Assembly: GCF_009296315.1 (NCBI RefSeq)
Contig: NZ_WHLY01000002.1
Span: 6,174,501 to 6,238,500 of the forward strand
Origin: Salmonirosea aquatica
GTDB taxonomy: Bacteria > Bacteroidota > Bacteroidia > Cytophagales > Spirosomataceae
Length of the DNA: 64,000 bases
Reading direction: 5' to 3'
The translations under genes were made by a program, and so were the position numbers. Positions 1 through 64,000 of this stretch are shown one piece after another. The notes beneath the pieces are model-generated. The model was given only the letters and a program-made list of their open reading frames with translations. It had not been told where the DNA came from and did no database searches. Positions within the stretch are counted from its first letter, which is position 1; each line of letters starts with the position of its first letter.

Positions 1-974
1 GGGCATCGAAAACGCTGCTAACTGCCGTTAAAATGGATCTTTTTACCAAGCTGGGAGAAGACTCGCTGAGCCGGGAAGAACTTCAGCAAAGCCTGGGACT
101 ACATCCGCGCAGTAGCGCCGACTTCTTTGATGCCTTGGTTTCGCTTGGCTTGCTGCATAGAAACGGCAAAGATTGGGAGGAAAAGTACTGCAATACGCTC
201 GAAACCAGTATTTTTCTAGTTCGGACTTCTCCAGCATATGTAGGCGGTATACTTGAAATGGCCAACGACCGGATGTATGGCTTCTGGGGTAATCTGGAAG
301 AAGGCCTGCGTACGGGTCAGCCCCAGAACGAGATCAAACAGACGGGTAAGTCTGGATTTGAAGCAATTTATGCTCAGTCTGACGTGCTGGAACAATTCCT
401 GAACGGGATGGCGGGTGCCCAGGTTGGCAACTTCATGGCCCTGGCCAATGCCTTCAACTTCGGGGCTTACCGTTCGCTTTGCGACATTGGTGGTGCCAAC
501 GCTACACTTTCTATTTGCTTAGTCCAGAGCCATCCGCACCTCCAGTGCCTGTCACTCGATTTGCCGCCCGTGGCACCCATTGCCGCCCGTAACGTAGAGC
601 AGGCTGGGCTGACCGGGAAAATACAAATCGGCGCACTCGATTTTCTGACCCAGCCCTTCCCTGCCGCCGAGGTGATTACCATGGGCAATATCCTGCACGA
701 CTGGAATCTGGAGACCAAGAAAATGCTGATTCGTAAAGCCTATGAGGCCCTGCCTGAAAATGGAGCACTGGTGGTAATCGAAAATATTATCGACGATCAG
801 CGGCGGGAAAATACTTTTGGACTGCTGATGTCGCTGAATATGCTCATCGAAACGGAAGGTGGATTCGACTACACGTATGCTGATTTCAACGAATGGGCTA
901 CCGAAGCGGGCTTTCATTCGACCACCAAAGTACCCCTCGCGGGTCCGACCAGCGCGGTGATTGCCTATAAATAA
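1..974 (+). CDS. O-methyltransferase, 5'-truncated by the window edge
   Basis: A SAM-dependent methyltransferase of the plant/bacterial O-methyltransferase type (Methyltransf_2). The frame is open back to base 3 and upstream codons read ASKTLLTAVK, a typical N-terminal helix of this family, so the gene starts outside the window and the ATG at 33 is internal. Counting from that ATG, a winged-helix dimerisation region covers about 1-75, the SAM-binding motif DIGGANATL is at 151-159, and the LHDW motif with the family's catalytic-type His is near 221-224. The likely role is methylation of a hydroxyl group on a small aromatic or polyketide-like substrate. It is followed by a flavin monooxygenase and, farther on, a glycosyltransferase, which suggests tailoring of a secondary metabolite (inference). 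The substrate cannot be read from sequence. Confidence 0.85.
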   Translation, partial: ASKTLLTAVKMDLFTKLGEDSLSREELQQSLGLHPRSSADFFDALVSLGLLHRNGKDWEEKYCNTLETSIFLVRTSPAYVGGILEMANDRMYGFWGNLEEGLRTGQPQNEIKQTGKSGFEAIYAQSDVLEQFLNGMAGAQVGNFMALANAFNFGAYRSLCDIGGANATLSICLVQSHPHLQCLSLDLPPVAPIAARNVEQAGLTGKIQIGALDFLTQPFPAAEVITMGNILHDWNLETKKMLIRKAYEALPENGALVVIENIIDDQRRENTFGLLMSLNMLIETEGGFDYTYADFNEWATEAGFHSTTKVPLAGPTSAVIAYK

Positions 975-1102
975 TTCCGGTATTTTTTTTTCTAAAAGCT
1001 TCGATCTTTTGGATCTTTCTAGTTCATTTTTCACCAAAATGTTCCCTGATCAATGCCAGGAAAGTCAGAGGGCATTCTGGTTATCTAAACCGTACTATCA
1101 GC

Positions 1103-2251
1103 ATGAAAAATAACCCTTCCTTTACCATCATCGGTGGTGGCATTGCCGGGCTCACCGCCGCCATTGCCCTCAGCCGGATCGGCTTGTCAACCCATGTTTT
1201 TGAAGCATCGCCCCGGCTCCGTCCGCTTGGGGCGGGCCTGGCTCTGGCGGCCAACGCCATGCAAGCCTTCAAACGCCTCGGTATCGCCGATAACGTGATC
1301 CAAAAGGGGAGGCAGATCGATACATTTTCCATTCTGGACGAGGGTGGAAAAACAGTGAGCCGCACCGACAGTCGGGCGGTCAGCGAACGCTACGGCATCG
1401 ACAACTTTGCCATTCACCGGGCCGAATTGCATGAGGTACTACTGAACCAACTACCTACCTCTCAGGTGTCGATTTGCAAGAAGGCCATACGAATCGAGGA
1501 GCTCCCCGGAGGAGTCACTGTCTTTTTCGACGATGGCACTACCCATCGTTCCGACTATCTCCTGGTAGCAGATGGCATTCACTCGCCCATTCGTCAGCAA
1601 CTGGTACCCGGCTCGGTACCGCGCTACGCGGGTTATAGTTGCTGGCGGGCGGTGGTATACCGGCCCGACCTCGCCCTGACCGAAGCCACCGAAACCTGGG
1701 GGCGCCGTGGGCGTGTCGGCATCGTACCGCTTACTGAGAATCGCGTGTACTGGTTTGCCTGCGTGAATGCGCCCGCCCAAAGCCCATTGATGCGACGGAT
1801 GACATCTGCCAGGCTGGCCGAACTTTTCGGAGAATACCACGCTCCAATTCCTGGTTTATTGAGCCAAACCCCAGACGAAAACCTACTCTGGAATGACATC
1901 ATCGATTTGAAACCGCTTTCCAGTTTTGCCTTTGGCCGTACTTTGCTGCTTGGTGATGCCGCCCACGCCACTACCCCTAACATGGGGCAGGGAGCTTGCC
2001 AGGCCATCGAGGATGCAGTGGTACTTGCCGATACCCTGGCGAAAAATGATTCGGTGGAAGAGGCCTTCCGGGAATTTGAAAAACGCCGATTGACGCGTAC
2101 TCGCACCATTACCAATAACTCACGGCGGATCGGGCAAGTGGCACAGTGGAGTAATCCGCTGCTGGCTACGATGCGAAACTACCTTTTCCGCCATATGCCT
2201 GCATCTGCAAATGAGCGGCAACTTGAGATGCTCTATTCGGTTGATTTTTAA
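1103..2251 (+). CDS. FAD-dependent monooxygenase (aromatic hydroxylase type)
   Basis: Class A flavoprotein monooxygenase of the UbiH/salicylate hydroxylase/zeaxanthin epoxidase group, 382 aa, normal length. Visible motifs are the dinucleotide-binding GGGIAG (residues 11-16), a VADGIHS motif near 155 that matches the DG fingerprint contacting FAD and NAD(P)H, and GDAAHATTP near 284-292 (GD motif, FAD ribityl binding) followed by GQGACQAIEDA. No signal peptide, so cytoplasmic. It would hydroxylate or epoxidise an organic substrate using NAD(P)H and oxygen. It lies 128 bp after the O-methyltransferase on the same strand with no hairpin between, so co-transcription is plausible. Related flavoproteins of this size also degrade antibiotics; the substrate here is unknown. 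Confidence 0.85.
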   Translation: MKNNPSFTIIGGGIAGLTAAIALSRIGLSTHVFEASPRLRPLGAGLALAANAMQAFKRLGIADNVIQKGRQIDTFSILDEGGKTVSRTDSRAVSERYGIDNFAIHRAELHEVLLNQLPTSQVSICKKAIRIEELPGGVTVFFDDGTTHRSDYLLVADGIHSPIRQQLVPGSVPRYAGYSCWRAVVYRPDLALTEATETWGRRGRVGIVPLTENRVYWFACVNAPAQSPLMRRMTSARLAELFGEYHAPIPGLLSQTPDENLLWNDIIDLKPLSSFAFGRTLLLGDAAHATTPNMGQGACQAIEDAVVLADTLAKNDSVEEAFREFEKRRLTRTRTITNNSRRIGQVAQWSNPLLATMRNYLFRHMPASANERQLEMLYSVDF

Positions 2252-2310
2252 TAATTTTTCCTCGCAGATTGCCTTTCCACCTACTAATTTTATGCTTTTA
2301 ATGTAGGTAC

Positions 2311-3366
2311 GTGAAAAAATTCTTTGCCCTTGACCGCTACGATCTGATCGTAATGCTGGTTAGTTCGCCAGTCATATTCCTGGCCAACTACCTCATTTTG
2401 GGAAGTACGTATTTTGAGAGAACCGACGTGTTCATACCGGCGACCCTCGGAATGACTGCGTTGTATGTAGTGTCCGCCTGGCTGATGGATGCCTGGATGA
2501 AGTACATGCGTTACCGGTTTGGAGCGCTTGACCAGGCGCTACGCCGGGTAGTCTATTGCCTGATCTTTTACATGACCGCCACGCTGGGGGTGGCCTTTCT
2601 TGTTTTCGCGTTTTACGATTGGTTCAACCTACCAGGGTACCGCTATGACCCCGTGATATTCCGTTGGACGATACTCATCGGCTGGACATCCAATTTGGTT
2701 TCCATCGGTATCACAGAATCTTTTTATTCCTACGGGCAATGGAAAGACAGTGTCCGGCGGGAGTACGAAATCCGGCAATTGCACATGCAAAGGCAATTGG
2801 ACATCCTGAAACACCAGGTGAATCCGCATTTTTTGTTCAACAGCCTCAACTCGCTACTCGCTTTAATCGAAGACGATCCTCAACAGGCCGGACTGTTTGT
2901 GGAGGAGTTGAGTTCGGTCTATAGATACGTGTTGCGGGCCAACCGCGCCGAGGGACCCGACCAAAACCTGACCGACCTGGATACGGAACTCGATTTCATT
3001 CATTCGTATTTTCACTTGCTGAAAACCCGTCATGCCAGCGGGCTTGAACTAATCGTTTCCGTAGACGAAGGTGCGCGGGCAAATTTGCTGCCTCCGCTAA
3101 CGCTTCAACTTTTGGTGGAGAATGCCGTCAAGCATAATATTGTGCTTCCTGAGCTTCCCCTGACAATTGAAATATCCACCGACGGAGCAAATCAGCTTTT
3201 CATCAAAAACACCCTGCAAAGAAAACGGACACGCGTAGCATCCAACGGCGTCGGACTAAGTAATATCCTGACCAAGTACCAGCTATTGGGACAACCGCTG
3301 CCCCATTTTCAGGAATGCGATGGAATGTTTGTGGTCAGCCTGCCTCTGATCCCGGCCCGTTCCTAA
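2311..3366 (+). CDS. LytS-type sensor histidine kinase (HK1)
   Basis: Membrane histidine kinase of the His_kinase (PF06580) plus HATPase type, 351 aa with a GTG start. The N-terminal 140 residues hold about four hydrophobic segments with no sizeable extracytoplasmic domain. The phosphoacceptor motif is VNPHFLFNSLN with H173. The N-box is LVENAVKHN near 268-276, and the glycine box is NGVGLSNI. It would autophosphorylate and pass phosphate to a LytTR regulator; the only one in the window is at 15017-15796. It is the first of six such kinases here and is most like HK3 and HK4 in the C-terminal half (shared SNGVGLSNILTKY). The signal is unknown, and sensing within the membrane is an inference from the topology. 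Confidence 0.9.
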   Translation: MKKFFALDRYDLIVMLVSSPVIFLANYLILGSTYFERTDVFIPATLGMTALYVVSAWLMDAWMKYMRYRFGALDQALRRVVYCLIFYMTATLGVAFLVFAFYDWFNLPGYRYDPVIFRWTILIGWTSNLVSIGITESFYSYGQWKDSVRREYEIRQLHMQRQLDILKHQVNPHFLFNSLNSLLALIEDDPQQAGLFVEELSSVYRYVLRANRAEGPDQNLTDLDTELDFIHSYFHLLKTRHASGLELIVSVDEGARANLLPPLTLQLLVENAVKHNIVLPELPLTIEISTDGANQLFIKNTLQRKRTRVASNGVGLSNILTKYQLLGQPLPHFQECDGMFVVSLPLIPARS

Positions 3367-3397
3367 CAGGGACCCTACCCGTTTCTCCAATCCCTAT

Positions 3398-3422
3398 AAG
3401 CCGCTTCATCAGCGGCTTTTTC
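3398..3422 (+). terminator. Intrinsic terminator after HK1
   Basis: The arms AAGCCGC and GCGGCTT form a 7-bp stem with a 7-base loop, followed by a T-rich run. It lies 32 bp after the HK1 stop and separates HK1 from the glycosyltransferase. Confidence 0.75.
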
Positions 3423-3529
3423 CGTTTCAGGAAACCTACCCTTGAATCCCTGCCTACCTAATTCCAATTTTACACCTACCAAGACGGTCATTCATTCATT
3501 CGAAACCATTTTTTACAAACCAATAAGCC

Positions 3530-4870
3530 ATGAAAAAACAACGCATTTTATTTGCCACTATGCCTATGGATGGGCATTTTAGTCCCCTGACTTCCCTGGC
3601 TAAACACCTTAGCGACCTGGGACATGAAGTTCGCTGGTACGTCGGCGGTCATTACGGGCAGAAAGTAACCCGACTTGGTCTGCATCACTATCCGTTCGTG
3701 AAAGCGCAAACAGTCAATCAGGAAAACCTCGACGTTCTTTTCCCGGAGCGAAAAAACATACAGGGTACCGTGGCACGGCTGCGCTTTGACATCAATCAGG
3801 TGTTTCTGCTGCGTGGGCCCGAATTTGTTGAAGACCTGACTATGATTTATAATGAATGGCCGTACGACCTGATCGTCCATGATGTCGCGTTCATGGGAGG
3901 TTCCCTGATCAGGGAGTTGCTTCCGATCAAATCCGTAGCCGTGGGAGTGATACCCCTGGCCGAGTCGGATAGAAACCTGCCTCCCTCCGGACTGGGAAAA
4001 ATTCCCGCCTCGGGTTGGTTCGAACGTCAGGCCCAGCATATGTTGCGCTACCTGGTACAAGACGTTATGTTCAAACCCTGCAACGATCTGCACAACCAGA
4101 TACGACGTCAACATGGCCTTCCCGCCGTCAAAGGTTTCCTTTTTGACTATGCCGTCCGCTCAGCCGACCTTTATTTGCAGAGTGGGGTACCTTCTTTCGA
4201 ATTTCCACGTGAGCGTATTAGCCCCAACGTCCGTTTTGTCGGCGCTATGCTACCTTACCAACGAGACCGAAAACCATCTTTCGAGTATGCCGGCAAAGCG
4301 TTGGACGCACGGCGGGTGATACTGGTGACCCAGGGGACAGTGGAGAAGGATATTGAAAAAATTCTTGTCCCTACCCTCAAAGCTTTTCAGAATGACCCCG
4401 ATACTCTGGTAATCGCCACAACGGGTGGTTCACAAACGCAGGAATTACGCGACCGCTTTCCGCAGGAACATTTTATCATTGAAGATTTCATTGATTTCAA
4501 CTCCGTGATGCCCTATGCTCATGTATATGTCACCAACGGCGGCTATGGCGGCGTCATGCTGGGGCTAAAGCATAACCTACCCATCGTGGCGGCGGGTGTA
4601 CATGAGGGTAAGAACGAGATTGCGGCCCGCGTCGGTTATTGTGGGGTAGGCGTGAATCTGAAAACCGAAACCCCCAAAGCCAACCAGATTCACCGGGCCG
4701 TGGAGCGGGTGCTATCAGACATTACCTACCGGCAGAATTTGCGAAAACTTAGCAGGGAATTTGATGCGTATCGGGCCAATGAACTAGCCACGCAGCACAT
4801 TCAGGAACTGTTCGAAAAGTCCATTGAACTAGTGTTCACGAACTCTGGATCGCTTTCAGTAACAGATTAA
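3530..4870 (+). CDS. GT1-family (YjiC/macrolide-type) glycosyltransferase
   Basis: GT-B fold glycosyltransferase of the UDP-glucuronosyl/macrolide transferase group, 446 aa. The N-terminal Rossmann half begins RILFATMPMDGHFSPLTSLA, with the conserved GH..P pattern near residues 14-18. The C-terminal donor-binding half carries VTQGTVEKD and the nucleotide-sugar region TNGGYGGVMLG...PIVAAG...EGKNEIAARV. It would transfer a sugar from an NDP-sugar to a lipophilic acceptor in the cytoplasm. Flanking terminators (3398 and 4889) make it a single-gene unit. Its neighbourhood of a methyltransferase and a flavin monooxygenase suggests natural-product tailoring or drug inactivation; the acceptor is not predictable. 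Confidence 0.9.
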   Translation: MKKQRILFATMPMDGHFSPLTSLAKHLSDLGHEVRWYVGGHYGQKVTRLGLHHYPFVKAQTVNQENLDVLFPERKNIQGTVARLRFDINQVFLLRGPEFVEDLTMIYNEWPYDLIVHDVAFMGGSLIRELLPIKSVAVGVIPLAESDRNLPPSGLGKIPASGWFERQAQHMLRYLVQDVMFKPCNDLHNQIRRQHGLPAVKGFLFDYAVRSADLYLQSGVPSFEFPRERISPNVRFVGAMLPYQRDRKPSFEYAGKALDARRVILVTQGTVEKDIEKILVPTLKAFQNDPDTLVIATTGGSQTQELRDRFPQEHFIIEDFIDFNSVMPYAHVYVTNGGYGGVMLGLKHNLPIVAAGVHEGKNEIAARVGYCGVGVNLKTETPKANQIHRAVERVLSDITYRQNLRKLSREFDAYRANELATQHIQELFEKSIELVFTNSGSLSVTD

Positions 4871-4888
4871 GGTAAAGCAGTGTCCATC

Positions 4889-4929
4889 AAACCGCCACCA
4901 GGTTACTTTACATCTGGTGGCGGTTTTTT
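4889..4929 (+). terminator. Intrinsic terminator after the glycosyltransferase
   Basis: Perfect 13-bp arms (4889-4901 and 4914-4926, AAACCGCCACCAG and its complement) with a 12-base loop and a T run ending at 4929. Confidence 0.9.
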
Positions 4930-5053
4930 GTGTTTATAAATTCTTGAAATAAAAGACCTTGAAATAATTTTTGTCAAATATTTAAAAAAACGCTTGACTC
5001 TTCCCTTACGTCATAGCCTTTCTTTGCAGCGTCGGATTCAAAACCATACGGCA

Positions 5054-5839
5054 ATGAAAAGTTTTAGCGTGAAGAAAGTATCCAAAATTTCAGGGGTGAG
5101 TGTGCGCACACTTCATCACTACGATTCTATTGGGTTGTTGAAGCCATCGCACCGTACCGAAGCCGGCTATCGGTATTATGATGAAGCACGACTACTCCGT
5201 TTGCAGCAAATTCTTTTCTACCGGGAACTCGGATTTTCGCTCCGGCAGGTTCGTGAAATACTGGATGATCCGGGTTTCAGTCTGATCTGGGCCTTGGAAA
5301 ATCACAGGTCAGCCCTGGAAAACCGGCAAAAACGAATCGCCAGCCTATTGGTTACGATCGACAGAACCATCCAAAACTTAAAAAAAGGAGAAATTATGAC
5401 AAATCCAGAACAACTTTACGAGGGGTTGCCCAAAGAAGTAGGAATTACCTACCGCCAGGAAGCGATCGACGAATACGGCCAAGATGCCGTTGACCAATCG
5501 GAAAGAGCGTTAATGAAAATGACTAAGGAAGATTTGGAAAAACTCAAAAAGGAACAGGGTCAGATTGCTTCCGAGCTTTTCACCATGCAAAATGAAAACC
5601 CGGAGAGTGATGCCGTGCAACGGGTGATTGCTCGCCACTACGCCAACATCCGAATGTTTTGGGGTACTTCAAATCTACCGGACAAACAGGCGGAAGCCTA
5701 CGCAGGATTAGGAGAATTGTACGTCAATGACGAGAGATTCACGTTGGTCAACGGTGTTCCCCAGCCCGGGTACGCCCTTTTTATGCAGAAAGCTATGCGG
5801 CATTTTGCCAACACCCAGTTGAAAAAGGCTTCTATGTAA
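5054..5839 (+). CDS. MerR-family regulator with TipAS ligand-binding domain
   Basis: TipA-like transcription activator, 261 aa from the ATG at 5054. A TTG start at 4994 would add 20 residues ahead of the MerR domain and is less likely. The N-terminal MerR winged helix reads KVSKISGVSVRTLHHYDSIGLLKPS, followed by a coiled-coil dimerisation helix around 75-110. From about residue 115 a TipAS domain starts (EQLYEGLPKEV...), the antibiotic-binding globin-like fold of this family. MerR proteins twist a long promoter spacer to activate transcription on ligand binding. An in-frame ATG at 5396 (residue 115) follows a strong purine-rich AAAGGAG, so a free TipAS protein may also be made. Targets are not visible; autoregulation is usual in the family. 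Confidence 0.88.
   Translation: MKSFSVKKVSKISGVSVRTLHHYDSIGLLKPSHRTEAGYRYYDEARLLRLQQILFYRELGFSLRQVREILDDPGFSLIWALENHRSALENRQKRIASLLVTIDRTIQNLKKGEIMTNPEQLYEGLPKEVGITYRQEAIDEYGQDAVDQSERALMKMTKEDLEKLKKEQGQIASELFTMQNENPESDAVQRVIARHYANIRMFWGTSNLPDKQAEAYAGLGELYVNDERFTLVNGVPQPGYALFMQKAMRHFANTQLKKASM
5384..5398 (+). promoter_or_regulatory. Candidate internal ribosome binding site and ATG for TipAS
   Basis: AAAGGAG at 5384-5390 sits five bases before an in-frame ATG at 5396, exactly where the ligand-binding domain begins. In Streptomyces tipA the ligand-binding domain is also made separately from an internal start. Here this is an inference from position and spacing. Confidence 0.45.
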
Positions 5840-5863
5840 CGCACAGCCAATCCGTAGTATTTC

Positions 5864-5912
5864 AAAAAGCCAAAAGCCCGGACTCAGAATGAGTCCGGGC
5901 TTTTGGCTTTTT
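5864..5912. terminator. Bidirectional terminator, 23-bp perfect stem
   Basis: Arms of 23 bases (5864-5886 and 5890-5912) are perfectly complementary around a GAA loop. The outer ends are A5 and T5, so it can terminate both the converging TipA-like gene and the secreted-protein gene. Confidence 0.92.
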
Positions 5913-5924
5913 GGGTATGACGGA

Positions 5925-6299
5925 CTAACTCAGCCGAAAGACCCGTTCATTAACCTGGCCGATTACGACTGTCTTGGTCGTGACCTGCTTGCCGATCTTT
6001 ACGCGTACTTCATAGGTACCCGTGCCGAGTTCGGTGAGGTCGAGTGTTTGCTGTGCCCCGTTTTTAAGGCCGATCACATTGTGGTACAATTTCTGCGATT
6101 GGGTCCGAATCTCGATGTTCGCATTGCCTTCCTGGCGATCGAACGCAAGCTTGAGTTTCCCATCCTGGGTCAGCCAGAGGGCCATTTTACCCGACACTAC
6201 ATAGGTCGAGGTTTCGGTACCTGCCGCCAAAGGTTTAGCGTCAGTGTCGGGAGCCAGGCCGAGGGCGCAGGCAAGGGCGAAAGTGATTAGAGTTTTCAT
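5925..6299 (-). CDS. Small secreted beta-rich protein, paralog 1
   Basis: 124 aa with a clear signal peptide (MKTLITFALACALGLAPDTDA). The rest alternates short hydrophobic strands, ending in GTYEVRVKIGKQVTTKTVVIG, which resembles small Ig-like folds of Bacteroidota secreted proteins and, loosely, type IX sorting domains. It is a close paralog of 8152-8520: the signal peptides are nearly identical and the middle shares FxRQEGxAxIExR. Each copy is followed, upstream on the same strand, by LytS kinase sequence; here the kinase copy is decayed (6463-6698). No enzymatic residues are recognisable. A periplasmic or surface partner of the kinases is possible but unproven. Confidence 0.8.
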   Translation of the reverse strand: MKTLITFALACALGLAPDTDAKPLAAGTETSTYVVSGKMALWLTQDGKLKLAFDRQEGNANIEIRTQSQKLYHNVIGLKNGAQQTLDLTELGTGTYEVRVKIGKQVTTKTVVIGQVNERVFRLS

Positions 6300-6366
6300 G
6301 CTAATAGATGGTTTTAATACATGTAGTTTACAAAGACCGCCAATCCATTCGAGCGATTTAGTGTAA

Positions 6367-6374
6367 CAAAGTTG
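6367..6374 (-). promoter_or_regulatory. Candidate promoter -7 element for secreted protein 1
   Basis: On the minus strand this reads CAACTTTG, one base from the Bacteroidota -7 consensus TAnnTTTG. The same octamer precedes paralog 2 at a similar distance (8581-8588). Conservation between the two copies is the main support. Confidence 0.35.
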
Positions 6375-6462
6375 GTGGATTCGGTACTACCCCGAAATTA
6401 CCCAGGGGGTGGAATGTAGATAATTCCGGATGAAGCGTAAGAAGTTCTGAGTGAGCCGGTTT

Positions 6463-6698
6463 CTAAATCAGCGGAAGTACGACCCGAAATTCCTGACTAT
6501 CGTTTCACGCAAGGTTCAGGTTTCCCCAGCATCTCGTACTTGGTCAGAACGTTGCTGATTCCCACGCCGTTGGAAAGGGCGCGGATGGGCTTGCGTTGAA
6601 GGTTATTGCTGACAATCAAGCGATGCCGGGCATCACTGGCCAGTGAAATGATAAGCGGTTGGTCGGGCAGAATGATGTTGTGTTTGACGGCATACATG
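6463..6698 (-). pseudogene. Decayed C-terminal fragment of a LytS-type kinase
   Basis: This matches the last 75 or so codons of HK3 (8677-9705): AVKHNIILPDQPL, SNNLQRKP, ALSNGVGxSNxLTKYEMLG. Homology starts inside the N-box and everything upstream (membrane region, phosphoacceptor His) is absent. Near its end GTG-GAG-GAC of HK3 has become GTG-AAA-C, a two-base loss that shifts the frame to an early stop. In the other frame the tail QEFRVVLPLI and a stop at 6463 are still readable. With the adjacent secreted-protein gene it forms an incomplete duplicate of the 8152-9705 module. It cannot make a working kinase. Confidence 0.9.
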
Positions 6699-6917
6699 GT
6701 AGAAAAATCAATTTAATACCCATTACCTCGCTCTGTTTCCGGGTAGGATTGGCACGTCTTTCGTACCTTACACTGACGAATCCCTCGGCTCCCGTTTCGC
6801 CCCCGTCTTTTTCCGGTTCGTAGGCCAACCAATACGTTTCGTCGGGGTCGTTTGCTGTGTCTGGCGGCCAATTTGCTAATTTAACGCTTTCCTTTCCTAA
6901 AAGTTTTGGCTCAGACT

Positions 6918-7970
6918 ATGCAACGGTTAAATGACCGCTGGATGCGGCTACTGGGAGTTCCGATACTGGCGTTGCTGGGTCAGGGCATGATGTATGGGTA
7001 CACCAACGTACCTTATCCCAACGATTGGCGGATACCGCTGTTTTTTGTGCTCGGCACCATCGTGGTCTGGGAAACCAATCGCATCGGCATTCTGCTCTCC
7101 CGGCGACAGTTCCCCGAACTAGCGCAGACCTGGAAACGGGTACTGCTGCAACTGGTTTGGTTTGTAATTTTCTCGACGCTCATCCGAATCGCCCAAACAG
7201 TAGTCTATCAATTGGTTGGCTTATGGCATGATAAAGATACGTTCGCGTTCAAGGCTTACTTTTTCAATGCACTGGTATCGGTGGTAGGTACCGTACAGAT
7301 AGCCGCGGTGTTCGAAGGCATCTACCTATACGAGCGTTGGAAAGTGTCTTACACCGAGGCTCAGGAGTTGAAAAAAGCCAGCCTGCAAAGTCAGCTCGAT
7401 ACACTTAAAAGCCATATCAATCCTCATTTCCTGTTCAATAACCTCAACTCGCTGTCGGCGCTGATTGACAGCGATGCCCGGCAGGCCGAACGATTCCTGG
7501 ACGAATTCTCGTCCGTATATCGCTATCTGTTGCAGCAACAAAACCGCAATCTGTGTCCGCTGGCCGATGAACTGACCTTTATCGACGCGTATTTTTATCT
7601 CCTTAAAACCCGCTATGGCGAAGGAATTTCACTGCAAAAAGACATTGCCCCGGACTATGAGGACCATCTGATTTCACCTCTGACCTTGCAGATGCTGTTC
7701 GAGCAGATCATCAGCCAAAACATCATCGACGCAGGCAGCCCACTCCTTATCCAGCTTTATGCACGGGATCAGATGGTTTATGTTGAAAGCAACCGGCAGC
7801 CGAAGGCAGTGGCCGGGGACACGGGCCAACCGGGTCTACAAAATATTATTGCGAAGTACCGACTACTTAGCCAGGTGGCCGTATTGGTACAGCAGAACGA
7901 ACATATCGTCCGGGTTGGCATTCCGCTGATTGCGCCCACACCCGTCCCTCCTTCACTCCACTCAACCTAA
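6918..7970 (+). CDS. LytS-type sensor kinase (HK2), degenerate ATP-binding site
   Basis: 350 aa from the ATG at 6918; a TTG at 6906 would add four residues. The start MQRLNDRWMRLLG matches the MNRLNDTWLRIIG start of HK4. There are about four membrane segments in the first 145 residues. The phosphoacceptor motif is intact, INPHFLFNNLNSLSALI with H170. The ATPase part has diverged: where the other kinases have VENAVKHN, this one has FEQIISQN, so the metal-coordinating N-box Asn is Gln263, and the glycine box is GQPGLQNI instead of NGVGLSNI. The His-bearing half is kept, so it may be phosphorylated in trans by another kinase or act as a heterodimer partner (inference). No hairpin follows. Confidence 0.85.
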   Translation: MQRLNDRWMRLLGVPILALLGQGMMYGYTNVPYPNDWRIPLFFVLGTIVVWETNRIGILLSRRQFPELAQTWKRVLLQLVWFVIFSTLIRIAQTVVYQLVGLWHDKDTFAFKAYFFNALVSVVGTVQIAAVFEGIYLYERWKVSYTEAQELKKASLQSQLDTLKSHINPHFLFNNLNSLSALIDSDARQAERFLDEFSSVYRYLLQQQNRNLCPLADELTFIDAYFYLLKTRYGEGISLQKDIAPDYEDHLISPLTLQMLFEQIISQNIIDAGSPLLIQLYARDQMVYVESNRQPKAVAGDTGQPGLQNIIAKYRLLSQVAVLVQQNEHIVRVGIPLIAPTPVPPSLHST

Positions 7971-8092
7971 GTTTAACCGCCTGATTTTCAATAGTTCACC
8001 TAGACAATTGTAACAGGCGAGGACGCATTTGGCTATTAGATAAGCGGCTAATGGAAGGAGTTGGTAAAATGCTTGGACATACATAAAACCAA

Positions 8093-8123
8093 TCGCTCCC
8101 GACTCAAATCGAATCGGGAGCGA
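8093..8123 (-). terminator. Hairpin after secreted protein 2
   Basis: A 10-bp stem, TCGCTCCCGA with TCGGGAGCGA, and an 11-base loop. Read on the minus strand it is followed by GGTTTTAT, a weak T tract. Confidence 0.6.
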
Positions 8124-8151
8124 CTGGTAACGTACGAGAAGCTAGTACTTA

Positions 8152-8520
8152 TTAGTTCAACTTGAAAGTGTGTTCTTTTACGTATCCGATCTCGACGGTC
8201 TTGCTCGTCACCTGCTGACCGATAATCACGCGGATTTCGTAGGTGCCGGAAGGAAGGCGCGACAGGTCGAAGCTCTGCATAGCACCGCCGTGCAGAGCGA
8301 TCACTTCCTGGTAAAGGGTACTCCTTCCGTTGCGCAACTCAATGGTCGCCCGGCCTTCCTGACGGTTGAAGGATACTTTGAGTTTTCCGTTGTCACCCAT
8401 CCACATGGCCATGTTTTTGGTGACGACGTAGGGAGAATTTTCTGCCGAGGGAATCTTGGCGTCAGCGTTGGGAGCCAGGCCGAGGGCGCAGGCAAGGGCG
8501 AAGGTCATTAAAGTTTTCAT
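8152..8520 (-). CDS. Small secreted beta-rich protein, paralog 2
   Basis: 122 aa. The signal peptide MKTLMTFALACALGLAPNADA differs from paralog 1 by only a few residues. The mature part is predicted to be a single beta-sandwich with short strands ending in GTYEIRVIIGQQVTSKTVEIG. No catalytic residues or cysteines stand out. It lies 156 bp downstream of HK3 on the same strand. The space between contains the conserved CAACTTTG element (8581-8588), so it probably has its own promoter as well. The linked duplication of this gene with a kinase argues for a functional pairing. Function unknown; similarity to small Bacteroidota Ig-like secreted proteins is only at fold level. Confidence 0.8.
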   Translation of the reverse strand: MKTLMTFALACALGLAPNADAKIPSAENSPYVVTKNMAMWMGDNGKLKVSFNRQEGRATIELRNGRSTLYQEVIALHGGAMQSFDLSRLPSGTYEIRVIIGQQVTSKTVEIGYVKEHTFKLN

Positions 8521-8580
8521 GCTAATAGATGTTTATGTTTTTTGGTAAAGCCCGCCGAGACATTCGGCGATTCGATGGGA

Positions 8581-8588
8581 CAAAGTTG
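8581..8588 (-). promoter_or_regulatory. Candidate promoter -7 element for secreted protein 2
   Basis: CAACTTTG on the minus strand, identical to the element at 6367-6374 and about 60 bases before the start codon. One mismatch to TAnnTTTG. Confidence 0.35.
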
Positions 8589-8676
8589 ATGGATACGGCA
8601 CAGGTTTGGAAACGCTCTTTTTCCGAACCGCCTCTATTGACCTATAAACCGTAAAAAGTTCGGAATGAGTTGATTC

Positions 8677-9705
8677 TCAGACCAGCGATAGCACGACCCG
8701 AAACTCCTGCCCATCGTCCTCCACGCTAGGCGCGGGTTGGCCAAGCATTTCGTACTTAGTCAGAATGTTACTGAGTCCCACGCCATTGGAAAGGGCGCGA
8801 CTGGGCTTACGTTGAAGGTTATTGCTGATGATCAAACGATGGTGCGCATCGCTCATCAGTGAAATGGTAAGCGGTTGGTCGGGCAGAATGATGTTGTGTT
8901 TGACGGCATTCTCGATCAGTAGCTGTAGCGTCAAAGGAGGAAGTTGCCGTACTTCAGCCTCCGGAACGATATTTATTTCCAGCCGTAGGGCATCCCCGTA
9001 TCGGGTTTTGAGAAGTTGATAATACGATCGGATAAATTCCAGTTCGTTAATCAGCGGTGTCAGTGGACCTTCATTAGACCGCAGCAGGTAGCGGTAGACT
9101 GTACTGAGTTCTTCCGCAAAGATTTCGGCCTGTCGCGGATCTTCCGATATCAAAGAAATCAGCGAATTGAGGCTGTTAAATAAAAAATGGGGGTTCACTT
9201 GCTGCCGTAAGGCATCCAACTGCGCCTGAAGCTGGGCTTTACTGAGGGTATCTACTTCCTGACGCGACTCTGCCCAATGGTTGAAGTTGTGAATGCCCTC
9301 ATACACGAACACTACGACCAGGACAATCAGCACGATAAATAAAAGGGTAAAACCCAGTCGAATTGGGTCAGCCACGAAGTGGGGAAGGGGTAGGTAACGG
9401 TAAATCGCAAAAAGTACCAGGTAATGCAGACACGAACTGATGGTGCACAGAATGTACCGCCAGGCCGCACGACGCATATAATACTCGAGGCCAGGGAACC
9501 GCTGATCGAGTTTGAGAGAAATGTAATTATTGACCAGCCAGTTCTCAAACGAAACGGCTAACGTAAGGAGCGTTGCCAGCCAAAACGTGTTGGCGTGTTG
9601 CCAGTACGCTTCGCCGATCAGAATCCAGTTGACACTACCAATCACGATAGGAAGAACGACAATCTGCAAAAGCTTGTCATGCTTGGAATAGGACGGTAGT
9701 TTCAT
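8677..9705 (-). CDS. LytS-type sensor histidine kinase (HK3)
   Basis: 342 aa with an ATG start. About four hydrophobic segments lie in the first 150 residues, and the last one is very strong (LLFIVLIVLVVVFVYEGI). A short coiled coil (EVDTLSKAQLQAQLDALRQQ) leads into VNPHFLFNSLNSL with phosphoacceptor H173. The N-box is LIENAVKHN and the glycine box SNGVGLSNI. All functional motifs of the PF06580/HATPase pair are present except an acidic DxG box, where NNLQRK is found, as in the neighbouring kinases. It is the parent copy of the fragment at 6463-6698. It is transcribed towards secreted protein 2, and the two may form a unit. Confidence 0.9.
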   Translation of the reverse strand: MKLPSYSKHDKLLQIVVLPIVIGSVNWILIGEAYWQHANTFWLATLLTLAVSFENWLVNNYISLKLDQRFPGLEYYMRRAAWRYILCTISSCLHYLVLFAIYRYLPLPHFVADPIRLGFTLLFIVLIVLVVVFVYEGIHNFNHWAESRQEVDTLSKAQLQAQLDALRQQVNPHFLFNSLNSLISLISEDPRQAEIFAEELSTVYRYLLRSNEGPLTPLINELEFIRSYYQLLKTRYGDALRLEINIVPEAEVRQLPPLTLQLLIENAVKHNIILPDQPLTISLMSDAHHRLIISNNLQRKPSRALSNGVGLSNILTKYEMLGQPAPSVEDDGQEFRVVLSLV

Positions 9706-9932
9706 TATGCGCAGGTGCTGGGAATCTTAGTCAAAAATACGTATTTGACTATTGAACGCAAAACACATTTTTGCCCTACCCTACTTCTTTTCCCCGAGCC
9801 CGACCTATCTCACTTCATCAGGGGCTTTTACCGTTTCATCTGCCTTACCCTTGAAACTCTTTTTGCCCGTATCCACCTTTGTAGCAAGCAATTCCCAGCT
9901 CCAGTTAACAACCTTAAAATATTCTATCAGCC

Positions 9933-10862
9933 ATGAAAAATGTATTTGGTAAAATTATTCTCGTAACTCTACTTGCCTGTGCGCTCGCCTTCCGTCCGGG
10001 TGATGTACTCACCGATCTCAAGCTCAGTTCAGAACAAGTGGGCGAACAGGTTTTTAATCAACTGACCGCTGAGCGTCCCGTTCTGGGCCTACCCTCCGAA
10101 AGCCGGAAGATCGCCCGGCAATTATCGGCCAGTATGCGGGTAGCTTCGGTTCGGGCCCTGTACACCGTGTCCAGGGCTTACGTGCAATCTGATGACTTCC
10201 GTACCCGCTATGATCGTTGGATGAGAAGTAAGTATCACGTCGACGCGGGAAATATGCCGCCCGTAGAGGTATCTTCCGATGAGCTCAGAGTCGCCCAGGA
10301 AGCGCAATTGGCCCAGGTCTTGGCAACATTTTCCACCATGACTCCCCAAATGCTGTCGCTCATGCTTCCCCAGCAAATGGCGACCATTCAGCAGCAAATG
10401 CGTGAGGCGGATGCTCCGACTAAAGCGGCTCTGACGCGCGACATCCTGGTACTGAGGGACATTCAGCCGCTCGCTACGGCCAATCCTTCCGAGTTCAAAA
10501 CCCGCTACCTCGCTTTCATGAAACGTTCGCTGACTCAACAAATGGGGCAAGGTAGGGAAGCCGAGGAAGAACGCCGGGTACAGGTCCGGGAAAAAGTGGA
10601 GGACTACCAACACCGCCTGGCGATGTACCGAGCCAATGCTGACCCTAACCTGGCCATAAAAAAAAGGCTTTCAGCATTTATCACGCTGGCTGAATCCGTA
10701 GACTTTAATGCAGAAACTATACTACAAGGCCACAAAACCGAGTTTGTGCGGGCTGATTACCGCCTTCAGTCGGCAGAGTGGAAGCAACTCTACCGGTTGG
10801 GTCGCGAACCCGTGTTGATAGCCCGTGACCTGGCCCGCGGCTGGCTCAGCGAATTGAACTAA
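9933..10862 (+). CDS. Secreted alpha-helical protein of unknown function
   Basis: 309 aa with an N-terminal signal sequence (MKNVFGKIILVTLLACALAF). The mature protein is rich in Gln, Arg, Ala and Met and appears almost wholly helical, with a Gln/Met-rich middle (residues about 125-165, MLPQQMATIQQQMREAD) and a charged coiled coil near 205-235. I do not recognise a family. It is followed without a gap by a lipoprotein gene on the same strand (stop at 10862, next candidate starts at 10863 and 10902), which suggests an operon. Its place inside the kinase cluster hints at an envelope-related role, but no function can be assigned. Confidence 0.75.
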   Translation: MKNVFGKIILVTLLACALAFRPGDVLTDLKLSSEQVGEQVFNQLTAERPVLGLPSESRKIARQLSASMRVASVRALYTVSRAYVQSDDFRTRYDRWMRSKYHVDAGNMPPVEVSSDELRVAQEAQLAQVLATFSTMTPQMLSLMLPQQMATIQQQMREADAPTKAALTRDILVLRDIQPLATANPSEFKTRYLAFMKRSLTQQMGQGREAEEERRVQVREKVEDYQHRLAMYRANADPNLAIKKRLSAFITLAESVDFNAETILQGHKTEFVRADYRLQSAEWKQLYRLGREPVLIARDLARGWLSELN

Positions 10863-10901
10863 GTGAAATATGTCAAGGTACCCCCAAAAACAAATGTAGT
10901 C

Positions 10902-11633
10902 ATGAAATCTAAACATCTGAATGGCAGTACATTGCCACTGCTTTTACTGTCTCTACTGGCTTGTACCGTTCCCAGTCACGATGGTATTGACCCAGATTCT
11001 TCGCAGAAGGGTACGGTTTCGGGCCGTGCGACCGATGCCGCAGGCAAACCTCTGCCCAACGCAAACATTGTAATCAATAACACGCAATTTTATAACCACA
11101 ATATTCTGGGGCAAACCGACGGAAACGGACAGTATAAGCTGGCCCTCACGCCCGGTTCGTGGTATGTACGGGGAACGGTGCCAATACTGTTCGACAATAA
11201 AAAGTATGTATTGGATCTCCATCCCGATTCTGATGCCGCCTTTGCCGGAACGGAGGGAGCGATTCGAAACCTGAGCTTGAAAATCGCGGGAGAACGAACC
11301 GGTCAGTTTGGCAACGACGGATACTATGGCGGCCAGGTGGAGGTATTCACCTGGGGTCTTCCTGGCGAACAGATCACGCTGACTCTTCAACCCGTGGGTA
11401 CTTTGCTGGATGGCACAACGGGTAAAACGATTGCCGGCAAACTAAGCCAGGGGTACCTTGAGGACGTACCCCTGGGCAAATACACCGTGTCGGCCAAGCT
11501 AGGTGGGCAGCCCCTTCAGGTAAGAGTACGAAACAGCGGTCAGGAATACCGTAGTAGTGTGACGGCCAGCTTTGATCCTGCCTACCCCGGTGCTGAGGGG
11601 CGCTACAAACTAAATATTGAAGTGAGTGAATGA
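10902..11633 (+). CDS. Lipoprotein with carboxypeptidase-regulatory-like domain
   Basis: 243 aa from the ATG at 10902. A GTG at 10863 in the same frame would put 13 extra residues before the signal peptide and is less likely. The start MKSKHLNGSTLPLLLLSLLAC ends in an LLAC lipobox, so export and lipidation of Cys21 are expected. The mature part begins with a CarboxypepD_reg-like beta-sandwich (GTVSGRATDAAGKPLPNANI...), then unrecognised beta-rich sequence. Such domains usually act as surface or scaffold modules. The gene directly follows the helical secreted protein at 9933, probably in one transcript. No enzymatic motif is seen. Confidence 0.8.
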   Translation: MKSKHLNGSTLPLLLLSLLACTVPSHDGIDPDSSQKGTVSGRATDAAGKPLPNANIVINNTQFYNHNILGQTDGNGQYKLALTPGSWYVRGTVPILFDNKKYVLDLHPDSDAAFAGTEGAIRNLSLKIAGERTGQFGNDGYYGGQVEVFTWGLPGEQITLTLQPVGTLLDGTTGKTIAGKLSQGYLEDVPLGKYTVSAKLGGQPLQVRVRNSGQEYRSSVTASFDPAYPGAEGRYKLNIEVSE

Positions 11634-11768
11634 CGGGTCATTTCCAGAAAGTACCGCTTCATGGGATATAATTTCCGTTTTGTTGGGCAGGGAGTTTAGA
11701 CATGCCGGAAATAGTAATAAACTTTAGGCTGGTTTTTCCGGCACTCTTTTCTCAACCTGGCCTGTACC

Positions 11769-12866
11769 TTGAACCGTCTTAACGATACCTGGCTCCGTAT
11801 CATCGGTATTTCCACCCTGCTGGCGATCAGTATTTCCGTGAACGACTACTACCAGCGGCCGTACAGCCCCCGGATGCTGTTCAAAATCATGGTCACCCTC
11901 GGTACAATCACAGCGATTTGGCATGTGATGCGGTACCTCCTCATTTATTTTCGGAAGCGTTACCCGCGGAAATCCCAGTTCATAAAGCGGCTATCGTTAA
12001 CGTTTCTTGCGAGTAGCTTCATTAACACAGTAATCATCTGGCTGTCGTGGGCCCTCCAGCATTTGATTACCTACGGCTCGCTGACCGATTTCCGCATTTA
12101 CCATGACATGGCCAGTATTACCGTCAACAACCATAAGCTTTCTTTGGGCTTGTATGGATTTGATATAGTGCTGGCGGTCGTTAACTTCCTTTTTTTTCAG
12201 GTCATGTACGAAATCGTCTTTTTCATCCATGATTCCATCATCCGGGAAAAACAACTCCGGCTGGCCGAGCAGGAACGTGAAATGCTTCGCGCGGCCAATC
12301 TGCAAAGTCAACTTGATGCGCTCAAGCAGCAGGTTAACCCCCATTTTCTGTTCAATAGTCTAAATGCCCTGGACTCCCTCATTGAGGATGACCCGCCCCG
12401 GGCGCGGGTTTTTCTGGAAGAACTCAGTACCGTCTACCGCTACCTGCTCCGCTCAAACGAACACCACCTGATTGATTTGGAGAAGGAGCTGGGTTTCATC
12501 CAATCGTACTATCATTTGTTGAAAACCCGCCTGGGCGACGGCCTGCAGTTGAATCTGGTCATCGACGACCGTTACCGGACCTACAAGCTACCCACGCTAA
12601 CCCTGCAATTGCTGGTCGAAAATGCTTTTAAGCACAATATCGTGTTACCCGACCAGCCACTCGTGATAGATATCCGTACCGATCAGGCCGGTAATCTTCT
12701 TATCCAGAATAATATACAGCGTAAGAATGTAAGGGTGGCTTCGAATGGCGTGGGGTTGAGCAATATCCTGACCAAGTACCGGGTTCTGAGCCAGCCTACC
12801 CCTACCATCCGGGAGGCAAACGGCCAGTTTGAGGTAACCCTGCCGTTGATAGATGCGAGTAATTAA
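11769..12866 (+). CDS. LytS-type sensor histidine kinase (HK4)
   Basis: 365 aa. The TTG start at 11769 is supported because MNRLNDTWLRIIG matches the start of HK2, which has an ATG. About four membrane segments are followed by a charged helix (REKQLRLAEQEREMLR) and VNPHFLFNSLNALDSLI with phosphoacceptor H192. The N-box LVENAFKHN and glycine box SNGVGLSNI are intact. The C-terminal half is closest to HK1 and HK3. It lies 45 bp upstream of HK5 with no hairpin between, so HK4-HK5-HK6 are probably one operon. Stimulus unknown. Confidence 0.9.
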   Translation: MNRLNDTWLRIIGISTLLAISISVNDYYQRPYSPRMLFKIMVTLGTITAIWHVMRYLLIYFRKRYPRKSQFIKRLSLTFLASSFINTVIIWLSWALQHLITYGSLTDFRIYHDMASITVNNHKLSLGLYGFDIVLAVVNFLFFQVMYEIVFFIHDSIIREKQLRLAEQEREMLRAANLQSQLDALKQQVNPHFLFNSLNALDSLIEDDPPRARVFLEELSTVYRYLLRSNEHHLIDLEKELGFIQSYYHLLKTRLGDGLQLNLVIDDRYRTYKLPTLTLQLLVENAFKHNIVLPDQPLVIDIRTDQAGNLLIQNNIQRKNVRVASNGVGLSNILTKYRVLSQPTPTIREANGQFEVTLPLIDASN

Positions 12867-12911
12867 CTCGTATTTTTGAAGAAATATGGGGCCAAATAAA
12901 CTCTTTTGCGC

Positions 12912-13961
12912 ATGACACTTTCCATCGAACAGAAAATCCGTCTGGCGGGCCCGATCCTACTGTTTCTAATAGGTACCCTGTTTTTTCGACTGAACTGGTA
13001 TTTCGAATTGCCGACTGGCGAATTAATCCGCTCCGACATCATTGGCCTGACGGCGGGCTACCTGTGTTGGAATTTGACCCGCTGGGTCGTACAGCGGCTT
13101 CAGATACGCTTCCCTGGTCTGACGAACACCCGCCGCCGCTTACTCTGGATGGGACTATTGCTACCCCTCCTGGTCAACATTGCCTGGCTGCTGCGCCAGT
13201 TTTTACATATTGGATTCAACGATGCATCCTACATCTGGGTGTCCGTTTCGGCCTATACCTACGCGCTGGGAATACAGATTTTCTACCACGGCATTTACTA
13301 TACTATTTATGAAGGTGGGTACGTGTTACAGGAATGGCAGCGAAGCTATGAACACAATGAGTGGCTCAAGAAAAACAAGCTACAGCATCAGCTCGAAACC
13401 CTGAAAAGCCAGATTAACCCCCATTTTCTATTCAATAGCCTCAACTCACTCTCCATGCTGATCCATGATAACCCACGGCAGGCCGAGGCTTTTGTGGACG
13501 AAATCAGCAATGTGTATAGGTACCTGCTTCGGGCCAACGAGCAGCCCCTAACTACTTTGAGGCGGGAATTACAGTTTATTCAATCCTATTTCCAACTGCT
13601 CAAAACCCGCTATGGCCCTGGTATCGATTTGCGGATTTTGGTAGAAGCCGAACAGCTGGAGGCCAAAATCCCCCCGCTGACATTGCAGTTGCTTGTTGAA
13701 AACGCCGTGAAACATAATGCCGTCCTGCCCGAGCAACCCCTAATGGTCCTCATTGAGGCACGGGGGCAATACCTGGAGGTGCGGAACAATCTTAACCGAA
13801 AAAACTCAACCCTTCAATCCAACCGGGTAGGCCTGGCCAATATTTCCGCCAAGTACACATTACTCAGTAGCCAGTCTATCTCAGTCCGGGAGGAAGATGG
13901 CTATTTTGTGGTTACGCTTCCTTTATTGGCTTTTGAATCACAAACCTATCCCGGCATATGA
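12912..13961 (+). CDS. LytS-type sensor histidine kinase (HK5)
   Basis: 349 aa from the ATG at 12912; a TTG two codons upstream is an alternative. The membrane part carries FFRLNWYFELP, shared almost exactly with HK6, so the two are tandem duplicates. The phosphoacceptor is INPHFLFNSLNSLSMLI, H171, with N-box LVENAVKHN. The glycine box is NRVGLANI, with Arg in place of the first Gly, which may lower but need not abolish ATP binding. Its TGA stop overlaps the ATG of HK6 (ATGA, 13958-13961), a sign of translational coupling. Confidence 0.9.
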   Translation: MTLSIEQKIRLAGPILLFLIGTLFFRLNWYFELPTGELIRSDIIGLTAGYLCWNLTRWVVQRLQIRFPGLTNTRRRLLWMGLLLPLLVNIAWLLRQFLHIGFNDASYIWVSVSAYTYALGIQIFYHGIYYTIYEGGYVLQEWQRSYEHNEWLKKNKLQHQLETLKSQINPHFLFNSLNSLSMLIHDNPRQAEAFVDEISNVYRYLLRANEQPLTTLRRELQFIQSYFQLLKTRYGPGIDLRILVEAEQLEAKIPPLTLQLLVENAVKHNAVLPEQPLMVLIEARGQYLEVRNNLNRKNSTLQSNRVGLANISAKYTLLSSQSISVREEDGYFVVTLPLLAFESQTYPGI

Positions 13962-15010
13962 AGGCCCCACCCAACGATACCCGACTCCGTTTGCTTGGCC
14001 CGCTGGGGCTTTTTGTGTTCGTTGGTGTATTTTTCCGGCTCGACTGGTACTTTCAACTTCCTTTCAAAACGATCCTGATCAACGATACCATTGCGCTGAT
14101 TGCCGGATTGGTTTCCTGGCAAATTGCCCGGTGGGTGGTACTGCGGATTCAGAAAAATTATCCCGGCCTGGCCAATTCCCCACGCCGTCTGCTGTGGCTG
14201 CTGGCTGTATTGCCCGTGCTGGCCAATTTTGCCTGGGTGATGCGCCATGCCGCCCGTTTTTTGATTGATGGCAAGTTTCTGTACTTCAACAATACAATTG
14301 AACTAAGCCGAACCATAGGAATTCAACTTTTTTACCACTTCATCTACTTCACAGTATATGAGGTATGGTACATTCTGCGGCAATGGCATCGCGAAACGGT
14401 AGAAACCAATGCCCTGGAGAAGACGTCGCTGCAAAGTCAGCTGTCTTCCTTACAGCACCAGGTCAACCCCCATTTTCTATTCAACAGCCTTAATTCGCTC
14501 TCCTCACTCATAGGCGAAAATCCGCACCATGCCGATGCTTTTCTGGAAGAGCTTACCTCGGTCTTCAGGTACCTTTTACAGGCGAGTGAAAGGTACCTGG
14601 TCACTCTGGGAGAGGAAGTGACCTTCATCCACTCCTACGGCCATTTGCTCCAAGCCCGCTATCAACAGGGAATACGCCTCGAACTGGACATTGATCATGC
14701 CTACGAATCGCTGGCGGTTGCGCCACTGACGCTCCAGATTCTGGTGGAGAATGCCGTGCGCTACAATGTAACGCTGCCCGAGCAACCTCTGCACATTCGG
14801 ATTTTCACCACCCCCGAACGAAGGCTTGGTGTGGCCAATACGCTCCAACGCAGATCCCTCCGCGTCGAAACGACCGGGGGCGGGCTAACCAACCTAACCA
14901 TGCGCTACGCCCTGCTCAACGAGGGGGAGCTGCTGATCGAAGAACAGCCGGAGTGGTTCCTGGTCAGTGTACCCCTTATCAGCAAAACCACCGTGGAAGC
15001 CACGAACTAG
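13958..15010 (+). CDS. LytS-type sensor histidine kinase (HK6)
   Basis: 350 aa, overlapping HK5 by four bases. The N-terminal half has about four membrane segments with FFRLDWYFQLP, the HK5 signature. The phosphoacceptor is VNPHFLFNSLNSLSSLI, H172. The N-box LVENAVRYN keeps the Asn but changes the usual KH to RY. The glycine box is GGGLTNLTMRY. It is the last kinase in the series and converges with the LytTR regulator six bases away. It is the most diverged of the active-looking copies. Partner and stimulus unknown. Confidence 0.9.
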   Translation: MKAPPNDTRLRLLGPLGLFVFVGVFFRLDWYFQLPFKTILINDTIALIAGLVSWQIARWVVLRIQKNYPGLANSPRRLLWLLAVLPVLANFAWVMRHAARFLIDGKFLYFNNTIELSRTIGIQLFYHFIYFTVYEVWYILRQWHRETVETNALEKTSLQSQLSSLQHQVNPHFLFNSLNSLSSLIGENPHHADAFLEELTSVFRYLLQASERYLVTLGEEVTFIHSYGHLLQARYQQGIRLELDIDHAYESLAVAPLTLQILVENAVRYNVTLPEQPLHIRIFTTPERRLGVANTLQRRSLRVETTGGGLTNLTMRYALLNEGELLIEEQPEWFLVSVPLISKTTVEATN

Positions 15011-15016
15011 GTACCC

Positions 15017-15796
15017 CTATTTCCCCATCCATTTCTTAAAGTCCGTGGCGCGCTCGCGGCTGACCAGCACTTCGTCGTCGGTGGCGGGCTTAAGGGTGAG
15101 TTTTAGTTTGTTGTTAAAATAAGGGTGAATCTGCTGGACTGATGCAACGCTGACGATATACTGCCGATTGGCCCGGAAAAATTGTCCGGGATCAAGCATG
15201 GCCTCGAGTTCGTCGAGGGTATAATCGAGCGAAAACTTCTGATTGGAACGGGTACGGAACAGGCTCACACCCGTCTCAGAGGTAAAATAGGCGATGTCGC
15301 CTACTTCTACAGGTACCCACTGTGAAAGGTGCCGCACCAGAAACCGGCGGCGATAGTCGGCGGGGGCCACCTGCTGACGTAACTGCTGCACCAGGGCATC
15401 AATGGCCACCGTAGGAGCAGACTCTTTGTTGAGTTTCCGGTATTTTTCCAGGCTGGCTTCCAGTTCGTATCGTTTGATGGGCTTCAGTAGGTAATCAATG
15501 CTATTCACCTTGAAAGCACGTAGGGCATACTCATCGTATGAAGTCGTAAAAATCACCGGGGCTGTAACGGTGGTCTGCTCGAATATTTCGAAGCTCTGCC
15601 CATCCGCCAGCTCAATATCCATCAGTATCAGGTCCGGAGCGCCGGGTTGACCCGGCGCGTTGTCCTCGAGCCATTTTACCGAAGCCCTCACACTGGGGGT
15701 GGTACCTACGATACTAAGGGTAGGGTCCACCTCCTGCAGCAGGCGGGTAAGCTTTCGAACTGCTAATGCTTCGTCTTCAATGATCAATACGTTCAT
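15017..15796 (-). CDS. LytTR-family response regulator
   Basis: 259 aa from the ATG at 15796. An in-frame upstream start at 15877 would put 27 poorly conserved residues before the receiver domain. The receiver domain MNVLIIEDEA... has the phosphoacceptor D60 in LILMDIELADG and the conserved Lys105 in YLLKPI. A linker follows, then a LytTR DNA-binding domain from about 155 to 255 (RFLVRHLSQWVPVEVGDIAYF..., FFRANRQYIV). It binds DNA as a beta-rich LytTR fold, usually at direct repeats. It is the only response regulator in the window and lies convergent with HK6, so it is the likely target of several of the six kinases (inference). Confidence 0.93.
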   Translation of the reverse strand: MNVLIIEDEALAVRKLTRLLQEVDPTLSIVGTTPSVRASVKWLEDNAPGQPGAPDLILMDIELADGQSFEIFEQTTVTAPVIFTTSYDEYALRAFKVNSIDYLLKPIKRYELEASLEKYRKLNKESAPTVAIDALVQQLRQQVAPADYRRRFLVRHLSQWVPVEVGDIAYFTSETGVSLFRTRSNQKFSLDYTLDELEAMLDPGQFFRANRQYIVSVASVQQIHPYFNNKLKLTLKPATDDEVLVSRERATDFKKWMGK

Positions 15797-16111
15797 GCTT
15801 GGGGAAGGATTGGGAGAGAAATGAATCGTAGTAAAACTATATATTTTGCCAATATTCAGCAATGGAAAACCCTGCAAACCTGGTTAAAATCCAGACTGAA
15901 ACGGAAGAATTACCCGATCAAACGTCACCCATCTGGTCCCATGTCCACTCCCGTCCAACTAGGAAGCATTCTAGCGCCTGTTTGGCCAGTCTATAAGACC
16001 CATCTTTTCCAATTCTAGACTTTGTCGCTATCTTTGGCAAAGGCAAGGTAGGTCTTGATACTTACCTTTGTCTATCAGATATACGTAAAGCATTAATCCA
16101 ATCGTCGTTTC
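15797..16111. other. Divergent intergenic region, candidate promoters only
   Basis: 315 bp between the response regulator and the DUF1599 gene. Two exact TAnnTTTG matches point rightwards: TATCTTTG at 16029-16036 and TACCTTTG at 16063-16070. The second would give a leader of about 35 bases. I see no convincing gene, hairpin or repeat in the rest. Confidence 0.4.
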
Positions 16112-16660
16112 GTGAAAACCACCGAGGCTGAATACCAGGCCGTCATCGATCATTGCCGGGAACTATTCACTAAAAAAAATCAGGATTATGGTACCTCCTG
16201 GCGAATTCTGCGACTCCCTTCCATTACCGACCAAATTTTCATCAAAGCCCAGCGCATCCGTACCATTCAGGAGAAAGGCAGCCAAAAAGTACAGGACGGA
16301 ATTACCGAAGAGTTCGTAGGGATCGTTAACTACTGTGTAATGGCACTGATCCAGATCGCCTTGCAGGGGCGTACCACCGAACTGGCCGTAGACACTATAA
16401 CCGATCTGTACGACCAGCAGATCAACGAGGTCCGTGAATTGCTTTTTAACAAGAATCACGATTATGGCGAAGCCTGGCGTGCCATGCGGGTCAGTTCCAT
16501 GACGGACATTATCCTCATGAAGCTACTGAGAATCAAACAAATTGAAGACAATGCCGGTCAGACACTGGTTTCCGAAGGAGTCAAATCGGGCTATCAGGAT
16601 ATGATTAATTATGCAGTGTTCTGCCTTATCACTTCCAATGGCCTGCAGACAAACGGATAG
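16112..16660 (+). CDS. DUF1599 protein with two tandem repeats
   Basis: 182 aa, GTG start. Two copies of the DUF1599 (PF07659, nucleotide-modification-associated) unit are visible: KNQDYGTSWRILRLPSITD near 22-40 and KNHDYGEAWRAMRVSSMTD near 113-131. Each is followed by a basic helix (RIRTIQ, RIKQIE) and a tail with NYxVxxLIxxAL. The helical bundle may relate to nucleotide-binding all-alpha folds, but no activity is established. It is preceded by TAnnTTTG elements and followed 88 bp later by the BT_3928 gene. This order is common in Bacteroidota and suggests a housekeeping role. Confidence 0.88.
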   Translation: MKTTEAEYQAVIDHCRELFTKKNQDYGTSWRILRLPSITDQIFIKAQRIRTIQEKGSQKVQDGITEEFVGIVNYCVMALIQIALQGRTTELAVDTITDLYDQQINEVRELLFNKNHDYGEAWRAMRVSSMTDIILMKLLRIKQIEDNAGQTLVSEGVKSGYQDMINYAVFCLITSNGLQTNG

Positions 16661-16748
16661 TACCTGGTAGGGTTCACTGTCCGATTTTGAATAGAAGCCG
16701 TAATTTTCAATTTTCTATCGCGCCGGCGATCCGGCATCCCTCACTTAC

Positions 16749-17852
16749 ATGAAACGAGTTGCCCAGGTTGCTAAAATCATCGTTGGAATTCTCTTCATAT
16801 TTTCGGGCTTGATCAAATTGAACGATCCCGTAGGTACCGAGATAAAACTGGAAGAGTACTTTGAGGTGTTTGCCACGGATGTACCCGCCCTGCATGACTT
16901 CTTCATGATGCTGGTACCCTATGCCCTGGCTTTTTCGGTAGTGTTGTGTGTGGCCGAAGTCGTTTTGGGGGTTGCGTTACTGGTCAACTACAAGCCCAAA
17001 ACCACCTCCTGGCTGCTATTGCTGATCATTGTCTTCTTCACATTCCTGACTTTTTACTCCGCCTATTTTAACCGGGTTACCGATTGTGGCTGCTTCGGCG
17101 ATGCCATCAAACTGAAACCCTGGACCTCTTTTGGGAAAGACCTTTTCCTGCTGGTACTGATAGTACTCATCCTGTATAAACGGAAGGAATTCCGACCCAT
17201 GCCTACGGGTATGATCGTTGCGGTAGCTACGGTAGCTTCCCTAGGGGTTGCTTTTTATGCCATCCGGCATTTGCCCATTCTGGATTTGCTACCCTACCGG
17301 GTTGGTGCCAATATTCCCGAGCAGATGAAACCTTCGGAGGAAATGCGGTACAAATACGTGTTTGAAAAGGATGGAAAAACGCAGGAATTCGAGTCCTTTC
17401 CTACGGATACTACCTTGAAATTCAAAGAAATGGTACTTCTGAATGAAAATGCCAAACCAAAAATAACGGACTACCGAGCCTGGACCGATGAAGGAGATTT
17501 TACTCAGGCGACTTTTAAAGGGAATAAGCTTTTTATCATTATCAAAAACCTGAAGGATCTCAATACGGCAGCGTTTCCTGAAATCAGAAAACTGGTCGGT
17601 AATTTGAAGGGTAAGGATGTAGAACCCATGATACTAACCTCGGCCAGCAGTGATGAGATCGATGCTTTCAGAAAATCACAGCAGTTGTCGGTCCCATACC
17701 TTTTCGTGGATGCCACTGTACTGAAAACGATTTCCCGTTCCAACCCGGGAATCTGGCTACTGAGCAACGGAACCGTAAAGGGTAAGTGGCACTACAACGA
17801 TACCCCAACCGCCGAAACGGTGATGGAAAGGCTTGGTCAAAAGACTCCCTAG
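16749..17852 (+). CDS. BT_3928-family membrane protein (DoxX/MauE-like plus thioredoxin-like tail)
   Basis: 367 aa. The N-terminal half has about four transmembrane helices of the DoxX/MauE type, starting AKIIVGILFIFSGLIKLNDPVG, with the conserved TDCGCFGDAIKL loop near 110-121 holding a CxC pair. After a further helix around 155-170, a soluble domain of about 190 residues looks thioredoxin-like, with FIIIKNLKDL and VPYLFVDA strands but no obvious CxxC. Proteins of this family are taken to work in membrane redox or quinone-linked steps, though the exact reaction is unknown. The stop is 15 bp from aroK, so the two are probably co-transcribed. Confidence 0.85.
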   Translation: MKRVAQVAKIIVGILFIFSGLIKLNDPVGTEIKLEEYFEVFATDVPALHDFFMMLVPYALAFSVVLCVAEVVLGVALLVNYKPKTTSWLLLLIIVFFTFLTFYSAYFNRVTDCGCFGDAIKLKPWTSFGKDLFLLVLIVLILYKRKEFRPMPTGMIVAVATVASLGVAFYAIRHLPILDLLPYRVGANIPEQMKPSEEMRYKYVFEKDGKTQEFESFPTDTTLKFKEMVLLNENAKPKITDYRAWTDEGDFTQATFKGNKLFIIIKNLKDLNTAAFPEIRKLVGNLKGKDVEPMILTSASSDEIDAFRKSQQLSVPYLFVDATVLKTISRSNPGIWLLSNGTVKGKWHYNDTPTAETVMERLGQKTP

Positions 17853-17867
17853 TTTTCCCGGCAACGC

Positions 17868-18374
17868 ATGAAGAACGTATTTTTGGTGGGAATGCCCTCT
17901 TCGGGTAAGTCAACTTTGGGCAGAAAACTGGCCCGTGCTCTCAATTACCGGTTCGTTGATTTGGATAAATTAATCGTAAAGGACCAGAAAAAGACAATTC
18001 CTGAGATATTTAGGGAAAAGGGGGAAGGCTACTTCCGGGAGGTGGAAAGTCGCATTTTGCACCAAACCCGGCCTAATCAGTGGTTGGTTGTAGCTACTGG
18101 TGGCGGAGCACCTTGTTTTTTCGAGAATATGGCGTTCATCAAAGCAACCGGGATCAGCGTGTTTTTAAACATCCCTCCTGCCGAACTCGCCCACCGGATT
18201 TTGCAGCACGGGAAAGATGACCGCCCCCTACTTTCGGGCGTAACTCAGCTCGAACATGAACTCGAGGAGCGGTTGCGGTTTCGTCTTCCTTTTTACACAC
18301 AAGCTGATTTCACTGTAACGCCCGAAACTTGCAAAATCAATCTGATTCTTGAACTTCTCAGATCATACCTATAA
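17868..18374 (+). CDS. aroK: Shikimate kinase
   Basis: 168 aa, the usual length. It phosphorylates shikimate with ATP in the chorismate pathway, in the cytoplasm. The P-loop GMPSSGKST is at residues 8-16, the shikimate-binding Asp in FVDLDKLI near 33-37, the Arg in FREVESRIL, and the ATGGGAP motif near 76-82. DDRPLL is in the lid region. All expected catalytic residues are present. It is the second gene of a likely operon with the BT_3928 protein and is followed by a bidirectional hairpin. Confidence 0.96.
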   Translation: MKNVFLVGMPSSGKSTLGRKLARALNYRFVDLDKLIVKDQKKTIPEIFREKGEGYFREVESRILHQTRPNQWLVVATGGGAPCFFENMAFIKATGISVFLNIPPAELAHRILQHGKDDRPLLSGVTQLEHELEERLRFRLPFYTQADFTVTPETCKINLILELLRSYL

Positions 18375-18377
18375 AAA

Positions 18378-18412
18378 ATGCCGGATCTGGTTTTTATATC
18401 CTGATCCGGCAT
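18378..18412. terminator. Terminator between aroK and the outer-membrane protein gene
   Basis: A perfect 10-bp inverted repeat, ATGCCGGATC with GATCCGGCAT. Read on the minus strand it is followed by TTTTTTAT, so it best fits the converging minus-strand gene. Confidence 0.85.
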
Positions 18413-18435
18413 TGGATTGATTCTATGTGAGTTTC

Positions 18436-19989
18436 TTAGAAAAAGGTACCCAACGTGAGCAGCACATTCACTGAGCGGTTTTGGATTTCGACTGAACCAT
18501 AATCGCCCTGATTATTTAACACATAGGGAGTATACGCCGATGTATAAGCATTATATACCCCGGTTACGTCGGCAAAAAAGCGATCATTCCGAAAACCTAC
18601 CCCTCCCGAAAATAGCATTTTACTCCGGTCGATATTATCCAGGTTGATACGATAGGGATCGATCAGATAGGCAAACCCTACCCGCGCCCGAAAAACCCCG
18701 GCCCGGTATTCTCCTCCGAGGCGAGCATTGACCGCACTCGTGTAGGTATCTTCGATTTCCCGTTTATTGTCGTTCCTGAAAGCCGAATTATCATTCGCAT
18801 TGAGGGTACTGGTACTCACACGCATACCCCGGTAGCCCATATATTCAGCTGTACCGGTAATGAATCCGTTTTTACCAAAAAAATAGGTAGCTCCCGCCGA
18901 CGCACGCAGTGGGCTCTGGATTGTATATTCAAAATCGTTAGGCTGAAGCCCTATTTCAGTTACGTCAGGTACGAAATAAACGGGGTTTCCATTTGCATCC
19001 GTTTGGGGAATTCCGATGATGTCGGCCTGCACCAGTTCATTGAAGGTTTCCTTGATGGCCATAAACGTAGGAGAAGTAACGGCCAAACCGAATTGCAATT
19101 CAGGAGAGGCTTTGTAAATGACACCCAGGGCAATATTGACGCCACTTCCCGTCACATTCAGATCTTCCGTATGGCGGCTACCCCGGAGTACTGTTCCGCC
19201 TACGTACTGGTCTTCAAGTGCGCTTGAATAGTTATACTTGATCCGGTTAAAGCCAATTGAAGCCCCCACGTACACCTTATCATCATAGTTTCCGGCATAA
19301 GCAAAATTCCACTGGGTATGGGCACCCGTAGCTTCGAAGCTGCCGAACTGATCGGTAGGGCTGTCCCGATCGTACCGAACATAGGGTGGTCCCGCTGCGG
19401 TAGAAGGATTGATCATGTACAGTTGATAGTAGGCACCTTCCAGGGAGGTAGCTTGCTGAAAATCGACGTCGTATTCCTGATCCAATGCTTCTGCCGAAAT
19501 GTTACGGTTGTTGGCCTGATCAACAGCAGCATCCACGTACGCACTTCGGTTGTTACGTCCCTGGTACGAAAAAATATTTTGGAACGACTGCTGCCGGCTA
19601 AAGGAAACACCCAGGGAGGTACGTTTCCATTTGCGATTATAGTTCTGCGGACTACCAGCGATCACAAGTGACGCCTGAGCCAGATTGGGGTTGGTTTTAC
19701 TGTCGGAAGTTACCCGGCCCAGGTAGGTACTCTGTGTACTCAAATTGCTGAAAGCGGGACTCACGCTCAACTCGGAGCGGTTATAGAACCCCAGCCCGGC
19801 GGGGTTGCCGCTGATGGTACTGGCATCGCCACCCAGCGCGGCATGGTTTCCTCCTACGCCCTGGAATCGGGCGGTACCCGTCTGGATTATTTCCGAAAAA
19901 CGAAAGGCATCCGCGGCGTATTGGCCCCGGGATGGCAAAGCCAGCAGACAGATACCCGACGCGACTAAACTGATGTGAATTATTTTCAT
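18436..19989 (-). CDS. Outer-membrane beta-barrel protein (OmpP1/FadL/PorV-like)
   Basis: 517 aa with a signal peptide ending near SRGQYAADAF. The mature start carries GTARFQGVGGNHAALGGDASTISGNPAGLGFYN, a pattern shared by OmpP1/FadL-type transporters and PorV-like proteins of Bacteroidota. The rest is made of amphipathic strands and ends in LLTLGTFF, with the C-terminal Phe expected for barrel insertion. The role is probably transport of a hydrophobic compound or an outer-membrane scaffold; the two cannot be separated by eye. It follows the Tyr/Gly-rich lipoprotein gene on the same strand but is separated from it by a hairpin at 20033. Confidence 0.8.
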   Translation of the reverse strand: MKIIHISLVASGICLLALPSRGQYAADAFRFSEIIQTGTARFQGVGGNHAALGGDASTISGNPAGLGFYNRSELSVSPAFSNLSTQSTYLGRVTSDSKTNPNLAQASLVIAGSPQNYNRKWKRTSLGVSFSRQQSFQNIFSYQGRNNRSAYVDAAVDQANNRNISAEALDQEYDVDFQQATSLEGAYYQLYMINPSTAAGPPYVRYDRDSPTDQFGSFEATGAHTQWNFAYAGNYDDKVYVGASIGFNRIKYNYSSALEDQYVGGTVLRGSRHTEDLNVTGSGVNIALGVIYKASPELQFGLAVTSPTFMAIKETFNELVQADIIGIPQTDANGNPVYFVPDVTEIGLQPNDFEYTIQSPLRASAGATYFFGKNGFITGTAEYMGYRGMRVSTSTLNANDNSAFRNDNKREIEDTYTSAVNARLGGEYRAGVFRARVGFAYLIDPYRINLDNIDRSKMLFSGGVGFRNDRFFADVTGVYNAYTSAYTPYVLNNQGDYGSVEIQNRSVNVLLTLGTFF

Positions 19990-20032
19990 GAATTAAATAG
20001 CTAATAGTGAAAACTGAGGTACTTAATAAACG

Positions 20033-20068
20033 AAAGACCCTACAAAATTGATTATTTGCAGGGTCTTT
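20033..20068 (-). terminator. Hairpin after the Tyr/Gly-rich lipoprotein gene
   Basis: 9-bp arms AAAGACCCT and AGGGTCTTT with an 18-base loop. T-rich sequence on both sides. Confidence 0.65.
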
Positions 20069-20098
20069 TTGTTCAAAATTTATCGATTTACTGGTACA

Positions 20099-21361
20099 TT
20101 ATCTGGGACCTCGCGAACGCGGGGCACTAGCTCCGCTGCTCGATGATGAACTGCTGGGAGAACTCATACTACTACTTCCCCGGCTTGAATTACTGTTGTA
20201 TGAAGGGGTAGGAGTACTCCGGGAGCTATTCTCCCAAGAAGACTGCCTCGGAGCCTGATAGGTGGAATTAGTAGTATTTCCCCGACTCTGGTTGTAGGTA
20301 GGGCTGCTCTGGTAAGTCCTGGAGCTGTTGGTACTTGAACGCGGTGTCGAATAGTACTGTGAATTAGAGTTGGAACGTCCTGAATAACGGCTTTCTGAAC
20401 TGGTACGGCCGGCCGATGTCCCGTCGCCATTATAGTAGGTACCACTGCTATTAGCCCGGGGGCGTGCGTAGTAGCTATCCGAAGAAGTGGCACTACCGCC
20501 GCGGGTGGTGTAGCCACTCTGGGGTGCCGTGTAAGCCTCACGACCGCCATTGCTGCGTGAGGTGCGCGCCGTATTGGTAAAATCGCGGTTGTAGGTCTCA
20601 TTGCTGCGGGCAGTAGCCGAGCGGGGTCCATACCCACGTGAGGCACGCCCCTGATCGTAGTTGTTGTTTACGACGATAAGCTGATTCCCAAAACCACCGT
20701 AGTAGGGGTTGTAGCCTCCAAAGCCACCGTAACCGAACGGACTATATCCGTATCCACCATAGCCATAAGCCATACTTCCATATCCAAAGGGACTATATCC
20801 ATACGAGCCATAGCCATAAGGACTATATCCGAAAGCATCATAACCAGAGTATCCCCAGGGACTATAGCCGTATGAGCCGTAGCCAAAAGGACTATAACCC
20901 ATTCCATAACTAAACGGACTATATCCGAAACGCAAAGACCGGCTTATGCCCATCTGGAAACCCATGCTGAACGCAGAGCCTGCCATGGGCCAGTAGGACC
21001 CATAATTCATGTAGCCTGGAAAGAAGCCCGAGCTTTGTCCGGCATAGTACCCCTCGCGAAATCCGGCATTATAACCAACATCGTCGGAGAGACGCCGCGG
21101 CATATTTCTGGAAGTCATGTATGACTCGTCGTAATAGTCGGCATTCTGCCCGCTTTGGGCATTGGGATTGGATTCCTGATAATCAGGATTGGCGTAACGG
21201 TTGTCTTGTTGAGTGGTGTTAGCTCGGGCGGCCACCTGTACACTCGATGAAGAACCGTACAGATCGTCGTAAGATTCGCCGGAGTTAGTGGCATATTGAT
21301 TGGAAGAGCATCCCCACATCCCAAAAGCAGCAACCATCGCTAATGAAGTCAATTTTTTCAT
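20099..21361 (-). CDS. Tyr/Gly/Ser-rich low-complexity lipoprotein
   Basis: 420 aa from the ATG at 21361; an ATG three codons upstream is an alternative. The signal MKKLTSLAMVAAFGMWGC ends in a lipobox (MWGC), so a lipid-anchored envelope protein is expected. After an acidic, Gln/Asn-rich stretch comes GYNAGFREGYYAGQSSGF, then six repeats of the type GYSPFGYGS (about residues 145-225). The last 170 residues are Ser/Arg/Thr/Asn-rich with almost no hydrophobic core. No enzymatic domain is visible. Such aromatic/glycine-rich sequence can be disordered, adhesive or condensate-forming; which applies here is unknown. It is divergent from proS with back-to-back promoters. Confidence 0.85.
   Translation of the reverse strand: MKKLTSLAMVAAFGMWGCSSNQYATNSGESYDDLYGSSSSVQVAARANTTQQDNRYANPDYQESNPNAQSGQNADYYDESYMTSRNMPRRLSDDVGYNAGFREGYYAGQSSGFFPGYMNYGSYWPMAGSAFSMGFQMGISRSLRFGYSPFSYGMGYSPFGYGSYGYSPWGYSGYDAFGYSPYGYGSYGYSPFGYGSMAYGYGGYGYSPFGYGGFGGYNPYYGGFGNQLIVVNNNYDQGRASRGYGPRSATARSNETYNRDFTNTARTSRSNGGREAYTAPQSGYTTRGGSATSSDSYYARPRANSSGTYYNGDGTSAGRTSSESRYSGRSNSNSQYYSTPRSSTNSSRTYQSSPTYNQSRGNTTNSTYQAPRQSSWENSSRSTPTPSYNSNSSRGSSSMSSPSSSSSSSGASAPRSRGPR
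20730..20935 (-). repeat. Six degenerate GYSP(F/Y/W)GYG-coding repeats
   Basis: The top-strand core GGACTATA(T/G/A)CC recurs at about 20739, 20789, 20819, 20859, 20889 and 20919, spaced in multiples of ten bases (30-50). It encodes the GYSP motif of the lipoprotein. Confidence 0.85.
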
Positions 21362-21466
21362 GGAATTCATGGCACAGATGGGTTAATATGGTTTAGTAGT
21401 ATCAAACATAAGTATACAAAATTTATTCCTTTTGATTCTAGAACGTTGATATAACTTTCTTAAATA

Positions 21467-21474
21467 CAAATATA
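21467..21474 (-). promoter_or_regulatory. Promoter -7 element of the Tyr/Gly-rich lipoprotein gene
   Basis: Reads TATATTTG on the minus strand, an exact TAnnTTTG match, about 105 bases before the start codon. It is back-to-back with the proS element. Confidence 0.5.
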
Positions 21475-21485
21475 GCATAAAAAAC

Positions 21486-21493
21486 TATATTTG
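21486..21493 (+). promoter_or_regulatory. Promoter -7 element of proS
   Basis: TATATTTG, an exact TAnnTTTG match, followed by a leader of about 55 bases before the ATG at 21555. Confidence 0.55.
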
Positions 21494-21554
21494 CAACCCC
21501 AAATAACACTATTCTACTGACAATACGTCATACATTTATTTATTAAAACATATT

Positions 21555-23030
21555 ATGAGTAAAGCCTTGCCCACCCGTAGCGAAAACTACTCCGAATGGT
21601 ACAATGAACTGGTCAAACGAGCCGATCTGGCCGAAAACTCACCCGTCCGGGGATGCATGGTGATCAAGCCCTATGGGTTTTCGATCTGGGAAAAAATGCA
21701 GCGGGCCCTGGACGATATGTTCAAAGAAACGGGTCACAGCAATGCCTACTTCCCCTTGTTTATTCCAAAATCTTTTTTGAGCAAGGAAGCCGACCATGTG
21801 GAAGGTTTTGCCAAGGAATGCGCGGTCGTTACCCATTATCGCCTTATGAACGATCCCGTAACCGGAGGTGTGGTGGTGGACCCGGCGGCCAAACTTGAAG
21901 AAGAGCTGATCGTGCGACCTACCTCCGAAACAGTGATCTGGAGTACGTATAAAAACTGGATTCAGTCATACCGTGATCTGCCCTTGCTCATCAATCAGTG
22001 GGCTAATGTGGTACGGTGGGAAATGAGGACCCGGATTTTTCTACGTACCACCGAGTTCTTGTGGCAGGAAGGCCACACGGCCCATGCCACTTCGGCGGAA
22101 GCTGTGGCCGAAACCGAACAGATGCTCGGGGTATATGCCACCTTTGTAGAAGAATGGATGGCCCTGCCAGTCCTCCGGGGTATAAAAACGCCTAACGAAC
22201 GCTTCGCCGGAGCGGTGGAAACGTATTGTATCGAAGCTTTGATGCAGGATAATCGGGCGCTACAGGCAGGTACCTCTCATTTTCTGGGCCAGAATTTTGC
22301 CAAAGCATTCGAAGTAAAGTTTCAGGATAAGGATGGGAAACTCGAGTATGTGTGGGGTACCTCCTGGGGATCGAGCACCCGGCTGATGGGTGCCCTGATC
22401 ATGGCGCATTCGGACGATAGCGGTCTGGTTTTGCCCCCAAAACTAGCTCCTATTCAGGTAGTGATTGTGCCCATTTATCGTGACGAAAACCAGCTGGCCC
22501 GGATTTCAGAAAAAGTGGCCCTACTCGTAAAGGATTTGAAGAAAAGGGGAATCAGCGTTAAGTACGATGATAGCGATGCGTACAAACCAGGCTACAAGTT
22601 TGCCGAATACGAACTGCGTGGGGTACCCATACGGCTGGCGCTGGGAATGCGCGACCTGGAAAACGGAACCGTAGAGGTGGCACGCCGGGATACCAAAACC
22701 AAGGAAACCCGGACCTACGAGGACATCGTGGACCATGTAGAGACTTTATTGGAAACCATTCAGCAAGCCATTTATGATAAGGCCCTCGCCTACCGTGAGG
22801 CTAACTCGCACAAGGCCGACACCTACGATGAATTTAAGGAGATTCTGGACTCCCGGGGAGGATTTATTTATGCGCACTGGGATGGTACCTCCGAAACGGA
22901 AGAAAAGATCAAAGAAGAAACCAAGGCCACGATCCGTTGTATACCGCTCGACGCAGTCGAAGAACAGGGTACCTGTATCTATTCAGGAAAACCCTCCAGC
23001 CGTCGGGTAGTTTTCGCCCGCGCCTATTAG
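21555..23030 (+). CDS. proS: Prolyl-tRNA synthetase (short, eukaryote/archaeal-like type)
   Basis: 491 aa class II aminoacyl-tRNA synthetase. This type lacks the editing insertion of the longer bacterial enzyme and has the usual short length. Recognisable parts are [15 protein letters not shown] near 32, the motif 2 region [24 protein letters not shown], the TxxE motif (RPTSETVIW), motif 3 [17 protein letters not shown], and a C-terminal anticodon-binding domain starting around 285 ([12 protein letters not shown]). It ends with Tyr, as in this subtype. It charges tRNA-Pro in the cytoplasm. It is followed 68 bp later by the FKBP gene on the same strand. Confidence 0.97.
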
Positions 23031-23098
23031 CATTGAACGATTTAAAGGCCAACGACTGTTTACCTACTTTAAATCATCAATCAAAATAAAACAGTAGT

Positions 23099-23530
23099 AT
23101 GAAAAAGGCACAATCCGGCGATACCGTACAAGTGCATTACAAGGGTACCCTTTCCGATGGGCAATTATTTGACTCCTCCACCGGCCGTGATCCCCTGGCT
23201 TTCCAACTGGGTAGCGGGCAGGTCATCAAAGGTTTCGACGATGGAGTGACCGGCATGGAGATCGGTGAAAAAAAAACGATCCTGATACCCAGCGAAGACG
23301 CCTACGGCCCTGTGAATAATGAGTTGTTAATCAATTTTGATCGCAGTCAAATCCCCTCCGACATTCCGTTAGAGCCTGGTGTCACATTGAATATGCACCA
23401 GGAAGGAAATGGACAAGTGGTACCCGTGGTTGTTAAAGAAGTAGCTGACGATCACGTGATTTTAGATGCCAATCATCCACTGGCCGGACAAGACCTGACT
23501 TTTGAATTAGAGTTGGTAGGGATTGAATAA
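23099..23530 (+). CDS. FKBP-type peptidyl-prolyl isomerase (SlyD-like)
   Basis: 143 aa. It begins with the FKBP pattern VQVHYKGTLSDGQLFDSSTGRDPLAFQLGSGQVIKGFDDGVTGM and has EDAYGP near 62-67, then an inserted flap domain (residues about 70-125) as in SlyD-type enzymes. It ends in DLTFELELVGIE and lacks the metal-binding His-rich tail of E. coli SlyD. There is no signal peptide, so it is a cytoplasmic folding helper. Its terminator follows within 30 bp. Confidence 0.93.
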   Translation: MKKAQSGDTVQVHYKGTLSDGQLFDSSTGRDPLAFQLGSGQVIKGFDDGVTGMEIGEKKTILIPSEDAYGPVNNELLINFDRSQIPSDIPLEPGVTLNMHQEGNGQVVPVVVKEVADDHVILDANHPLAGQDLTFELELVGIE

Positions 23531-23556
23531 TCCTGAGCCTTCTGTAAATACTGTAG

Positions 23557-23587
23557 GGGGAAATCTGAAACCGGATTTCCCCTTTTT
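23557..23587 (+). terminator. Intrinsic terminator after the FKBP gene
   Basis: 9-bp arms GGGGAAATC and GATTTCCCC, an 8-base loop and a T5 run. It overlaps the last codons of the converging AlbA_2 gene. Confidence 0.85.
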
Positions 23588-24224
23588 ACTTTACTAATTT
23601 CAAACTGTACAGGGCGGACCTGCCACTTCCCCGCTTCATCACGACCCCCGCTTCGAGCAAATCATTCATCAGGCGGGTCGCCCGCTTTTCGGATACATTG
23701 ATAAGCTTGGAGAATTCCTTATCCGAAATGGCATCGTTCTGTTTCAGGTACTGAATCAGGTTTTTTACCGGTCGGGTATTGAGAAGCCGGTCCGTGGCCG
23801 CATCACCCTCCCCGGGAAGCAGCAGGCGGTTAATCGGGACCGACTTATCCTTCATACGGATATAGATGATCCGTTCCCCCTTTTCATTAATTGCGTAGTG
23901 AGGCTTTTCGGCGCTTTCTTCAATTTCAATTCTGAGAATATTTTTGAGCCCCAGCGAAATCGTTTTACAACGTACCAGTAATTCCTTTTCGACTAGTTGG
24001 CCGCATGCCCGCTCCAGTTTTTGCAATTCCCGGAGTTCAGATGTGATTCCCACAGTACTACGGTTGTCGGCGATCCCCACGAGTACTATTCCTCCAGAAG
24101 TATTGGCGAAAGAAGCCAGGGTTTTGGCAATCTTGAAAGGACTATCAATGGTTCGCTTGAACTCGACGGTCAGCCCCTCCCCCATTTGAATCAATTCAAG
24201 TGTAGACTTTTTGAAGTCAACCAT
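23586..24224 (-). CDS. AlbA_2 (Schlafen-like) domain regulator with winged helix
   Basis: 212 aa. Residues about 12-130 form an AlbA_2 domain: EGLTVEFKRTIDSPFKIAKTLASFANTSGGIVLVGIAD is the hallmark, and YIRMKDKSVPINR closes it. The C-terminal 60 residues look like a winged helix (ISDKEFSKLINVSEKRATRLMNDLLEAGVV). Proteins of this layout are usually annotated as putative transcriptional regulators or ATP-binding proteins, and direct function is rarely known. It lies three bases downstream of dprA on the same strand, so the two are translated from one message. Confidence 0.87.
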   Translation of the reverse strand: MVDFKKSTLELIQMGEGLTVEFKRTIDSPFKIAKTLASFANTSGGIVLVGIADNRSTVGITSELRELQKLERACGQLVEKELLVRCKTISLGLKNILRIEIEESAEKPHYAINEKGERIIYIRMKDKSVPINRLLLPGEGDAATDRLLNTRPVKNLIQYLKQNDAISDKEFSKLINVSEKRATRLMNDLLEAGVVMKRGSGRSALYSLKLVK

Positions 24225-24227
24225 AGG

Positions 24228-25364
24228 CTAGATCAACGCGTATTTTTTGCCGGGTAGGGAACGAATCATTCCCTGAAACTCGAGGTTCAGCAACAGGGTA
24301 GCCAACTTTCCCAAATGAATGCCAGTCTGCCAGCTCATGTCGTCAATTTGCATATCTCCGCTTTTTTTCAAAAGTGCAAGTACCTGCCCTTCATCCTGCG
24401 TAAATCCCTCGAAAAACAACTCCTTTTCGGGAATATCCGTCCTGGTCTTGGTTTCCACCGCCGATCCGGGTTTCCATTGCAGGTCCTGCATCATATCATC
24501 GACAGATAAAAACAGGGAGGCCTTGTTGGTTTTGATCAACTGGTTGCAGCCTTCTGACATTGGGCTACCCAGATTGCCCGGTACGGCGTATACTTCACGG
24601 TGATAGTTTTGTGCATACTCGACGGTGATGAGGCTACCGCCCCGCTTGGCCGATTCTACCACTATAGTCACGTCGCTAAGTCCGGCAATGATACGATTGC
24701 GGGCGGGGAATCGCATAAAGTCGGGCTTGGTACCCAGCGGATTCTCGGTTACGATGCCTCCCTTCTCAGTCATGTCCAGGGCGGTTTTTTTGTGGACCGC
24801 CGGATATACCACATCGAGCCCGCTGGCCATTACGCCTACGGTAGGTACCCCATTTTTGAGGCAAGCCCGGTGAGCGGTAATGTCTACTCCATACGCCAGG
24901 CCGCTTACCAGCAAAGGATTATATGGAGCTAACTCTCGAATGATAGTTTCGGTGACTGATTTACCATACTCACTGATTTGCCGGGTACCTACGATCCCCA
25001 CCGAACGCGCGGCGTTAAAATCGGTAGTACCCGACGAGTAAAGCAATACGGGGGAGTCATATAGGGATTTGAGACGCTTGGGGTAGGTGGCATCCGTGTA
25101 GAAAATGAGATGGATATTCGTTTTCTGACATTGCTCCCACTCTTTTTCGGCTTCCGTCCATCCTTCCTTCTTCTGGATACTCCGGACAATTTTTTCGCTG
25201 ATACCTGGAATTTTGATCAGTTTTTTGAAGTCCGAACGATGAATATTTTCGGCTCCTGAACAATAGCTGATCAACTGCCGGATCGTGACCGGCCCTACCC
25301 CGGGCGTACGGATGAGCGCCAGTATGGCTATCTTTTCTTCTATGCTTACAGTCGCTTCCCCCAA
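24228..25364 (-). CDS. dprA: DNA processing protein DprA/Smf
   Basis: 378 aa. An N-terminal helix-hairpin-helix-like region (RTPGVGPVTIRQLI) is followed by the Rossmann-like core: VGIVGTRQISEYGKS, LVSGLAYGVDITAHRACL, NRIIAGLSDVTIVVESAKRGGSLITVEYA and VYAVPGNLGSPMSEGCNQLI. These are the classic DprA motifs. The C-terminal 70 residues look like the DML1-type winged helix. DprA loads RecA on incoming single-stranded DNA during transformation. It lies between lepB and the AlbA_2 gene with gaps of three bases, so all three are probably one operon. Confidence 0.95.
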   Translation of the reverse strand: MGEATVSIEEKIAILALIRTPGVGPVTIRQLISYCSGAENIHRSDFKKLIKIPGISEKIVRSIQKKEGWTEAEKEWEQCQKTNIHLIFYTDATYPKRLKSLYDSPVLLYSSGTTDFNAARSVGIVGTRQISEYGKSVTETIIRELAPYNPLLVSGLAYGVDITAHRACLKNGVPTVGVMASGLDVVYPAVHKKTALDMTEKGGIVTENPLGTKPDFMRFPARNRIIAGLSDVTIVVESAKRGGSLITVEYAQNYHREVYAVPGNLGSPMSEGCNQLIKTNKASLFLSVDDMMQDLQWKPGSAVETKTRTDIPEKELFFEGFTQDEGQVLALLKKSGDMQIDDMSWQTGIHLGKLATLLLNLEFQGMIRSLPGKKYALI

Positions 25365-25367
25365 AAT

Positions 25368-26507
25368 TCAGTCTATTACACGGAACAGTCGGTTCCAACG
25401 GATTTTATTGGAAAAACTGGTAGGATTTGGATCAATTGACATCCAGACGAATACGGCTTTGCCTACTATATGATCTTTTGGCACAAAGCCCCAGTAACGT
25501 GAGTCGGCAGAATTATGGCGGTTATCACCCATCATGAAGTAATAGTCCTGCTTGAAGGTGTACCCATCAATGGCTTTTCCATCCACAGTCACTTTGCCCT
25601 CGCTGACCTCCACATTTTCATTGCCTTCGTAATACTTGATTACATTGCCATAAAAGGCCACGTTCTCAGGGGTCAGCTGGATGGTCACGCCTTCCTTAGG
25701 TACGGTAATGGGGCCGTAATTGTCACGGTTCCATTTGATCAGGGATGATGAAGGATACAGTGAAGGTTCGCTGATATCGGCCGGAGCTACCACCTGCCGT
25801 ACATCCCGTACAAAATCGTACTCCTTGAGCTTGGCGGCCTTGTCAACCGTGGTGTATACAATATACCCTGACTCATCATTGGTCGGAATGGTGTCATTGT
25901 AAGTCTCGGTATAGGTACTGAACTCCGAAATATCGTTCTCCCGGAACACCTTGTCCTCATTTACCGCCGTCGTAGTTGACACAAAGTACTCGTTCTCTAA
26001 CCGGACCGGATTTTCCATTGGTTTTCCGTTCAGAAATACCTGGGCATTGCGTATTTCCACTTTGTCGCCAGGGGTACCTATACAGCGCTTGATGTAATTG
26101 GTTTTCAAATCAACGGGATGCTGCAATTCGGGGGGATAATTAAATACGACCACATCACCACTTTTCACCTCCGAGAATCCCGGCAGCCGGTACTGGGGCA
26201 GCTGGATCCAGTCCAGGTAGGAAGGTATGTCGGTGCCCCAGATGGTCTGGTGGGTCAGGGGTACCTGAAGCGGGGTTTTAGGCGTACGGGTACCATAATG
26301 CAGTTTACTGACAAATAGGAAATCGCCCACCAGCAGGCTATTCTCCATCGAAGGCGTCGGAATAGTGAAAGCTTCCATGAACAGCCAGCGGATGAGTGTG
26401 GCGGCCACAACGGCAAACACGATGGAATCGAGCCACTCGCGGAAAGCCGATTTCTTTTTAACAGGAGTCGAAGTGCGAGGTTTATAAATTTCTTTTTCTA
26501 AGGCCAT
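25368..26507 (-). CDS. lepB: Signal peptidase I
   Basis: 379 aa. One N-terminal membrane helix (LDSIVFAVVAATLIRWLFMEAF) is followed directly by the catalytic Ser motif TIPTPSMENSLLVGDFLFVSK. The catalytic Lys lies in NYIKRCIGTPGDKVEI, and box E is MGDNRHNSADSRYWGFVP. Between the Lys motif and box E is an insertion of about 150 residues, as usual in Bacteroidota signal peptidases. It cleaves signal peptides on the outer face of the inner membrane. It sits downstream of dapB in the order typical of this phylum. Confidence 0.96.
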   Translation of the reverse strand: MALEKEIYKPRTSTPVKKKSAFREWLDSIVFAVVAATLIRWLFMEAFTIPTPSMENSLLVGDFLFVSKLHYGTRTPKTPLQVPLTHQTIWGTDIPSYLDWIQLPQYRLPGFSEVKSGDVVVFNYPPELQHPVDLKTNYIKRCIGTPGDKVEIRNAQVFLNGKPMENPVRLENEYFVSTTTAVNEDKVFRENDISEFSTYTETYNDTIPTNDESGYIVYTTVDKAAKLKEYDFVRDVRQVVAPADISEPSLYPSSSLIKWNRDNYGPITVPKEGVTIQLTPENVAFYGNVIKYYEGNENVEVSEGKVTVDGKAIDGYTFKQDYYFMMGDNRHNSADSRYWGFVPKDHIVGKAVFVWMSIDPNPTSFSNKIRWNRLFRVID

Positions 26508-26562
26508 GAGTTAATGAATGTTTCAGGAGGTGTAAAGATACGGACTCGAAATTAGTTTCGTA

Positions 26563-27282
26563 TTAAATTGTATTTCCCAACAGATCGTCCATGCCGAATA
26601 CCCCCTGCTTCCCCCGTAACCATTCGGCGGCAACCACAGCACCCAGTGCAAAACCCTGACGGCTGTGGGCGGTATGTGATATTTCGAGGGTATCCACTTC
26701 CGATTGATATGTGACAATATGGGTACCGGGTACCTCACCGTCCCGTTCTGCCAGAATGGGGACGTGGTTCTCTTTTTGCTCGGGCAGTAGGCTCCATCCC
26801 TGGATTTCGCTGTTCTCTAACCGGACGCCTTCGGCCAGGGTTATGGCTGTACCACTGGGAGCATCTACTTTATGAATATGGTGGATTTCCTTCATGGACA
26901 CTGCATAAGGCTGGTTTTTCATCAGGCGGGCCAGGGTACGGTTGAGCCGAAAAAACAGATTGACCCCAATGCTGTAATTGGAAGCATAAAAAAAAGCACC
27001 GCCTTTTTCGGAAGTTAGACCTTCGATTTCTCCTTTGAAATCAAGCCATCCCGTAGTACCACTCACCACAGGCCATCCCTTTTCCAGGCAAAGCTTAATG
27101 TTGGCATAGGCGGCTTCGGGGGCACTGAATTCAATGGCGACATCCACCGATTCGGCGGGCAGTACTTCCAGTTCACTGAGGTTGTTGATGTCGATTTTTC
27201 CGGCGATGTGATGGCCACGTTCCAAAGCGATCTGCTCAATGGCTTTGCCCATTTTCCCGTATCCCAGGAGAAGTATGTTCAT
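26563..27282 (-). CDS. dapB: 4-hydroxy-tetrahydrodipicolinate reductase
   Basis: 239 aa, the short form usual in Bacteroidota. The N-terminal dinucleotide-binding fold is MNILLLGYGKMGKAIEQIA. The GTTGW segment near 75-80 and the substrate-binding motif EIHHIHKVDAPSGTA near 130-144 are intact. It reduces the dihydrodipicolinate precursor with NAD(P)H in lysine and diaminopimelate synthesis, in the cytoplasm. A 100-bp gap separates it from DUF5683 upstream and 55 bp from lepB downstream. Confidence 0.96.
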   Translation of the reverse strand: MNILLLGYGKMGKAIEQIALERGHHIAGKIDINNLSELEVLPAESVDVAIEFSAPEAAYANIKLCLEKGWPVVSGTTGWLDFKGEIEGLTSEKGGAFFYASNYSIGVNLFFRLNRTLARLMKNQPYAVSMKEIHHIHKVDAPSGTAITLAEGVRLENSEIQGWSLLPEQKENHVPILAERDGEVPGTHIVTYQSEVDTLEISHTAHSRQGFALGAVVAAEWLRGKQGVFGMDDLLGNTI

Positions 27283-27383
27283 ATAACTAATTCTGACCGG
27301 GTCACCGGTGCGATTAATGACTGTTGAAGTGAGTTAATTTCCGATACGCTAAGACTCACAATCATTTAGGTTAAAGAAGTGCA

Positions 27384-28078
27384 TCAAAAACCAATGACCA
27401 GTTTAATGCCCGGCGCGGTTTGAGCCATGAAGGTACGCTCCGCCGACGGTTCGATGCGCAGCGTGAGATCCTCATTCATGTTTGCATTGAAATTCTTCAG
27501 GTGGGCAGCCACATTGGCCTCCACCGCCGTAAGAGCATATACTACCGCCAAAATCACGAAGCCATACTCACGATAGCGACGATAGAAAGTCTTTCCCCGC
27601 TTGACCTGGTCAAGCGACAATGAGCGATACTCGTTATCGGTCCGAATGTACACCTCATAGGTTTCTTTATTCACCGGATTGCCGTTGGCGTCCACCGAAG
27701 AAAGGTAGGGTTTCAGAAAATCATGGTATCGCACGGTATTCCAATAAATCATATACCCCGCCCCCCAAAGCCAGCGTAGACAAAGGGTAGCTTCCAGTAA
27801 TCACGGTTGTAGATTTGTCCGGCACTGGGAAGGATCAACGAGAATATCGCGGATTTTTTGGGCACGGGCATACGAGCCCCCGTCCTGATGGTAGCAGGTA
27901 TTGTATCCTGCTCAAGGGCAGCCAAGTTATCCGGCCGCAGCACTTCCTTAATTACCGGCCGTACCGTATCCTTGACGACCGCAGGTACCACCGTCTTCGG
28001 CAACTGTTCCGAGGGTACCGTCTGTGCTCCCGCCCGAAAGCAGAGCAACACCATCACAATCCACAACCCCTTTTTCAA
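27384..28078 (-). pseudogene. DUF5683 protein gene, interrupted by a one-base deletion
   Basis: Two overlapping frames together encode one DUF5683 protein of about 231 aa. The first (27749-28078) has a signal peptide, then KKSAIFSLILPSAGQIYNRDYWKLPFVYAGFGG. The second continues with YMIYWNTVRYHDFLKPYL through YRRYREYGFVILAVVYALTAVEANVAAHL to the end. Adding one G in the G6-C-G4 run (27756-27766) restores the family's GYMIYWN junction. The family is a conserved secreted/membrane protein of unknown function located between parB and dapB in Bacteroidota. A sequencing or assembly error in the homopolymer is as likely as a true mutation. Confidence 0.85.
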
Positions 28079-29000
28079 CCTTTGTTTTCAAAATTTAATG
28101 TACCCAGAATCCTGTCCAGTTCTTCCTGTGAAGTAAAGGGAATTTTGATTTCACCCTTATGGTTGTCATCGCTTTTGATGGAAACCTTAGATCCAAAGTA
28201 GGAAGAAAGTCGGAATTGTAACGATCTGATTTCCTGTTTGATTGTCTGGATACGGCGATTGTTTTCACCGGCATCCACCACCATGGACAGTTTACGCACT
28301 TCTTCTTCTACTTTGCGCACCGACCAGCCTTCTTCCATAATCTTGCGGAAAATTTTCAGTTGGCTTTCCAAATCATCAATCGTAATCAGGGCACGGGCGT
28401 GGCCCATGCTGATCTGGTTGTCGCGCAGGGCAGCCTGAATAGTGGGGGTAGCTTCAGGAGCCGGATGTAGTTATTGACTGTCGTGCGGTTCTTACCCACA
28501 CGGTCACCGAGTTCCTCCTGCTTCAGATTACACTCGTGGATCAGGCGCTGGTAGCTTAGGGCTATTTCTATGGCGTTGAGGTTTTCACGCTGAATGTTCT
28601 CGATCAGAGCCATTTCCAGCATCTGCTGGTCATCGGCCGTCCGGATATAGGCCGGAATCCGCTGCATACCAATGGACTTGGATGCCTGCAAACGCCGCTC
28701 CCCGGAAATCAGCTGGTACTTATCCTTGCTCATCTGGCGTACCGTGATGGGCTGGATAATTCCCTGCACCCGAATCGAGTCGGCTAATTCCTGTAATGCC
28801 TCCTGGTCGAAATTGGAGCGCGGCTGGTAAGGATTGGCCTCGATAAAATCGACGTCAATTTCATTCATCGAACTGATCGTCTCATAGGGAGGCGTCCGTC
28901 CGGAGGGTTTATTGGAATTTACCGAATCCGAGTCTTGTAAAAGCGCCCCTAATCCCCTACCCAAACCTACCATCCTTTTATTCTTATTGGTATTTTCCAT
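28075..29000 (-). pseudogene. parB: Chromosome partitioning protein ParB, apparent frameshift
   Basis: The first part (28386-29000) has the ParB N-terminal domain: LGRGLGALL, NPYQPR, LADSIRVQGIIQPITVR, GERRLQAS, ENIQRENLNAIEIA, then the helix-turn-helix to NNYIRLLKLPP. Then the frame breaks. One extra C in the C5 run (28444-28448) gives LPPTIQAALRDNQISMGHARALI, the standard family sequence, and the remaining 110 residues (28075-28407) follow. ParB binds parS sites and, with ParA, segregates origins. The gene is usually needed for normal growth, so a sequence error is favoured over real loss. It abuts parA upstream and DUF5683 downstream (four-base overlap). Confidence 0.88.
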
Positions 29001-29044
29001 ACTGCACTGTGATTTAAATTAAATTCACGAGACTCAGCCTACCA

Positions 29045-29842
29045 TTAGCTTATTCCCACCGGCTGATCCTGAGATAGATATCCATTTTTTGTCAATATTT
29101 CACGCGCCAGGTTCAGGTAGCTGATTGCCCCCTTGCTGTCTGCATCCTGGGCCAGCACCGGTACTCCGTAACTAGGCGACTCACTCAGGCGGACATTCCG
29201 GGGAATAATGGTGTCGAAAACCATGGTCTGGAAATGCGTGGTAACTTCGTTCACGACCTGATTCGACAACCGCAACCGCAGATCATACATCGTCAGCAGA
29301 ATGCCCTCGATAGATAGATTGGTATTCAACCGGGATTGAATGATCGTGATCGTATTGAGTAGCTTACCCAGGCCTTCCAGCGCAAAGTACTCACACTGCA
29401 CCGGAATGATTACTGAATCGGCTGCGGTCAGACAGTTGATTGTAATCAGCCCCAGGGAGGGTGAGCAGTCGATGATGATAAAATCATAATCGTCGCGGAT
29501 ACCAAGGAGGGCGTCTTTCATCCGATCTTCCCGATTCTTGATGTTAATCATTTCGATTTCGGCCCCAACCAAATCAATATGGGAAGGCAGCAAATCGAGA
29601 TTAGGGAAATCAGTCTGGATGATGGTGTCGCGGGTACGGATCCCTTCTACCATGCATTCGTAAATACTATATTCTATTTCCTTGGGATTGAAACCCAGCC
29701 CCGAAGTAGAGTTAGCCTGCGGATCAGCGTCCACTATCAATGTCCTGAATTCCAGCGCCGCCAAACTAGCCGCCAGATTGATGGCCGTGGTGGTTTTACC
29801 GACTCCTCCTTTTTGATTGGCAATTGCAATTACTTTACCCAT
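29045..29842 (-). CDS. parA: Chromosome partitioning ATPase ParA/Soj
   Basis: 265 aa. The deviant Walker A motif [16 protein letters not shown] is at residues 9-24, [13 protein letters not shown] near 39-51, and the Walker B strand [19 protein letters not shown] near 117-135. It forms ATP-dependent dimers that bind DNA and interact with ParB for origin segregation, in the cytoplasm. It is complete and starts with ATG. parB follows 44 bp downstream on the same strand. Two half-matches to parS lie just upstream (29899 and 30003). Confidence 0.96.
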
Positions 29843-30006
29843 TGTCTAGTTAGTTACCAGCCTCAAATTTCATCTATTCACGGCAAATACCCAAGAAATG
29901 TTCCACGGAGTTTTAAGCCAAAATCGTTAAGTCTTGGCAGCTAACAGCTTACAGAGCAATATTTCTTTTGAGTGCCCCGCAGGTCGGGTTAAAAATGCGC
30001 ACTGTT

Positions 30007-31026
30007 TCACGCCCACACTTTGGTACCTTCTGTGCAGTTCTTGCACATTTCGATTTCGGAGCGCGACCGTATGAGGGTTTGCCGGAAATCCCGGTATAGG
30101 TTTCCCCGCCACAACTCCCTGAATGTTTGCTTCTTCATGTCACCCAAACGGTGGTGAGCATCTTTATCAAAACAGCACGGTACCACCAGCCCGTCCCAGG
30201 TAATAACACAGGAATGCCACATTTTCCAGCAGTGGTTCACAAACTCATTTTTGATGGAATACCCCTCCCCCGTTTTCTCATAGCGCGAATATTTGTCGAT
30301 CGTCGGAATCAGCTCCGACCCTTGTTCATAATCGTAAATCTGGGCGGTTTTCAGCCCTACTTCGTCTACGCCCATCTCCCGAGCCAGCTGCTTCACTTCT
30401 TCAATCTGATGCTCATTGGGTTTTACCACCAGAAATTGAAAAATAGTATGCGGGGTACTTGATCCTAGTTTTTTTTTCCATTTGATGATGTTCCGGGTAC
30501 CTTCCAGAACTTTTTCAAGCTTGCCCCCGATACGGTACTGTTGATAGACCTCTTGCGTGGTACCGTCAATTGAAATTATCAGGCGATCCAGTCCCGACTC
30601 CACAGTCTGGCGGGCTTTTTCATCGGTAAGGTAGTGGGCATTGGTCGAGGTAGCGGTATAGATTCCCTTATCGTGGGCATATTGTACCAATTCAAAAAAA
30701 GAGGGGTGCAGGTAGGGTTCGCCCTGAAAATAAAAAATCAGATAGAGCAACCGGTCAGCGAGCTCATCGATGGTTCGTTTGTACAAATCAGCCTCCATCA
30801 TGCCCGTAGGCCGGGTAAAAGACCGGAGTCCGCTGGGACATTCGGGGCAGCGCAGGTTGCAGGAGGTGGTGGGTTCAAAACTAATAGCAATGGGCATACC
30901 ATAGTGCGTGGCCTGGCCCGATAGCTTGGAATACCAGTAACTACCCACCACCTGCAAAGCATTCCAGGCGCGTAGGGGTGTGACTTTTGACATCAAGTTC
31001 AACCCGTCTTTCCAATTCTTGTTCAT
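30007..31026 (-). CDS. Radical SAM/SPASM domain protein
   Basis: 339 aa. The radical SAM iron-sulfur motif CNLRCPEC (CxxxCxxC) is near residues 56-63. FYFQGEPYLHP contains the GEP-type SAM-binding motif. The C-terminal SPASM region has HCWKMWHSC, VPCCFD and MCKNC, giving enough cysteines for an auxiliary 4Fe-4S cluster. Members modify peptides, cofactors or sugars. No small precursor peptide gene is apparent next to it, so a peptide maturase role is not supported locally. It is 79 bp after the GH13-like gene on the same strand and 164 bp upstream of parA. Confidence 0.9.
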   Translation of the reverse strand: MNKNWKDGLNLMSKVTPLRAWNALQVVGSYWYSKLSGQATHYGMPIAISFEPTTSCNLRCPECPSGLRSFTRPTGMMEADLYKRTIDELADRLLYLIFYFQGEPYLHPSFFELVQYAHDKGIYTATSTNAHYLTDEKARQTVESGLDRLIISIDGTTQEVYQQYRIGGKLEKVLEGTRNIIKWKKKLGSSTPHTIFQFLVVKPNEHQIEEVKQLAREMGVDEVGLKTAQIYDYEQGSELIPTIDKYSRYEKTGEGYSIKNEFVNHCWKMWHSCVITWDGLVVPCCFDKDAHHRLGDMKKQTFRELWRGNLYRDFRQTLIRSRSEIEMCKNCTEGTKVWA

Positions 31027-31105
31027 GTCTACTCGTTCACGTTAGGTATTATAGAGCATTCTTTCATTTGCTACATTCGGTCGCGGCAGGGATACGATCG
31101 CTGTC

Positions 31106-33160
31106 CTAGGTTACTGGCAAAGCTAGGCGATAAATCCGGCATTCGTCAGGAAGCAAAGGGGGAAGCGTGTAAAATATTCCATTACCACTAGGCGTGTCCT
31201 TCCCGGCTTCAGACGCTGTGGTGTACAACAATTGCGGGATAATTCCAGTTTGTTTCTGGCCAATGGAAATATGCCGGGTGATATCCGTGCCGTTCAGATT
31301 ACAAAGAAACAGATAGTCCCCGATGCACCAGGCAATATAAAAGCAACTCAAGGTAGGGTCAGGATAAGCCAGCCATTCAACGGGGCGACCGGAAAAGTGC
31401 GGCACCAGTACTTCCGCCCACTCTCTGAGGCGTGTGATGCAATAAAAATGTTGTCGGTTTTGTCCCCATTGATAGGGTCCGGTGGTCACTTTATCCGATT
31501 CGGAGGGATCGGAAATCTGAAATACGAAGAGCTTACTGTAGGCTTCGTTGGGAGCCCGTTGCTTATGCATGCCCCTCAGTTCAAACCCCGCCCCTACATA
31601 GGAGGGTAGTTCAGGCATGAACAGGGCCACAAAATAGCGGACCAGATTTCCAGTCTGGTAAAAGCTATCGAAGCGGGGATCATCCTTATCAGCCGTAATT
31701 ACGGTAAAACTAGGCTTAAAAGTCCGGGTATAGGCTATATCGAGGTACTGACGAAATCGGGTTGTAAACAAGGCAGAGCCGACGACCGTGGATTGCAGAT
31801 CGCCCAGCGTCACTTCGGCCCCAATCATTTCCAGATGCGCAATTTCGTCACCATAGCTCATATAATCGGGCGCGCCCAGAAACGACTCCGCAAAGAAAGC
31901 AAAGTACCCGCACCCCTCGCTGACAATGTGGCGCTTCACATAAGCCAGCAGGTCGTAATAGGACGGCAGTTGGGAAGGTACCCCCTCCTGGCGCATCTGT
32001 ACGTGGGTCATGTCTCCCCGCATGAAGTCGAAATTATATTTTTGGCGGCAATCGGCATAGTTCCGGGCTACGTATTCCCATACCTCGATTATAGGGCGCT
32101 CAAAATCAAGCTCCCAATAAAGGTTGCTGTCTTTACTGTTGAAAAGCCGATATCGGGTCAGGGGGCCAAACACCCTTGACATTTGCTGAGGTTCGTCAAA
32201 TTCGTACTGGTACCAGCGACAGCCGGCTTCGTCCACAGTATAGTGATTTGGATTCAAATGAAGTACCCGATAAGGCGGGGCCATGGTCATGGGCAACGTC
32301 TCGTAGCCTTCGGCGATCACATACCGCATCAGCGCCACCCGGCGACGCTGGCGATCCCCATAGTTGGCCGGATGGCCGAATAGCATCCTTAACCGAGATT
32401 CCTGGGTAATATCACTTTCATCTGTCAAGAAAAAAGCCGGGAAATCGGGCAATTCTGAACCATCGGCCGTACCGAATTCTTGCAGAAAAGCATAAACCAA
32501 CTGCTCTACCTCCCGCCATAGTTCTTCTTTGTGATCCAACAGGTACCCCTCCCGCTGCCGTACCCACTCGAAGAAACGAGGATTGGCCAGTACCATCTCC
32601 GAAAACCGATCCGTATGAGGAATCACGTCCATACCCACGGCAAATCCCATGGCGTGCAGTAGATTGATGGTAGCTTTAAGCTGCGCGTCCGGTGTATTTA
32701 GTCCCGGCATCATTGCATGCAGTTCAGCAGAAAAAAATTCAGGATTAATTTCCCAGCTTACCATGCCGTACAGGCTTCCCACCACCCCGGGCTCCCAGAT
32801 GGGCAACAGGTGAATGGAGTCATGAAAAGCCGGTAAGGTGAGGGCGTATTTAACAACGTTAAAAAAACTCCCGACCGTTCTCACGTTGATACCTACCATT
32901 CGGGATGATTTCAGCCAGTTCCCGTTCACTTCGCCGCAGCACGAACTTTCTAGGGTAGATTCGGCCTGTAGCGCTTTTTGTACAGTATCGGCTCCCAGGC
33001 GACGGCTGAGTATTTCCACCACCTGGTAGGCCGTTAATAATTGGGCACTTCCAGGATCGAGCCCTACGATAAAACTCCTCTTTCCCCGTTCATAGTCGGC
33101 TACGGAGGTAGGGCCAAAGCCAGACTCCGGATCTGCGGCTGGGGAAAAAATATCAGGCAT
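31106..33160 (-). CDS. GH13-like (alpha-amylase superfamily) protein
   Basis: 684 aa, no signal peptide, so cytoplasmic. Motifs consistent with a GH13 (beta/alpha)8 barrel: GSLYGMVSWEINPEFF, then GMDVIPHTD (region I), YNFDFMRGDMTHV (region II, candidate nucleophile Asp in RGD), YFAFFAES (region III, candidate acid/base Glu) and TVITADKDDPR (region IV, Asp). The N-terminal 90 residues and the C-terminal 100 residues fit no domain I recognise. The spacing is looser than in ordinary amylases, so it may be a transferase or a diverged hydrolase. The substrate cannot be predicted. It lies upstream of the radical SAM gene and diverges from the flavoprotein at 33231. Confidence 0.7.
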   Translation of the reverse strand: MPDIFSPAADPESGFGPTSVADYERGKRSFIVGLDPGSAQLLTAYQVVEILSRRLGADTVQKALQAESTLESSCCGEVNGNWLKSSRMVGINVRTVGSFFNVVKYALTLPAFHDSIHLLPIWEPGVVGSLYGMVSWEINPEFFSAELHAMMPGLNTPDAQLKATINLLHAMGFAVGMDVIPHTDRFSEMVLANPRFFEWVRQREGYLLDHKEELWREVEQLVYAFLQEFGTADGSELPDFPAFFLTDESDITQESRLRMLFGHPANYGDRQRRRVALMRYVIAEGYETLPMTMAPPYRVLHLNPNHYTVDEAGCRWYQYEFDEPQQMSRVFGPLTRYRLFNSKDSNLYWELDFERPIIEVWEYVARNYADCRQKYNFDFMRGDMTHVQMRQEGVPSQLPSYYDLLAYVKRHIVSEGCGYFAFFAESFLGAPDYMSYGDEIAHLEMIGAEVTLGDLQSTVVGSALFTTRFRQYLDIAYTRTFKPSFTVITADKDDPRFDSFYQTGNLVRYFVALFMPELPSYVGAGFELRGMHKQRAPNEAYSKLFVFQISDPSESDKVTTGPYQWGQNRQHFYCITRLREWAEVLVPHFSGRPVEWLAYPDPTLSCFYIAWCIGDYLFLCNLNGTDITRHISIGQKQTGIIPQLLYTTASEAGKDTPSGNGIFYTLPPLLPDECRIYRLALPVT

Positions 33161-33230
33161 ACGGATTAGATGAACAATTAGGCAGAAAACAGATTGTATT
33201 GTTTTGCGAAACTAACAAAATCACATTAGA

Positions 33231-34355
33231 ATGAATTACCCGGTCGTGATTATTGGTGGGGGACTGGCCGGCCTGATCAGTGGAATCGAATTGGCTCGTG
33301 GCGGCATCCGCGTGCTTCTGATCGAACGCAAATCCTACCCCTATCATAAGGTCTGCGGGGAGTATGTTTCCAATGAGGTATTGCCCTATCTCAAATCGCT
33401 GGGCCTCGATCCGGCCGCATTAGGTGCCGCACGGATATCTAATTTTCGCTTTACCTCGCCCAAAGGTTCAGTGCTGGATACAAAACTCGACCTGGGGGGC
33501 TTTGGGGTAAGTCGCTACATTCTGGATCAAGCCCTGTATCGCTTAGCCCTGAAAGCCGGGGTGGACTTCAGATTGAATACCACGGTAACCAAAGTAGACT
33601 GGCTGGAAGAGCATTTTGAAATCAATACTGCTGACGGAGGTACCTACACCAGTGAAATCGCCATCGGGGCCTACGGCAAACGCGCCCGGCTTGACCGCCA
33701 GTTAGGTCGTGGTTTTATGGAAAAAGAATCACCCTACGTCGGGATAAAGTACCATATCCGGGGCGACTTCCCCAGAAATGTCATCGCCCTGCACAACTTT
33801 AAAAACGGCTACTGCGGCATGTCGGCCATTGAGGATGACAAGCAGTGTCTCTGCTACCTCACTGAACGCACCAATCTCCGGCAAGCGGGAAGCATTCCCG
33901 AAATGGAACGGAATATTTTATCCAAAAACCCCCATCTGGAAGCTATTTTTTCCAATGCCGAATTCCTGTATGCCAAACCCGAGGTGATCAACGAGATTTC
34001 GTTTGCTCCCAAAAATTGCATAGAAAACCACCTACTGATGGTCGGAGACAGCGCCGGGCTGATCACCCCGCTTTGTGGTAATGGCATGGCTATGGCCATA
34101 CGGGCGGGGAACATGGTGGCTCATGAAGTGAAGCTTTATTTCCAGCAACACCGTTCCCGTTCCGAATTGGAAGGTACCTACCGGAAATCCTGGCAACGGG
34201 AGTTCGCGAGTAGGCTCCTTGTAGGGCGGGCAGTCCAAAAAGTTTTCGGCCGGGAGGTACTTTCCGAGCTGGCCTTAGGCTTTTTTCGACTTGCGCCCCC
34301 TTTATTGAATGTAGTAATCAAAGGTACCCACGGAAAATTGATGAGGTTAGAATAA
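33231..34355 (+). CDS. FAD-dependent oxidoreductase, geranylgeranyl-reductase-like
   Basis: 374 aa. The N-terminal FAD-binding motif VVIIGGGLAGLISGIELA is at residues 5-22. CGEYVSNEV near 42-50 is typical of the geranylgeranyl reductase/CbrA-like subgroup. LMVGDSAGLITPLCGNGMAMAI near 267-288 contacts the flavin. Such enzymes reduce isoprenoid or hydroxylate polyketide-like substrates. No polyketide synthase or isoprenoid gene is adjacent, so the substrate is open. Its start is 70 bp from the divergent GH13-like gene. It converges with the Lrp gene. Confidence 0.87.
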   Translation: MNYPVVIIGGGLAGLISGIELARGGIRVLLIERKSYPYHKVCGEYVSNEVLPYLKSLGLDPAALGAARISNFRFTSPKGSVLDTKLDLGGFGVSRYILDQALYRLALKAGVDFRLNTTVTKVDWLEEHFEINTADGGTYTSEIAIGAYGKRARLDRQLGRGFMEKESPYVGIKYHIRGDFPRNVIALHNFKNGYCGMSAIEDDKQCLCYLTERTNLRQAGSIPEMERNILSKNPHLEAIFSNAEFLYAKPEVINEISFAPKNCIENHLLMVGDSAGLITPLCGNGMAMAIRAGNMVAHEVKLYFQQHRSRSELEGTYRKSWQREFASRLLVGRAVQKVFGREVLSELALGFFRLAPPLLNVVIKGTHGKLMRLE

Positions 34356-34411
34356 TCTAAAACACGTTTGGATTTTGGTCAAAACCAAAGATCAGTCGTT
34401 AGTCTACCTAT

Positions 34412-34870
34412 TCAAATGGGTAATTCCGTCGTACTTTTTACCTCCGACATGACAAAGAAACTGCTAATGTGCAGCACGCTTTTCAATACCGACAGGTTTT
34501 GCTGGTAAAAGGTATTATACCCCTCCACGTCGTCGGCTACAACTTTGAGCAGATAATCAAAATTGCCAGATACCACACTGCATTCCAGCACTTCGGGCAA
34601 GCGTGCCACTGTTTCATTGAACTCCTCGAAGCTTTCTTTTCTTTGCTTGTCAAGCGTGACATTACAAAATACTATCAGCGACTTCCCAAGTTTCCGACGG
34701 TTCAGCAGGGCTACATAGCGGTCAATAAAGCCCTCACGCTCCAATTTTCGGATGCGGTCGTGAACCGGGGTGATCGATAAGTTGATACGGGAAGCGATTT
34801 CTTTAATGGTGAGCTGCGAGTTGGATTGCAGCAACCGTAGAATGGTGCGGTCTGTAGCATCAGGATTCAT
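34412..34870 (-). CDS. Lrp/AsnC-family transcriptional regulator
   Basis: 152 aa. The N-terminal helix-turn-helix reads DRTILRLLQSNSQLTIKEIASRINLSITPVHDRIRKLEREGFIDRY. A RAM-type alpha/beta ligand-binding domain follows from about 65 to 145. These proteins form octamers that sense amino acids. It is divergent from alanine dehydrogenase with a 197-bp gap, so it probably regulates ald in response to alanine or a similar amino acid, as Lrp-type AldR does in mycobacteria (inference from context). Confidence 0.94.
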   Translation of the reverse strand: MNPDATDRTILRLLQSNSQLTIKEIASRINLSITPVHDRIRKLEREGFIDRYVALLNRRKLGKSLIVFCNVTLDKQRKESFEEFNETVARLPEVLECSVVSGNFDYLLKVVADDVEGYNTFYQQNLSVLKSVLHISSFFVMSEVKSTTELPI

Positions 34871-34998
34871 GAAAAGTCATTTTTTTTGTTCAAAGAATGG
34901 CAATTATCAAAATAAAGAAAAATTGCAGCCCAAAATCGATAAGCACAGTTAAATTTCCTGTATTTTCTACTAGACAAAGGCTTTAATTCTGAACTTGG

Positions 34999-35006
34999 TA
35001 CTTTTG
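34999..35006 (+). promoter_or_regulatory. Promoter -7 element of ald
   Basis: TACTTTTG, an exact TAnnTTTG match, with a leader of about 55 bases to the ATG at 35068. It lies in the Lrp-ald gap, where an Lrp operator would be expected. Confidence 0.55.
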
Positions 35007-35067
35007 TACGCAATTAGACTTACTTTATAGGTATACCTAGATTCTTCACTAAACCACTCGTAACACT

Positions 35068-36204
35068 ATGATCATTGGCGTTCCAAAGGAAATTAAAAAC
35101 AATGAAAACCGCGTGGCGGTCACCCCCGCTGGCGTCACCGAATTTCGCCGCTATGGTCATACCGTGTACGTTCAGGCCAGTGCGGGACAGGGTAGTGGTT
35201 TTTCAGACCATGAGTACATCGAAGCCGGAGCCCAATTGTTGGATACCATCGGGGAAATCTATGATATTGCCGAGATGATTGTGAAGGTCAAAGAGCCTAT
35301 TGCTTCAGAGTACCCTTTGATTAAGGAAAACCAGCTACTGTTTACCTACTTCCACTTTGCCTCTTCTGAGGAACTTACCCACGCCATGATCGAAAGGAAG
35401 GCTGTTTGCCTGGCTTACGAAACGGTGGAACGCGCCGATCGCTCCCTGCCGCTGCTGGTACCTATGAGTGAGGTAGCGGGCCGCATGGCCATCCAGGAAG
35501 GTGCCAAGTACCTCGAAAAACCCATGGGCGGGCGAGGTATATTGCTTGGCGGGGTCGCCGGTGTAAAACCTGCCGACGTACTGGTTTTGGGCGGTGGAAT
35601 CGTAGGTACCGAAGCCGCCAAAATGGCGGCGGGACTGGGCGCTCATGTGACTATCATGGACATTAGCCTACCCAGGCTAAGGTACCTGGAAGATATCATG
35701 CCGGCCAATGTGGACACGGTCATGTCCAATGAATATAACATCCGACGCCACATCCAGCATTCTGACATCATTATTGGCGGCGTATTGATTCCTGGGGCCA
35801 AGGCTCCTTCGCTGATTACCAGAGACATGCTTAAACTCATGCGCCCGGGCACTGTGATGGTCGACGTGGCCATCGATCAGGGTGGCTGTTTTGAAACTTC
35901 CCACGCTACTACTCACCAGGATCCTACCTATGTGGTCGATGACGTAGTACATTATTGTGTGGCTAATATGCCCGGAGCGGTACCTTACACCTCCACCCTT
36001 GCACTTACCAACTCCACTCTACCCTATGCGCTACAATTGGCCAACCTGGGCTGGCAATTGGCCTGCGCCCGGAGCGAAGAGCTTTTGAAGGGGTTAAATA
36101 TTGTCAATGGGAAAATTGTCTACCAAGGCGTTTCTGATGCCTTTGGTCTCCCCTATGTTCCCGTACAGGAAGTATTGGATTCGTCCAGTTCAATAAACAA
36201 ATAG
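35068..36204 (+). CDS. ald: Alanine dehydrogenase
   Basis: 378 aa, usual length. The start MIIGVPKEIKNNENRVAVTP carries the substrate-binding Arg. The catalytic Lys lies near LIKENQLLFTYFHFAS, and the conserved His is in the YFHFAS segment. The NAD fold is VLVLGGGIVGTEAAKMAAGLGAHVTIMD near 171-198. MVDVAIDQGGCFETSHATTH is the family's C-terminal signature. It interconverts L-alanine and pyruvate plus ammonia with NAD in the cytoplasm. It is divergent from an Lrp regulator and ends in a strong terminator. Confidence 0.97.
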   Translation: MIIGVPKEIKNNENRVAVTPAGVTEFRRYGHTVYVQASAGQGSGFSDHEYIEAGAQLLDTIGEIYDIAEMIVKVKEPIASEYPLIKENQLLFTYFHFASSEELTHAMIERKAVCLAYETVERADRSLPLLVPMSEVAGRMAIQEGAKYLEKPMGGRGILLGGVAGVKPADVLVLGGGIVGTEAAKMAAGLGAHVTIMDISLPRLRYLEDIMPANVDTVMSNEYNIRRHIQHSDIIIGGVLIPGAKAPSLITRDMLKLMRPGTVMVDVAIDQGGCFETSHATTHQDPTYVVDDVVHYCVANMPGAVPYTSTLALTNSTLPYALQLANLGWQLACARSEELLKGLNIVNGKIVYQGVSDAFGLPYVPVQEVLDSSSSINK

Positions 36205-36224
36205 ATAAGATAAAAATAGTGAAA

Positions 36225-36263
36225 GCGGGTAGCTGAACGAAGTCAGCTACCCGCTTCTTTTTT
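36225..36263 (+). terminator. Intrinsic terminator after ald
   Basis: Perfect 12-bp arms GCGGGTAGCTGA and TCAGCTACCCGC, a 6-base loop and a T-rich tail. Confidence 0.93.
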
Positions 36264-36326
36264 CTGCCTCCTAAAAATATTACAATTTATTTTTCACACA
36301 TACGTGTTTAATTCAAAAGTTCTCCT

Positions 36327-36334
36327 TACTTTTG
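36327..36334 (+). promoter_or_regulatory. Promoter -7 element of the DEAD-box helicase gene
   Basis: TACTTTTG, an exact TAnnTTTG match. TTTA at 36307-36310, 16 bases upstream, could serve as the -33 element (consensus TTTG). Transcription would start near 36341, giving a leader of about 300 bases. Confidence 0.55.
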
Positions 36335-36340
36335 CAAAAT

Positions 36341-36648
36341 AATTGAGCGAACATCCGTTCACTCCTCTGCTTCAGTCCGGGTCAGGCGATACAGTACGCC
36401 ACCAATCAAAAAGTGATTGGAATCCCCTAAAAAGTCTTGCAGAGCCACACGGATGTCTTGTGGTGGGCTTTGCGCAAAATCCCTTTGTGAAAATTAGTAC
36501 TACGTTCCGACCGACCGGTTTTCAACCGCCGGGAAGGTAATTGTTTTATGCCTGTTTTTTCTTGCCGGAAAACAAGCATCCGGCAAAATGTGTCTTGTGT
36601 TTTCCGTACGTAAAAATTTTAAGTAGAATCTTTAATATCAATAATATA
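36341..36648 (+). ncRNA. Long structured 5' leader of the helicase mRNA
   Basis: About 300 bases between the predicted start site and the ATG at 36649, with no convincing gene. It contains two clear hairpins: CCAATCA/TGATTGG near 36401-36419 and TTGCCGGA/TCCGGCAA near 36562-36586. Other GC-rich pairing is possible. RNA helicase genes in other bacteria often have long, temperature-sensitive leaders; a regulatory role here is inferred. I match it to no known riboswitch class. Confidence 0.45.
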
Positions 36649-38520
36649 ATGAATCACGAAATAGTAGAATTAGAAGAAGAAACAGCCGTTGAAACCCCCA
36701 AAACGGGCACATTTGCCGACTTGGGCTTATCGGAAGAAATCCTGAAGGCCGTTACCGAAATGGGTTTCGAAAGCCCCTCGCCCATCCAGGCCCAGGGTAT
36801 TCCACCCGTCATGGAAGGGTTGGACGTAATCGGTCAGGCTCAGACCGGTACTGGTAAAACCGCCGCTTTCGGTATTCCGGCACTGGAAATGGTTGATCCC
36901 ACCAATAACGCCGTACAGGTACTGGTACTTTGCCCGACCCGCGAACTGGCCGTGCAGGTTTCCGAAGAAATTGGCCGTTTGGCCAAATACAAGCGCGGGG
37001 TGCGCATCGAGGCCATTTACGGTGGTGATTCGATTGAACGCCAAATCCGTTCTCTGAAAAAAGGTGTCCAGATCGTGGTAGGTACCCCCGGCCGCGTAAT
37101 GGACCATATGCAGCGCCGTACCCTCAAATTTGATGAGGTACGCATGATGGTGCTGGACGAAGCCGACGAAATGCTGGATATGGGTTTCCGGGAAGATATC
37201 GAAAGTATTCTGGACGATATGCCCGCCGAACGCCAGACAATCCTGTTCTCGGCCACGATGTCCAAGCCCATCATGTCCATTACCAAGCGGTTTCTCAACG
37301 ACCCCGTGCTGATCAAAGTCGTACGCAATGAGTTGACCAATGACAACATTGAGCAGGTTTGCTACGAAGTGAAGCCCCAGGGCAAACTGGAAGTAATGAC
37401 CCGTCTGATCGATATGTACAATTTGCAATCGCTTTTGGTTTTCTGTAACACCAAGCGCAAGGTGGACGAAATCGTAGAGCAATTGCAGGTACGGGGATAT
37501 TCGTCAGAGGGTATCCACGGCGATTTGCGTCAGCAACAACGCACCAATGTGATGAGCAAGTTCAAAGCCGGCGTAACGACGATTCTGGTAGCTACCGACG
37601 TAGCGGCTCGGGGGATCGACGTAAGTGGCCTGGATGCGGTAATCAACTACGACATACCTCTTGATGAAGAGTACTACGTACACCGGATTGGCCGTACGGG
37701 TCGCGCGGGTATGTCGGGTAAGGCCTTCTCGCTGGTCGCCCGGGATGAGAAGTTCCGTATTCGTCAAATCGAAAATTTCACGAAAGTGAAGATCGAGAAA
37801 GGTGTTATTCCTTCCTACGAAGACATTGTGGGTATTCGGAAAGCACGCTTTGTGGAAGGTCTGGCCGAAACCATCCGGGAATCTGGTGACGATAGTCTTT
37901 ACGATGATGTACTGGAATTGCTCCACCACAGTGGCTTTACGACCGAACAGATTGTATCCGCCATGGCCAAGCAAATGCTGGGTGTCCAGAAAAACGATTA
38001 TGCTGATGCGAACCTGGCATGGGAAGAAAGGCGTTCGGATCGTGACCGGAGCGACCGTGGTGGTCGTGAAAGGGATCGTGGCGGAGATCGTTTCGGACGT
38101 GGCAGTGAACGTGGTGGCCGTTTTGAAAGTCGCGAAAGCGACCGGGGCAGCCGTTTCGGAAACCGTGATAACGACCGGGGCGCCCGTTTTGGCAGCCGGG
38201 AAAGTGACCGGGGTGGCCGTTTCGAAAGCCGCGAAAGCGACCGGGGGCCACGCCGCGAGAAGTCGGCTCCTGGGCCTGTGGAAGCTGGCATGACCCGTTT
38301 GTTTTTCAATGTAGGACGCCAGGATCACATCATGCCCCGCGATTTTGTGGGTGCTATTGCTGGTGAATCCAATATCCCGGGTAAAGACATCGGTGCCATC
38401 GAGATCTATGACAAATTCACCTATGTGGATGTTCCCGAGCGGGATGCCCGCGTTGTGGTTCGTGCTATGGATGGCAATACCATTAAGGGACGTCCGGTAC
38501 AAGTGGACATTGCGAAGTAA
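36649..38520 (+). CDS. deaD: DEAD-box ATP-dependent RNA helicase with RGG-like region and DbpA domain
   Basis: 623 aa from the ATG at 36649. An upstream in-frame start at 36541 lies in the leader and has an atypical sequence. The core has the Q motif TFADLGLSEEILKAV, AQTGTGKTAAFG, VLDEADEMLDMGF, SATMS and HRIGRTGRAG. Residues about 460-545 are a low-complexity Arg/Asp/Gly/Ser region with repeats of RF(E/G)xRxxDRG. The C-terminal 75 residues (MTRLFFNVGRQDHIMPRDFVGAI...) form a DbpA-type RNA-binding domain. The layout fits CsdA/DeaD proteins that unwind RNA in ribosome assembly and cold adaptation. The leader and a bidirectional terminator frame it as a single gene. Confidence 0.95.
   Translation: MNHEIVELEEETAVETPKTGTFADLGLSEEILKAVTEMGFESPSPIQAQGIPPVMEGLDVIGQAQTGTGKTAAFGIPALEMVDPTNNAVQVLVLCPTRELAVQVSEEIGRLAKYKRGVRIEAIYGGDSIERQIRSLKKGVQIVVGTPGRVMDHMQRRTLKFDEVRMMVLDEADEMLDMGFREDIESILDDMPAERQTILFSATMSKPIMSITKRFLNDPVLIKVVRNELTNDNIEQVCYEVKPQGKLEVMTRLIDMYNLQSLLVFCNTKRKVDEIVEQLQVRGYSSEGIHGDLRQQQRTNVMSKFKAGVTTILVATDVAARGIDVSGLDAVINYDIPLDEEYYVHRIGRTGRAGMSGKAFSLVARDEKFRIRQIENFTKVKIEKGVIPSYEDIVGIRKARFVEGLAETIRESGDDSLYDDVLELLHHSGFTTEQIVSAMAKQMLGVQKNDYADANLAWEERRSDRDRSDRGGRERDRGGDRFGRGSERGGRFESRESDRGSRFGNRDNDRGARFGSRESDRGGRFESRESDRGPRREKSAPGPVEAGMTRLFFNVGRQDHIMPRDFVGAIAGESNIPGKDIGAIEIYDKFTYVDVPERDARVVVRAMDGNTIKGRPVQVDIAK
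38025..38265 (+). repeat. RGG/RESDRG-coding tandem repeats in the helicase gene
   Basis: Degenerate units of about 33-36 bases encoding RF(E/G)(S/N)R(E/D)(S/N)DRG, four clear copies between about 38118 and 38250, preceded by looser RGG-rich sequence. Confidence 0.8.
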
Positions 38521-38551
38521 TGTATAATTGAAAGGGTTTGCTTTTACTAAC

Positions 38552-38604
38552 CCTTAAGACAAAAAAGAGCCTCCGGAATTCGGAGGCTCTTTTTTGTCTT
38601 AAGG
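38552..38604. terminator. Bidirectional terminator, 24-bp perfect stem
   Basis: Perfect 24-base arms (CCTTAAGACAAAAAAGAG + CCTCCG and their complement) around GAATT. It contains A6 and T6 runs, so it serves both the helicase and the converging lipoprotein gene. Confidence 0.92.
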
Positions 38605-38640
38605 TACCTATAGGCAAGGATTCCCCGGGGATTCGCTCCT

Positions 38641-39990
38641 TTATTCGTAGTAGTATCCAAAAATAATTCCCATCTCGTCCTCGCTCAGTAGACCGAAACG
38701 GACTGTCCGGTCTGTGGTATTATTGTAGGTTATTTCCGAAGTAAGTCCTTCACCCTCTTTTAACACGAGCGGGGTGGCCAAGTTTTTGATCAGCGGATGT
38801 TCCCAATCCGCGCTTTCGTATACAATTTCTCCATCCCTGGTACCCCCTTTTATTTTTATCACAAATTTTTCACCCAGTTTATGGGTATGAGACGTCAGCA
38901 TCAGCACCGAAGTTGGTTTCTTAAAAAGAAACGATTTCGTAGCCACTGTTTTCTGACCTGCCGGTAATACAAAACCCTCATTAGGCAGGTTCAGCGCCTT
39001 CACCACATGCATAACCTGAGACTTCGGTATCGTGAACAAGTTTACATGAACCGCACCCGTGGTAGGCTCATTGGTTTTGTTCACGTAGTGGGAATTCAGG
39101 TCGAAAGACGCCCCCGCGGGCAACAATAATGCGGCACCATTGGGCAGACTGTAATCATGGGACTGGGTTTGGGTACCCGCCCAGAATACATGATTCTGCA
39201 TGGAAAGGAAGGTCGTGACATTGGAGGTACCATCTGGATTCCGAAGGTCTCGAATGGTATTGAGCGAAGGCAACTTACTTTTGTCCGAAAAATCGTAGAG
39301 AATGAAGTGATGACTACCGGGTCGCATTAGTACCTGCACGCGGTTGACGTACTGCTCCTCAGTGTTCCCTACCAATTTCCGCTGAAAAAACTCCCGTTCA
39401 AAGCGGGGGCTGATGGGAAAGGCTTCCAGTTTCATTTGGAATCCAGTTCCCGGAGCAGGAGGTTGCAAGCCGTTGAACACCGCCACATAGCTGGGTGTTT
39501 TGTCATTCAGAAGCGTAGTATCCACTAAATTGTCTTTTTCGGTAGCACCCGCTTCGATCCAACGCCGCACAAACTCGAGCTGCCCGGCACTGAGCGGGGT
39601 ACCTCCCAGCGGCATGGAAAGTCCGTACTGTTTCCCGCCGTGGTGGCCCGCGTCCCAATTCAATTTATGGTACAGCAGGCTTTCGTTGGCATTGTAAGGC
39701 TTCACTCGTTTCAGACCTTCGGCCTGGGCATCGGGCTGCCTGGAAAGGATATTGATAAGATTAGCATACGATTTTCCTTTTGCCAAAACCAATCCATGCT
39801 GATTAAAGGCATTATCCTGTTCGGAAGCGTGACAGCCCGCAGTGGCGCAGGTAGGGGTAAAAATCCGGTCCTGAATAAACCCAAACGAGGTCATTTCGGT
39901 CACCGCCGGCTCTTGCATTTTTTCCTGGCATCCGAGCGCCAACACCACACTAGCACCGGCCATTACGACTCCTGTCCTCAATTTTAGCAT
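38641..39990 (-). CDS. Lipoprotein with CX4CH haem motif and copper monooxygenase-like domain
   Basis: 449 aa. The signal ends in the lipobox LALGC, so it is a lipid-anchored envelope protein. CATAGCH (CX4CH) near residue 48 fits the cytochrome c-like haem site seen in Bacteroidota and Planctomycetes proteins, with the axial-type segment MPLGGTPLS about 75 residues later. The C-terminal 270 residues resemble the copper type II ascorbate-dependent monooxygenase fold: GSHHFILYDF, DLNSHYVN, SHTHKLG and a late Met (EDEMGIIF) are candidate Cu ligands. It could be an oxidoreductase that takes electrons through haem. The substrate is unknown. It converges with the helicase. Confidence 0.75.
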   Translation of the reverse strand: MLKLRTGVVMAGASVVLALGCQEKMQEPAVTEMTSFGFIQDRIFTPTCATAGCHASEQDNAFNQHGLVLAKGKSYANLINILSRQPDAQAEGLKRVKPYNANESLLYHKLNWDAGHHGGKQYGLSMPLGGTPLSAGQLEFVRRWIEAGATEKDNLVDTTLLNDKTPSYVAVFNGLQPPAPGTGFQMKLEAFPISPRFEREFFQRKLVGNTEEQYVNRVQVLMRPGSHHFILYDFSDKSKLPSLNTIRDLRNPDGTSNVTTFLSMQNHVFWAGTQTQSHDYSLPNGAALLLPAGASFDLNSHYVNKTNEPTTGAVHVNLFTIPKSQVMHVVKALNLPNEGFVLPAGQKTVATKSFLFKKPTSVLMLTSHTHKLGEKFVIKIKGGTRDGEIVYESADWEHPLIKNLATPLVLKEGEGLTSEITYNNTTDRTVRFGLLSEDEMGIIFGYYYE

Positions 39991-40049
39991 AGGGTACCCG
40001 ATTTATAGCGATCAGTCGTTTTCTAACGAAAATTTACACATAAAATTTG

Positions 40050-40886
40050 TCAAAAGCGTAACCGGAACTGTTCCTTCGCCTGTTCCTTCCGGAAAAATAT
40101 CAGCCCCACCCAGAACAAGTCGACGGCCACCTGTACCTGAGGATGTGCTTTGATTTTTTCCCAGGCCATTGTCATTTCCTTTGACCAATAAATATCGTCG
40201 AATATAAGCACAGACGCATCATCTGTATAGGGAAGCACATCCTCAAAATACCGCAAGGTAGGCTCCAATCTATGATTGGCATCAAAAAAGACCAGATCAA
40301 TTGTTTTTTGTTGCGCGTTGAGCCAGGCGGGTAGTGTATGATCAATATTCCCTACTACCAGTTCAATGGTACCTACCCCCAATTTTTCAAAGTTTTCGGA
40401 AGCCAAACGGGCCGTTTCGGGACAGCCTTCCATGGTGGTCACGTGTGCATCGGTAGCCGCTCGGGCAAAATACGCAGTTGTCAACCCCAATGAGGTACCT
40501 AATTCCAGTACGGTTTGGGGATTGAAATGGCGGGTAAGGCGATAGAACAGTTCTCCAAAGCGAGCCGGTTTCTCTGCGTTGCGGGCAATGTCACTAATTT
40601 TTCGGCGGTTGGATCTGTTGCGGCGCGAACCGGCCCCCAGGTCCAGAATCTCGATTTCATCGGTGTTTTTTAAAAGCTGTCGGCGTAAGGAAGCGATTGC
40701 TTCGAAATCGGATTTATCCTCAGCTGATGGACAAATTGCCTGGGTATACAAATCGTAAATAAAAGGGGAATGGATCGAATGAGCATTGCCGGCACGTAGC
40801 TGGTGCTTGAGGTAAGGAAGAATCAAAGGGAAATGGAAATGTACGATTGAACAGGTCGAATGCGAAAGAAAATAGCAATCCAACAA
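40050..40886 (-). CDS. Class I SAM-dependent methyltransferase
   Basis: 278 aa, although the exact start is uncertain because the first 20 residues are atypical. The N-terminal part LKHQLRAGNAHSIHSPFIYDLY is characteristic of a Bacteroidota family of uncharacterised methyltransferases. The SAM motif VLELGTSLGLTTAYFA is near 124-139. DLVFFDANH (motif III-like) is near 204-212, followed by LIFDDIYWSKEM, a pattern shared with caffeoyl-CoA O-methyltransferase-like enzymes. Substrate unknown. It starts 17 bp downstream of apaG on the same strand, probably in one operon. Confidence 0.85.
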   Translation of the reverse strand: MLDCYFLSHSTCSIVHFHFPLILPYLKHQLRAGNAHSIHSPFIYDLYTQAICPSAEDKSDFEAIASLRRQLLKNTDEIEILDLGAGSRRNRSNRRKISDIARNAEKPARFGELFYRLTRHFNPQTVLELGTSLGLTTAYFARAATDAHVTTMEGCPETARLASENFEKLGVGTIELVVGNIDHTLPAWLNAQQKTIDLVFFDANHRLEPTLRYFEDVLPYTDDASVLIFDDIYWSKEMTMAWEKIKAHPQVQVAVDLFWVGLIFFRKEQAKEQFRLRF

Positions 40887-40903
40887 GTAGGATATAGCCC
40901 GGA

Positions 40904-41290
40904 TCAGTTAAGTCGGTAGGGAACGATAAGAGTGAATTCAGGGATGACCACATTGAAACGACGCCCGTCCAGAACCCGCTCCATAAGGTAATTTCCGGCC
41001 ATCTTACCCAGGTTGGTACGTAAATTACAACCCGAAACGTATTCGTGGATCTCGCCGGGTTCCAGCACGGGTTGCTGACCAACCACACCTTCGCCTTCCA
41101 CTTCCCGTACGACTCCGTTGGAATCGTAGATATTCCAGCGGCGGCGTAGGAGTTTGACGGTGTTGTCGCTGTGATTTTCGATAATTACCTTGTAGGTAAA
41201 TACAAAATGAGTTTGTCGCGGATTGGAATAATCGGGCTGATATTCAGTAACTACCGATACTTTCACCCCCTCAGTTACTTCCGATACCAT
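40904..41290 (-). CDS. apaG: ApaG-family protein
   Basis: 128 aa, the usual size. It is a single fibronectin-type-III-like beta-sandwich. Signature segments are YKVIIENHSDNTVKLLRRRWNIYDSNG, EVEGEGVVGQQPVLEPGE and YMER-like YLMERVLDGRRFNVVIPEF. ApaG is linked to cobalt/magnesium tolerance and stress in enterobacteria, but its molecular role is unsettled. There is no signal peptide. It is followed by a methyltransferase gene and is divergent from ung. Confidence 0.95.
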   Translation of the reverse strand: MVSEVTEGVKVSVVTEYQPDYSNPRQTHFVFTYKVIIENHSDNTVKLLRRRWNIYDSNGVVREVEGEGVVGQQPVLEPGEIHEYVSGCNLRTNLGKMAGNYLMERVLDGRRFNVVIPEFTLIVPYRLN

Positions 41291-41382
41291 GGCTAAAATA
41301 GTTTATTTGTATAACGAAATTAGCATTCCGATGTTTATGTTGACAAGCGGTACCTTTTTAAATTCCTAAATTAACAAAGAAT

Positions 41383-42048
41383 ATGGACGTTACCATCGAA
41401 GAATCCTGGAAAGCGAAATTAAATGCCGAATTTGAGAAGCCCTATTTTAAAGAATTGATCGAATTTGTGAAACAGGAATACCGAACCCATACCGTTTATC
41501 CTCCCGGAAAACTGATTTTCAACGCTTTCGACTCCTGTCCCTTTGATGCCTGCAAGGTAGTAATTCTGGGCCAGGATCCCTACCATGGTCCCGGGCAGGC
41601 CAATGGCCTGTGTTTTTCGGTGAATGACGGCATTCCTAAACCACCTTCTTTACTGAATATTTTCAAAGAACTCAAGGACGATGTGGGCACGCCGATTCCG
41701 GTTTCGGGAAATCTTGAGCGCTGGGCACAGCAGGGGGTGTTACTCCTCAATGCTACGCTCACGGTCCGGGCCGGAGAAGCTGGCTCGCATCAGAAGAAAG
41801 GATGGGAAACGTTTACCGATGCTGTAATTGAGCGTATCAATGAGGAAAAGGAAGGGATTGTGTTCCTACTCTGGGGAAAATACGCGCAGGAAAAGGGAAA
41901 GATCATTGATAAAACCAGACATCATATCCTGGAGGCCAAACACCCCTCCCCTATGGCTGCCAAGTGGGGCGGATGGTTTGGGAGTAAACATTTCAGTCAG
42001 ACCAATACCTACCTTCGGAAGCTTGGAAAACCGGAAATTGTGTGGTAA
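41383..42048 (+). CDS. ung: Uracil-DNA glycosylase
   Basis: 221 aa, family 1 length. The catalytic Asp65 lies in GQDPYHGPGQANGLCFSV, LLLNATLTVRAGEAGSHQKKGWE is the uracil-recognition region, and HPSPMAAKWGGWFGSKHFSQTN contains the catalytic His and the DNA-intercalation loop. It removes uracil from DNA as the first step of base excision repair. It is complete, with an ATG start and a terminator just after the stop. Confidence 0.97.
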   Translation: MDVTIEESWKAKLNAEFEKPYFKELIEFVKQEYRTHTVYPPGKLIFNAFDSCPFDACKVVILGQDPYHGPGQANGLCFSVNDGIPKPPSLLNIFKELKDDVGTPIPVSGNLERWAQQGVLLLNATLTVRAGEAGSHQKKGWETFTDAVIERINEEKEGIVFLLWGKYAQEKGKIIDKTRHHILEAKHPSPMAAKWGGWFGSKHFSQTNTYLRKLGKPEIVW

Positions 42049-42052
42049 AAAA

Positions 42053-42077
42053 AAGCACCGTCAGTGAGACGGTGCTT
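42053..42077. terminator. Terminator between ung and the Dabb gene
   Basis: 10-bp arms AAGCACCGTC and GACGGTGCTT with a 5-base loop. It is preceded by an A run (T tract on the minus strand), so it best fits the minus-strand gene. Confidence 0.8.
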
Positions 42078-42102
42078 AAAATCAGTAAGGTACCTGCGCT
42101 GG

Positions 42103-42507
42103 CTACTTTTCAATCACCGAGTTCAGTTCCAGTACATTTTCCCAGTACGGGCTGTTGTTTTTGACAAACTCTGTGTGTTTGGGATGCTGATCGTACGTTT
42201 GAATCCCTTCTTCATTCCGGAAAGTCAGGTAGTGAATTACATCGAAGTCCCGAGCAACATTGTCATTATTCAGCACTTTTCCTCCCGTATAACCCACAAT
42301 GGCGGGAATCTGCCGGCGTAGGTTCGAGAACTCCTGCATGTGCTTTTCAACTTCGGCCGCTGGGGTACCTGCTTTGAACTTGATGCATACCACCCGCTGC
42401 ACTTCGGCTTTTTGGTGGGGCGTATAAGCTCCGTAGATGATGAGCATAAATAATCCCAGAATGAATACGGGAATTAAATAGCCCAAAGTTTTATTTTTTG
42501 GTTTCAT
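42103..42507 (-). CDS. Stress-responsive A/B barrel (Dabb) domain protein, membrane-anchored
   Basis: 134 aa from the ATG at 42507; an in-frame start at 42546 would add 13 residues and lies in the likely promoter. One N-terminal hydrophobic helix (YLIPVFILGLFMLIIYGAY) anchors or exports the protein. The rest is a Dabb domain: VVCIKFKAGTPAAEVEKHMQ and YLTFRNEEGIQTYDQHPKHTEFV. Small dimeric Dabb proteins occur in stress responses and as polyketide or monooxygenase helpers. Export is unusual. The closest promoter-like element, TACCTTTG, lies at 42544-42551. Confidence 0.85.
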   Translation of the reverse strand: MKPKNKTLGYLIPVFILGLFMLIIYGAYTPHQKAEVQRVVCIKFKAGTPAAEVEKHMQEFSNLRRQIPAIVGYTGGKVLNNDNVARDFDVIHYLTFRNEEGIQTYDQHPKHTEFVKNNSPYWENVLELNSVIEK

Positions 42508-42892
42508 TTGATTTACGTTGTCAATGATATGAGTATAACTGCACAAAGGTACGTATAGTTCAATATTTTTGTACTATTTGAATATTAAATTGCACTAAAT
42601 ATTGCAAATTTCATAAAATGCCAAATATTCCATATTGAAATTAACAAAATAAAGAATATTAATTGGTTCATTATGTTACAAAATATCTGTAAAATCTGTC
42701 TAGATACGTTGTATCATTTAGGCTTTGAAACTATTTTTTTGCTTTTTAGAAAAATACAGATTTAATATTTCGCGCTTTTTGAAATGATTATGAATAAAAC
42801 AAGAAAAATCCCTTTCAAAAACGGAATTTTGCACATTTAAAATATTCTTTGGTTAGCATTTGCCTTCCTACTTTCCAAATAGTACCCAACAA
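42508..42892. other. AT-rich divergent intergenic region
   Basis: 385 bp, strikingly AT-rich from about 42560 to 42850 compared with roughly 50% GC around it. It holds TACCTTTG (minus strand, 42544-42551) for the Dabb gene and TATTTTTG (plus strand, 42563-42570), both exact TAnnTTTG matches. I see no gene, hairpin terminator or direct repeat in it. The AT-rich block could be a nucleoid-protein or curved-DNA site, which is speculation. Confidence 0.45.
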
Positions 42893-43888
42893 GTGAGAAA
42901 AACGTTGCTTTGTATTCTATATAGTGTGGTTTTATCACTTCTACTCTCCTTTCAACCTAAGTGGGGCTTTTGGGCGCATCGGCATATCAATCGGCTGGCG
43001 GTATACCGGCTGCCGATTGATATGCAATACTTTTACAAAAAGCAGATTGATTTCATCACGGAAAATGCCGTAAATCCCGATCGGCGACGGTATGCGATCG
43101 TGGGGGAAGCCGAACGGCATTTCATCGATCTGGATGTATATGGAGATAGTGCCCTGGCCATATTACCCTTGTACTGGAATCAGGCCAAAGAAAAATTCGG
43201 AGAAGATAGCCTGCGCAGGCATGGCATCGTACCCTGGTATGTACAGACCGCCGTTTTTCAGCTGACTGAAGCCATGCGGGACAGAAGCCCCTCCCGCATC
43301 CTGCGTCTTTCGGCCGATTTGGGACATTACGTGGCCGATGCGAATGTACCCCTTCACACTACTCGAAACTACAATGGTCAATTGACCGGTCAGGAGGGTA
43401 TTCATGCTTTTTGGGAGTCGCGCATACCCGAACGTTATGCCGAAGGGTACGAGATGTGGCTGGGGAGCGCTGAATACGTAGAGAGCCCCGCCCAAGCCGT
43501 ATGGGGTGCTGTCGCAAAAGCCCATGCCGCTTGTGATTCGGTACTACGGATCGAAAAAGAGTTGAGTGAGGAATTTAAACCGGACCGTAAGTACACTTTT
43601 GTAGAACGCAACCGAGTGCTGGTACGTACCTACTCCGATGAATTTACCGCCCGGTATGCTACCCGGCTCGACGGGCAAGTAGAGCGTCAGATGCGTTCCT
43701 CGGTGCAGTTGGTGAGTGACTTATGGTACACCTGCTGGGTAAATGCCGGACAGCCTGACCTGAAGGCGCTGGCCGGTTTTAAGTTTGATGAAGTCGAGAA
43801 AGCAAAAGAAGCCGCCGACCAGCGATCCTGGTTGCAGCGGCTTCTTCGTATTCGACCGGAGGCCGATGACGCCCCTATGGAAAATTAA
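42893..43888 (+). CDS. Zinc-dependent phospholipase C/S1-P1 nuclease-like secreted protein
   Basis: 331 aa from a GTG at 42893 that starts a clean signal peptide (MRKTLLCILYSVVLSLLLSF); a TTG at 42860 is the alternative. The mature N-terminus GFWAHRHINRLAVYRLP gives the Trp/His zinc-binding start typical of zinc-dependent phospholipase C and S1/P1 nucleases. ADLGHYVADANVPLHTT supplies H..D...H ligands, and GIHAFWES another His/Glu pair. It is exported and may cleave phospholipids or nucleic acids; the exact substrate is unknown. Its stop is one base from that of the converging isomerase-like gene, leaving no room for a separate terminator. Confidence 0.85.
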   Translation: MRKTLLCILYSVVLSLLLSFQPKWGFWAHRHINRLAVYRLPIDMQYFYKKQIDFITENAVNPDRRRYAIVGEAERHFIDLDVYGDSALAILPLYWNQAKEKFGEDSLRRHGIVPWYVQTAVFQLTEAMRDRSPSRILRLSADLGHYVADANVPLHTTRNYNGQLTGQEGIHAFWESRIPERYAEGYEMWLGSAEYVESPAQAVWGAVAKAHAACDSVLRIEKELSEEFKPDRKYTFVERNRVLVRTYSDEFTARYATRLDGQVERQMRSSVQLVSDLWYTCWVNAGQPDLKALAGFKFDEVEKAKEAADQRSWLQRLLRIRPEADDAPMEN

Positions 43889-43889
43889 T

Positions 43890-44792
43890 CTAGCTAATAA
43901 CCAGGTTTCGCATATAGTCCGCATCGTGGCTCAGGCTGGCCATAACAGATTCAGGGTACTCCTCCTGCTCTACAATAAAGTGCTTGACTCCCGTATCTTC
44001 AGCTACCCCCAAAACTTTCGGATAGTCGATAATCCCTTTGCCCAAGTCGGTAGAATGAGGCTTAGGTTCGCGCACCAAATCCTTGACGTGGCATAACTCA
44101 TAGCGCCCCTGGTACTTACGCAGATGATCGGCAATATCTTTATTAGCCGCCGCGATCCAGCACATATCCAATTCGTACATGACCAGCGAGGGGTCAGTAT
44201 TGTCCAGCAAAATTTCTTGTGGGATTTGCCCATCGAGTTCCTTGAAGGAATAATCGTGGTTATGGTATCCGAATTTTATGCCCGCTTTGTTACAAATCTC
44301 CCCACGCTTATTAAACTCCTCCGCCCGCTTTTTCCATTCATCAACCGAGGATTGGGGGCCGATGTAAGGTTGCAATACATAGCTCAATCCCGCTTCGGCA
44401 CACTCGCCCGCCAGTTTCTCCAGATCTTTGGATGTATCGGCATGGGTGCTGACCATTTTCATACCTAGCCCGTCCACGTAGGCTTTGAAGTCCTTGGGAG
44501 TCATACTCCAGAACACCCCCTGATCGCCCTGGTACCCCTCGATTTCCTGGTATCCCAGATCAGCGATTTGCTTTAGTACTCCTTTGGGGTCCTTGCCTAT
44601 AATATCGCGGGCGCTGTAAAGCTGCACTCCAAAGGTCGAAATTTTGCGTTCAGACCCGCTTCCGGCCACCGCTGTACTGTCGGCGGCCGAATCGCTGCTG
44701 GTGTTGGTCGAACAGGAAATCAGGGGAAGAGCGGCAGCTCCCAGGGTAGCAAATCCGGCACTTTTGAGAAATAAACGTCGATTGTAATGCAT
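43890..44792 (-). CDS. Sugar phosphate isomerase/epimerase-like TIM-barrel protein, Tat-exported
   Basis: 300 aa. The start MHYNRRLFLKSAGFATLG carries a twin-arginine motif, and LPLISC may be a lipobox, so export in a folded state is expected. The body is an AP-endonuclease-2/xylose-isomerase-like barrel: VQLYSARDII, VDGLGMKMVSTHAD, FGYHNHDYSF, YELDMCWIAAANKD and HVKDLV carry candidate metal-binding His, Glu and Asp residues. Bacteroidota have many such periplasmic proteins near sugar-degradation genes, but none is next to it here. Substrate unknown. Confidence 0.87.
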   Translation of the reverse strand: MHYNRRLFLKSAGFATLGAAALPLISCSTNTSSDSAADSTAVAGSGSERKISTFGVQLYSARDIIGKDPKGVLKQIADLGYQEIEGYQGDQGVFWSMTPKDFKAYVDGLGMKMVSTHADTSKDLEKLAGECAEAGLSYVLQPYIGPQSSVDEWKKRAEEFNKRGEICNKAGIKFGYHNHDYSFKELDGQIPQEILLDNTDPSLVMYELDMCWIAAANKDIADHLRKYQGRYELCHVKDLVREPKPHSTDLGKGIIDYPKVLGVAEDTGVKHFIVEQEEYPESVMASLSHDADYMRNLVIS

Positions 44793-44891
44793 GGTAGGGT
44801 AAGCTTTGGGTTAAAAAATGCGTAAAATTGCAGCAATAATACAACATAAGAATCCGATTAGTACTATTTATTCTATCCTTTATACCGAGCT

Positions 44892-46085
44892 TTGAAAAAC
44901 GCACCCGTATCTCCACTTCCCCGACTCATTCTGCAAAAAGGCCGCGAAGACGCAATTCGACGCCAGCATCCCTGGGTATTTTCCGGTGCCATAGCCCGTC
45001 AGGAAGGTGAAGTTGAAGACGGTGATCTAGTGGAGGTGGTCAGCAGTCGGGGCGAATTCCTGGCCTGCGGCCACTACCATGATGGCAGCATCAAGGTACG
45101 TATCCTGACGTATGAGAATGAGGCGATTGATGAACATTTTTGGGTGGAAAAATTGCAAAATGCCTTTGCAGTACGTACCGATTTGTTGCTATCCAACACC
45201 AATTGCTACCGCCTCGTCCACGGCGAAGGCGACGGACTGCCGGGACTTATCGTCGACCTTTACAATGGCGTGGCGGTGGTTCAGGCGCATACGATCGGAA
45301 TGCACCGAAGTCTGCCTTCACTGGTAAACGCCCTGCGGATCGTGCTGGGTACTAATCTAAAGGCCGTTTTCAGCAAAAGCCGCGATACCCTGCCGGGGCA
45401 GTATGCTTCCGAGTTTCCGAACGAGTATATTTTTGAAAGGGTACCTTCGCCCCATACGGTGCAGGAGAACGGCTTGCACTTTCTGGTGGACTGGGAGCAG
45501 GGACAAAAAACCGGTTTTTTTCTGGATCAACGCGAAAACCGAGCGTTGCTGGCTCACTATTCTCACGAAAAAACCGTCCTGAACGCATTCAGTTATTCCG
45601 GAGGGTTTTCGGTATATGCCCTCCACGCGGGAGCGAAATCGGTGGTATCCGTGGATGTGTCGGGTAAAGCCACTGCTCTTTGCGACGCGAATATCGCACT
45701 AAATCATTTTCAGGACCGGCACCAATCCGTAACGGAAGATGTGATGAAGTGGCTTAAAAACTCCGATGAGCAATTTGACATCGTAGTACTTGATCCACCC
45801 GCGTTTGCCAAGAGTCTGTCCGCCCGGCACCGGGCGGTTCAGGGCTACAAACGGTTGAATATCGAGGGAATTCAGAAAGTAAAGCCGGGTGGATTGTTAT
45901 TCACGTTTTCCTGCTCGCAGGTGGTGGATCGGGAATTGTTCTACAATACCATCGTGGCGGCCTGCATGGAGGTAGGTCGCAAGGCCCGGGTACTCCACCA
46001 ACTCACGCAGGGTCCCGACCATCCGGTAAATGTTTTTCACCCCGAGGGTAGCTACCTGAAAGGATTGGTTTTGAGGATAGATTGA
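44892..46085 (+). CDS. rlmI: Class I SAM-dependent rRNA methyltransferase, RlmI-like
   Basis: 397 aa with a TTG start. An N-terminal PUA domain (LQKGREDAIRRQHPWVFSGAI) is followed by an RlmI-type linker (YRLVHGEGDGLPGLIVDLY) and the methyltransferase core: QKTGFFLDQRENRALL, LNAFSYSGGFSVYALHAGAKSVVSVDVS, and FDIVVLDPPAFAKS with the DPP-F motif of RNA cytosine-C5-type enzymes. LFTFSCSQVVD supplies the conserved late Cys. E. coli RlmI methylates C1962 of 23S rRNA, and the same target is probable. It is monocistronic by position. Confidence 0.92.
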   Translation: MKNAPVSPLPRLILQKGREDAIRRQHPWVFSGAIARQEGEVEDGDLVEVVSSRGEFLACGHYHDGSIKVRILTYENEAIDEHFWVEKLQNAFAVRTDLLLSNTNCYRLVHGEGDGLPGLIVDLYNGVAVVQAHTIGMHRSLPSLVNALRIVLGTNLKAVFSKSRDTLPGQYASEFPNEYIFERVPSPHTVQENGLHFLVDWEQGQKTGFFLDQRENRALLAHYSHEKTVLNAFSYSGGFSVYALHAGAKSVVSVDVSGKATALCDANIALNHFQDRHQSVTEDVMKWLKNSDEQFDIVVLDPPAFAKSLSARHRAVQGYKRLNIEGIQKVKPGGLLFTFSCSQVVDRELFYNTIVAACMEVGRKARVLHQLTQGPDHPVNVFHPEGSYLKGLVLRID

Positions 46086-46198
46086 ACTTCGGGATTCTGG
46101 ATATTTGATACTAAACGCCAGATCAGGCGTATACAAGTTTTTTAATCAAATGGCCAATAGTTCTGATCATAAATCCAGCATCCAAAACCTTATTTTAT

Positions 46199-46402
46199 AT
46201 GCTTTCTTTCGAAGAGTACCTTGTTCAGAAAAACATCGACCAGGCCCAATTCCAGGCGGCTGAACCAGCCCGGTTTCTGGAATGGGGTACCCTCTTTGCC
46301 TCGATTCACCCCGACAGTTTTACGGCTCAAAAGAAATTTCTGATCAATGACGTGCGCCGGAGGTACCTTTTGAATGATCCTAATGCCCCGAAAACCAGCT
46401 AA
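46199..46402 (+). CDS. Small conserved-looking protein of unknown function
   Basis: 67 aa, ATG start. The composition is balanced, with a helical N-terminus (FEEYLVQKNIDQAQFQAAEPARFLEW) and a C-terminal FTAQKKFLINDVRRRYLL motif that looks like a real small Cytophagales family. No signal peptide or catalytic residues. It lies 113 bp after rlmI on the same strand and ends nine bases before the converging AddB-like gene, so it fits the gap well. Function unknown. Confidence 0.7.
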   Translation: MLSFEEYLVQKNIDQAQFQAAEPARFLEWGTLFASIHPDSFTAQKKFLINDVRRRYLLNDPNAPKTS

Positions 46403-46411
46403 ATCTAGAAC

Positions 46412-49327
46412 CTACCGGGCACAAATCCCCCGAAAATCGCAGTATTCACATAGTTTAATATCCCGGGTCTGCGTGAAGGGTAAGTCGGGATTCAACAAAT
46501 CCGTAATCATTTGCCGCAGCAGGGTTTCCGATTCTTCAATAAAAGCCTGAGGATCGTCCGTATCCGTAATTTCCAGCTGATTTTCGAACATCTTGGTTGG
46601 TTCGCGAAACGAGTAAAAACCCGATTGCACCCGGCTATCCGGCAGGCGGTAGGTTTCTTCGCCGAGTGATAAACCCTCCGGATTAGCTACATTTTTATAC
46701 ACCAAATATTTATAAAACCACAGCTGCCGGGCGTAGCCTGCCTTCAATTCAGCGGAGGTGAGCAACTTTTCCTTTCGGTCCTGTAGGGTACTCCGGGTTT
46801 CCTGATTGAGTTCCACACTACCTGTCTTGTAGTCCATCACAAACAACTTGTTGGCCTCGTCTTTCTCCACCCGGTCAATCTTCCCACCCAGCTTAACCAT
46901 TAATGATCGCTCATTTATATTCAGGCTAAGCTCCGTAGAAAGTTTTTGTTCGGCCGCCACGATCTTCCGCCGCTTTTGGCCCTGCATTTGGTGGGCCAGA
47001 AAAGCCAGGATCTGTTGTTCGCCAATCTGATAATAAATTCTATTAAGGCCCATCTCGGTCACGTACCCCTGGAACTGCTCCTGAAATTCAGTCGTCAACA
47101 CCGCCTTGATCTGCTCCTCGCTCGGATCATTCCCCAGCAGGAAATAATCCTGATCCAGCTTTTCGAGCGAGGCGTGCAGCCAGGTACCTATCTTGTCCAT
47201 GCCCAATTCTTCCTCGATCTCCTCTTTGCTCTGCACCCCCACCAGACGGCTGAGGTAGAATTTCATCGAACAACGCACCAGATCGTTCAGGTGCGTGGGG
47301 TACAGGCCCGTTTCGGTGAGGTAGGTGCGGATATTTTCCAGTATAGCCGCGTCCTTAGGTACCTCCTGCGTGAGCGTTTCGGTAGTCATTTGGGGAAACT
47401 CCACCATCTTGTTTTCCAACTGGATGGCGGGATTGTACTGCACCAATTCGTATTCGAGCTGTTGGATAAACCGGCTTTTTTCGCCGCCGCCCAGTGCATC
47501 GGTAGTACTTACGTACATGAGATGTACCTCTTTCGCGCGTTGCAGCAGACGGTAAAAATGGTAGGACATGACGGCTTCCTGATGCAGATGCGTGGGCAGG
47601 CCCGCTTCCTGAGCAATGTCGAATGGAATCAGCGAATTCTGGCGCTTAGCCTGGGGCAAGGTACCCTCGTTGAGCGAAAGAATGATGACCCGTTCAAAAT
47701 CCAGCGCCCGGGTTTCCAGCATCCCCAGAATCTGCAATGAACTCACGGGCTCGCCGCTAAACGGAATACGGGTATTGCGGATCAGATCGTACAGAAAAGC
47801 CCGCAATGTGTACAAACCCAGGGGTTCGGGGCGGTGGGCGATCGTCTGTTCAAACTGTTTGAGCAGAGTATAAAAAAGGTAGAGGTACTCTGTTTCCAGC
47901 GCATTCTTATACTCCTTGTATACCTCCCGCAACAGATCGATCAGGTCGTAGAATGACTGGATGATTTGATTGGAATTGTCTTTTTCCCAACGGGTGAAGA
48001 GCGTTTTGAATAGCGGGTGATGATCACTGATCGCCATGAAATCGGCGGTACTGAGAAACACCTGGTTGTTCTGGTTGATCTCCCGCAGCACTTTTTGAAT
48101 GATCGTCGGTTCCGTCGCGTCCGGCTTCCTAAGCACGATTTGTTCGTAGTGCCGAATGAAGGGATGATTGAGTACCTTACTAACCGATTTGTGATTGAAT
48201 TTCGGAATTTTAATCGTCTTGCCTTCCTTCGACCGAAACTCGGCTACATTCTGCTGCAACTCAAAAATACTATCGATGAGCGTGTACAACATGGAGTTAC
48301 GCAGCGACAGTCCCATCGTGATATTGAAATCCTCGATGCTCTCATCCAGCGAATATAGCATCGGGAGCAGCAGGTTTTCATCAGCCAGCACTATGGCGGT
48401 CGGGATGGGGTTTTCGGGGTCGTCATCCCGCAGCATTTCGGCGTAGAGCCCTCCCGCTACTTTGGTTTGGAGGGTAGCATTGGGTACCCCGTACACCGTA
48501 ATTTTTTTGGAACTGCTGAGCAGGTAATCGTGCGTCCACTGCCAGGGACCGAAGGCGACCGAATGTTGATACGAACGCAGACTGATGCCAGCTTCCACGT
48601 CGGCATTCTCCGACATATAGTACCGGTCCGCATCCCAGAGTACCTCTGCCTTCCCTGATTTGCGCAGCTTCTGGATAATGACTTTTTCCGCTTCCGTAAA
48701 AGCGTTAAAGCCCACAAAATAGACTTTTTCGTGTGGCATCTGATCCAGCAGCAGCGTTTCTACATGCTCGGCTACGTGGCGGTAGGCCATGCCCCGGTAG
48801 GCCATATCCCGCGCCAGCAATCGGTCCCGGAAGGCTTGGTACACCTGCTTGATGTTTTCGAAAAGACTGAAATAATGCCGGGTACCCGAGGAATCATGCA
48901 GCGTGCGTCCTTCGGGCAGGTTGGCTTCCCAGCGCTCCACGGCTTTGGCTTCGCTGAGATAGTCGAACAAGTACTCGGTCTTGACCAAGTACTGATCGAT
49001 GCGGTCCAGATCGCTCAGCAGCACCGAGGCCCAACCCATGAATCGGTCGAACTGAATAGTGGGATCAATTTCTTTGAACGTTTCGAAAAGTTCAAACAGC
49101 AGGCTCACCGAATCGGCCACTTTGAGGGTACTGATGTTTTCCACGAAATCCTCAATCGCCTCAACCTGCGGACTTATGATGGGGCGGTCGGTGGCCAGGG
49201 CGAGCTCCTGCTTCACAAAGAATGCCGCCCGCCGCGTAGGTACCACGATGGCCACCGGTTCCAGACCAGAGGGATGCTTGCTAAGAATATATTCGGCGAC
49301 TTCGCGGAGGAAGGTTTTCATTTCCAT
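46412..49327 (-). CDS. AddB-like PD-(D/E)XK nuclease/inactivated helicase
   Basis: 971 aa. The N-terminal 700 residues resemble AddB/RecB-type helicase folds (VVPTRRAAFFVKQELA, ILSLNEGTLPQAKRQNSLIPFD), but no GxGKT P-loop is visible, as in other Bacteroidota members. The C-terminal PD-(D/E)XK nuclease has LFVMDYKTGSVEL (D..YK motif). Four cysteines, VRCSMKF plus CEYCDFRGIC near the end, match the AddB-type 4Fe-4S cluster. It should process DNA ends for recombinational repair with an AddA-like helicase, which is not in this window. Adjacent genes are on the same strand (miaE, 45 bp upstream). Confidence 0.88.
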   Translation of the reverse strand: MEMKTFLREVAEYILSKHPSGLEPVAIVVPTRRAAFFVKQELALATDRPIISPQVEAIEDFVENISTLKVADSVSLLFELFETFKEIDPTIQFDRFMGWASVLLSDLDRIDQYLVKTEYLFDYLSEAKAVERWEANLPEGRTLHDSSGTRHYFSLFENIKQVYQAFRDRLLARDMAYRGMAYRHVAEHVETLLLDQMPHEKVYFVGFNAFTEAEKVIIQKLRKSGKAEVLWDADRYYMSENADVEAGISLRSYQHSVAFGPWQWTHDYLLSSSKKITVYGVPNATLQTKVAGGLYAEMLRDDDPENPIPTAIVLADENLLLPMLYSLDESIEDFNITMGLSLRNSMLYTLIDSIFELQQNVAEFRSKEGKTIKIPKFNHKSVSKVLNHPFIRHYEQIVLRKPDATEPTIIQKVLREINQNNQVFLSTADFMAISDHHPLFKTLFTRWEKDNSNQIIQSFYDLIDLLREVYKEYKNALETEYLYLFYTLLKQFEQTIAHRPEPLGLYTLRAFLYDLIRNTRIPFSGEPVSSLQILGMLETRALDFERVIILSLNEGTLPQAKRQNSLIPFDIAQEAGLPTHLHQEAVMSYHFYRLLQRAKEVHLMYVSTTDALGGGEKSRFIQQLEYELVQYNPAIQLENKMVEFPQMTTETLTQEVPKDAAILENIRTYLTETGLYPTHLNDLVRCSMKFYLSRLVGVQSKEEIEEELGMDKIGTWLHASLEKLDQDYFLLGNDPSEEQIKAVLTTEFQEQFQGYVTEMGLNRIYYQIGEQQILAFLAHQMQGQKRRKIVAAEQKLSTELSLNINERSLMVKLGGKIDRVEKDEANKLFVMDYKTGSVELNQETRSTLQDRKEKLLTSAELKAGYARQLWFYKYLVYKNVANPEGLSLGEETYRLPDSRVQSGFYSFREPTKMFENQLEITDTDDPQAFIEESETLLRQMITDLLNPDLPFTQTRDIKLCEYCDFRGICAR

Positions 49328-49372
49328 ACTTGTACTACTAATATTAACCGCCAGGATGCGGAGGGGGTACCT

Positions 49373-49972
49373 TCAGTGCATCCGGTCGGGGCGAACGTCC
49401 AGCGTGCGCATGATTTCCGCTTCAGCGGCGAGTAATTCTTTCCAGCGTTGACGAACCTGATCTTTGGGTAGGTACGTCTCGGCCAATTCGATAAAACAGC
49501 GGTAGTGCCCGGCTTCGGACACCATCAGTTCGTGATAAAATTTTTTCAGCCCTTCGTCAGCCAATTGTTCGGAAAGGAGCTTGAACCGCTCACAACTCCG
49601 GGCTTCAATCAATGCACACACCAGCAGCCGATCCAGGAAAACATCGTCACCATTGCCTTTCTTGTGTAATACCTCCTGAAGCCGACGCACATATTCGTCC
49701 TTCCGCTGGTGACCCAGAGGTACCTTACGCTTTTTCAGCTCTTTCAGTACCCGTTGAAAATGTCCCCATTCCTCACTCACAATCGGTGTTAACATTTCCA
49801 CCAGTTTGGCGCGGCCGGGGAAATGGACGATCAGGGAAATGCAAGCCGAAGCCGCTTTCTGTTCACAGTAGGCATGGTCGACCAGAATTTTGCCAATGTT
49901 CATTTCCGCCACATTGACCCAGCGCGGGTCGGTGGGAAGTTGAAGGCCGAGGGTAGTTAAGGACGTAGGCAC
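49373..49972 (-). CDS. miaE: tRNA-(ms2io6A)-hydroxylase
   Basis: 199 aa, usual size. It is a ferritin-like four-helix diiron enzyme. The metal ligands are visible in VDHAYCEQKAASACISLI, SEEWGHFQRVLKELKKRK, LIEARSCERFKLL and SEAGHYRCFIELAETYL (E..xxH motifs). It hydroxylates the isopentenyl group of modified adenosine 37 in tRNA using oxygen. It is followed by the AddB-like gene on the same strand. Confidence 0.95.
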   Translation of the reverse strand: MPTSLTTLGLQLPTDPRWVNVAEMNIGKILVDHAYCEQKAASACISLIVHFPGRAKLVEMLTPIVSEEWGHFQRVLKELKKRKVPLGHQRKDEYVRRLQEVLHKKGNGDDVFLDRLLVCALIEARSCERFKLLSEQLADEGLKKFYHELMVSEAGHYRCFIELAETYLPKDQVRQRWKELLAAEAEIMRTLDVRPDRMH

Positions 49973-50067
49973 GTTGACAGTTGAATAAAATATATCTTAT
50001 TTTAAATCAATAGCTTATCCAATATTATTTTTACTGGGTAATACTATTTACACGAAATCTTGTACCC

Positions 50068-52098
50068 TTAATCGAACAAAGGCCAGTAGACTCCAAAACT
50101 GAATGTGCGCTGCATACCTAGGTACCGGGGAGTCACGTAATAGCCAGGTACCCCCAGTCCTTCGTTGATGTGTGACATTTTGAGCAGCAGACGCACCCGC
50201 TTAACCCGGAGGCTCGCAAAGGCATCGGCCACCAGATAGCGATCGACCAGAAAGTCATTCTGTAGGTAAAACTGCTGCGTCAGGGGCATGTAGGCATCCG
50301 CCAGGTACGACGAGCGATAATGCGCCGCTAGTCCTAATTGCACATAAAGGGCCTTGGCGTACACAAAGTCGTAGGTAACCTCGGCTGATACGAAAAGGGA
50401 AGGAATCCTAAGTACCCGACTGTTGGAATTGATGGTATAGTAGCCCTGTCCCCGAAAAGCAAATTTTTCGCCCTGCCAGTTCAGGGTGGTACCCAACCTG
50501 AGCAAACTGAACGAGCCGCTCAACTGGCGGGCCACAGCCGCCGTATCATAATAGACATAATTGCTAACCAGATGGTACTGTACTTCGGGAATTACTTCCA
50601 GCCCCTTGACTTTGACAGGAATAGATCCAAAAATGGTATTGGCGCCGGTGAGTTTGAAATTATTATCCCAGACGAGGTGATTGCTGATGTAGCGTTGCAT
50701 CAATAAATCTGGCGTCCAGAATGACGTCTGGTACCCTGCCTTGAACCAGCGGGTCGACAGTTCACCCCGCAACAGAAAATCCTTGCCCAGTAAATGTTCG
50801 CCTTCGGCGATAAGATGCTGGGACGAATCCTTGAGGTAGTAGCTCAGCCACACCCCCACGATATTATCGAAGCGGGCGTTTTTATACCTGTTCGTTGTCG
50901 TAGAATCCGTCAGATTATACTCGCCCCGCACGCTGTAAATCCGGGGTCGGTAGTAGGCCCGGTAATTAAAACCCGAAAAGGTACCTTTGATGCCGAGCTT
51001 CGTGTCGAACAGCCGATAGAATATAGCCTGACGGGTGAAGGAAGTATCGAGCCGGGTGGGAGGATATACGCCATTGTCCACACCCACTTGCGGGTCTGCA
51101 TCTTCATATCGATCTTTTACAAAGCTCATATCGCCTTGTTGGAAGAGCTGAAAACCGTTGGCGAGTCGATATTGCTGGTACAGATGATACACATGCCGCC
51201 GCTCCCAGGAGCGGGTTTTGTCACTAAGTCGCGCCACACCATCGTAGACATACAATTTGCCGCCCACGTCTGCCGTATCGAGGACATTGAGCAATCCGCC
51301 TTGTTCTTTTACCGAATGGTTGAGGTGGCGGTAGTGGGCCAGGGCCGTGTATTTTTTGTTTTTGGAAGTATAGCTCCCCTGAAAGAGAAAATTCCAGTTC
51401 TGCACCAGATTAGCCTCTTTTTTCAACGTACTAAAGGTACCGTATAATTTATTGGAGGTGAATCTTTGCACCCGGAACCCCAGGTTAAGACGGGGTGTAA
51501 TGTTCTGGTTGAAGCCGAATCGCAGGATGTTCTGCCCCTGTCCTCCCGAAATGAAAGTCATTTCGGTCAGCGGTGAGCGGGTGTCGTAGTATTTCACCTC
51601 ATTTTCCTGGATGGCATACGGATCAAACGCCCGAAAGCCCAGCTGCGCCCCTACCTGCTGATGCGGTTGGTAGAAAGTGGGCCGCGTGGCCGTACCCAGG
51701 TTCCCCAGATCGACCAGATGATTCCAACTACGGCTTACATACGACCATCGGTGTATGCCCGTCAGGGTAGTATCCAGCCGGTAGCGCGCCGAGTCTCGAT
51801 TATTCAGCACATCCTCTTCAAAAAAATGGAGTGCAGTATTGGGTCCATACAGGTTCTGAGTGCTATCGTCCAGAACGGCCCCACCCTGCTGGGCCGCACC
51901 ACCGCCTCCCTGGGTAGGTATGCCTTGGGGTAGTGTAATCCCTCCCGGCCTGATTTGCGCACCGGCCGGCGTAAAAGCCAGCAACAACATACCTAGCAAG
52001 GTCATTAGTAGCCAGCAGCTTCGCCGTACAGAACTTTTGGTCTTCAGACCGTGGATGCGGGTATCGATAATGGGGCGTAAAAAAGTATTGTCGTTCAT
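50068..52098 (-). CDS. Putative outer-membrane porin (PF14121-type)
   Basis: 676 aa. The signal peptide is near residues 26-47 (SCWLLMTLLGMLLLAFTPAGAQ); the 25 residues before it are unusual, so an internal ATG at 52005 is a possible alternative start. The mature protein is a large beta barrel with many short amphipathic strands and periodic Tyr/Phe/Arg. Its last residues, TFSFGVYWPLFD, lack a terminal Phe. The opening QIRPGGITLP and the later GFRAFDPYAIQ fit the Bacteroidota putative porin family. It lies six bases after lpxK on the same strand, so the two are translationally linked. Confidence 0.85.
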   Translation of the reverse strand: MNDNTFLRPIIDTRIHGLKTKSSVRRSCWLLMTLLGMLLLAFTPAGAQIRPGGITLPQGIPTQGGGGAAQQGGAVLDDSTQNLYGPNTALHFFEEDVLNNRDSARYRLDTTLTGIHRWSYVSRSWNHLVDLGNLGTATRPTFYQPHQQVGAQLGFRAFDPYAIQENEVKYYDTRSPLTEMTFISGGQGQNILRFGFNQNITPRLNLGFRVQRFTSNKLYGTFSTLKKEANLVQNWNFLFQGSYTSKNKKYTALAHYRHLNHSVKEQGGLLNVLDTADVGGKLYVYDGVARLSDKTRSWERRHVYHLYQQYRLANGFQLFQQGDMSFVKDRYEDADPQVGVDNGVYPPTRLDTSFTRQAIFYRLFDTKLGIKGTFSGFNYRAYYRPRIYSVRGEYNLTDSTTTNRYKNARFDNIVGVWLSYYLKDSSQHLIAEGEHLLGKDFLLRGELSTRWFKAGYQTSFWTPDLLMQRYISNHLVWDNNFKLTGANTIFGSIPVKVKGLEVIPEVQYHLVSNYVYYDTAAVARQLSGSFSLLRLGTTLNWQGEKFAFRGQGYYTINSNSRVLRIPSLFVSAEVTYDFVYAKALYVQLGLAAHYRSSYLADAYMPLTQQFYLQNDFLVDRYLVADAFASLRVKRVRLLLKMSHINEGLGVPGYYVTPRYLGMQRTFSFGVYWPLFD

Positions 52099-52104
52099 AT
52101 AAAA

Positions 52105-53196
52105 TTACGTGCTCGCCGATCGATCGTGCAGGGGTACCTCCACATTTTGTCGGAGCCAGGTCCGGAAAACATCGGTGTCGCGTCCAAAATCAATTTCTAT
52201 TGGTATATAGCCAAACCGACGCAAAGCTCCGGCTTTCTCGGCCAAAGGTCGCAATTTGACTTTGTCTTTTTCGGTTGTCAGAATCAAATCCGCGTTTTTA
52301 GCATTATTTAACAATTCCTGGACCTCATCGGCAGTATAGCTGTGATGGTCGGGAAACAGGCTTACATCTTCCAGAGTGAATTGACTACGGACCTGTTCGA
52401 TAAAAGCTTCGGGCCGGGCGATACCCGCTACTAAGGTAACGGACCGGGCACTCACTTCGGTATTTTCAAAATTACGTAGGGTACCATACCGGACACTCGA
52501 AAAAAAACAGGGGGTGGCAGGGTGGCAGTACCGTAAAATTTCTTCCTGGATCTCGGCACGACGGACAGCCCCCAGGTTCGTCGGGCACTTCGTGGTGATG
52601 ACCGCATCCGCACGAGCCGCTCCACCTCGGTTTTCCCGGAGCCGCCCCCCGGGGAAAGGGTAATCCTGGTAGAAAGGCCGCTGGAAATCATTTAGCAACA
52701 GGTACCTGTCGGCCCGTAATGCCCGGTGCTGGTAAGCATCGTCCAACACCAGCAGCTCATGGTGGGGAAAACGCTCATGCAGCATTTCGCTGCCCTTCAC
52801 CCGATCTTCGCAAACTGCCACCTTTATTTTTCCACCAAATTTTTCATAATATTGCAAAGGTTCATCGCCAATTTCCTCCGCCGTGGAATCGGGCGAAGCC
52901 AGTACAAAACCCCGGCTATGCCGACCATAGCCTCTACTCAACGCGACGATCTGATTCGTATTCGATAATTCCCGGACAAGGTACTCGACCAGGGGGGTCT
53001 TTCCTGTGCCGCCGACGGTCAGATTACCCACCACGACCGAAAATTGGGGAGTTGGGAATGATTTTAGTAGCTGACGGTCGTACCCAAAGTTACGTAATTC
53101 CATAAGCTGCCCATATAACCAGCTGAAAGGTGCAAGTAACCATTGAATTGTGTTACGTTCAGTAATTGGTTGACCGCGAAATGTATTTTTTTTCAT
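52105..53196 (-). CDS. lpxK: Tetraacyldisaccharide 4'-kinase
   Basis: 363 aa from the ATG at 53196, which follows AGAGG at good spacing; a GTG at 53226 would add ten residues. The P-loop GNLTVGGTGKTPLVEYL and the second motif LLVLDDAYQHRALRAD are characteristic. LILTTEKDKVKL is also a family motif. It phosphorylates the lipid A precursor at the inner membrane. An N-terminal hydrophobic segment (WLLAPFSWLYGQLM) attaches it to the membrane. It is divergent from menC with only 38 bp between starts. Confidence 0.95.
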   Translation of the reverse strand: MKKNTFRGQPITERNTIQWLLAPFSWLYGQLMELRNFGYDRQLLKSFPTPQFSVVVGNLTVGGTGKTPLVEYLVRELSNTNQIVALSRGYGRHSRGFVLASPDSTAEEIGDEPLQYYEKFGGKIKVAVCEDRVKGSEMLHERFPHHELLVLDDAYQHRALRADRYLLLNDFQRPFYQDYPFPGGRLRENRGGAARADAVITTKCPTNLGAVRRAEIQEEILRYCHPATPCFFSSVRYGTLRNFENTEVSARSVTLVAGIARPEAFIEQVRSQFTLEDVSLFPDHHSYTADEVQELLNNAKNADLILTTEKDKVKLRPLAEKAGALRRFGYIPIEIDFGRDTDVFRTWLRQNVEVPLHDRSAST

Positions 53197-53234
53197 ATAC
53201 TTGACCTCTTTTATCGCTTGACGCACCGTTTTTC

Positions 53235-54338
53235 ATGCCTTTGCTAATCCAATACCAGCCTTATCTCCTTCAGTTCAACTTTGCGGCCGGTACTTCACGG
53301 GGAGTGCTTACAGCGAAAACATCCTGGTTTGTCAGGGTTTCAGACCAGGAGCAGCCGGGCGTCATTGGATACGGTGAATGTGGGCCTCTGGCTGGACTAA
53401 GTACCGACGATCTACCTGACTTTGAAACAAAGTTAACCGAGATTTGTCAGCTATTTAATAGTCTAGAACTCGATGTGTTTCCTTTCAACCTCCCGATCAT
53501 TCTTGAGCAAGTCATTCCCCAGCAGTTTCCCTCCATCCGGTTCGGCATTGAAATGGCCCTGCTCGATTTCATGCAGGGCGGCAATCGGACGCCATTTCCC
53601 AATGCTTTTGCCCGCCACAAACAGGGTATCCCGATCAATGGGCTGGTGTGGATGGGTACGGAAGAATTCATGCAAAGTCAGATCGACGATAAAATAGCCC
53701 GGTCATTTACTACCATTAAGCTCAAAGTAGGAGCGCTCGATTTCGATCGGGAATGCCGGATTCTGGAAAATCTCCGGAGTCGGTTCTCTCCCGAAGAAAT
53801 CACCCTGCGTGTGGATGCCAACGGCGCGTTTGGGGCGGATGATGCCATGGAAAAACTGAACCGGCTGGCGGAATTTTCTTTGCATTCCATCGAACAACCC
53901 ATTGCGCCCGGACAGCCCGAACGCATGGCCGAACTCGTGGCTACTTCACCCATTCCCATTGCCCTGGACGAGGAATTGATCGGCAAAATGGACTATATGG
54001 AGAAATTTTCGCTCCTAAAATCCATCCATCCTCCTTTCATTATCCTCAAACCTACCCTTTTGGGCGGCTTCCAACAATGCCGCGAATGGATCGAAATTGC
54101 GCAAAGGCTCTCGATTGGCTGGTGGATTACGTCGGCGCTGGAGTCCAATGTGGGGCTCAATGCCATTGCACAGTTCACGGCACAATTTGATCCCACCTTA
54201 CCTCAGGGATTGGGTACCGGGCAGATTTACCAGAACAACTTCCCCTCCCCCCTGTACATGGAGCACGGCTGTCTGCACGCCGACCCGAATACCGGCTGGG
54301 ATTTATCCCCGCTCGAAAATTTGTGGCGGACTGTGTAG
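53235..54338 (+). CDS. menC: o-Succinylbenzoate synthase
   Basis: 367 aa, enolase superfamily. The capping-domain loop is YGECGPLAGLS. The catalytic pair is KLKVG (second Lys) and ILKPTLLGG, with metal ligands in RVDANGAF, HSIEQPI and ALDEEL. The length and the PLxGLS loop fit MenC rather than a dipeptide epimerase. It makes o-succinylbenzoate for menaquinone, the main respiratory quinone in this phylum. Other men genes are not in the window. It converges with hemF with a five-base gap. Confidence 0.9.
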   Translation: MPLLIQYQPYLLQFNFAAGTSRGVLTAKTSWFVRVSDQEQPGVIGYGECGPLAGLSTDDLPDFETKLTEICQLFNSLELDVFPFNLPIILEQVIPQQFPSIRFGIEMALLDFMQGGNRTPFPNAFARHKQGIPINGLVWMGTEEFMQSQIDDKIARSFTTIKLKVGALDFDRECRILENLRSRFSPEEITLRVDANGAFGADDAMEKLNRLAEFSLHSIEQPIAPGQPERMAELVATSPIPIALDEELIGKMDYMEKFSLLKSIHPPFIILKPTLLGGFQQCREWIEIAQRLSIGWWITSALESNVGLNAIAQFTAQFDPTLPQGLGTGQIYQNNFPSPLYMEHGCLHADPNTGWDLSPLENLWRTV

Positions 54339-54343
54339 CAGGT

Positions 54344-55258
54344 TCATACCCAATCGATTCCCTTCCGTAGCTGGGCAAGGGTTTGGGCTTCCGGCGAATT
54401 CTCTTCGGGAATGAAATCGTACTCCCAGCGGGCCTGCGGCGGGAGACTCATCAGGATGGATTCGGTGCGTCCGTTGGTTTCCAGTCCAAATTTGGTACCT
54501 CGATCCCACACCAGATTGAACTCCACATAGCGGCCCCGGCGCAGGTACTGCCACTGCTTTTCCTGTTGGGCGTACGACTCTTCTCGATGCTTGCGCATGA
54601 AATATGTATAGAGCGGGGCAAAGTTTTCTCCAACTTCTTTAACAAAATCGAACAACGCTTCTTTAGACAAGTTTTGGCCGTTGCCCGGTTGGTCGGGTTT
54701 GAGGTAGTCGAAAAAAATGCCCCCCACCCCGCGGGTCTCATTACGGTGCGGGATATAAAAATATTCATCCGCCCAGTTTTTGAACCGGGGATAGAAATCG
54801 GCGTGGTGTCGATCGCATACCGCTTTCAATTCCCTATGGAAACGCTTGGCATCTTCTTCCACCACATAATGCGGTGTGAGGTCGATGCCGCCGCCAAACC
54901 AGCAGGTACCATTGCTTAGTTCGAAGTACCGCACATTCATGTGGATAATAGGTACCCTGGGCGAATGCGGGTGCATGACGATCGATACGCCCGTAGCCTT
55001 AAAATGGTAATCGTCGGTAGCATTGAGCTCCATTTGTGCCCGTAGCCGGGGATGTACCTCGCCCTGCACGCTGGAAAAATTCACGCCGCCCTTCTCGATG
55101 ACATTACCACCCTGTAGGAGCCGGGTACGTCCGCCGCCGCCGGAATGATGTTCCCAGGCATCTTCTTTAAACTGGCCAAGTCCATCTTCCGCCTCCAGAG
55201 CGTGGCAGATTCTATCCTGTAGAGTTTTAAAAAACGATTCTATTTCTTCAACTTCCAT
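54344..55258 (-). CDS. hemF: Oxygen-dependent coproporphyrinogen III oxidase
   Basis: 304 aa from the ATG at 55258; a TTG at 55273 in frame is less likely. Conserved segments are GGGGRTRLLQGGNVIEKGGVNFS, HMNVRYFELSNGTCWFGGGIDLTPHYV, GGIFFDYLKP and RGRYVEFNLVWDRGTKFGLETNGRTESILMSLPP. It decarboxylates two propionates of coproporphyrinogen III using oxygen in haem synthesis. It is complete and cytoplasmic. The divergent ABC gene begins 221 bp away. Confidence 0.97.
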   Translation of the reverse strand: MEVEEIESFFKTLQDRICHALEAEDGLGQFKEDAWEHHSGGGGRTRLLQGGNVIEKGGVNFSSVQGEVHPRLRAQMELNATDDYHFKATGVSIVMHPHSPRVPIIHMNVRYFELSNGTCWFGGGIDLTPHYVVEEDAKRFHRELKAVCDRHHADFYPRFKNWADEYFYIPHRNETRGVGGIFFDYLKPDQPGNGQNLSKEALFDFVKEVGENFAPLYTYFMRKHREESYAQQEKQWQYLRRGRYVEFNLVWDRGTKFGLETNGRTESILMSLPPQARWEYDFIPEENSPEAQTLAQLRKGIDWV

Positions 55259-55479
55259 TATTGATGCTGACAATTTTTGGCCAAAAATACACGATTTCCA
55301 TCAGCGAGCACAATAATTGTAGGGTAGGTACACGCCTAGAAAGGTACCTTACCCAAAACACGACACGGTTTCAAAATGGTCTTTTTTCATCGGCAAGCCA
55401 CAACAATTCATTCCGCTATTCAGTTAATGAATGCGAGTAACGTTAATCCCCTTTTCGGTCACTACTCATTTACCCTTGC

Positions 55480-57669
55480 ATGAATTCCCAGCTTATCCAG
55501 TCCATTTGCCAACAACTGGCCTCGGCCTTTGAATCCAAAAACATCCCCCAACGCGAACAATATGATTCATTGCATCTCACGCAGTATAGTGTGCAGGATC
55601 TGCCCCTATTCATCGGAGATCTGATTACGAAGGCCCGTGACTACGACCTTACCCTCATTAGTAGCCATACCCCCGCTCCCAACTTGCCCGACCTGGCGCA
55701 AAATGCGAACAGCCCCATCTTGTATTTTGAAAAAACGTCTACCGGGGTCACCCCTGTATTGAGGGGAAAAAAGTTGGACGGCTCCACCCTGAGTATTACG
55801 TTTCAGCCTACTGGTGAGGTCCAAAACGTAGCTTCACCGATTCGTGACCCCTACCTTTGGCAAAACACCTCCCAGAAAAGCAAAAACGGACAAGCCCTGT
55901 ACATAACGGCCTTTCCAATGGAGTCGTTGGTGAGCGAAAATACGCTGGCCTCGAGGGTACCTTTGTCTCCAGTTCAGCGGTTTTTCCGGTTATTAGCCAA
56001 AGAGAAAAAAGACATAGGATATATCTACCTCTACGCAATTGTCATAGGGCTCATCAGCCTTTCACTTCCTCTTGGCATTCAGGCACTTATCAACCTCATT
56101 TCGGGAGGTATGGTGTTCAGCTCGGTCTATCTGCTGCTGTTCGTGGTCATCGGTGGAGTGCTCGTTTCGGGTATCATGCAGATCATTCAGATTACCCTTG
56201 TGGAAATCCTTCAGCAACGTATTTTCGCCAAAGCCGCTTTCGAGTTCACCTACCGGATACCGCGCGTGAAGGCCGAATCCCTGCTTGGGTACTATCCGCC
56301 CGAGTTGATGAACCGCTTCTTCGATATTCTTACCGTACAAAAATCCCTGCCAAAAATTCTGATCGATATTACCGGGGCGGTACTGCAGATTCTGCTGGGT
56401 ATTATGCTGCTGTCCTTTTACCACCCGTTTTTCATCGCTTTCGGTTTCCTTACCATCACGATCATTGTCCTCATTGTCTATTTCAACGGCCCCAAAGGCT
56501 TACAGACCAGCTTGGTGGAGTCAAAGTACAAGTACAAGGTAGCCCAATGGCTGGAAGACATTGCCCGGTCGCTCTATACTTTCAAGCTTTCGGGAACGGC
56601 AAACCTCCCCATGGAAAAAATGGACGGGCTGGTGAACAACTATTTGGTGTACCGCAAAAAGCACTTCAAGATTCTTAAAATTTTCTTCTGGAATGCCGTC
56701 GCTTTCAAAACGCTGGTGATTGGCGGAATGCTGATCCTAGGTACCTTCCTGGTGGTGGACCGACAGATATCACTAGGGCAGTTTGTGGCAACAGAAATCA
56801 TTATTGTACTATTGACCAATTCGGTAGAAAAACTCATTCAGAGCATTGACAATATATTCGACGCCCTGACGGCCGTAGAAAAACTAGGGTACGTGACGGA
56901 CATGCCGCTGGAACGTGAACAGGGGTTCCGCTTTGCGCCTGTCGATTACACCGAAGGGCTATACCTGGAAGTATCCGACCTGCACTATCACTACGAAGGT
57001 CGCAACTCCCCCGCCCTCAATGGCGTTTCGTTTTCTCTTGCACCTGGCGACTCCGTCTGCCTTACCGGTTCCAACGGTTCGGGCAAGAACACCCTGATCC
57101 GCGTACTGTCGGGGCTACTCAGGGATTACAAAGGCGGTATTACGTTCAATGGTATTTCCATGCGTGACCTCAATGTGGTAAGCTTACGTACCTACATCGA
57201 ACAGAACATCGCCGTGGACGATATTTTTGAGGGATCAATTCTGGAAAACATCACCATGGGCCGCAATCAGATCAGCCTGGCCGACCTGGAATGGGCATTA
57301 CAGTTGCTTGACCTTACGGATTATATCAGTAAGCTGCCCGATGGGCTCAGTACCACCATGCTTCCGGGAGGACGGCGGTTTTCAGAGAGTTTCATCGCCA
57401 GGGTTACGCTGGCCCGTTGCATCGTTACAAAACCCAAGATTCTGATGATCAATGATTTTCTGCATAGCCTAACGCCCAGGGAAAGGCATGTACTAACCAA
57501 AGCTCTGACCCATAAAAATAATCCCTGGTCATTGATTATGTTATCCAATGATCCCGCCGTTATGCAACAGTGTGATCGCATCCTGATTATGGATGCCGGC
57601 ACAATCGTTGCAACCGGCCCATACGATAGGGTGAAAGCGAACCCGGTTTTCGTAGCCCATTTTGAATGA
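55480..57669 (+). CDS. Type I secretion-type ABC transporter with degenerate ATPase motifs
   Basis: 729 aa. The N-terminal 165 residues are unrecognised and could be a diverged peptidase-like domain. About six membrane helices span 180-450 (IGYIYLYAIVIGLISLSLP..., LVIGGMLILGTFLVV). The nucleotide-binding domain covers 490-729. Walker A keeps Lys536 but has Asn instead of Ser/Thr (GSNGSGKNT, 530-538). The Q-loop Gln appears to be Ala578, the signature is FSESF (634-638) instead of LSGGQ, Walker B is ILMINDF (654-660) without the Asp-Glu pair, and the H-loop reads LSND (Asn690). ATP hydrolysis is therefore doubtful. It heads an operon with HlyD- and TolC-like genes, which normally form an export channel. 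Confidence 0.85.
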   Translation: MNSQLIQSICQQLASAFESKNIPQREQYDSLHLTQYSVQDLPLFIGDLITKARDYDLTLISSHTPAPNLPDLAQNANSPILYFEKTSTGVTPVLRGKKLDGSTLSITFQPTGEVQNVASPIRDPYLWQNTSQKSKNGQALYITAFPMESLVSENTLASRVPLSPVQRFFRLLAKEKKDIGYIYLYAIVIGLISLSLPLGIQALINLISGGMVFSSVYLLLFVVIGGVLVSGIMQIIQITLVEILQQRIFAKAAFEFTYRIPRVKAESLLGYYPPELMNRFFDILTVQKSLPKILIDITGAVLQILLGIMLLSFYHPFFIAFGFLTITIIVLIVYFNGPKGLQTSLVESKYKYKVAQWLEDIARSLYTFKLSGTANLPMEKMDGLVNNYLVYRKKHFKILKIFFWNAVAFKTLVIGGMLILGTFLVVDRQISLGQFVATEIIIVLLTNSVEKLIQSIDNIFDALTAVEKLGYVTDMPLEREQGFRFAPVDYTEGLYLEVSDLHYHYEGRNSPALNGVSFSLAPGDSVCLTGSNGSGKNTLIRVLSGLLRDYKGGITFNGISMRDLNVVSLRTYIEQNIAVDDIFEGSILENITMGRNQISLADLEWALQLLDLTDYISKLPDGLSTTMLPGGRRFSESFIARVTLARCIVTKPKILMINDFLHSLTPRERHVLTKALTHKNNPWSLIMLSNDPAVMQQCDRILIMDAGTIVATGPYDRVKANPVFVAHFE

Positions 57670-57732
57670 AATGTTGAATCGACTGAACTGATAGAACTTC
57701 CGGTTTTTTCAACAAAATCCTACTGAATCAAG

Positions 57733-59103
57733 ATGCTCAACATCTCCCGAAACCGAGTCAACGACGAAATGGTGGACAAGTACCAACTGCACGCATTGGG
57801 TACCTTGTCCACGCCCAAAACCGCCCGCCGGTTTGCCCGCTGGATGCAGGGGATAATCCTGATGCTGGTCGTGATCCTCTTCCTACCCTGGCAGCAGAAC
57901 ATTTCGGGCACGGGCAGCGTCACGGCGCTTTCTACCCAGGATCGGCCCCAGACTGTCCAGAACATCGTGGGAGGCCGCATCGAGGCCTGGTATGTGCAGG
58001 AAGGTGATTATGTCAAAGCCGGGGACACATTGGCCATCCTCTCCGAAACGAAAGACGAGTACATCGATCCCCAGGTACTTCCCCGGATACAGGAACAGAT
58101 TGAAGCCAAGAAACAGGGCATAACGGGTTATGAAAACAAAGTAGCCGCCCTCGGTCAGCAGTTGGTTGCCTTGGAAGATGCTCTGGGTCTGAGCCTGAAC
58201 AAAGCCCGGAATAAACTTAAACAGTCGCAGATGAAGGTAGTTAGCGATAGCACCGATTTGGTGGCGGTGAAGATTAATTACGAAATCACAAAAAACCGGC
58301 TAGGCCGCTACGAAGAGGGCTACAAATCGGGTCTTTTTTCTCTCACCGATTTAGAATCGAGGCGCTTGAAAGCTCAGGAAGAAGCAGCGAAGGTAGTTTC
58401 GCAACAAAACAAACTCGATATAGCACGCCAGGAACTCCTCAATGCCCGGATCGAACTGGGGTCATTGCAGGCCGAGTATCGGGAGAAATTGGCTAAAGCC
58501 CGTTCTGACCGTAGTTCGGCTATTTCAAGTCAGGCCGAAGCAGCGTCTGAATTATCTAAGCTGCAAAACAAATACGCCAGTGTGGCGATTCGACAGGGAA
58601 ATTATGTGGTCAGGGCGCCCCAGTCGGGCTATGTGGTGCGCGCGATGAAGGCGGGGCTCGGCGAAACCATCAAAGAAGGCGAAACCATCGCGACGCTCCA
58701 GCCAGAAAACCCCGCAATAGCCGTGGAACTCTACGTAAATCCAATGGATGTAGCCCTGGTCTCACCAGGTCGCGAGGTGAGATTGGAATTCGACGGTTGG
58801 CCCGCTTTGCAATTTGCGGGCTGGCCGGGTATTTCAGTGGGTACCTTTGGTGGAAAAGTGGCCGTCATAGACCGCATCGGGAGTGCCAACGGTAAGTTCC
58901 GCTTGCTGGTACGACCCAAACCCGGCGAGGAATGGCCTGCCGCCATCCGTCAGGGGTCAGGGGTTTATGGCTGGGTGATGCTCTCCGACGTACCCATCTG
59001 GTACGAGATCTGGCGGCAATTGAACGGTTTCCCTCCCAATCTTAACCAAAGTGAGATTGACAAAATAACGACCAAGTCTTCGGCAGATGGAAAGAAAAAA
59101 TAA
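57733..59103 (+). CDS. HlyD-family membrane fusion protein
   Basis: 456 aa. One N-terminal membrane helix (GIILMLVVILFLPWQQN) is preceded by about 40 cytoplasmic residues. A first lipoyl/biotinyl half follows (VGGRIEAWYVQEGDYVKAGDTLAIL), then a long alpha-helical hairpin of about 200 residues with coiled-coil character, the second half (VRAPQSGYVVRAMKAGLGETIKEGETIATL) and a beta-barrel end. It connects the inner-membrane transporter to a TolC-type channel. It sits 63 bp after the ABC gene, and its TAA overlaps the next ATG (TAATG). Confidence 0.93.
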   Translation: MLNISRNRVNDEMVDKYQLHALGTLSTPKTARRFARWMQGIILMLVVILFLPWQQNISGTGSVTALSTQDRPQTVQNIVGGRIEAWYVQEGDYVKAGDTLAILSETKDEYIDPQVLPRIQEQIEAKKQGITGYENKVAALGQQLVALEDALGLSLNKARNKLKQSQMKVVSDSTDLVAVKINYEITKNRLGRYEEGYKSGLFSLTDLESRRLKAQEEAAKVVSQQNKLDIARQELLNARIELGSLQAEYREKLAKARSDRSSAISSQAEAASELSKLQNKYASVAIRQGNYVVRAPQSGYVVRAMKAGLGETIKEGETIATLQPENPAIAVELYVNPMDVALVSPGREVRLEFDGWPALQFAGWPGISVGTFGGKVAVIDRIGSANGKFRLLVRPKPGEEWPAAIRQGSGVYGWVMLSDVPIWYEIWRQLNGFPPNLNQSEIDKITTKSSADGKKK

Positions 59104-60521
59104 TGAAAACGGCCAGTAAATTCATCCTCTTGTTTTTCTGGGTCCATACCGCCTGGGGCCAGGATTCCCTGGTTTTTACCTACCAGACCTATTACGAACA
59201 GATTGTGGCCCACCACCCTGTGATCAAACTCAGCGGATTGATCACGGAATCAGCCCAGCGGGAACTGCTGATCGCCAGGGGTGGCTTCGACCCCAAACTC
59301 GAAGGCTCATTTGACCGCAAAGTGTACAAGGCCAAGGAGTACTTCAACCGGGGCGATGTTTTCCTGAAAGTACCCGTTTGGCTGGGAGGGGCCGATCTCA
59401 AACTCGGCTACGACCGCAACGTAGGCGAGACTCTCAGCGACGATATCCGCACCGGACCCGAAGGCATCTCTTACATAGGCCTGACCGTCCCCATCGGGCA
59501 GGGGCTGTTCATCGACAATCGCCGGACAACGCTCCGGCAGGCCCGCCTGTTTCAGGACGTGGCCGATGCAGAGCGGGTCAAAATGATTAACAAGATTGTC
59601 CTGACCGCCGCCAAAGACTACTGGAATTGGTACTTCTCCTACCGCCAATATGCGTTGTCCGCTGAATTCTATAAATTGGCCGACACTAGGTACCGCGCCG
59701 TCCGTCAACGTACCCAGTTGGGCGAGGCCGCTGCCATCGATACCGTGGAGGCTCTTGTCACATTGCAGGACCGTCAGGTGATGCTCCAGCAGTCGGAACT
59801 GGAACTCCGCAATGCCCGGCTGCTGCTTTCCAATCACCTGTGGGGACAGGACCAACTACCCCGAGAGCTACCCGAAGCAGCCATTCCGCAAGGTACGGCT
59901 GGACGAATTATCAGTGCAGGAGAACTCGACACCCTGCTGCGCATGGCACGACAGCGCCATCCTGAACTTCTCAAATTTGAGGCCAAGAGTCAGCAGCTTC
60001 GGCTCGATGAACGACTCGGCCGCGAAATGCTGAAACCTACCGTGAATCTACAAGCTGCTACGTTGTACAAAGGTCTTTCACTGAACGGCACCGAAAGCAA
60101 TACGGGTCTGTTCAACCTGAGCAATAACTATAAATTCATGGTGGATCTCTACTTTCCCATCTTCCTAAGGAAAGAACGGGGAAAATTGCAGCAAATCCGG
60201 ATCAAGCAGATGCAAAATGAGTTAGAGCAGAAGCAGGTACAACGGGAGATAGCCAATGAAATAGCCGCTGCCTTCAATGATGTCAAAAATCTGGAAGCTC
60301 AGATTCTGACGCAAACCAGATCCCTTCAGAATCAGGAAATACTCCTCAGGCTTGAATTACAAAAATTTGAGCTGGGTGAAAGCTCGCTTTTTCTGGTTAA
60401 TAGCCGGGAATCAAAACTTAACGAATTCAAGGTCAAAATCGAGTCGCTGCGTGCCAAATACGAAAAAGCCCTGGCGGTTTTGCTATTTGCATCGGGTGTA
60501 AGTAGTTGGGATACGTTTTGA
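59103..60521 (+). CDS. TolC-family outer-membrane efflux protein
   Basis: 472 aa. The signal peptide is MKTASKFILLFFWVHTAWG. Two helical repeats typical of TolC follow, with long charged helices around 150-235 and 280-460 (REIANEIAAAFNDVKNLEAQILTQTRSLQNQE). A region near 75-125 (FNRGDVFLKVPVWLGGADLKLGY) gives barrel strands. It should form the outer-membrane channel for the ABC/HlyD complex. It overlaps the HlyD gene by one base, so it is translationally coupled. Confidence 0.92.
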   Translation: MKTASKFILLFFWVHTAWGQDSLVFTYQTYYEQIVAHHPVIKLSGLITESAQRELLIARGGFDPKLEGSFDRKVYKAKEYFNRGDVFLKVPVWLGGADLKLGYDRNVGETLSDDIRTGPEGISYIGLTVPIGQGLFIDNRRTTLRQARLFQDVADAERVKMINKIVLTAAKDYWNWYFSYRQYALSAEFYKLADTRYRAVRQRTQLGEAAAIDTVEALVTLQDRQVMLQQSELELRNARLLLSNHLWGQDQLPRELPEAAIPQGTAGRIISAGELDTLLRMARQRHPELLKFEAKSQQLRLDERLGREMLKPTVNLQAATLYKGLSLNGTESNTGLFNLSNNYKFMVDLYFPIFLRKERGKLQQIRIKQMQNELEQKQVQREIANEIAAAFNDVKNLEAQILTQTRSLQNQEILLRLELQKFELGESSLFLVNSRESKLNEFKVKIESLRAKYEKALAVLLFASGVSSWDTF

Positions 60522-60638
60522 TTGGATTGGCAGTGAAGGTACCCCTTGGGTGTCTTTTTTTTGATGAGCTTTGGTAGGGGGACTAACCCATTCCCGATTT
60601 GCCCGTATCTTCGCGCAATCCATCCTGAACGAGTACCT

Positions 60639-62978
60639 ATGTTAAGAATTCTATTGATTATTTTCGTCACCGCCACTACGGCTTTTTCCCAACCGCTCAC
60701 TTCTACCCTGCGCGGTACTGTGAAAGACTCGGATACCGGCAAACCTCTGGCTGGAGCTTCTATTCAGATCATGGGGAGCGACCAGGGTACCTTAACCGAT
60801 ACTGAAGGAAATTTCCGATTCGACCAGCTTTCGGTCGGACGTTATAATCTAAAAATAACGTACCTCGGATACGAAACAGTCGCTCTCCCTGAGCTACTGC
60901 TGGAGTCAGGCAAGGAAAAGGTAGTATTAGTCGGCCTTAGCCAGGCGGGGCGTCAGCTGGAGGAAGCCATTGTGCGCAGCACCCGCCCGATCGCCTTCAA
61001 CAGCATCCAGACCATTACGACCGAGCAGACTCTGCGGTACGCCGCAACCTACCTCGACCCCGCCCGACTGACTACCTCCTTCCCCGGCGTGGCCACCTCC
61101 AATGATCAGGCCAACGGGCTGGTGATTCGAGGGAACTCGCCCAACGGAATGCAGTGGCGGCTGGAAGGCGTCGAAATTGTGAACCCCAATCATACGTCCA
61201 ATGCCGGTACCTTCAGCGACCGCGCCACCCAAACGGGTGGGGGAGTCAATATCTTGAGTACCCAGTTGCTGTCCGATTCATATTTTCTATCAGGAGCATT
61301 CCCCGCCGAATACGGAAATGCTTTGTCGGGGGTGCTGGATATGCGTCTCCGGCAGGGTAACAACGAAAAAACCGAGTTTACCGCCCAGGCCGGACTCATT
61401 GGTTTCGACCTGGCCGCCGAAGGGCCCTTTTCCAAAAAATCAAAGGCTTCCTACCTGGTCAATTACCGCTACTCGTTCACCGGACTGCTAGCGGCATTGG
61501 GGGTGAGTTTCGGTGGTGAAGACATCAGCTACCAGGATTTGTCTTTCAATATTTCACTGCCTACCCAAAAAGGCGGAGATTTTACCGTCTTTGGCATGGG
61601 GGGTATGAGTAGTAATATATTCAAAGCCAGCCGCGACACCAGCGAATGGGTCTATCAGAAAGATGGATACGATATTGATTTTAAAAGTAAAATGGGAGCC
61701 CTCGGTATAACCCATTCAATTCAGTTAGGTGCAAAAACCGCCTTGAAAACGGTACTGGTAGCCTCTGCCTTGGAAAATTCCCGGACGGGCTACATGCATT
61801 CGATGTCCAATACCGACAACCGGTTCCTGACTGAACAGGATGCCAATACCAAAACCCGACTGTCTTTCACCACCTCCCTTAGTCACAGATTCAACGCCAG
61901 CCATTTAATTAAAGCGGGAGCTTTTCTTACTTACCAGGCGGACAGTGTAAAATCGATTATCCGGGACGAGGTTTCGGAGGGCAGACTTCAGGGCCTCATC
62001 GTGCAACCCTACCTGTCGTGGCAGTGGAAGCCTGTCCCGCGGCTTACGGCCGACATTGGCCTGCATTATCTGCATTATACCTACAATGGCACCCAATCTC
62101 TGGAACCCCGAGCAGCCCTTCGTTTCCAGGCGAATGCCATGCAGTCTTTCAGTTTCTCCTACGGTCTGCACAGTCAATTGCAGCAGCCAGCGGTTTATCT
62201 TTCGGTAATTCAAGTCGGCAAGGGCCAGGACCCTCAACCCAACCGGAAACTGGCCCCTACCCGCGCGCACCATTTCGTCGTGGGCTATCAGCGGAATTTC
62301 AGTAGTTCGGCCAATCTGAAAGTAGAGGCGTACTTGCAAAATATCTTCGATGTACCCGTTTTTGCCGGCGATCCCACACTCGTTGAGCGTCCCCTACCGA
62401 CGTTCTCGACGCTGAATCTGGTGGAAGGATTTGTGCATCTACCCCTCCAAAATTCTGGAACAGGCCGCAATTACGGGATAGAAGCCAGCTATCAGAAGTA
62501 CCTGACCCACGATTTTTATCTGCTGGTATCAGGTTCGCTCTATAACTCCACCTACGTGGCAGGGGATGGCATGCGACGAAGTACCCGCTACAACGGAAAC
62601 CATACGTTCAGCCTCACTACCGGCCGCGAGCTCAAAACGCAGAAAAACGGTAGCTGGGGTTTGAATGCAAGGATACTGTGGATGGGCGGTTTTCGTGACA
62701 CCCCCATCAACGTGGATGCCTCCCGGGAGCAGGGTACCACCGTCTATGCCCTGAAAGATGCGTTTAGTCTTAAAATGAGGGATTATTTTCGGCCTGATCT
62801 CCGTATTTATTGGAAGAAAAACCACCCGGGATATAGCCGTACCCTCGCCCTGGACATCCAGAATATCAGCGGTACCCAAAACGAAGCGTACAGTTATTAT
62901 GACATTCTGCAACGCCAGCTCGTTAAAAAGTATCAACTGGGTCTGATTCCTATTCTGAGCTACCGATGGGAGTTTTAG
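60639..62978 (+). CDS. TonB-dependent receptor with carboxypeptidase-regulatory-like domain
   Basis: 779 aa from the ATG at 60639 that starts a clean signal peptide (MLRILLIIFVTATTAFSQ); a TTG at 60546 in frame is rejected. Residues about 22-105 are a CarboxypepD_reg-like domain (LRGTVKDSDTGKPLAGASI). A plug domain follows (SIQTITTEQTLRYAATYLDPARLTTSFPGVATS, then VIRGNSPNGMQWRLEGVEI), then a 22-strand barrel ending in SYRWEF with C-terminal Phe. It is shorter than SusC-type receptors and has no SusD gene next to it, so import of a siderophore, metal or small ligand is more likely than glycans. It is 117 bp after the TolC-like gene. Confidence 0.93.
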   Translation: MLRILLIIFVTATTAFSQPLTSTLRGTVKDSDTGKPLAGASIQIMGSDQGTLTDTEGNFRFDQLSVGRYNLKITYLGYETVALPELLLESGKEKVVLVGLSQAGRQLEEAIVRSTRPIAFNSIQTITTEQTLRYAATYLDPARLTTSFPGVATSNDQANGLVIRGNSPNGMQWRLEGVEIVNPNHTSNAGTFSDRATQTGGGVNILSTQLLSDSYFLSGAFPAEYGNALSGVLDMRLRQGNNEKTEFTAQAGLIGFDLAAEGPFSKKSKASYLVNYRYSFTGLLAALGVSFGGEDISYQDLSFNISLPTQKGGDFTVFGMGGMSSNIFKASRDTSEWVYQKDGYDIDFKSKMGALGITHSIQLGAKTALKTVLVASALENSRTGYMHSMSNTDNRFLTEQDANTKTRLSFTTSLSHRFNASHLIKAGAFLTYQADSVKSIIRDEVSEGRLQGLIVQPYLSWQWKPVPRLTADIGLHYLHYTYNGTQSLEPRAALRFQANAMQSFSFSYGLHSQLQQPAVYLSVIQVGKGQDPQPNRKLAPTRAHHFVVGYQRNFSSSANLKVEAYLQNIFDVPVFAGDPTLVERPLPTFSTLNLVEGFVHLPLQNSGTGRNYGIEASYQKYLTHDFYLLVSGSLYNSTYVAGDGMRRSTRYNGNHTFSLTTGRELKTQKNGSWGLNARILWMGGFRDTPINVDASREQGTTVYALKDAFSLKMRDYFRPDLRIYWKKNHPGYSRTLALDIQNISGTQNEAYSYYDILQRQLVKKYQLGLIPILSYRWEF

Positions 62979-63146
62979 TACCCTTGAAAATTAAATTTTG
63001 TAAAGATCTATTTATTAACAACATAGAAACCTTTTTACCAACAGCCATAGGCCATCAGCCTATTCCATGAACTTTTCCTGGATGAATTTTGTAAGACTTA
63101 TCTGGAAGTGAGTATTCCTCCTCACTTCTCGTTCCAAATAATCTTG

Positions 63147-63518
63147 GGGGGCGACTGGTTTTGACAGCGGGTTGGAGGTTTGTGTAAGCATGTCGGGAGT
63201 TGAGGGTACCTTCCGTAACCAATGCCTTTCAAACAATACACGGCGAGTATAACTACGCCATGGCTGCCTAATCTGATAGATTAGACAATTTGCCATCATC
63301 CCTCCACCCTACGTGCTGCCGGGTGGATTCAGGGGTGTCGAAACGCAGCGCTGGCTGGAATAGTGATACGAAAAACCAGTGAGACACCAGTATCTAAGGT
63401 CGCGATGAAGGTCTGATTTGAACCTTGTCCGGCACGAAAACCGAATCAAAGCTAAACATGTAGAAAGCACAGGGTTCCCCTGTTCTGGACGAGGGTTCGA
63501 ATCCCTCCGTCTCCACCA
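63147..63518 (+). ncRNA. ssrA: Transfer-messenger RNA (tmRNA)
   Basis: A one-piece tmRNA of 372 bases. The 5' end GGGGGCGACTGGTTTTGACAGC and the 3' end GGTTCGAATCCCTCCGTCTCCACCA form the tRNA-like part. The 5' GGGGGCG pairs with CGTCTCC before ACCA (seven pairs, two G-U). The T arm GGTTCGAATCC is standard. The tag reading frame at 63242-63271 reads GEYNYAMAA and a stop, close to known Cytophagales tags. It rescues stalled ribosomes with SmpB and marks the product for proteolysis. Pseudoknot-like pairing is likely between 63280 and 63430. An integrase gene begins 106 bp beyond its 3' end. Confidence 0.97.
63242..63271 (+). other. tmRNA tag reading frame
   Basis: Codons GGC GAG TAT AAC TAC GCC ATG GCT GCC TAA encode GEYNYAMAA. 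The AA end matches the proteolysis signal of other tags. Confidence 0.9.
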
Positions 63519-63523
63519 ACCCT

Positions 63524-63558
63524 AAATGGCTCGAAGTCAAGCACTTCGAGCCATTTTT
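63524..63558 (+). terminator. Terminator after ssrA
   Basis: Perfect 14-bp arms AAATGGCTCGAAGT and ACTTCGAGCCATTT, a 5-base loop and a short T run. Confidence 0.9.
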
Positions 63559-63623
63559 GGCATCAGAAAACACCCTTGGTGCCAATTTCGTGCCAGTTAC
63601 TGATTGAAAAAACGGGCCTTTCC

Positions 63624-64000
63624 ATGCCTAAAAATCTTGAAAAATACCCATTTCGTGAAGCCGTGCTTTCCGATGCAAACGGCGACCTGGCGAAAAAATG
63701 GTACATCAATTACTACGCCTGGTCGCAGCAGCAGGGGAAGCTGGTCCGGAAGCGGGTCACGATCAATCACCCCACCGCCAAAGAGCGGTATGCCCAGGCC
63801 AAGATCATCATTGAGGCCATCAATACCGAACTGAGGGCGGGCGCTATCGTCGAGCCCATCCCTATCGTGGAACCGGAGATCAGGCCCACGATGGAGCTGA
63901 GAAAAGCCGTAGATTTTTTCCTCCAAAGCAAAAGTGCCACGGTAGGCAGGAATACGATGAAGACCTATAAAAAGGATCTGAAGGTTTTCCTGAGCTGGTT
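63624..64000 (+). CDS. Tyrosine recombinase/integrase, truncated at the window end
   Basis: An open frame from the ATG at 63624 runs to the window edge without a stop (125 codons seen). The start MPKNLEKYPFREAVLSDANG leads into an Arm-DNA-binding-like region (KKWYINYYAWSQQQGKLVRKRVTIN), then ELRKAVDFFLQSKSATVGRNTMKTYKKDLKVFLSW, the start of a phage-integrase SAM-like domain. The catalytic R..HxxR..Y residues would lie beyond the window. Its position just after the 3' end of ssrA, a classic attachment site, suggests the integrase of a genomic island or prophage that occupies the next bases. Confidence 0.8.
   Translation, partial: MPKNLEKYPFREAVLSDANGDLAKKWYINYYAWSQQQGKLVRKRVTINHPTAKERYAQAKIIIEAINTELRAGAIVEPIPIVEPEIRPTMELRKAVDFFLQSKSATVGRNTMKTYKKDLKVFLSW

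Follow-up and report, generated by a model that had tools for sequence, protein, structure and literature searches.

A cluster of six LytS-type kinases at one LytTR regulator of Salmonirosea aquatica and its possible reading as a many-to-one sensor hub

Gene content of the locus

The window, that is, the whole analysed stretch of 64,000 nucleotides of the Salmonirosea aquatica genome, carries at positions 2311-15796 six PF06580 (LytS-type) kinases, one REC-LytTR response regulator (RR) and the remnant of a copy of kinase HK3 (Table 1). All six kinases score above the Pfam cut-off of 25.2 bits (74.5-87.1 bits) and have the phospho-acceptor histidine within the motif NPHFLFN. The N-box Asn, which we take to be a residue of the ATP site, and the G-box Gly are kept in five of them, HK2 being without the N-box Asn. 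The open reading frames and the Pfam matches thus bear out a preliminary description of this DNA, which had listed six kinases, a decayed seventh copy and a single regulator and had placed HK4, HK5 and HK6 in a tandem with an ATGA common to HK5 and HK6 (13958-13961). Its statement that only one response regulator is present holds for the stretch but not for the genome, as a paralogous RR together with three kinases (sister cluster L029) is found about 40 kb upstream, outside the window. RR is convergent with HK6 at a distance of 6 bases, and its Asp60, taken as the receiver aspartate, is invariant in an alignment of 13 sequences which includes the window RR.

Table 1. Features of the kinase cluster and its surroundings
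Feature	Position	Strand	Description
O-methyltransferase	1-974 (start before window)	+	PF00891 over cut-off; possible target gene, weakest case
FAD monooxygenase	1103-2251	+	NF005243 409.7 bits (cut-off 365); possible target gene
HK1	2311-3366	+	PF06580 kinase; H-, N- and G-boxes intact
UDP-glycosyltransferase, MGT-like	3530-4870	+	PF00201 and PF06722 over cut-off, MGT model under its own cut-off; possible target gene
S1	5925-6299	-	small exported protein, paralogue of S2 (58% identity)
HK3-copy remnant	about 6491-6712	-	C-terminal ATPase part only
HK2	6906-7970	+	His kept (NPHFLFN), ATP site altered; pseudokinase candidate
S2	8152-8520	-	small exported protein; same strand as HK3 and downstream of it
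HK3	8677-9705	-	motifs intact
X	9933-10862	+	protein of no known function, syntenic with HK4 in Telluribacter; 52-55% identity in L059/L060
Y	10863-11633	+	lipoprotein-like, CarboxypepD_reg; two paralogues in upstream sister cluster
HK4	11769-12866	+	motifs intact; opens three-kinase tandem
HK5	12906-13961	+	motifs intact
HK6	13958-15010	+	N-box ENAVRYN; ATGA overlap with HK5
RR	15017-15796	-	REC 48.2 bits, LytTR 73.1 bits, each above cut-off

As already described, the membrane halves of the six kinases are unlike each other (mean pairwise identity 20%, range 14-40%) and the kinase halves are alike (47%, 39-59%). HK5, the only kinase that was modelled, has in its AlphaFold2 model four long N-terminal helices, taken as membrane helices, and no extracytoplasmic domain. 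Scans for sigma-70 promoters (13 sites, 13.3 expected) and for terminators (20 sites, 17 expected) stayed near chance; the terminator-like hairpin after HK1 (3398-3418) comes from the latter.

The remnant is 82.5% identical over 63 residues to residues 267-329 of HK3 and lies upstream of S1 as HK3 lies upstream of S2. Since the two S+HK3 stretches align at 70% DNA identity over 756 columns, the pair looks like one old segmental duplication in which the kinase part of one copy has decayed. S1 matches DUF3244 and Por_Secre_tail weakly, under the cut-off. Paralogues of S and Y occur at or between the window cluster and the sister cluster. As general kinase partners the S proteins were rejected: S turned up in none of the 80 loci L058-L137 and was therefore left out of the mechanism.

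HK2 has EQIISQN in place of the N-box ENAxKHN and QPGL in its G-box. It thus lacks the N-box Asn and Lys, both of which are kept by five orthologues that are 59-68% identical to HK2 and closer to it than its paralogues; an in-frame ATG at 6918 agrees with the starts of the orthologues. At columns invariant in the other five, HK2 deviates in 10 of 39 cases in the ATPase half, compared with 6 of 70 in the membrane half and 6 of 53 in the His domain. The orthologue of genome G003, with an intact N-box, is itself changed at 9 of 48 ATPase-half columns that are invariant in the four others.

Regulators and relatives of the cluster

Every one of the 39 LytTR matches in the genome was placed, 29 of them in a tree; of the ten outside it nine are without the long N-terminal part and one has 553 aa. 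The window RR belongs to a clade of six REC-LytTR regulators (support 100/100) and the six kinases to a 13-member clade (support 100/99; the values are rough). Each of the six regulators has a kinase of the matching clade nearby, and outside the window and sister clusters the relation is one to one. Outside the RR clade group four further REC-LytTR-like genes that have no PF06580 kinase next to them; their receiver domain was judged by sequence and not by Pfam. A private distant regulator for each kinase, named earlier as the case that would speak against several inputs on one output, is accordingly not supported, there being no unpaired REC-LytTR in the RR clade among the 39 matches, and the matching clades argue for the several inputs; the sister RR at 40 kb is still a possible partner.

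For each of HK2 to HK6, other genera have orthologues in the vicinity of an RR that is 83-84% identical to that of the window, and HK3, HK4, HK5 and HK6 each fall into a three-member group shared with other genera (support 93-100 in a quick tree). In Telluribacter (genomes G014/G306, loci L060/L059) HK3(-), X, HK4, HK5, HK6 and RR(-) have the order and orientation of the window. The order is RR-HK2-HK3-HK3' in G304 and RR-GT-HK2 in G003, and orthologues of HK3 are found near RR in G014, G306, G304 and Spirosoma spitsbergense. These orthologues argue against a fresh local duplication, and the grouping of HK3 to HK6 with other genera, together with the closeness of HK2 to its orthologues, led us to reject a recent tandem expansion as the main origin. 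The earlier term local expansion is therefore misleading; plain local duplication is seen in the HK3 remnant alone. The cluster would have grown mainly by the gathering of separate kinase lineages at one RR locus, with loss and duplication of single kinases.

Kinases per regulator

Among 159 RRs of the same clade a single kinase is the commonest arrangement (97) and 58 have two or more; six is the highest number both here and among the matches listed in a further search. What had been called unusual is so for the number six, but not in principle. At multi-kinase loci 50 of 143 kinases have an altered ATP site, compared with 2 of 97 single ones, both sets taken together. In the first set, which has 34 multi-kinase RRs, 31 of their 84 kinases are altered and 1 of 47 single ones (Fisher p 1.6e-6, relatedness ignored). 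The rule for alteration was written after the motifs of this set had been seen and was fixed before the second set of new loci, which gave 19 of 59 at multi-kinase RRs and 1 of 50 among single kinases (p 2.9e-5, relatedness again ignored). With a strict rule the latter counts are 9 of 59 and 1 of 50 (p 0.02), as many of the altered kinases differ by E-to-D only. On a tree of 241 kinases there are 10 changes to the altered state, and most of the altered kinases belong to two groups with weak support (28 and 16 of the 52 altered rows). HK2 is a lone loss; it is in neither group, nor in the order altered kinase, intact kinase, RR. A relatedness-aware pair test of alteration against multi-kinase loci was not significant (median p 1) and had no power with its 6 usable pairs.

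An intact kinase is kept at every multi-kinase RR (34/34 and 24/24), and the histidine is present in 83/84 and 59/59 of their kinases. No altered kinase occurs at 5/34 and 8/24 of these RRs, nor at the nearest multi-kinase relatives of the window (L058, L059, L060, L257). Where two kinases include one altered, the altered gene is distal to RR and on the strand of the intact one in 31 of 31 loci. Compared with single kinases, altered kinases are nearly as similar as their partners in the His half (46.0% identity, partners 48.5%) but not in the ATPase half (31.5%, partners 43.9%). For one altered kinase of the sister cluster a single pairwise comparison gave a dN/dS of 0.17 (His domain 0.10, ATPase domain 0.26).

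Six of the 80 loci of the first set have no kinase match (L073, L101, L104, L112, L115, L133) and were not counted as RRs, so that the share of RRs without a kinase is understated. This set also leaves out kinases below 150 bits (the L058 fragments, one in L094, the window remnant) and HK1, which is more than 10.5 kb from RR. The 80 stretches of the second set are a part of the RR matches found; 8 duplicate RRs were dropped and near-copies from the same genus kept.

Possible target genes

Four of 11 matches of the FAD monooxygenase family and five of 21 of the UDP-glycosyltransferase family lie no more than 5 kb from an RR of the window RR's clade. From this recurrent linkage both genes may be targets of RR. 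The O-methyltransferase, linked to RR in one relative only (Spirosoma spitsbergense), may be a further target on weaker ground, again by linkage. That the secreted S and Y proteins are under RR control is a guess.

Discussion

We tentatively suggest as the best reading, to which we would give nearly an even chance, that the locus is a many-to-one hub with heteromers of kinases and pseudokinases, after the model put forward for streptococcal FasBCA. Several membrane kinases with unlike membrane halves and alike kinase halves would feed one LytTR regulator, as clade matching and synteny indicate. Given the good conservation of the dimerisation/His domain, the kinases may pair mixed as well as alike. 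HK2 would then receive its phosphate in trans from an intact partner and hand it on to RR, its membrane half providing an extra input without catalysis of its own. RR may control the neighbouring small-molecule-modifying genes and possibly also the secreted S and Y. That intact kinases so often stand beside a kinase with an altered ATP site and a kept histidine suggests that sensors may act as mixed pairs, heterodimers among sensors having been proposed already in the preliminary description.

Against this hub counts that no altered kinase occurs at the nearest multi-kinase relatives of the window, that the altered kinases largely make up two groups to which HK2 does not belong, and that five of the six window kinases pass the motif rule (HK3 to HK6, and HK1 by its motifs) and could each work as homodimers. 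Each intact kinase would then answer its own signal, all of them would phosphorylate the one RR, and HK2 would be irrelevant. One kind of kinase suffices at the many single-kinase RRs of the clade, and the three RR-adjacent kinases of Telluribacter are all intact. Convergent homodimers, however, leave unexplained the pairs of intact and altered kinases with kept histidine and fixed order, as well as the constraint on one altered kinase of the sister cluster, and we regard them as rather unlikely. HK2 may also simply be decaying. In a wider form of this idea, the working set would be HK4-HK5-HK6 with RR, perhaps also HK3, while HK2, possibly HK1 and the remnant would be disappearing. The remnant beside S1, the lost ATP site of HK2 next to five intact orthologues, the two ORFs over which HK6 is divided in S. 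spitsbergense (L058) and the conservation of the triplet in Telluribacter agree with such a graveyard of kinases. Yet HK2 is a full-length open frame whose ATPase half is more changed than its membrane and His halves, and orthologues of HK2 and HK3 stay near RR in other genera; we therefore consider it improbable. Least credible, and indeed very improbable, is a shared pool, with cross-talk between the nine kinases of the window and sister clusters and the two paralogous RRs, in which the six would not serve the window RR alone. It would be in line with both RRs and all kinases being of one clade each and with the S and Y paralogues at or between the clusters, but the two types were found separately in the stretches analysed, the sister type in Persicitalea (L084) and the window type in Telluribacter (L059/L060).

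Returning to the hub of mixed pairs, we consider it possible, though somewhat doubtful, that the Bacteroidota have a widespread and undescribed class of heteromeric LytS-type receptors. Its operon would consist of altered kinase, intact kinase and LytTR regulator, the ATP-site-dead, His-bearing kinase being the obligate partner of the intact one, and the window would be an enlarged form in which one RR reads combinations of up to six sensors. No description of kinase/pseudokinase LytS-LytTR operons in Bacteroidetes was found in the literature searched, which did not extend to subscription papers and preprints. The usual picture of a histidine kinase is that of a homodimer with a regulator of its own. 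By their sequences, the 143 kinases at 58 multi-kinase regulators point instead to a frequent asymmetry in which one partner keeps the ATP site and another mainly the histidine. If true, a regulator gains sensors without gaining catalysis and the input becomes combinatorial. For the window the question shifts from which kinase signals to RR to which pairs form, and the three-gene operons are small and present in many genera, cultured environmental species such as Dyadobacter psychrophilus and Chitinophaga eiseniae among them.

Among known systems, LytS/LytTR pairs of the BtsSR and LytSR type resemble the window in combining a PF06580 kinase with a REC-LytTR regulator, and the window RR matches the NCBIfam models BtsR and LytR, each under the cut-off; such systems are usually described with one kinase per regulator. 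Among solved structures the kinase domain of GanS from Geobacillus (6swj, 6swk) is the only sequence match at E 0.01 and also the best fold match, the match spanning the kinase domain only. The genes of the GacS/RetS/LadS kinases of Pseudomonas are not known to form one cluster. There several kinases act on one system, with heterodimers, but these are hybrid kinases and RetS inhibits (PMC12189002). In Corynebacterium glutamicum, the paralogous native kinases ChrS and HrrS heterodimerise by two-hybrid, and ChrS continues to raise signalling when its ATPase domain does not work (PMC9491836). That pseudokinase, however, is a mutant from laboratory evolution whose histidine is not needed, which counts against the phosphate relay through HK2; no heterodimer was observed with its truncated form, and two RRs are involved (PMC9491836).

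Closest in likeness is FasBCA of group A Streptococcus, where two kinase-like membrane proteins per regulator form a heterodimer by two-hybrid; the ATPase domain of one partner is dispensable and its histidine needed, and the authors proposed a pseudokinase (PMC12675982). At least two kinases are linked to one regulator in both systems, two there and six here. Six transmembrane helices are predicted for FasB and FasC (PMC12675982), whereas the HK5 model has four long N-terminal helices. The evidence for FasBCA is genetic and that for the window consists of sequence and synteny; the comparison is one of likeness and not of kinase-family homology. Within it, HK2 and the partner kinases elsewhere would by their sequences fit the FasBCA-like pattern of a candidate pseudokinase, with an altered ATP site and a kept histidine.

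Architecture of the kinase cluster

Pfam assigns all six kinases (HK1 to HK6) to PF06580 and the response regulator (RR) to the REC-LytTR type; the parts are therefore ordinary. The preliminary description had listed six kinases, one regulator and a kinase remnant, and all of them are found where it placed them. It was also right that the membrane halves of the six kinases are unlike and their kinase halves alike, the mean identities being 20% and 47%. The remnant is the ATPase end from a copy of HK3 and belongs to a duplicated stretch of HK3 and a gene for a small exported protein (S), with 70% DNA identity across 756 aligned columns. The AlphaFold2 model of HK5 (mean pLDDT 87) predicts four long N-terminal helices without an extracytoplasmic domain. 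The only solved relative retrieved by sequence was the GanS kinase domain.

Positions of the features discussed (window, locus or genome coordinates)
Feature	Position	Remarks
RR, REC-LytTR regulator	window 15017-15796
X, protein	window 9933-10862
MerR regulator with TipAS antibiotic-recognition domain	window 5057-5839	between HK1 and HK2
Protein carrying two stretches of DUF1599 (nucleotide modification associated)	window 16112-16660	adjoins RR
S paralogues, small exported proteins	window 5925-6299, 8152-8520; L030 6443-6823	third one sits between the two kinase clusters
Y lipoproteins, CarboxypepD_reg	window 10863-11633; L029 11598-12410, 13766-14557	in both clusters
Further Y homologues (two)	C2:5345987-5347558	about 9 kb off another kinase/RR pair of the clade
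Sister cluster	L029 8373-14557 = C2:6146551-6152735	altered kinase, intact kinase, RR, Y, third kinase, second Y
Kinases of the sister cluster	L029 8373-9494, 9491-10612, 12460-13590
Split HK6 orthologue, Spirosoma spitsbergense	L058 10773-11792	broken into two open frames
Kinase with Asp for His, Spirosoma arboris	L083 7789-8871	NPDFLFN; altered; adjoins intact kinase
Membrane-bound LytTR protein without receiver	G000:C2:3590831 (L038)	membrane half similar to that of HK4 (E 2e-6)
tmRNA gene	window 63147-63518	tag GEYNYAMAA

Several kinases at one regulator

The genome (7.07 Mb, 4 contigs) holds 31 PF06580 and 39 LytTR matches. Thirteen kinases, the six of the window among them, form a single clade (support 100/99, rough values), as do six REC-LytTR regulators (100/100), among which a long-branched membrane-bound LytTR protein is also placed. 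Four of these regulators have one clade kinase each, RR has six, and the regulator of the sister cluster L029, about 40 kb upstream of RR, has three. A distant private regulator for each kinase would have spoken against a shared output; however, all six clade regulators have a clade kinase nearby, and the four REC-LytTR-like genes that have no PF06580 kinase next to them fall outside the regulator clade. Elsewhere, at five loci with RR homologues (L259, L260, L263, and L073 and L101 from Larkinella), no clade kinase was found within the stretch read. We consider it probable that RR is a hub served by many kinases. Judged by its sequence, the L038 protein looks as if a sensor half had been fused directly to an output domain.

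Origin of the kinases

Orthologues of HK2 occur in five genomes of the family (59-68% identity). In two of them (G025, G030) the gene lies directly 3′ of an RR gene whose product shares 50 and 57% identity with the window regulator. In G003 some 7 kb, including the glycosyltransferase, separate the gene from an RR of 84% identity; the 40 kb read there held no further kinase. In the 40 kb read from G015 and G017 no clade RR was found, G015 having a 28% match only. Telluribacter G306 carries HK3 (minus strand), the glycosyltransferase GT, X, HK4, HK5, HK6 and RR (minus strand) in the order and orientation of the window, and G014, likewise assigned to Telluribacter, is its mirror image; the sole exception is GT, which is placed elsewhere in the window. 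The Spirosoma spitsbergense locus comprises RR, HK6 broken in two, an HK4-like kinase, an O-methyltransferase, HK3 and a FAD monooxygenase; G304 has RR, HK2 and two copies of HK3. HK1 is closest in the tree to four single kinases, which adjoin RRs 67-69% identical to that of the window. For the most part, therefore, the cluster brings together separate kinase lineages. The observation of six kinases with one regulator stands, and part of the earlier interpretation with it, but the proposed local expansion gives way to gathered lineages. The sister cluster is likewise kept in Persicitalea jodogahamensis, where the three kinases and the regulator follow in the same order with 82-90% identity.

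Intact and altered kinases

We compared the His box, N-box and G-box of kinases near RR homologues and then set a rule: a kinase is altered if the E or N of the N-box, the K/R or H/Y, or the G of the G-box is changed, and strictly altered if N, K/R or H/Y is changed. The discovery set comprised 82 RRs of loci with a kinase match, the window and L029 included; for validation the rule was kept on 77 more RRs, after dropping 8 duplicates. At single-kinase RRs 1/47 kinases is altered in discovery (strict 0) and 1/50 in validation (strict 1). At multi-kinase RRs the counts are 31/84 (strict 22) and 19/59 (strict 9), with at least one altered kinase in 29/34 and 16/24 loci. Fisher p values, which ignore relatedness, are 1.6e-6 and 2.9e-5 (strict 3.6e-5 and 0.02). 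An intact kinase is kept at every multi-kinase RR (34/34 and 24/24), and the His is kept in 83/84 and 59/59 of their kinases, the sole exception being the Spirosoma arboris protein. Where two kinases share a locus and only one of them is altered, the altered gene is always the RR-distal one and shares the strand of its intact partner (31/31 loci). Altered kinases conserve the His half, the ATPase half far less. One of them, compared with its Persicitalea orthologue, gave a dN/dS of 0.17, with the minimum (0.10) in the His domain, and its intact neighbour gave 0.08. In the sister cluster the altered kinase reads LLDYAVRHN and the third kinase DNALKYN.

Related species share the operons counted here. 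On a tree of 241 kinases, built with the motif columns taken out, the altered state requires 10 changes, and 44/52 altered rows fall in two weakly supported groups (28/35 rows and 16/16). A relatedness-aware test of multi-kinase against altered state was not significant with its six usable pairs, and the multi-kinase loci closest to that of the window (L058-L060, L257) have no altered kinase. The pattern is therefore real as far as the counts go. The window genome displays it through HK2 and the sister cluster alone. HK2 lies outside both altered groups, and its closest relatives are intact. Its ATP-site change is absent from the five orthologues and could be decay; the G003 orthologue has an intact N-box, yet 9/48 columns of its ATPase half are changed. 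That mixed kinase/pseudokinase pairs operate here is in our view somewhat short of evenly balanced.

Possible target genes

Counted against 87 RRs, with a 5 kb cut-off picked after the synteny was seen and same-genus matches not independent, FAD monooxygenases lie within 5 kb of a clade RR in 4/11 family matches (0.08 expected; two genera) and glycosyltransferases in 5/21 (0.1 expected; four genera). The annotations as O-methyltransferase, MGT-like UDP-glycosyltransferase, FAD monooxygenase and MerR-TipAS suggest small-molecule modification. Control of these neighbours by RR is a tentative proposal, which we rate as less likely than not. For the joint explanation, a hub with mixed kinase/pseudokinase pairs and neighbouring target genes, we judge the chance to be a shade under even, and not fully even because the nearest relatives have no altered kinase.

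Comparison with known systems

Among the papers covered by our literature search, none was found to describe such a gathering of kinases or intact/altered pairing. Three features look new: the number of kinases, the convergence of several lineages on a single RR locus, and how often intact and altered kinases are paired. In FasBCA, FasB and FasC are reported to heterodimerise, and the ATPase domain of FasC to be dispensable but its His to be needed (PMC12675982). The FasBCA kinases are predicted there to have six helices, whereas the HK5 model has four long membrane-type helices, which gives no sign of kinship. FasBCA is nevertheless the best working parallel, and the window locus would be alike in mode if our reading is right.
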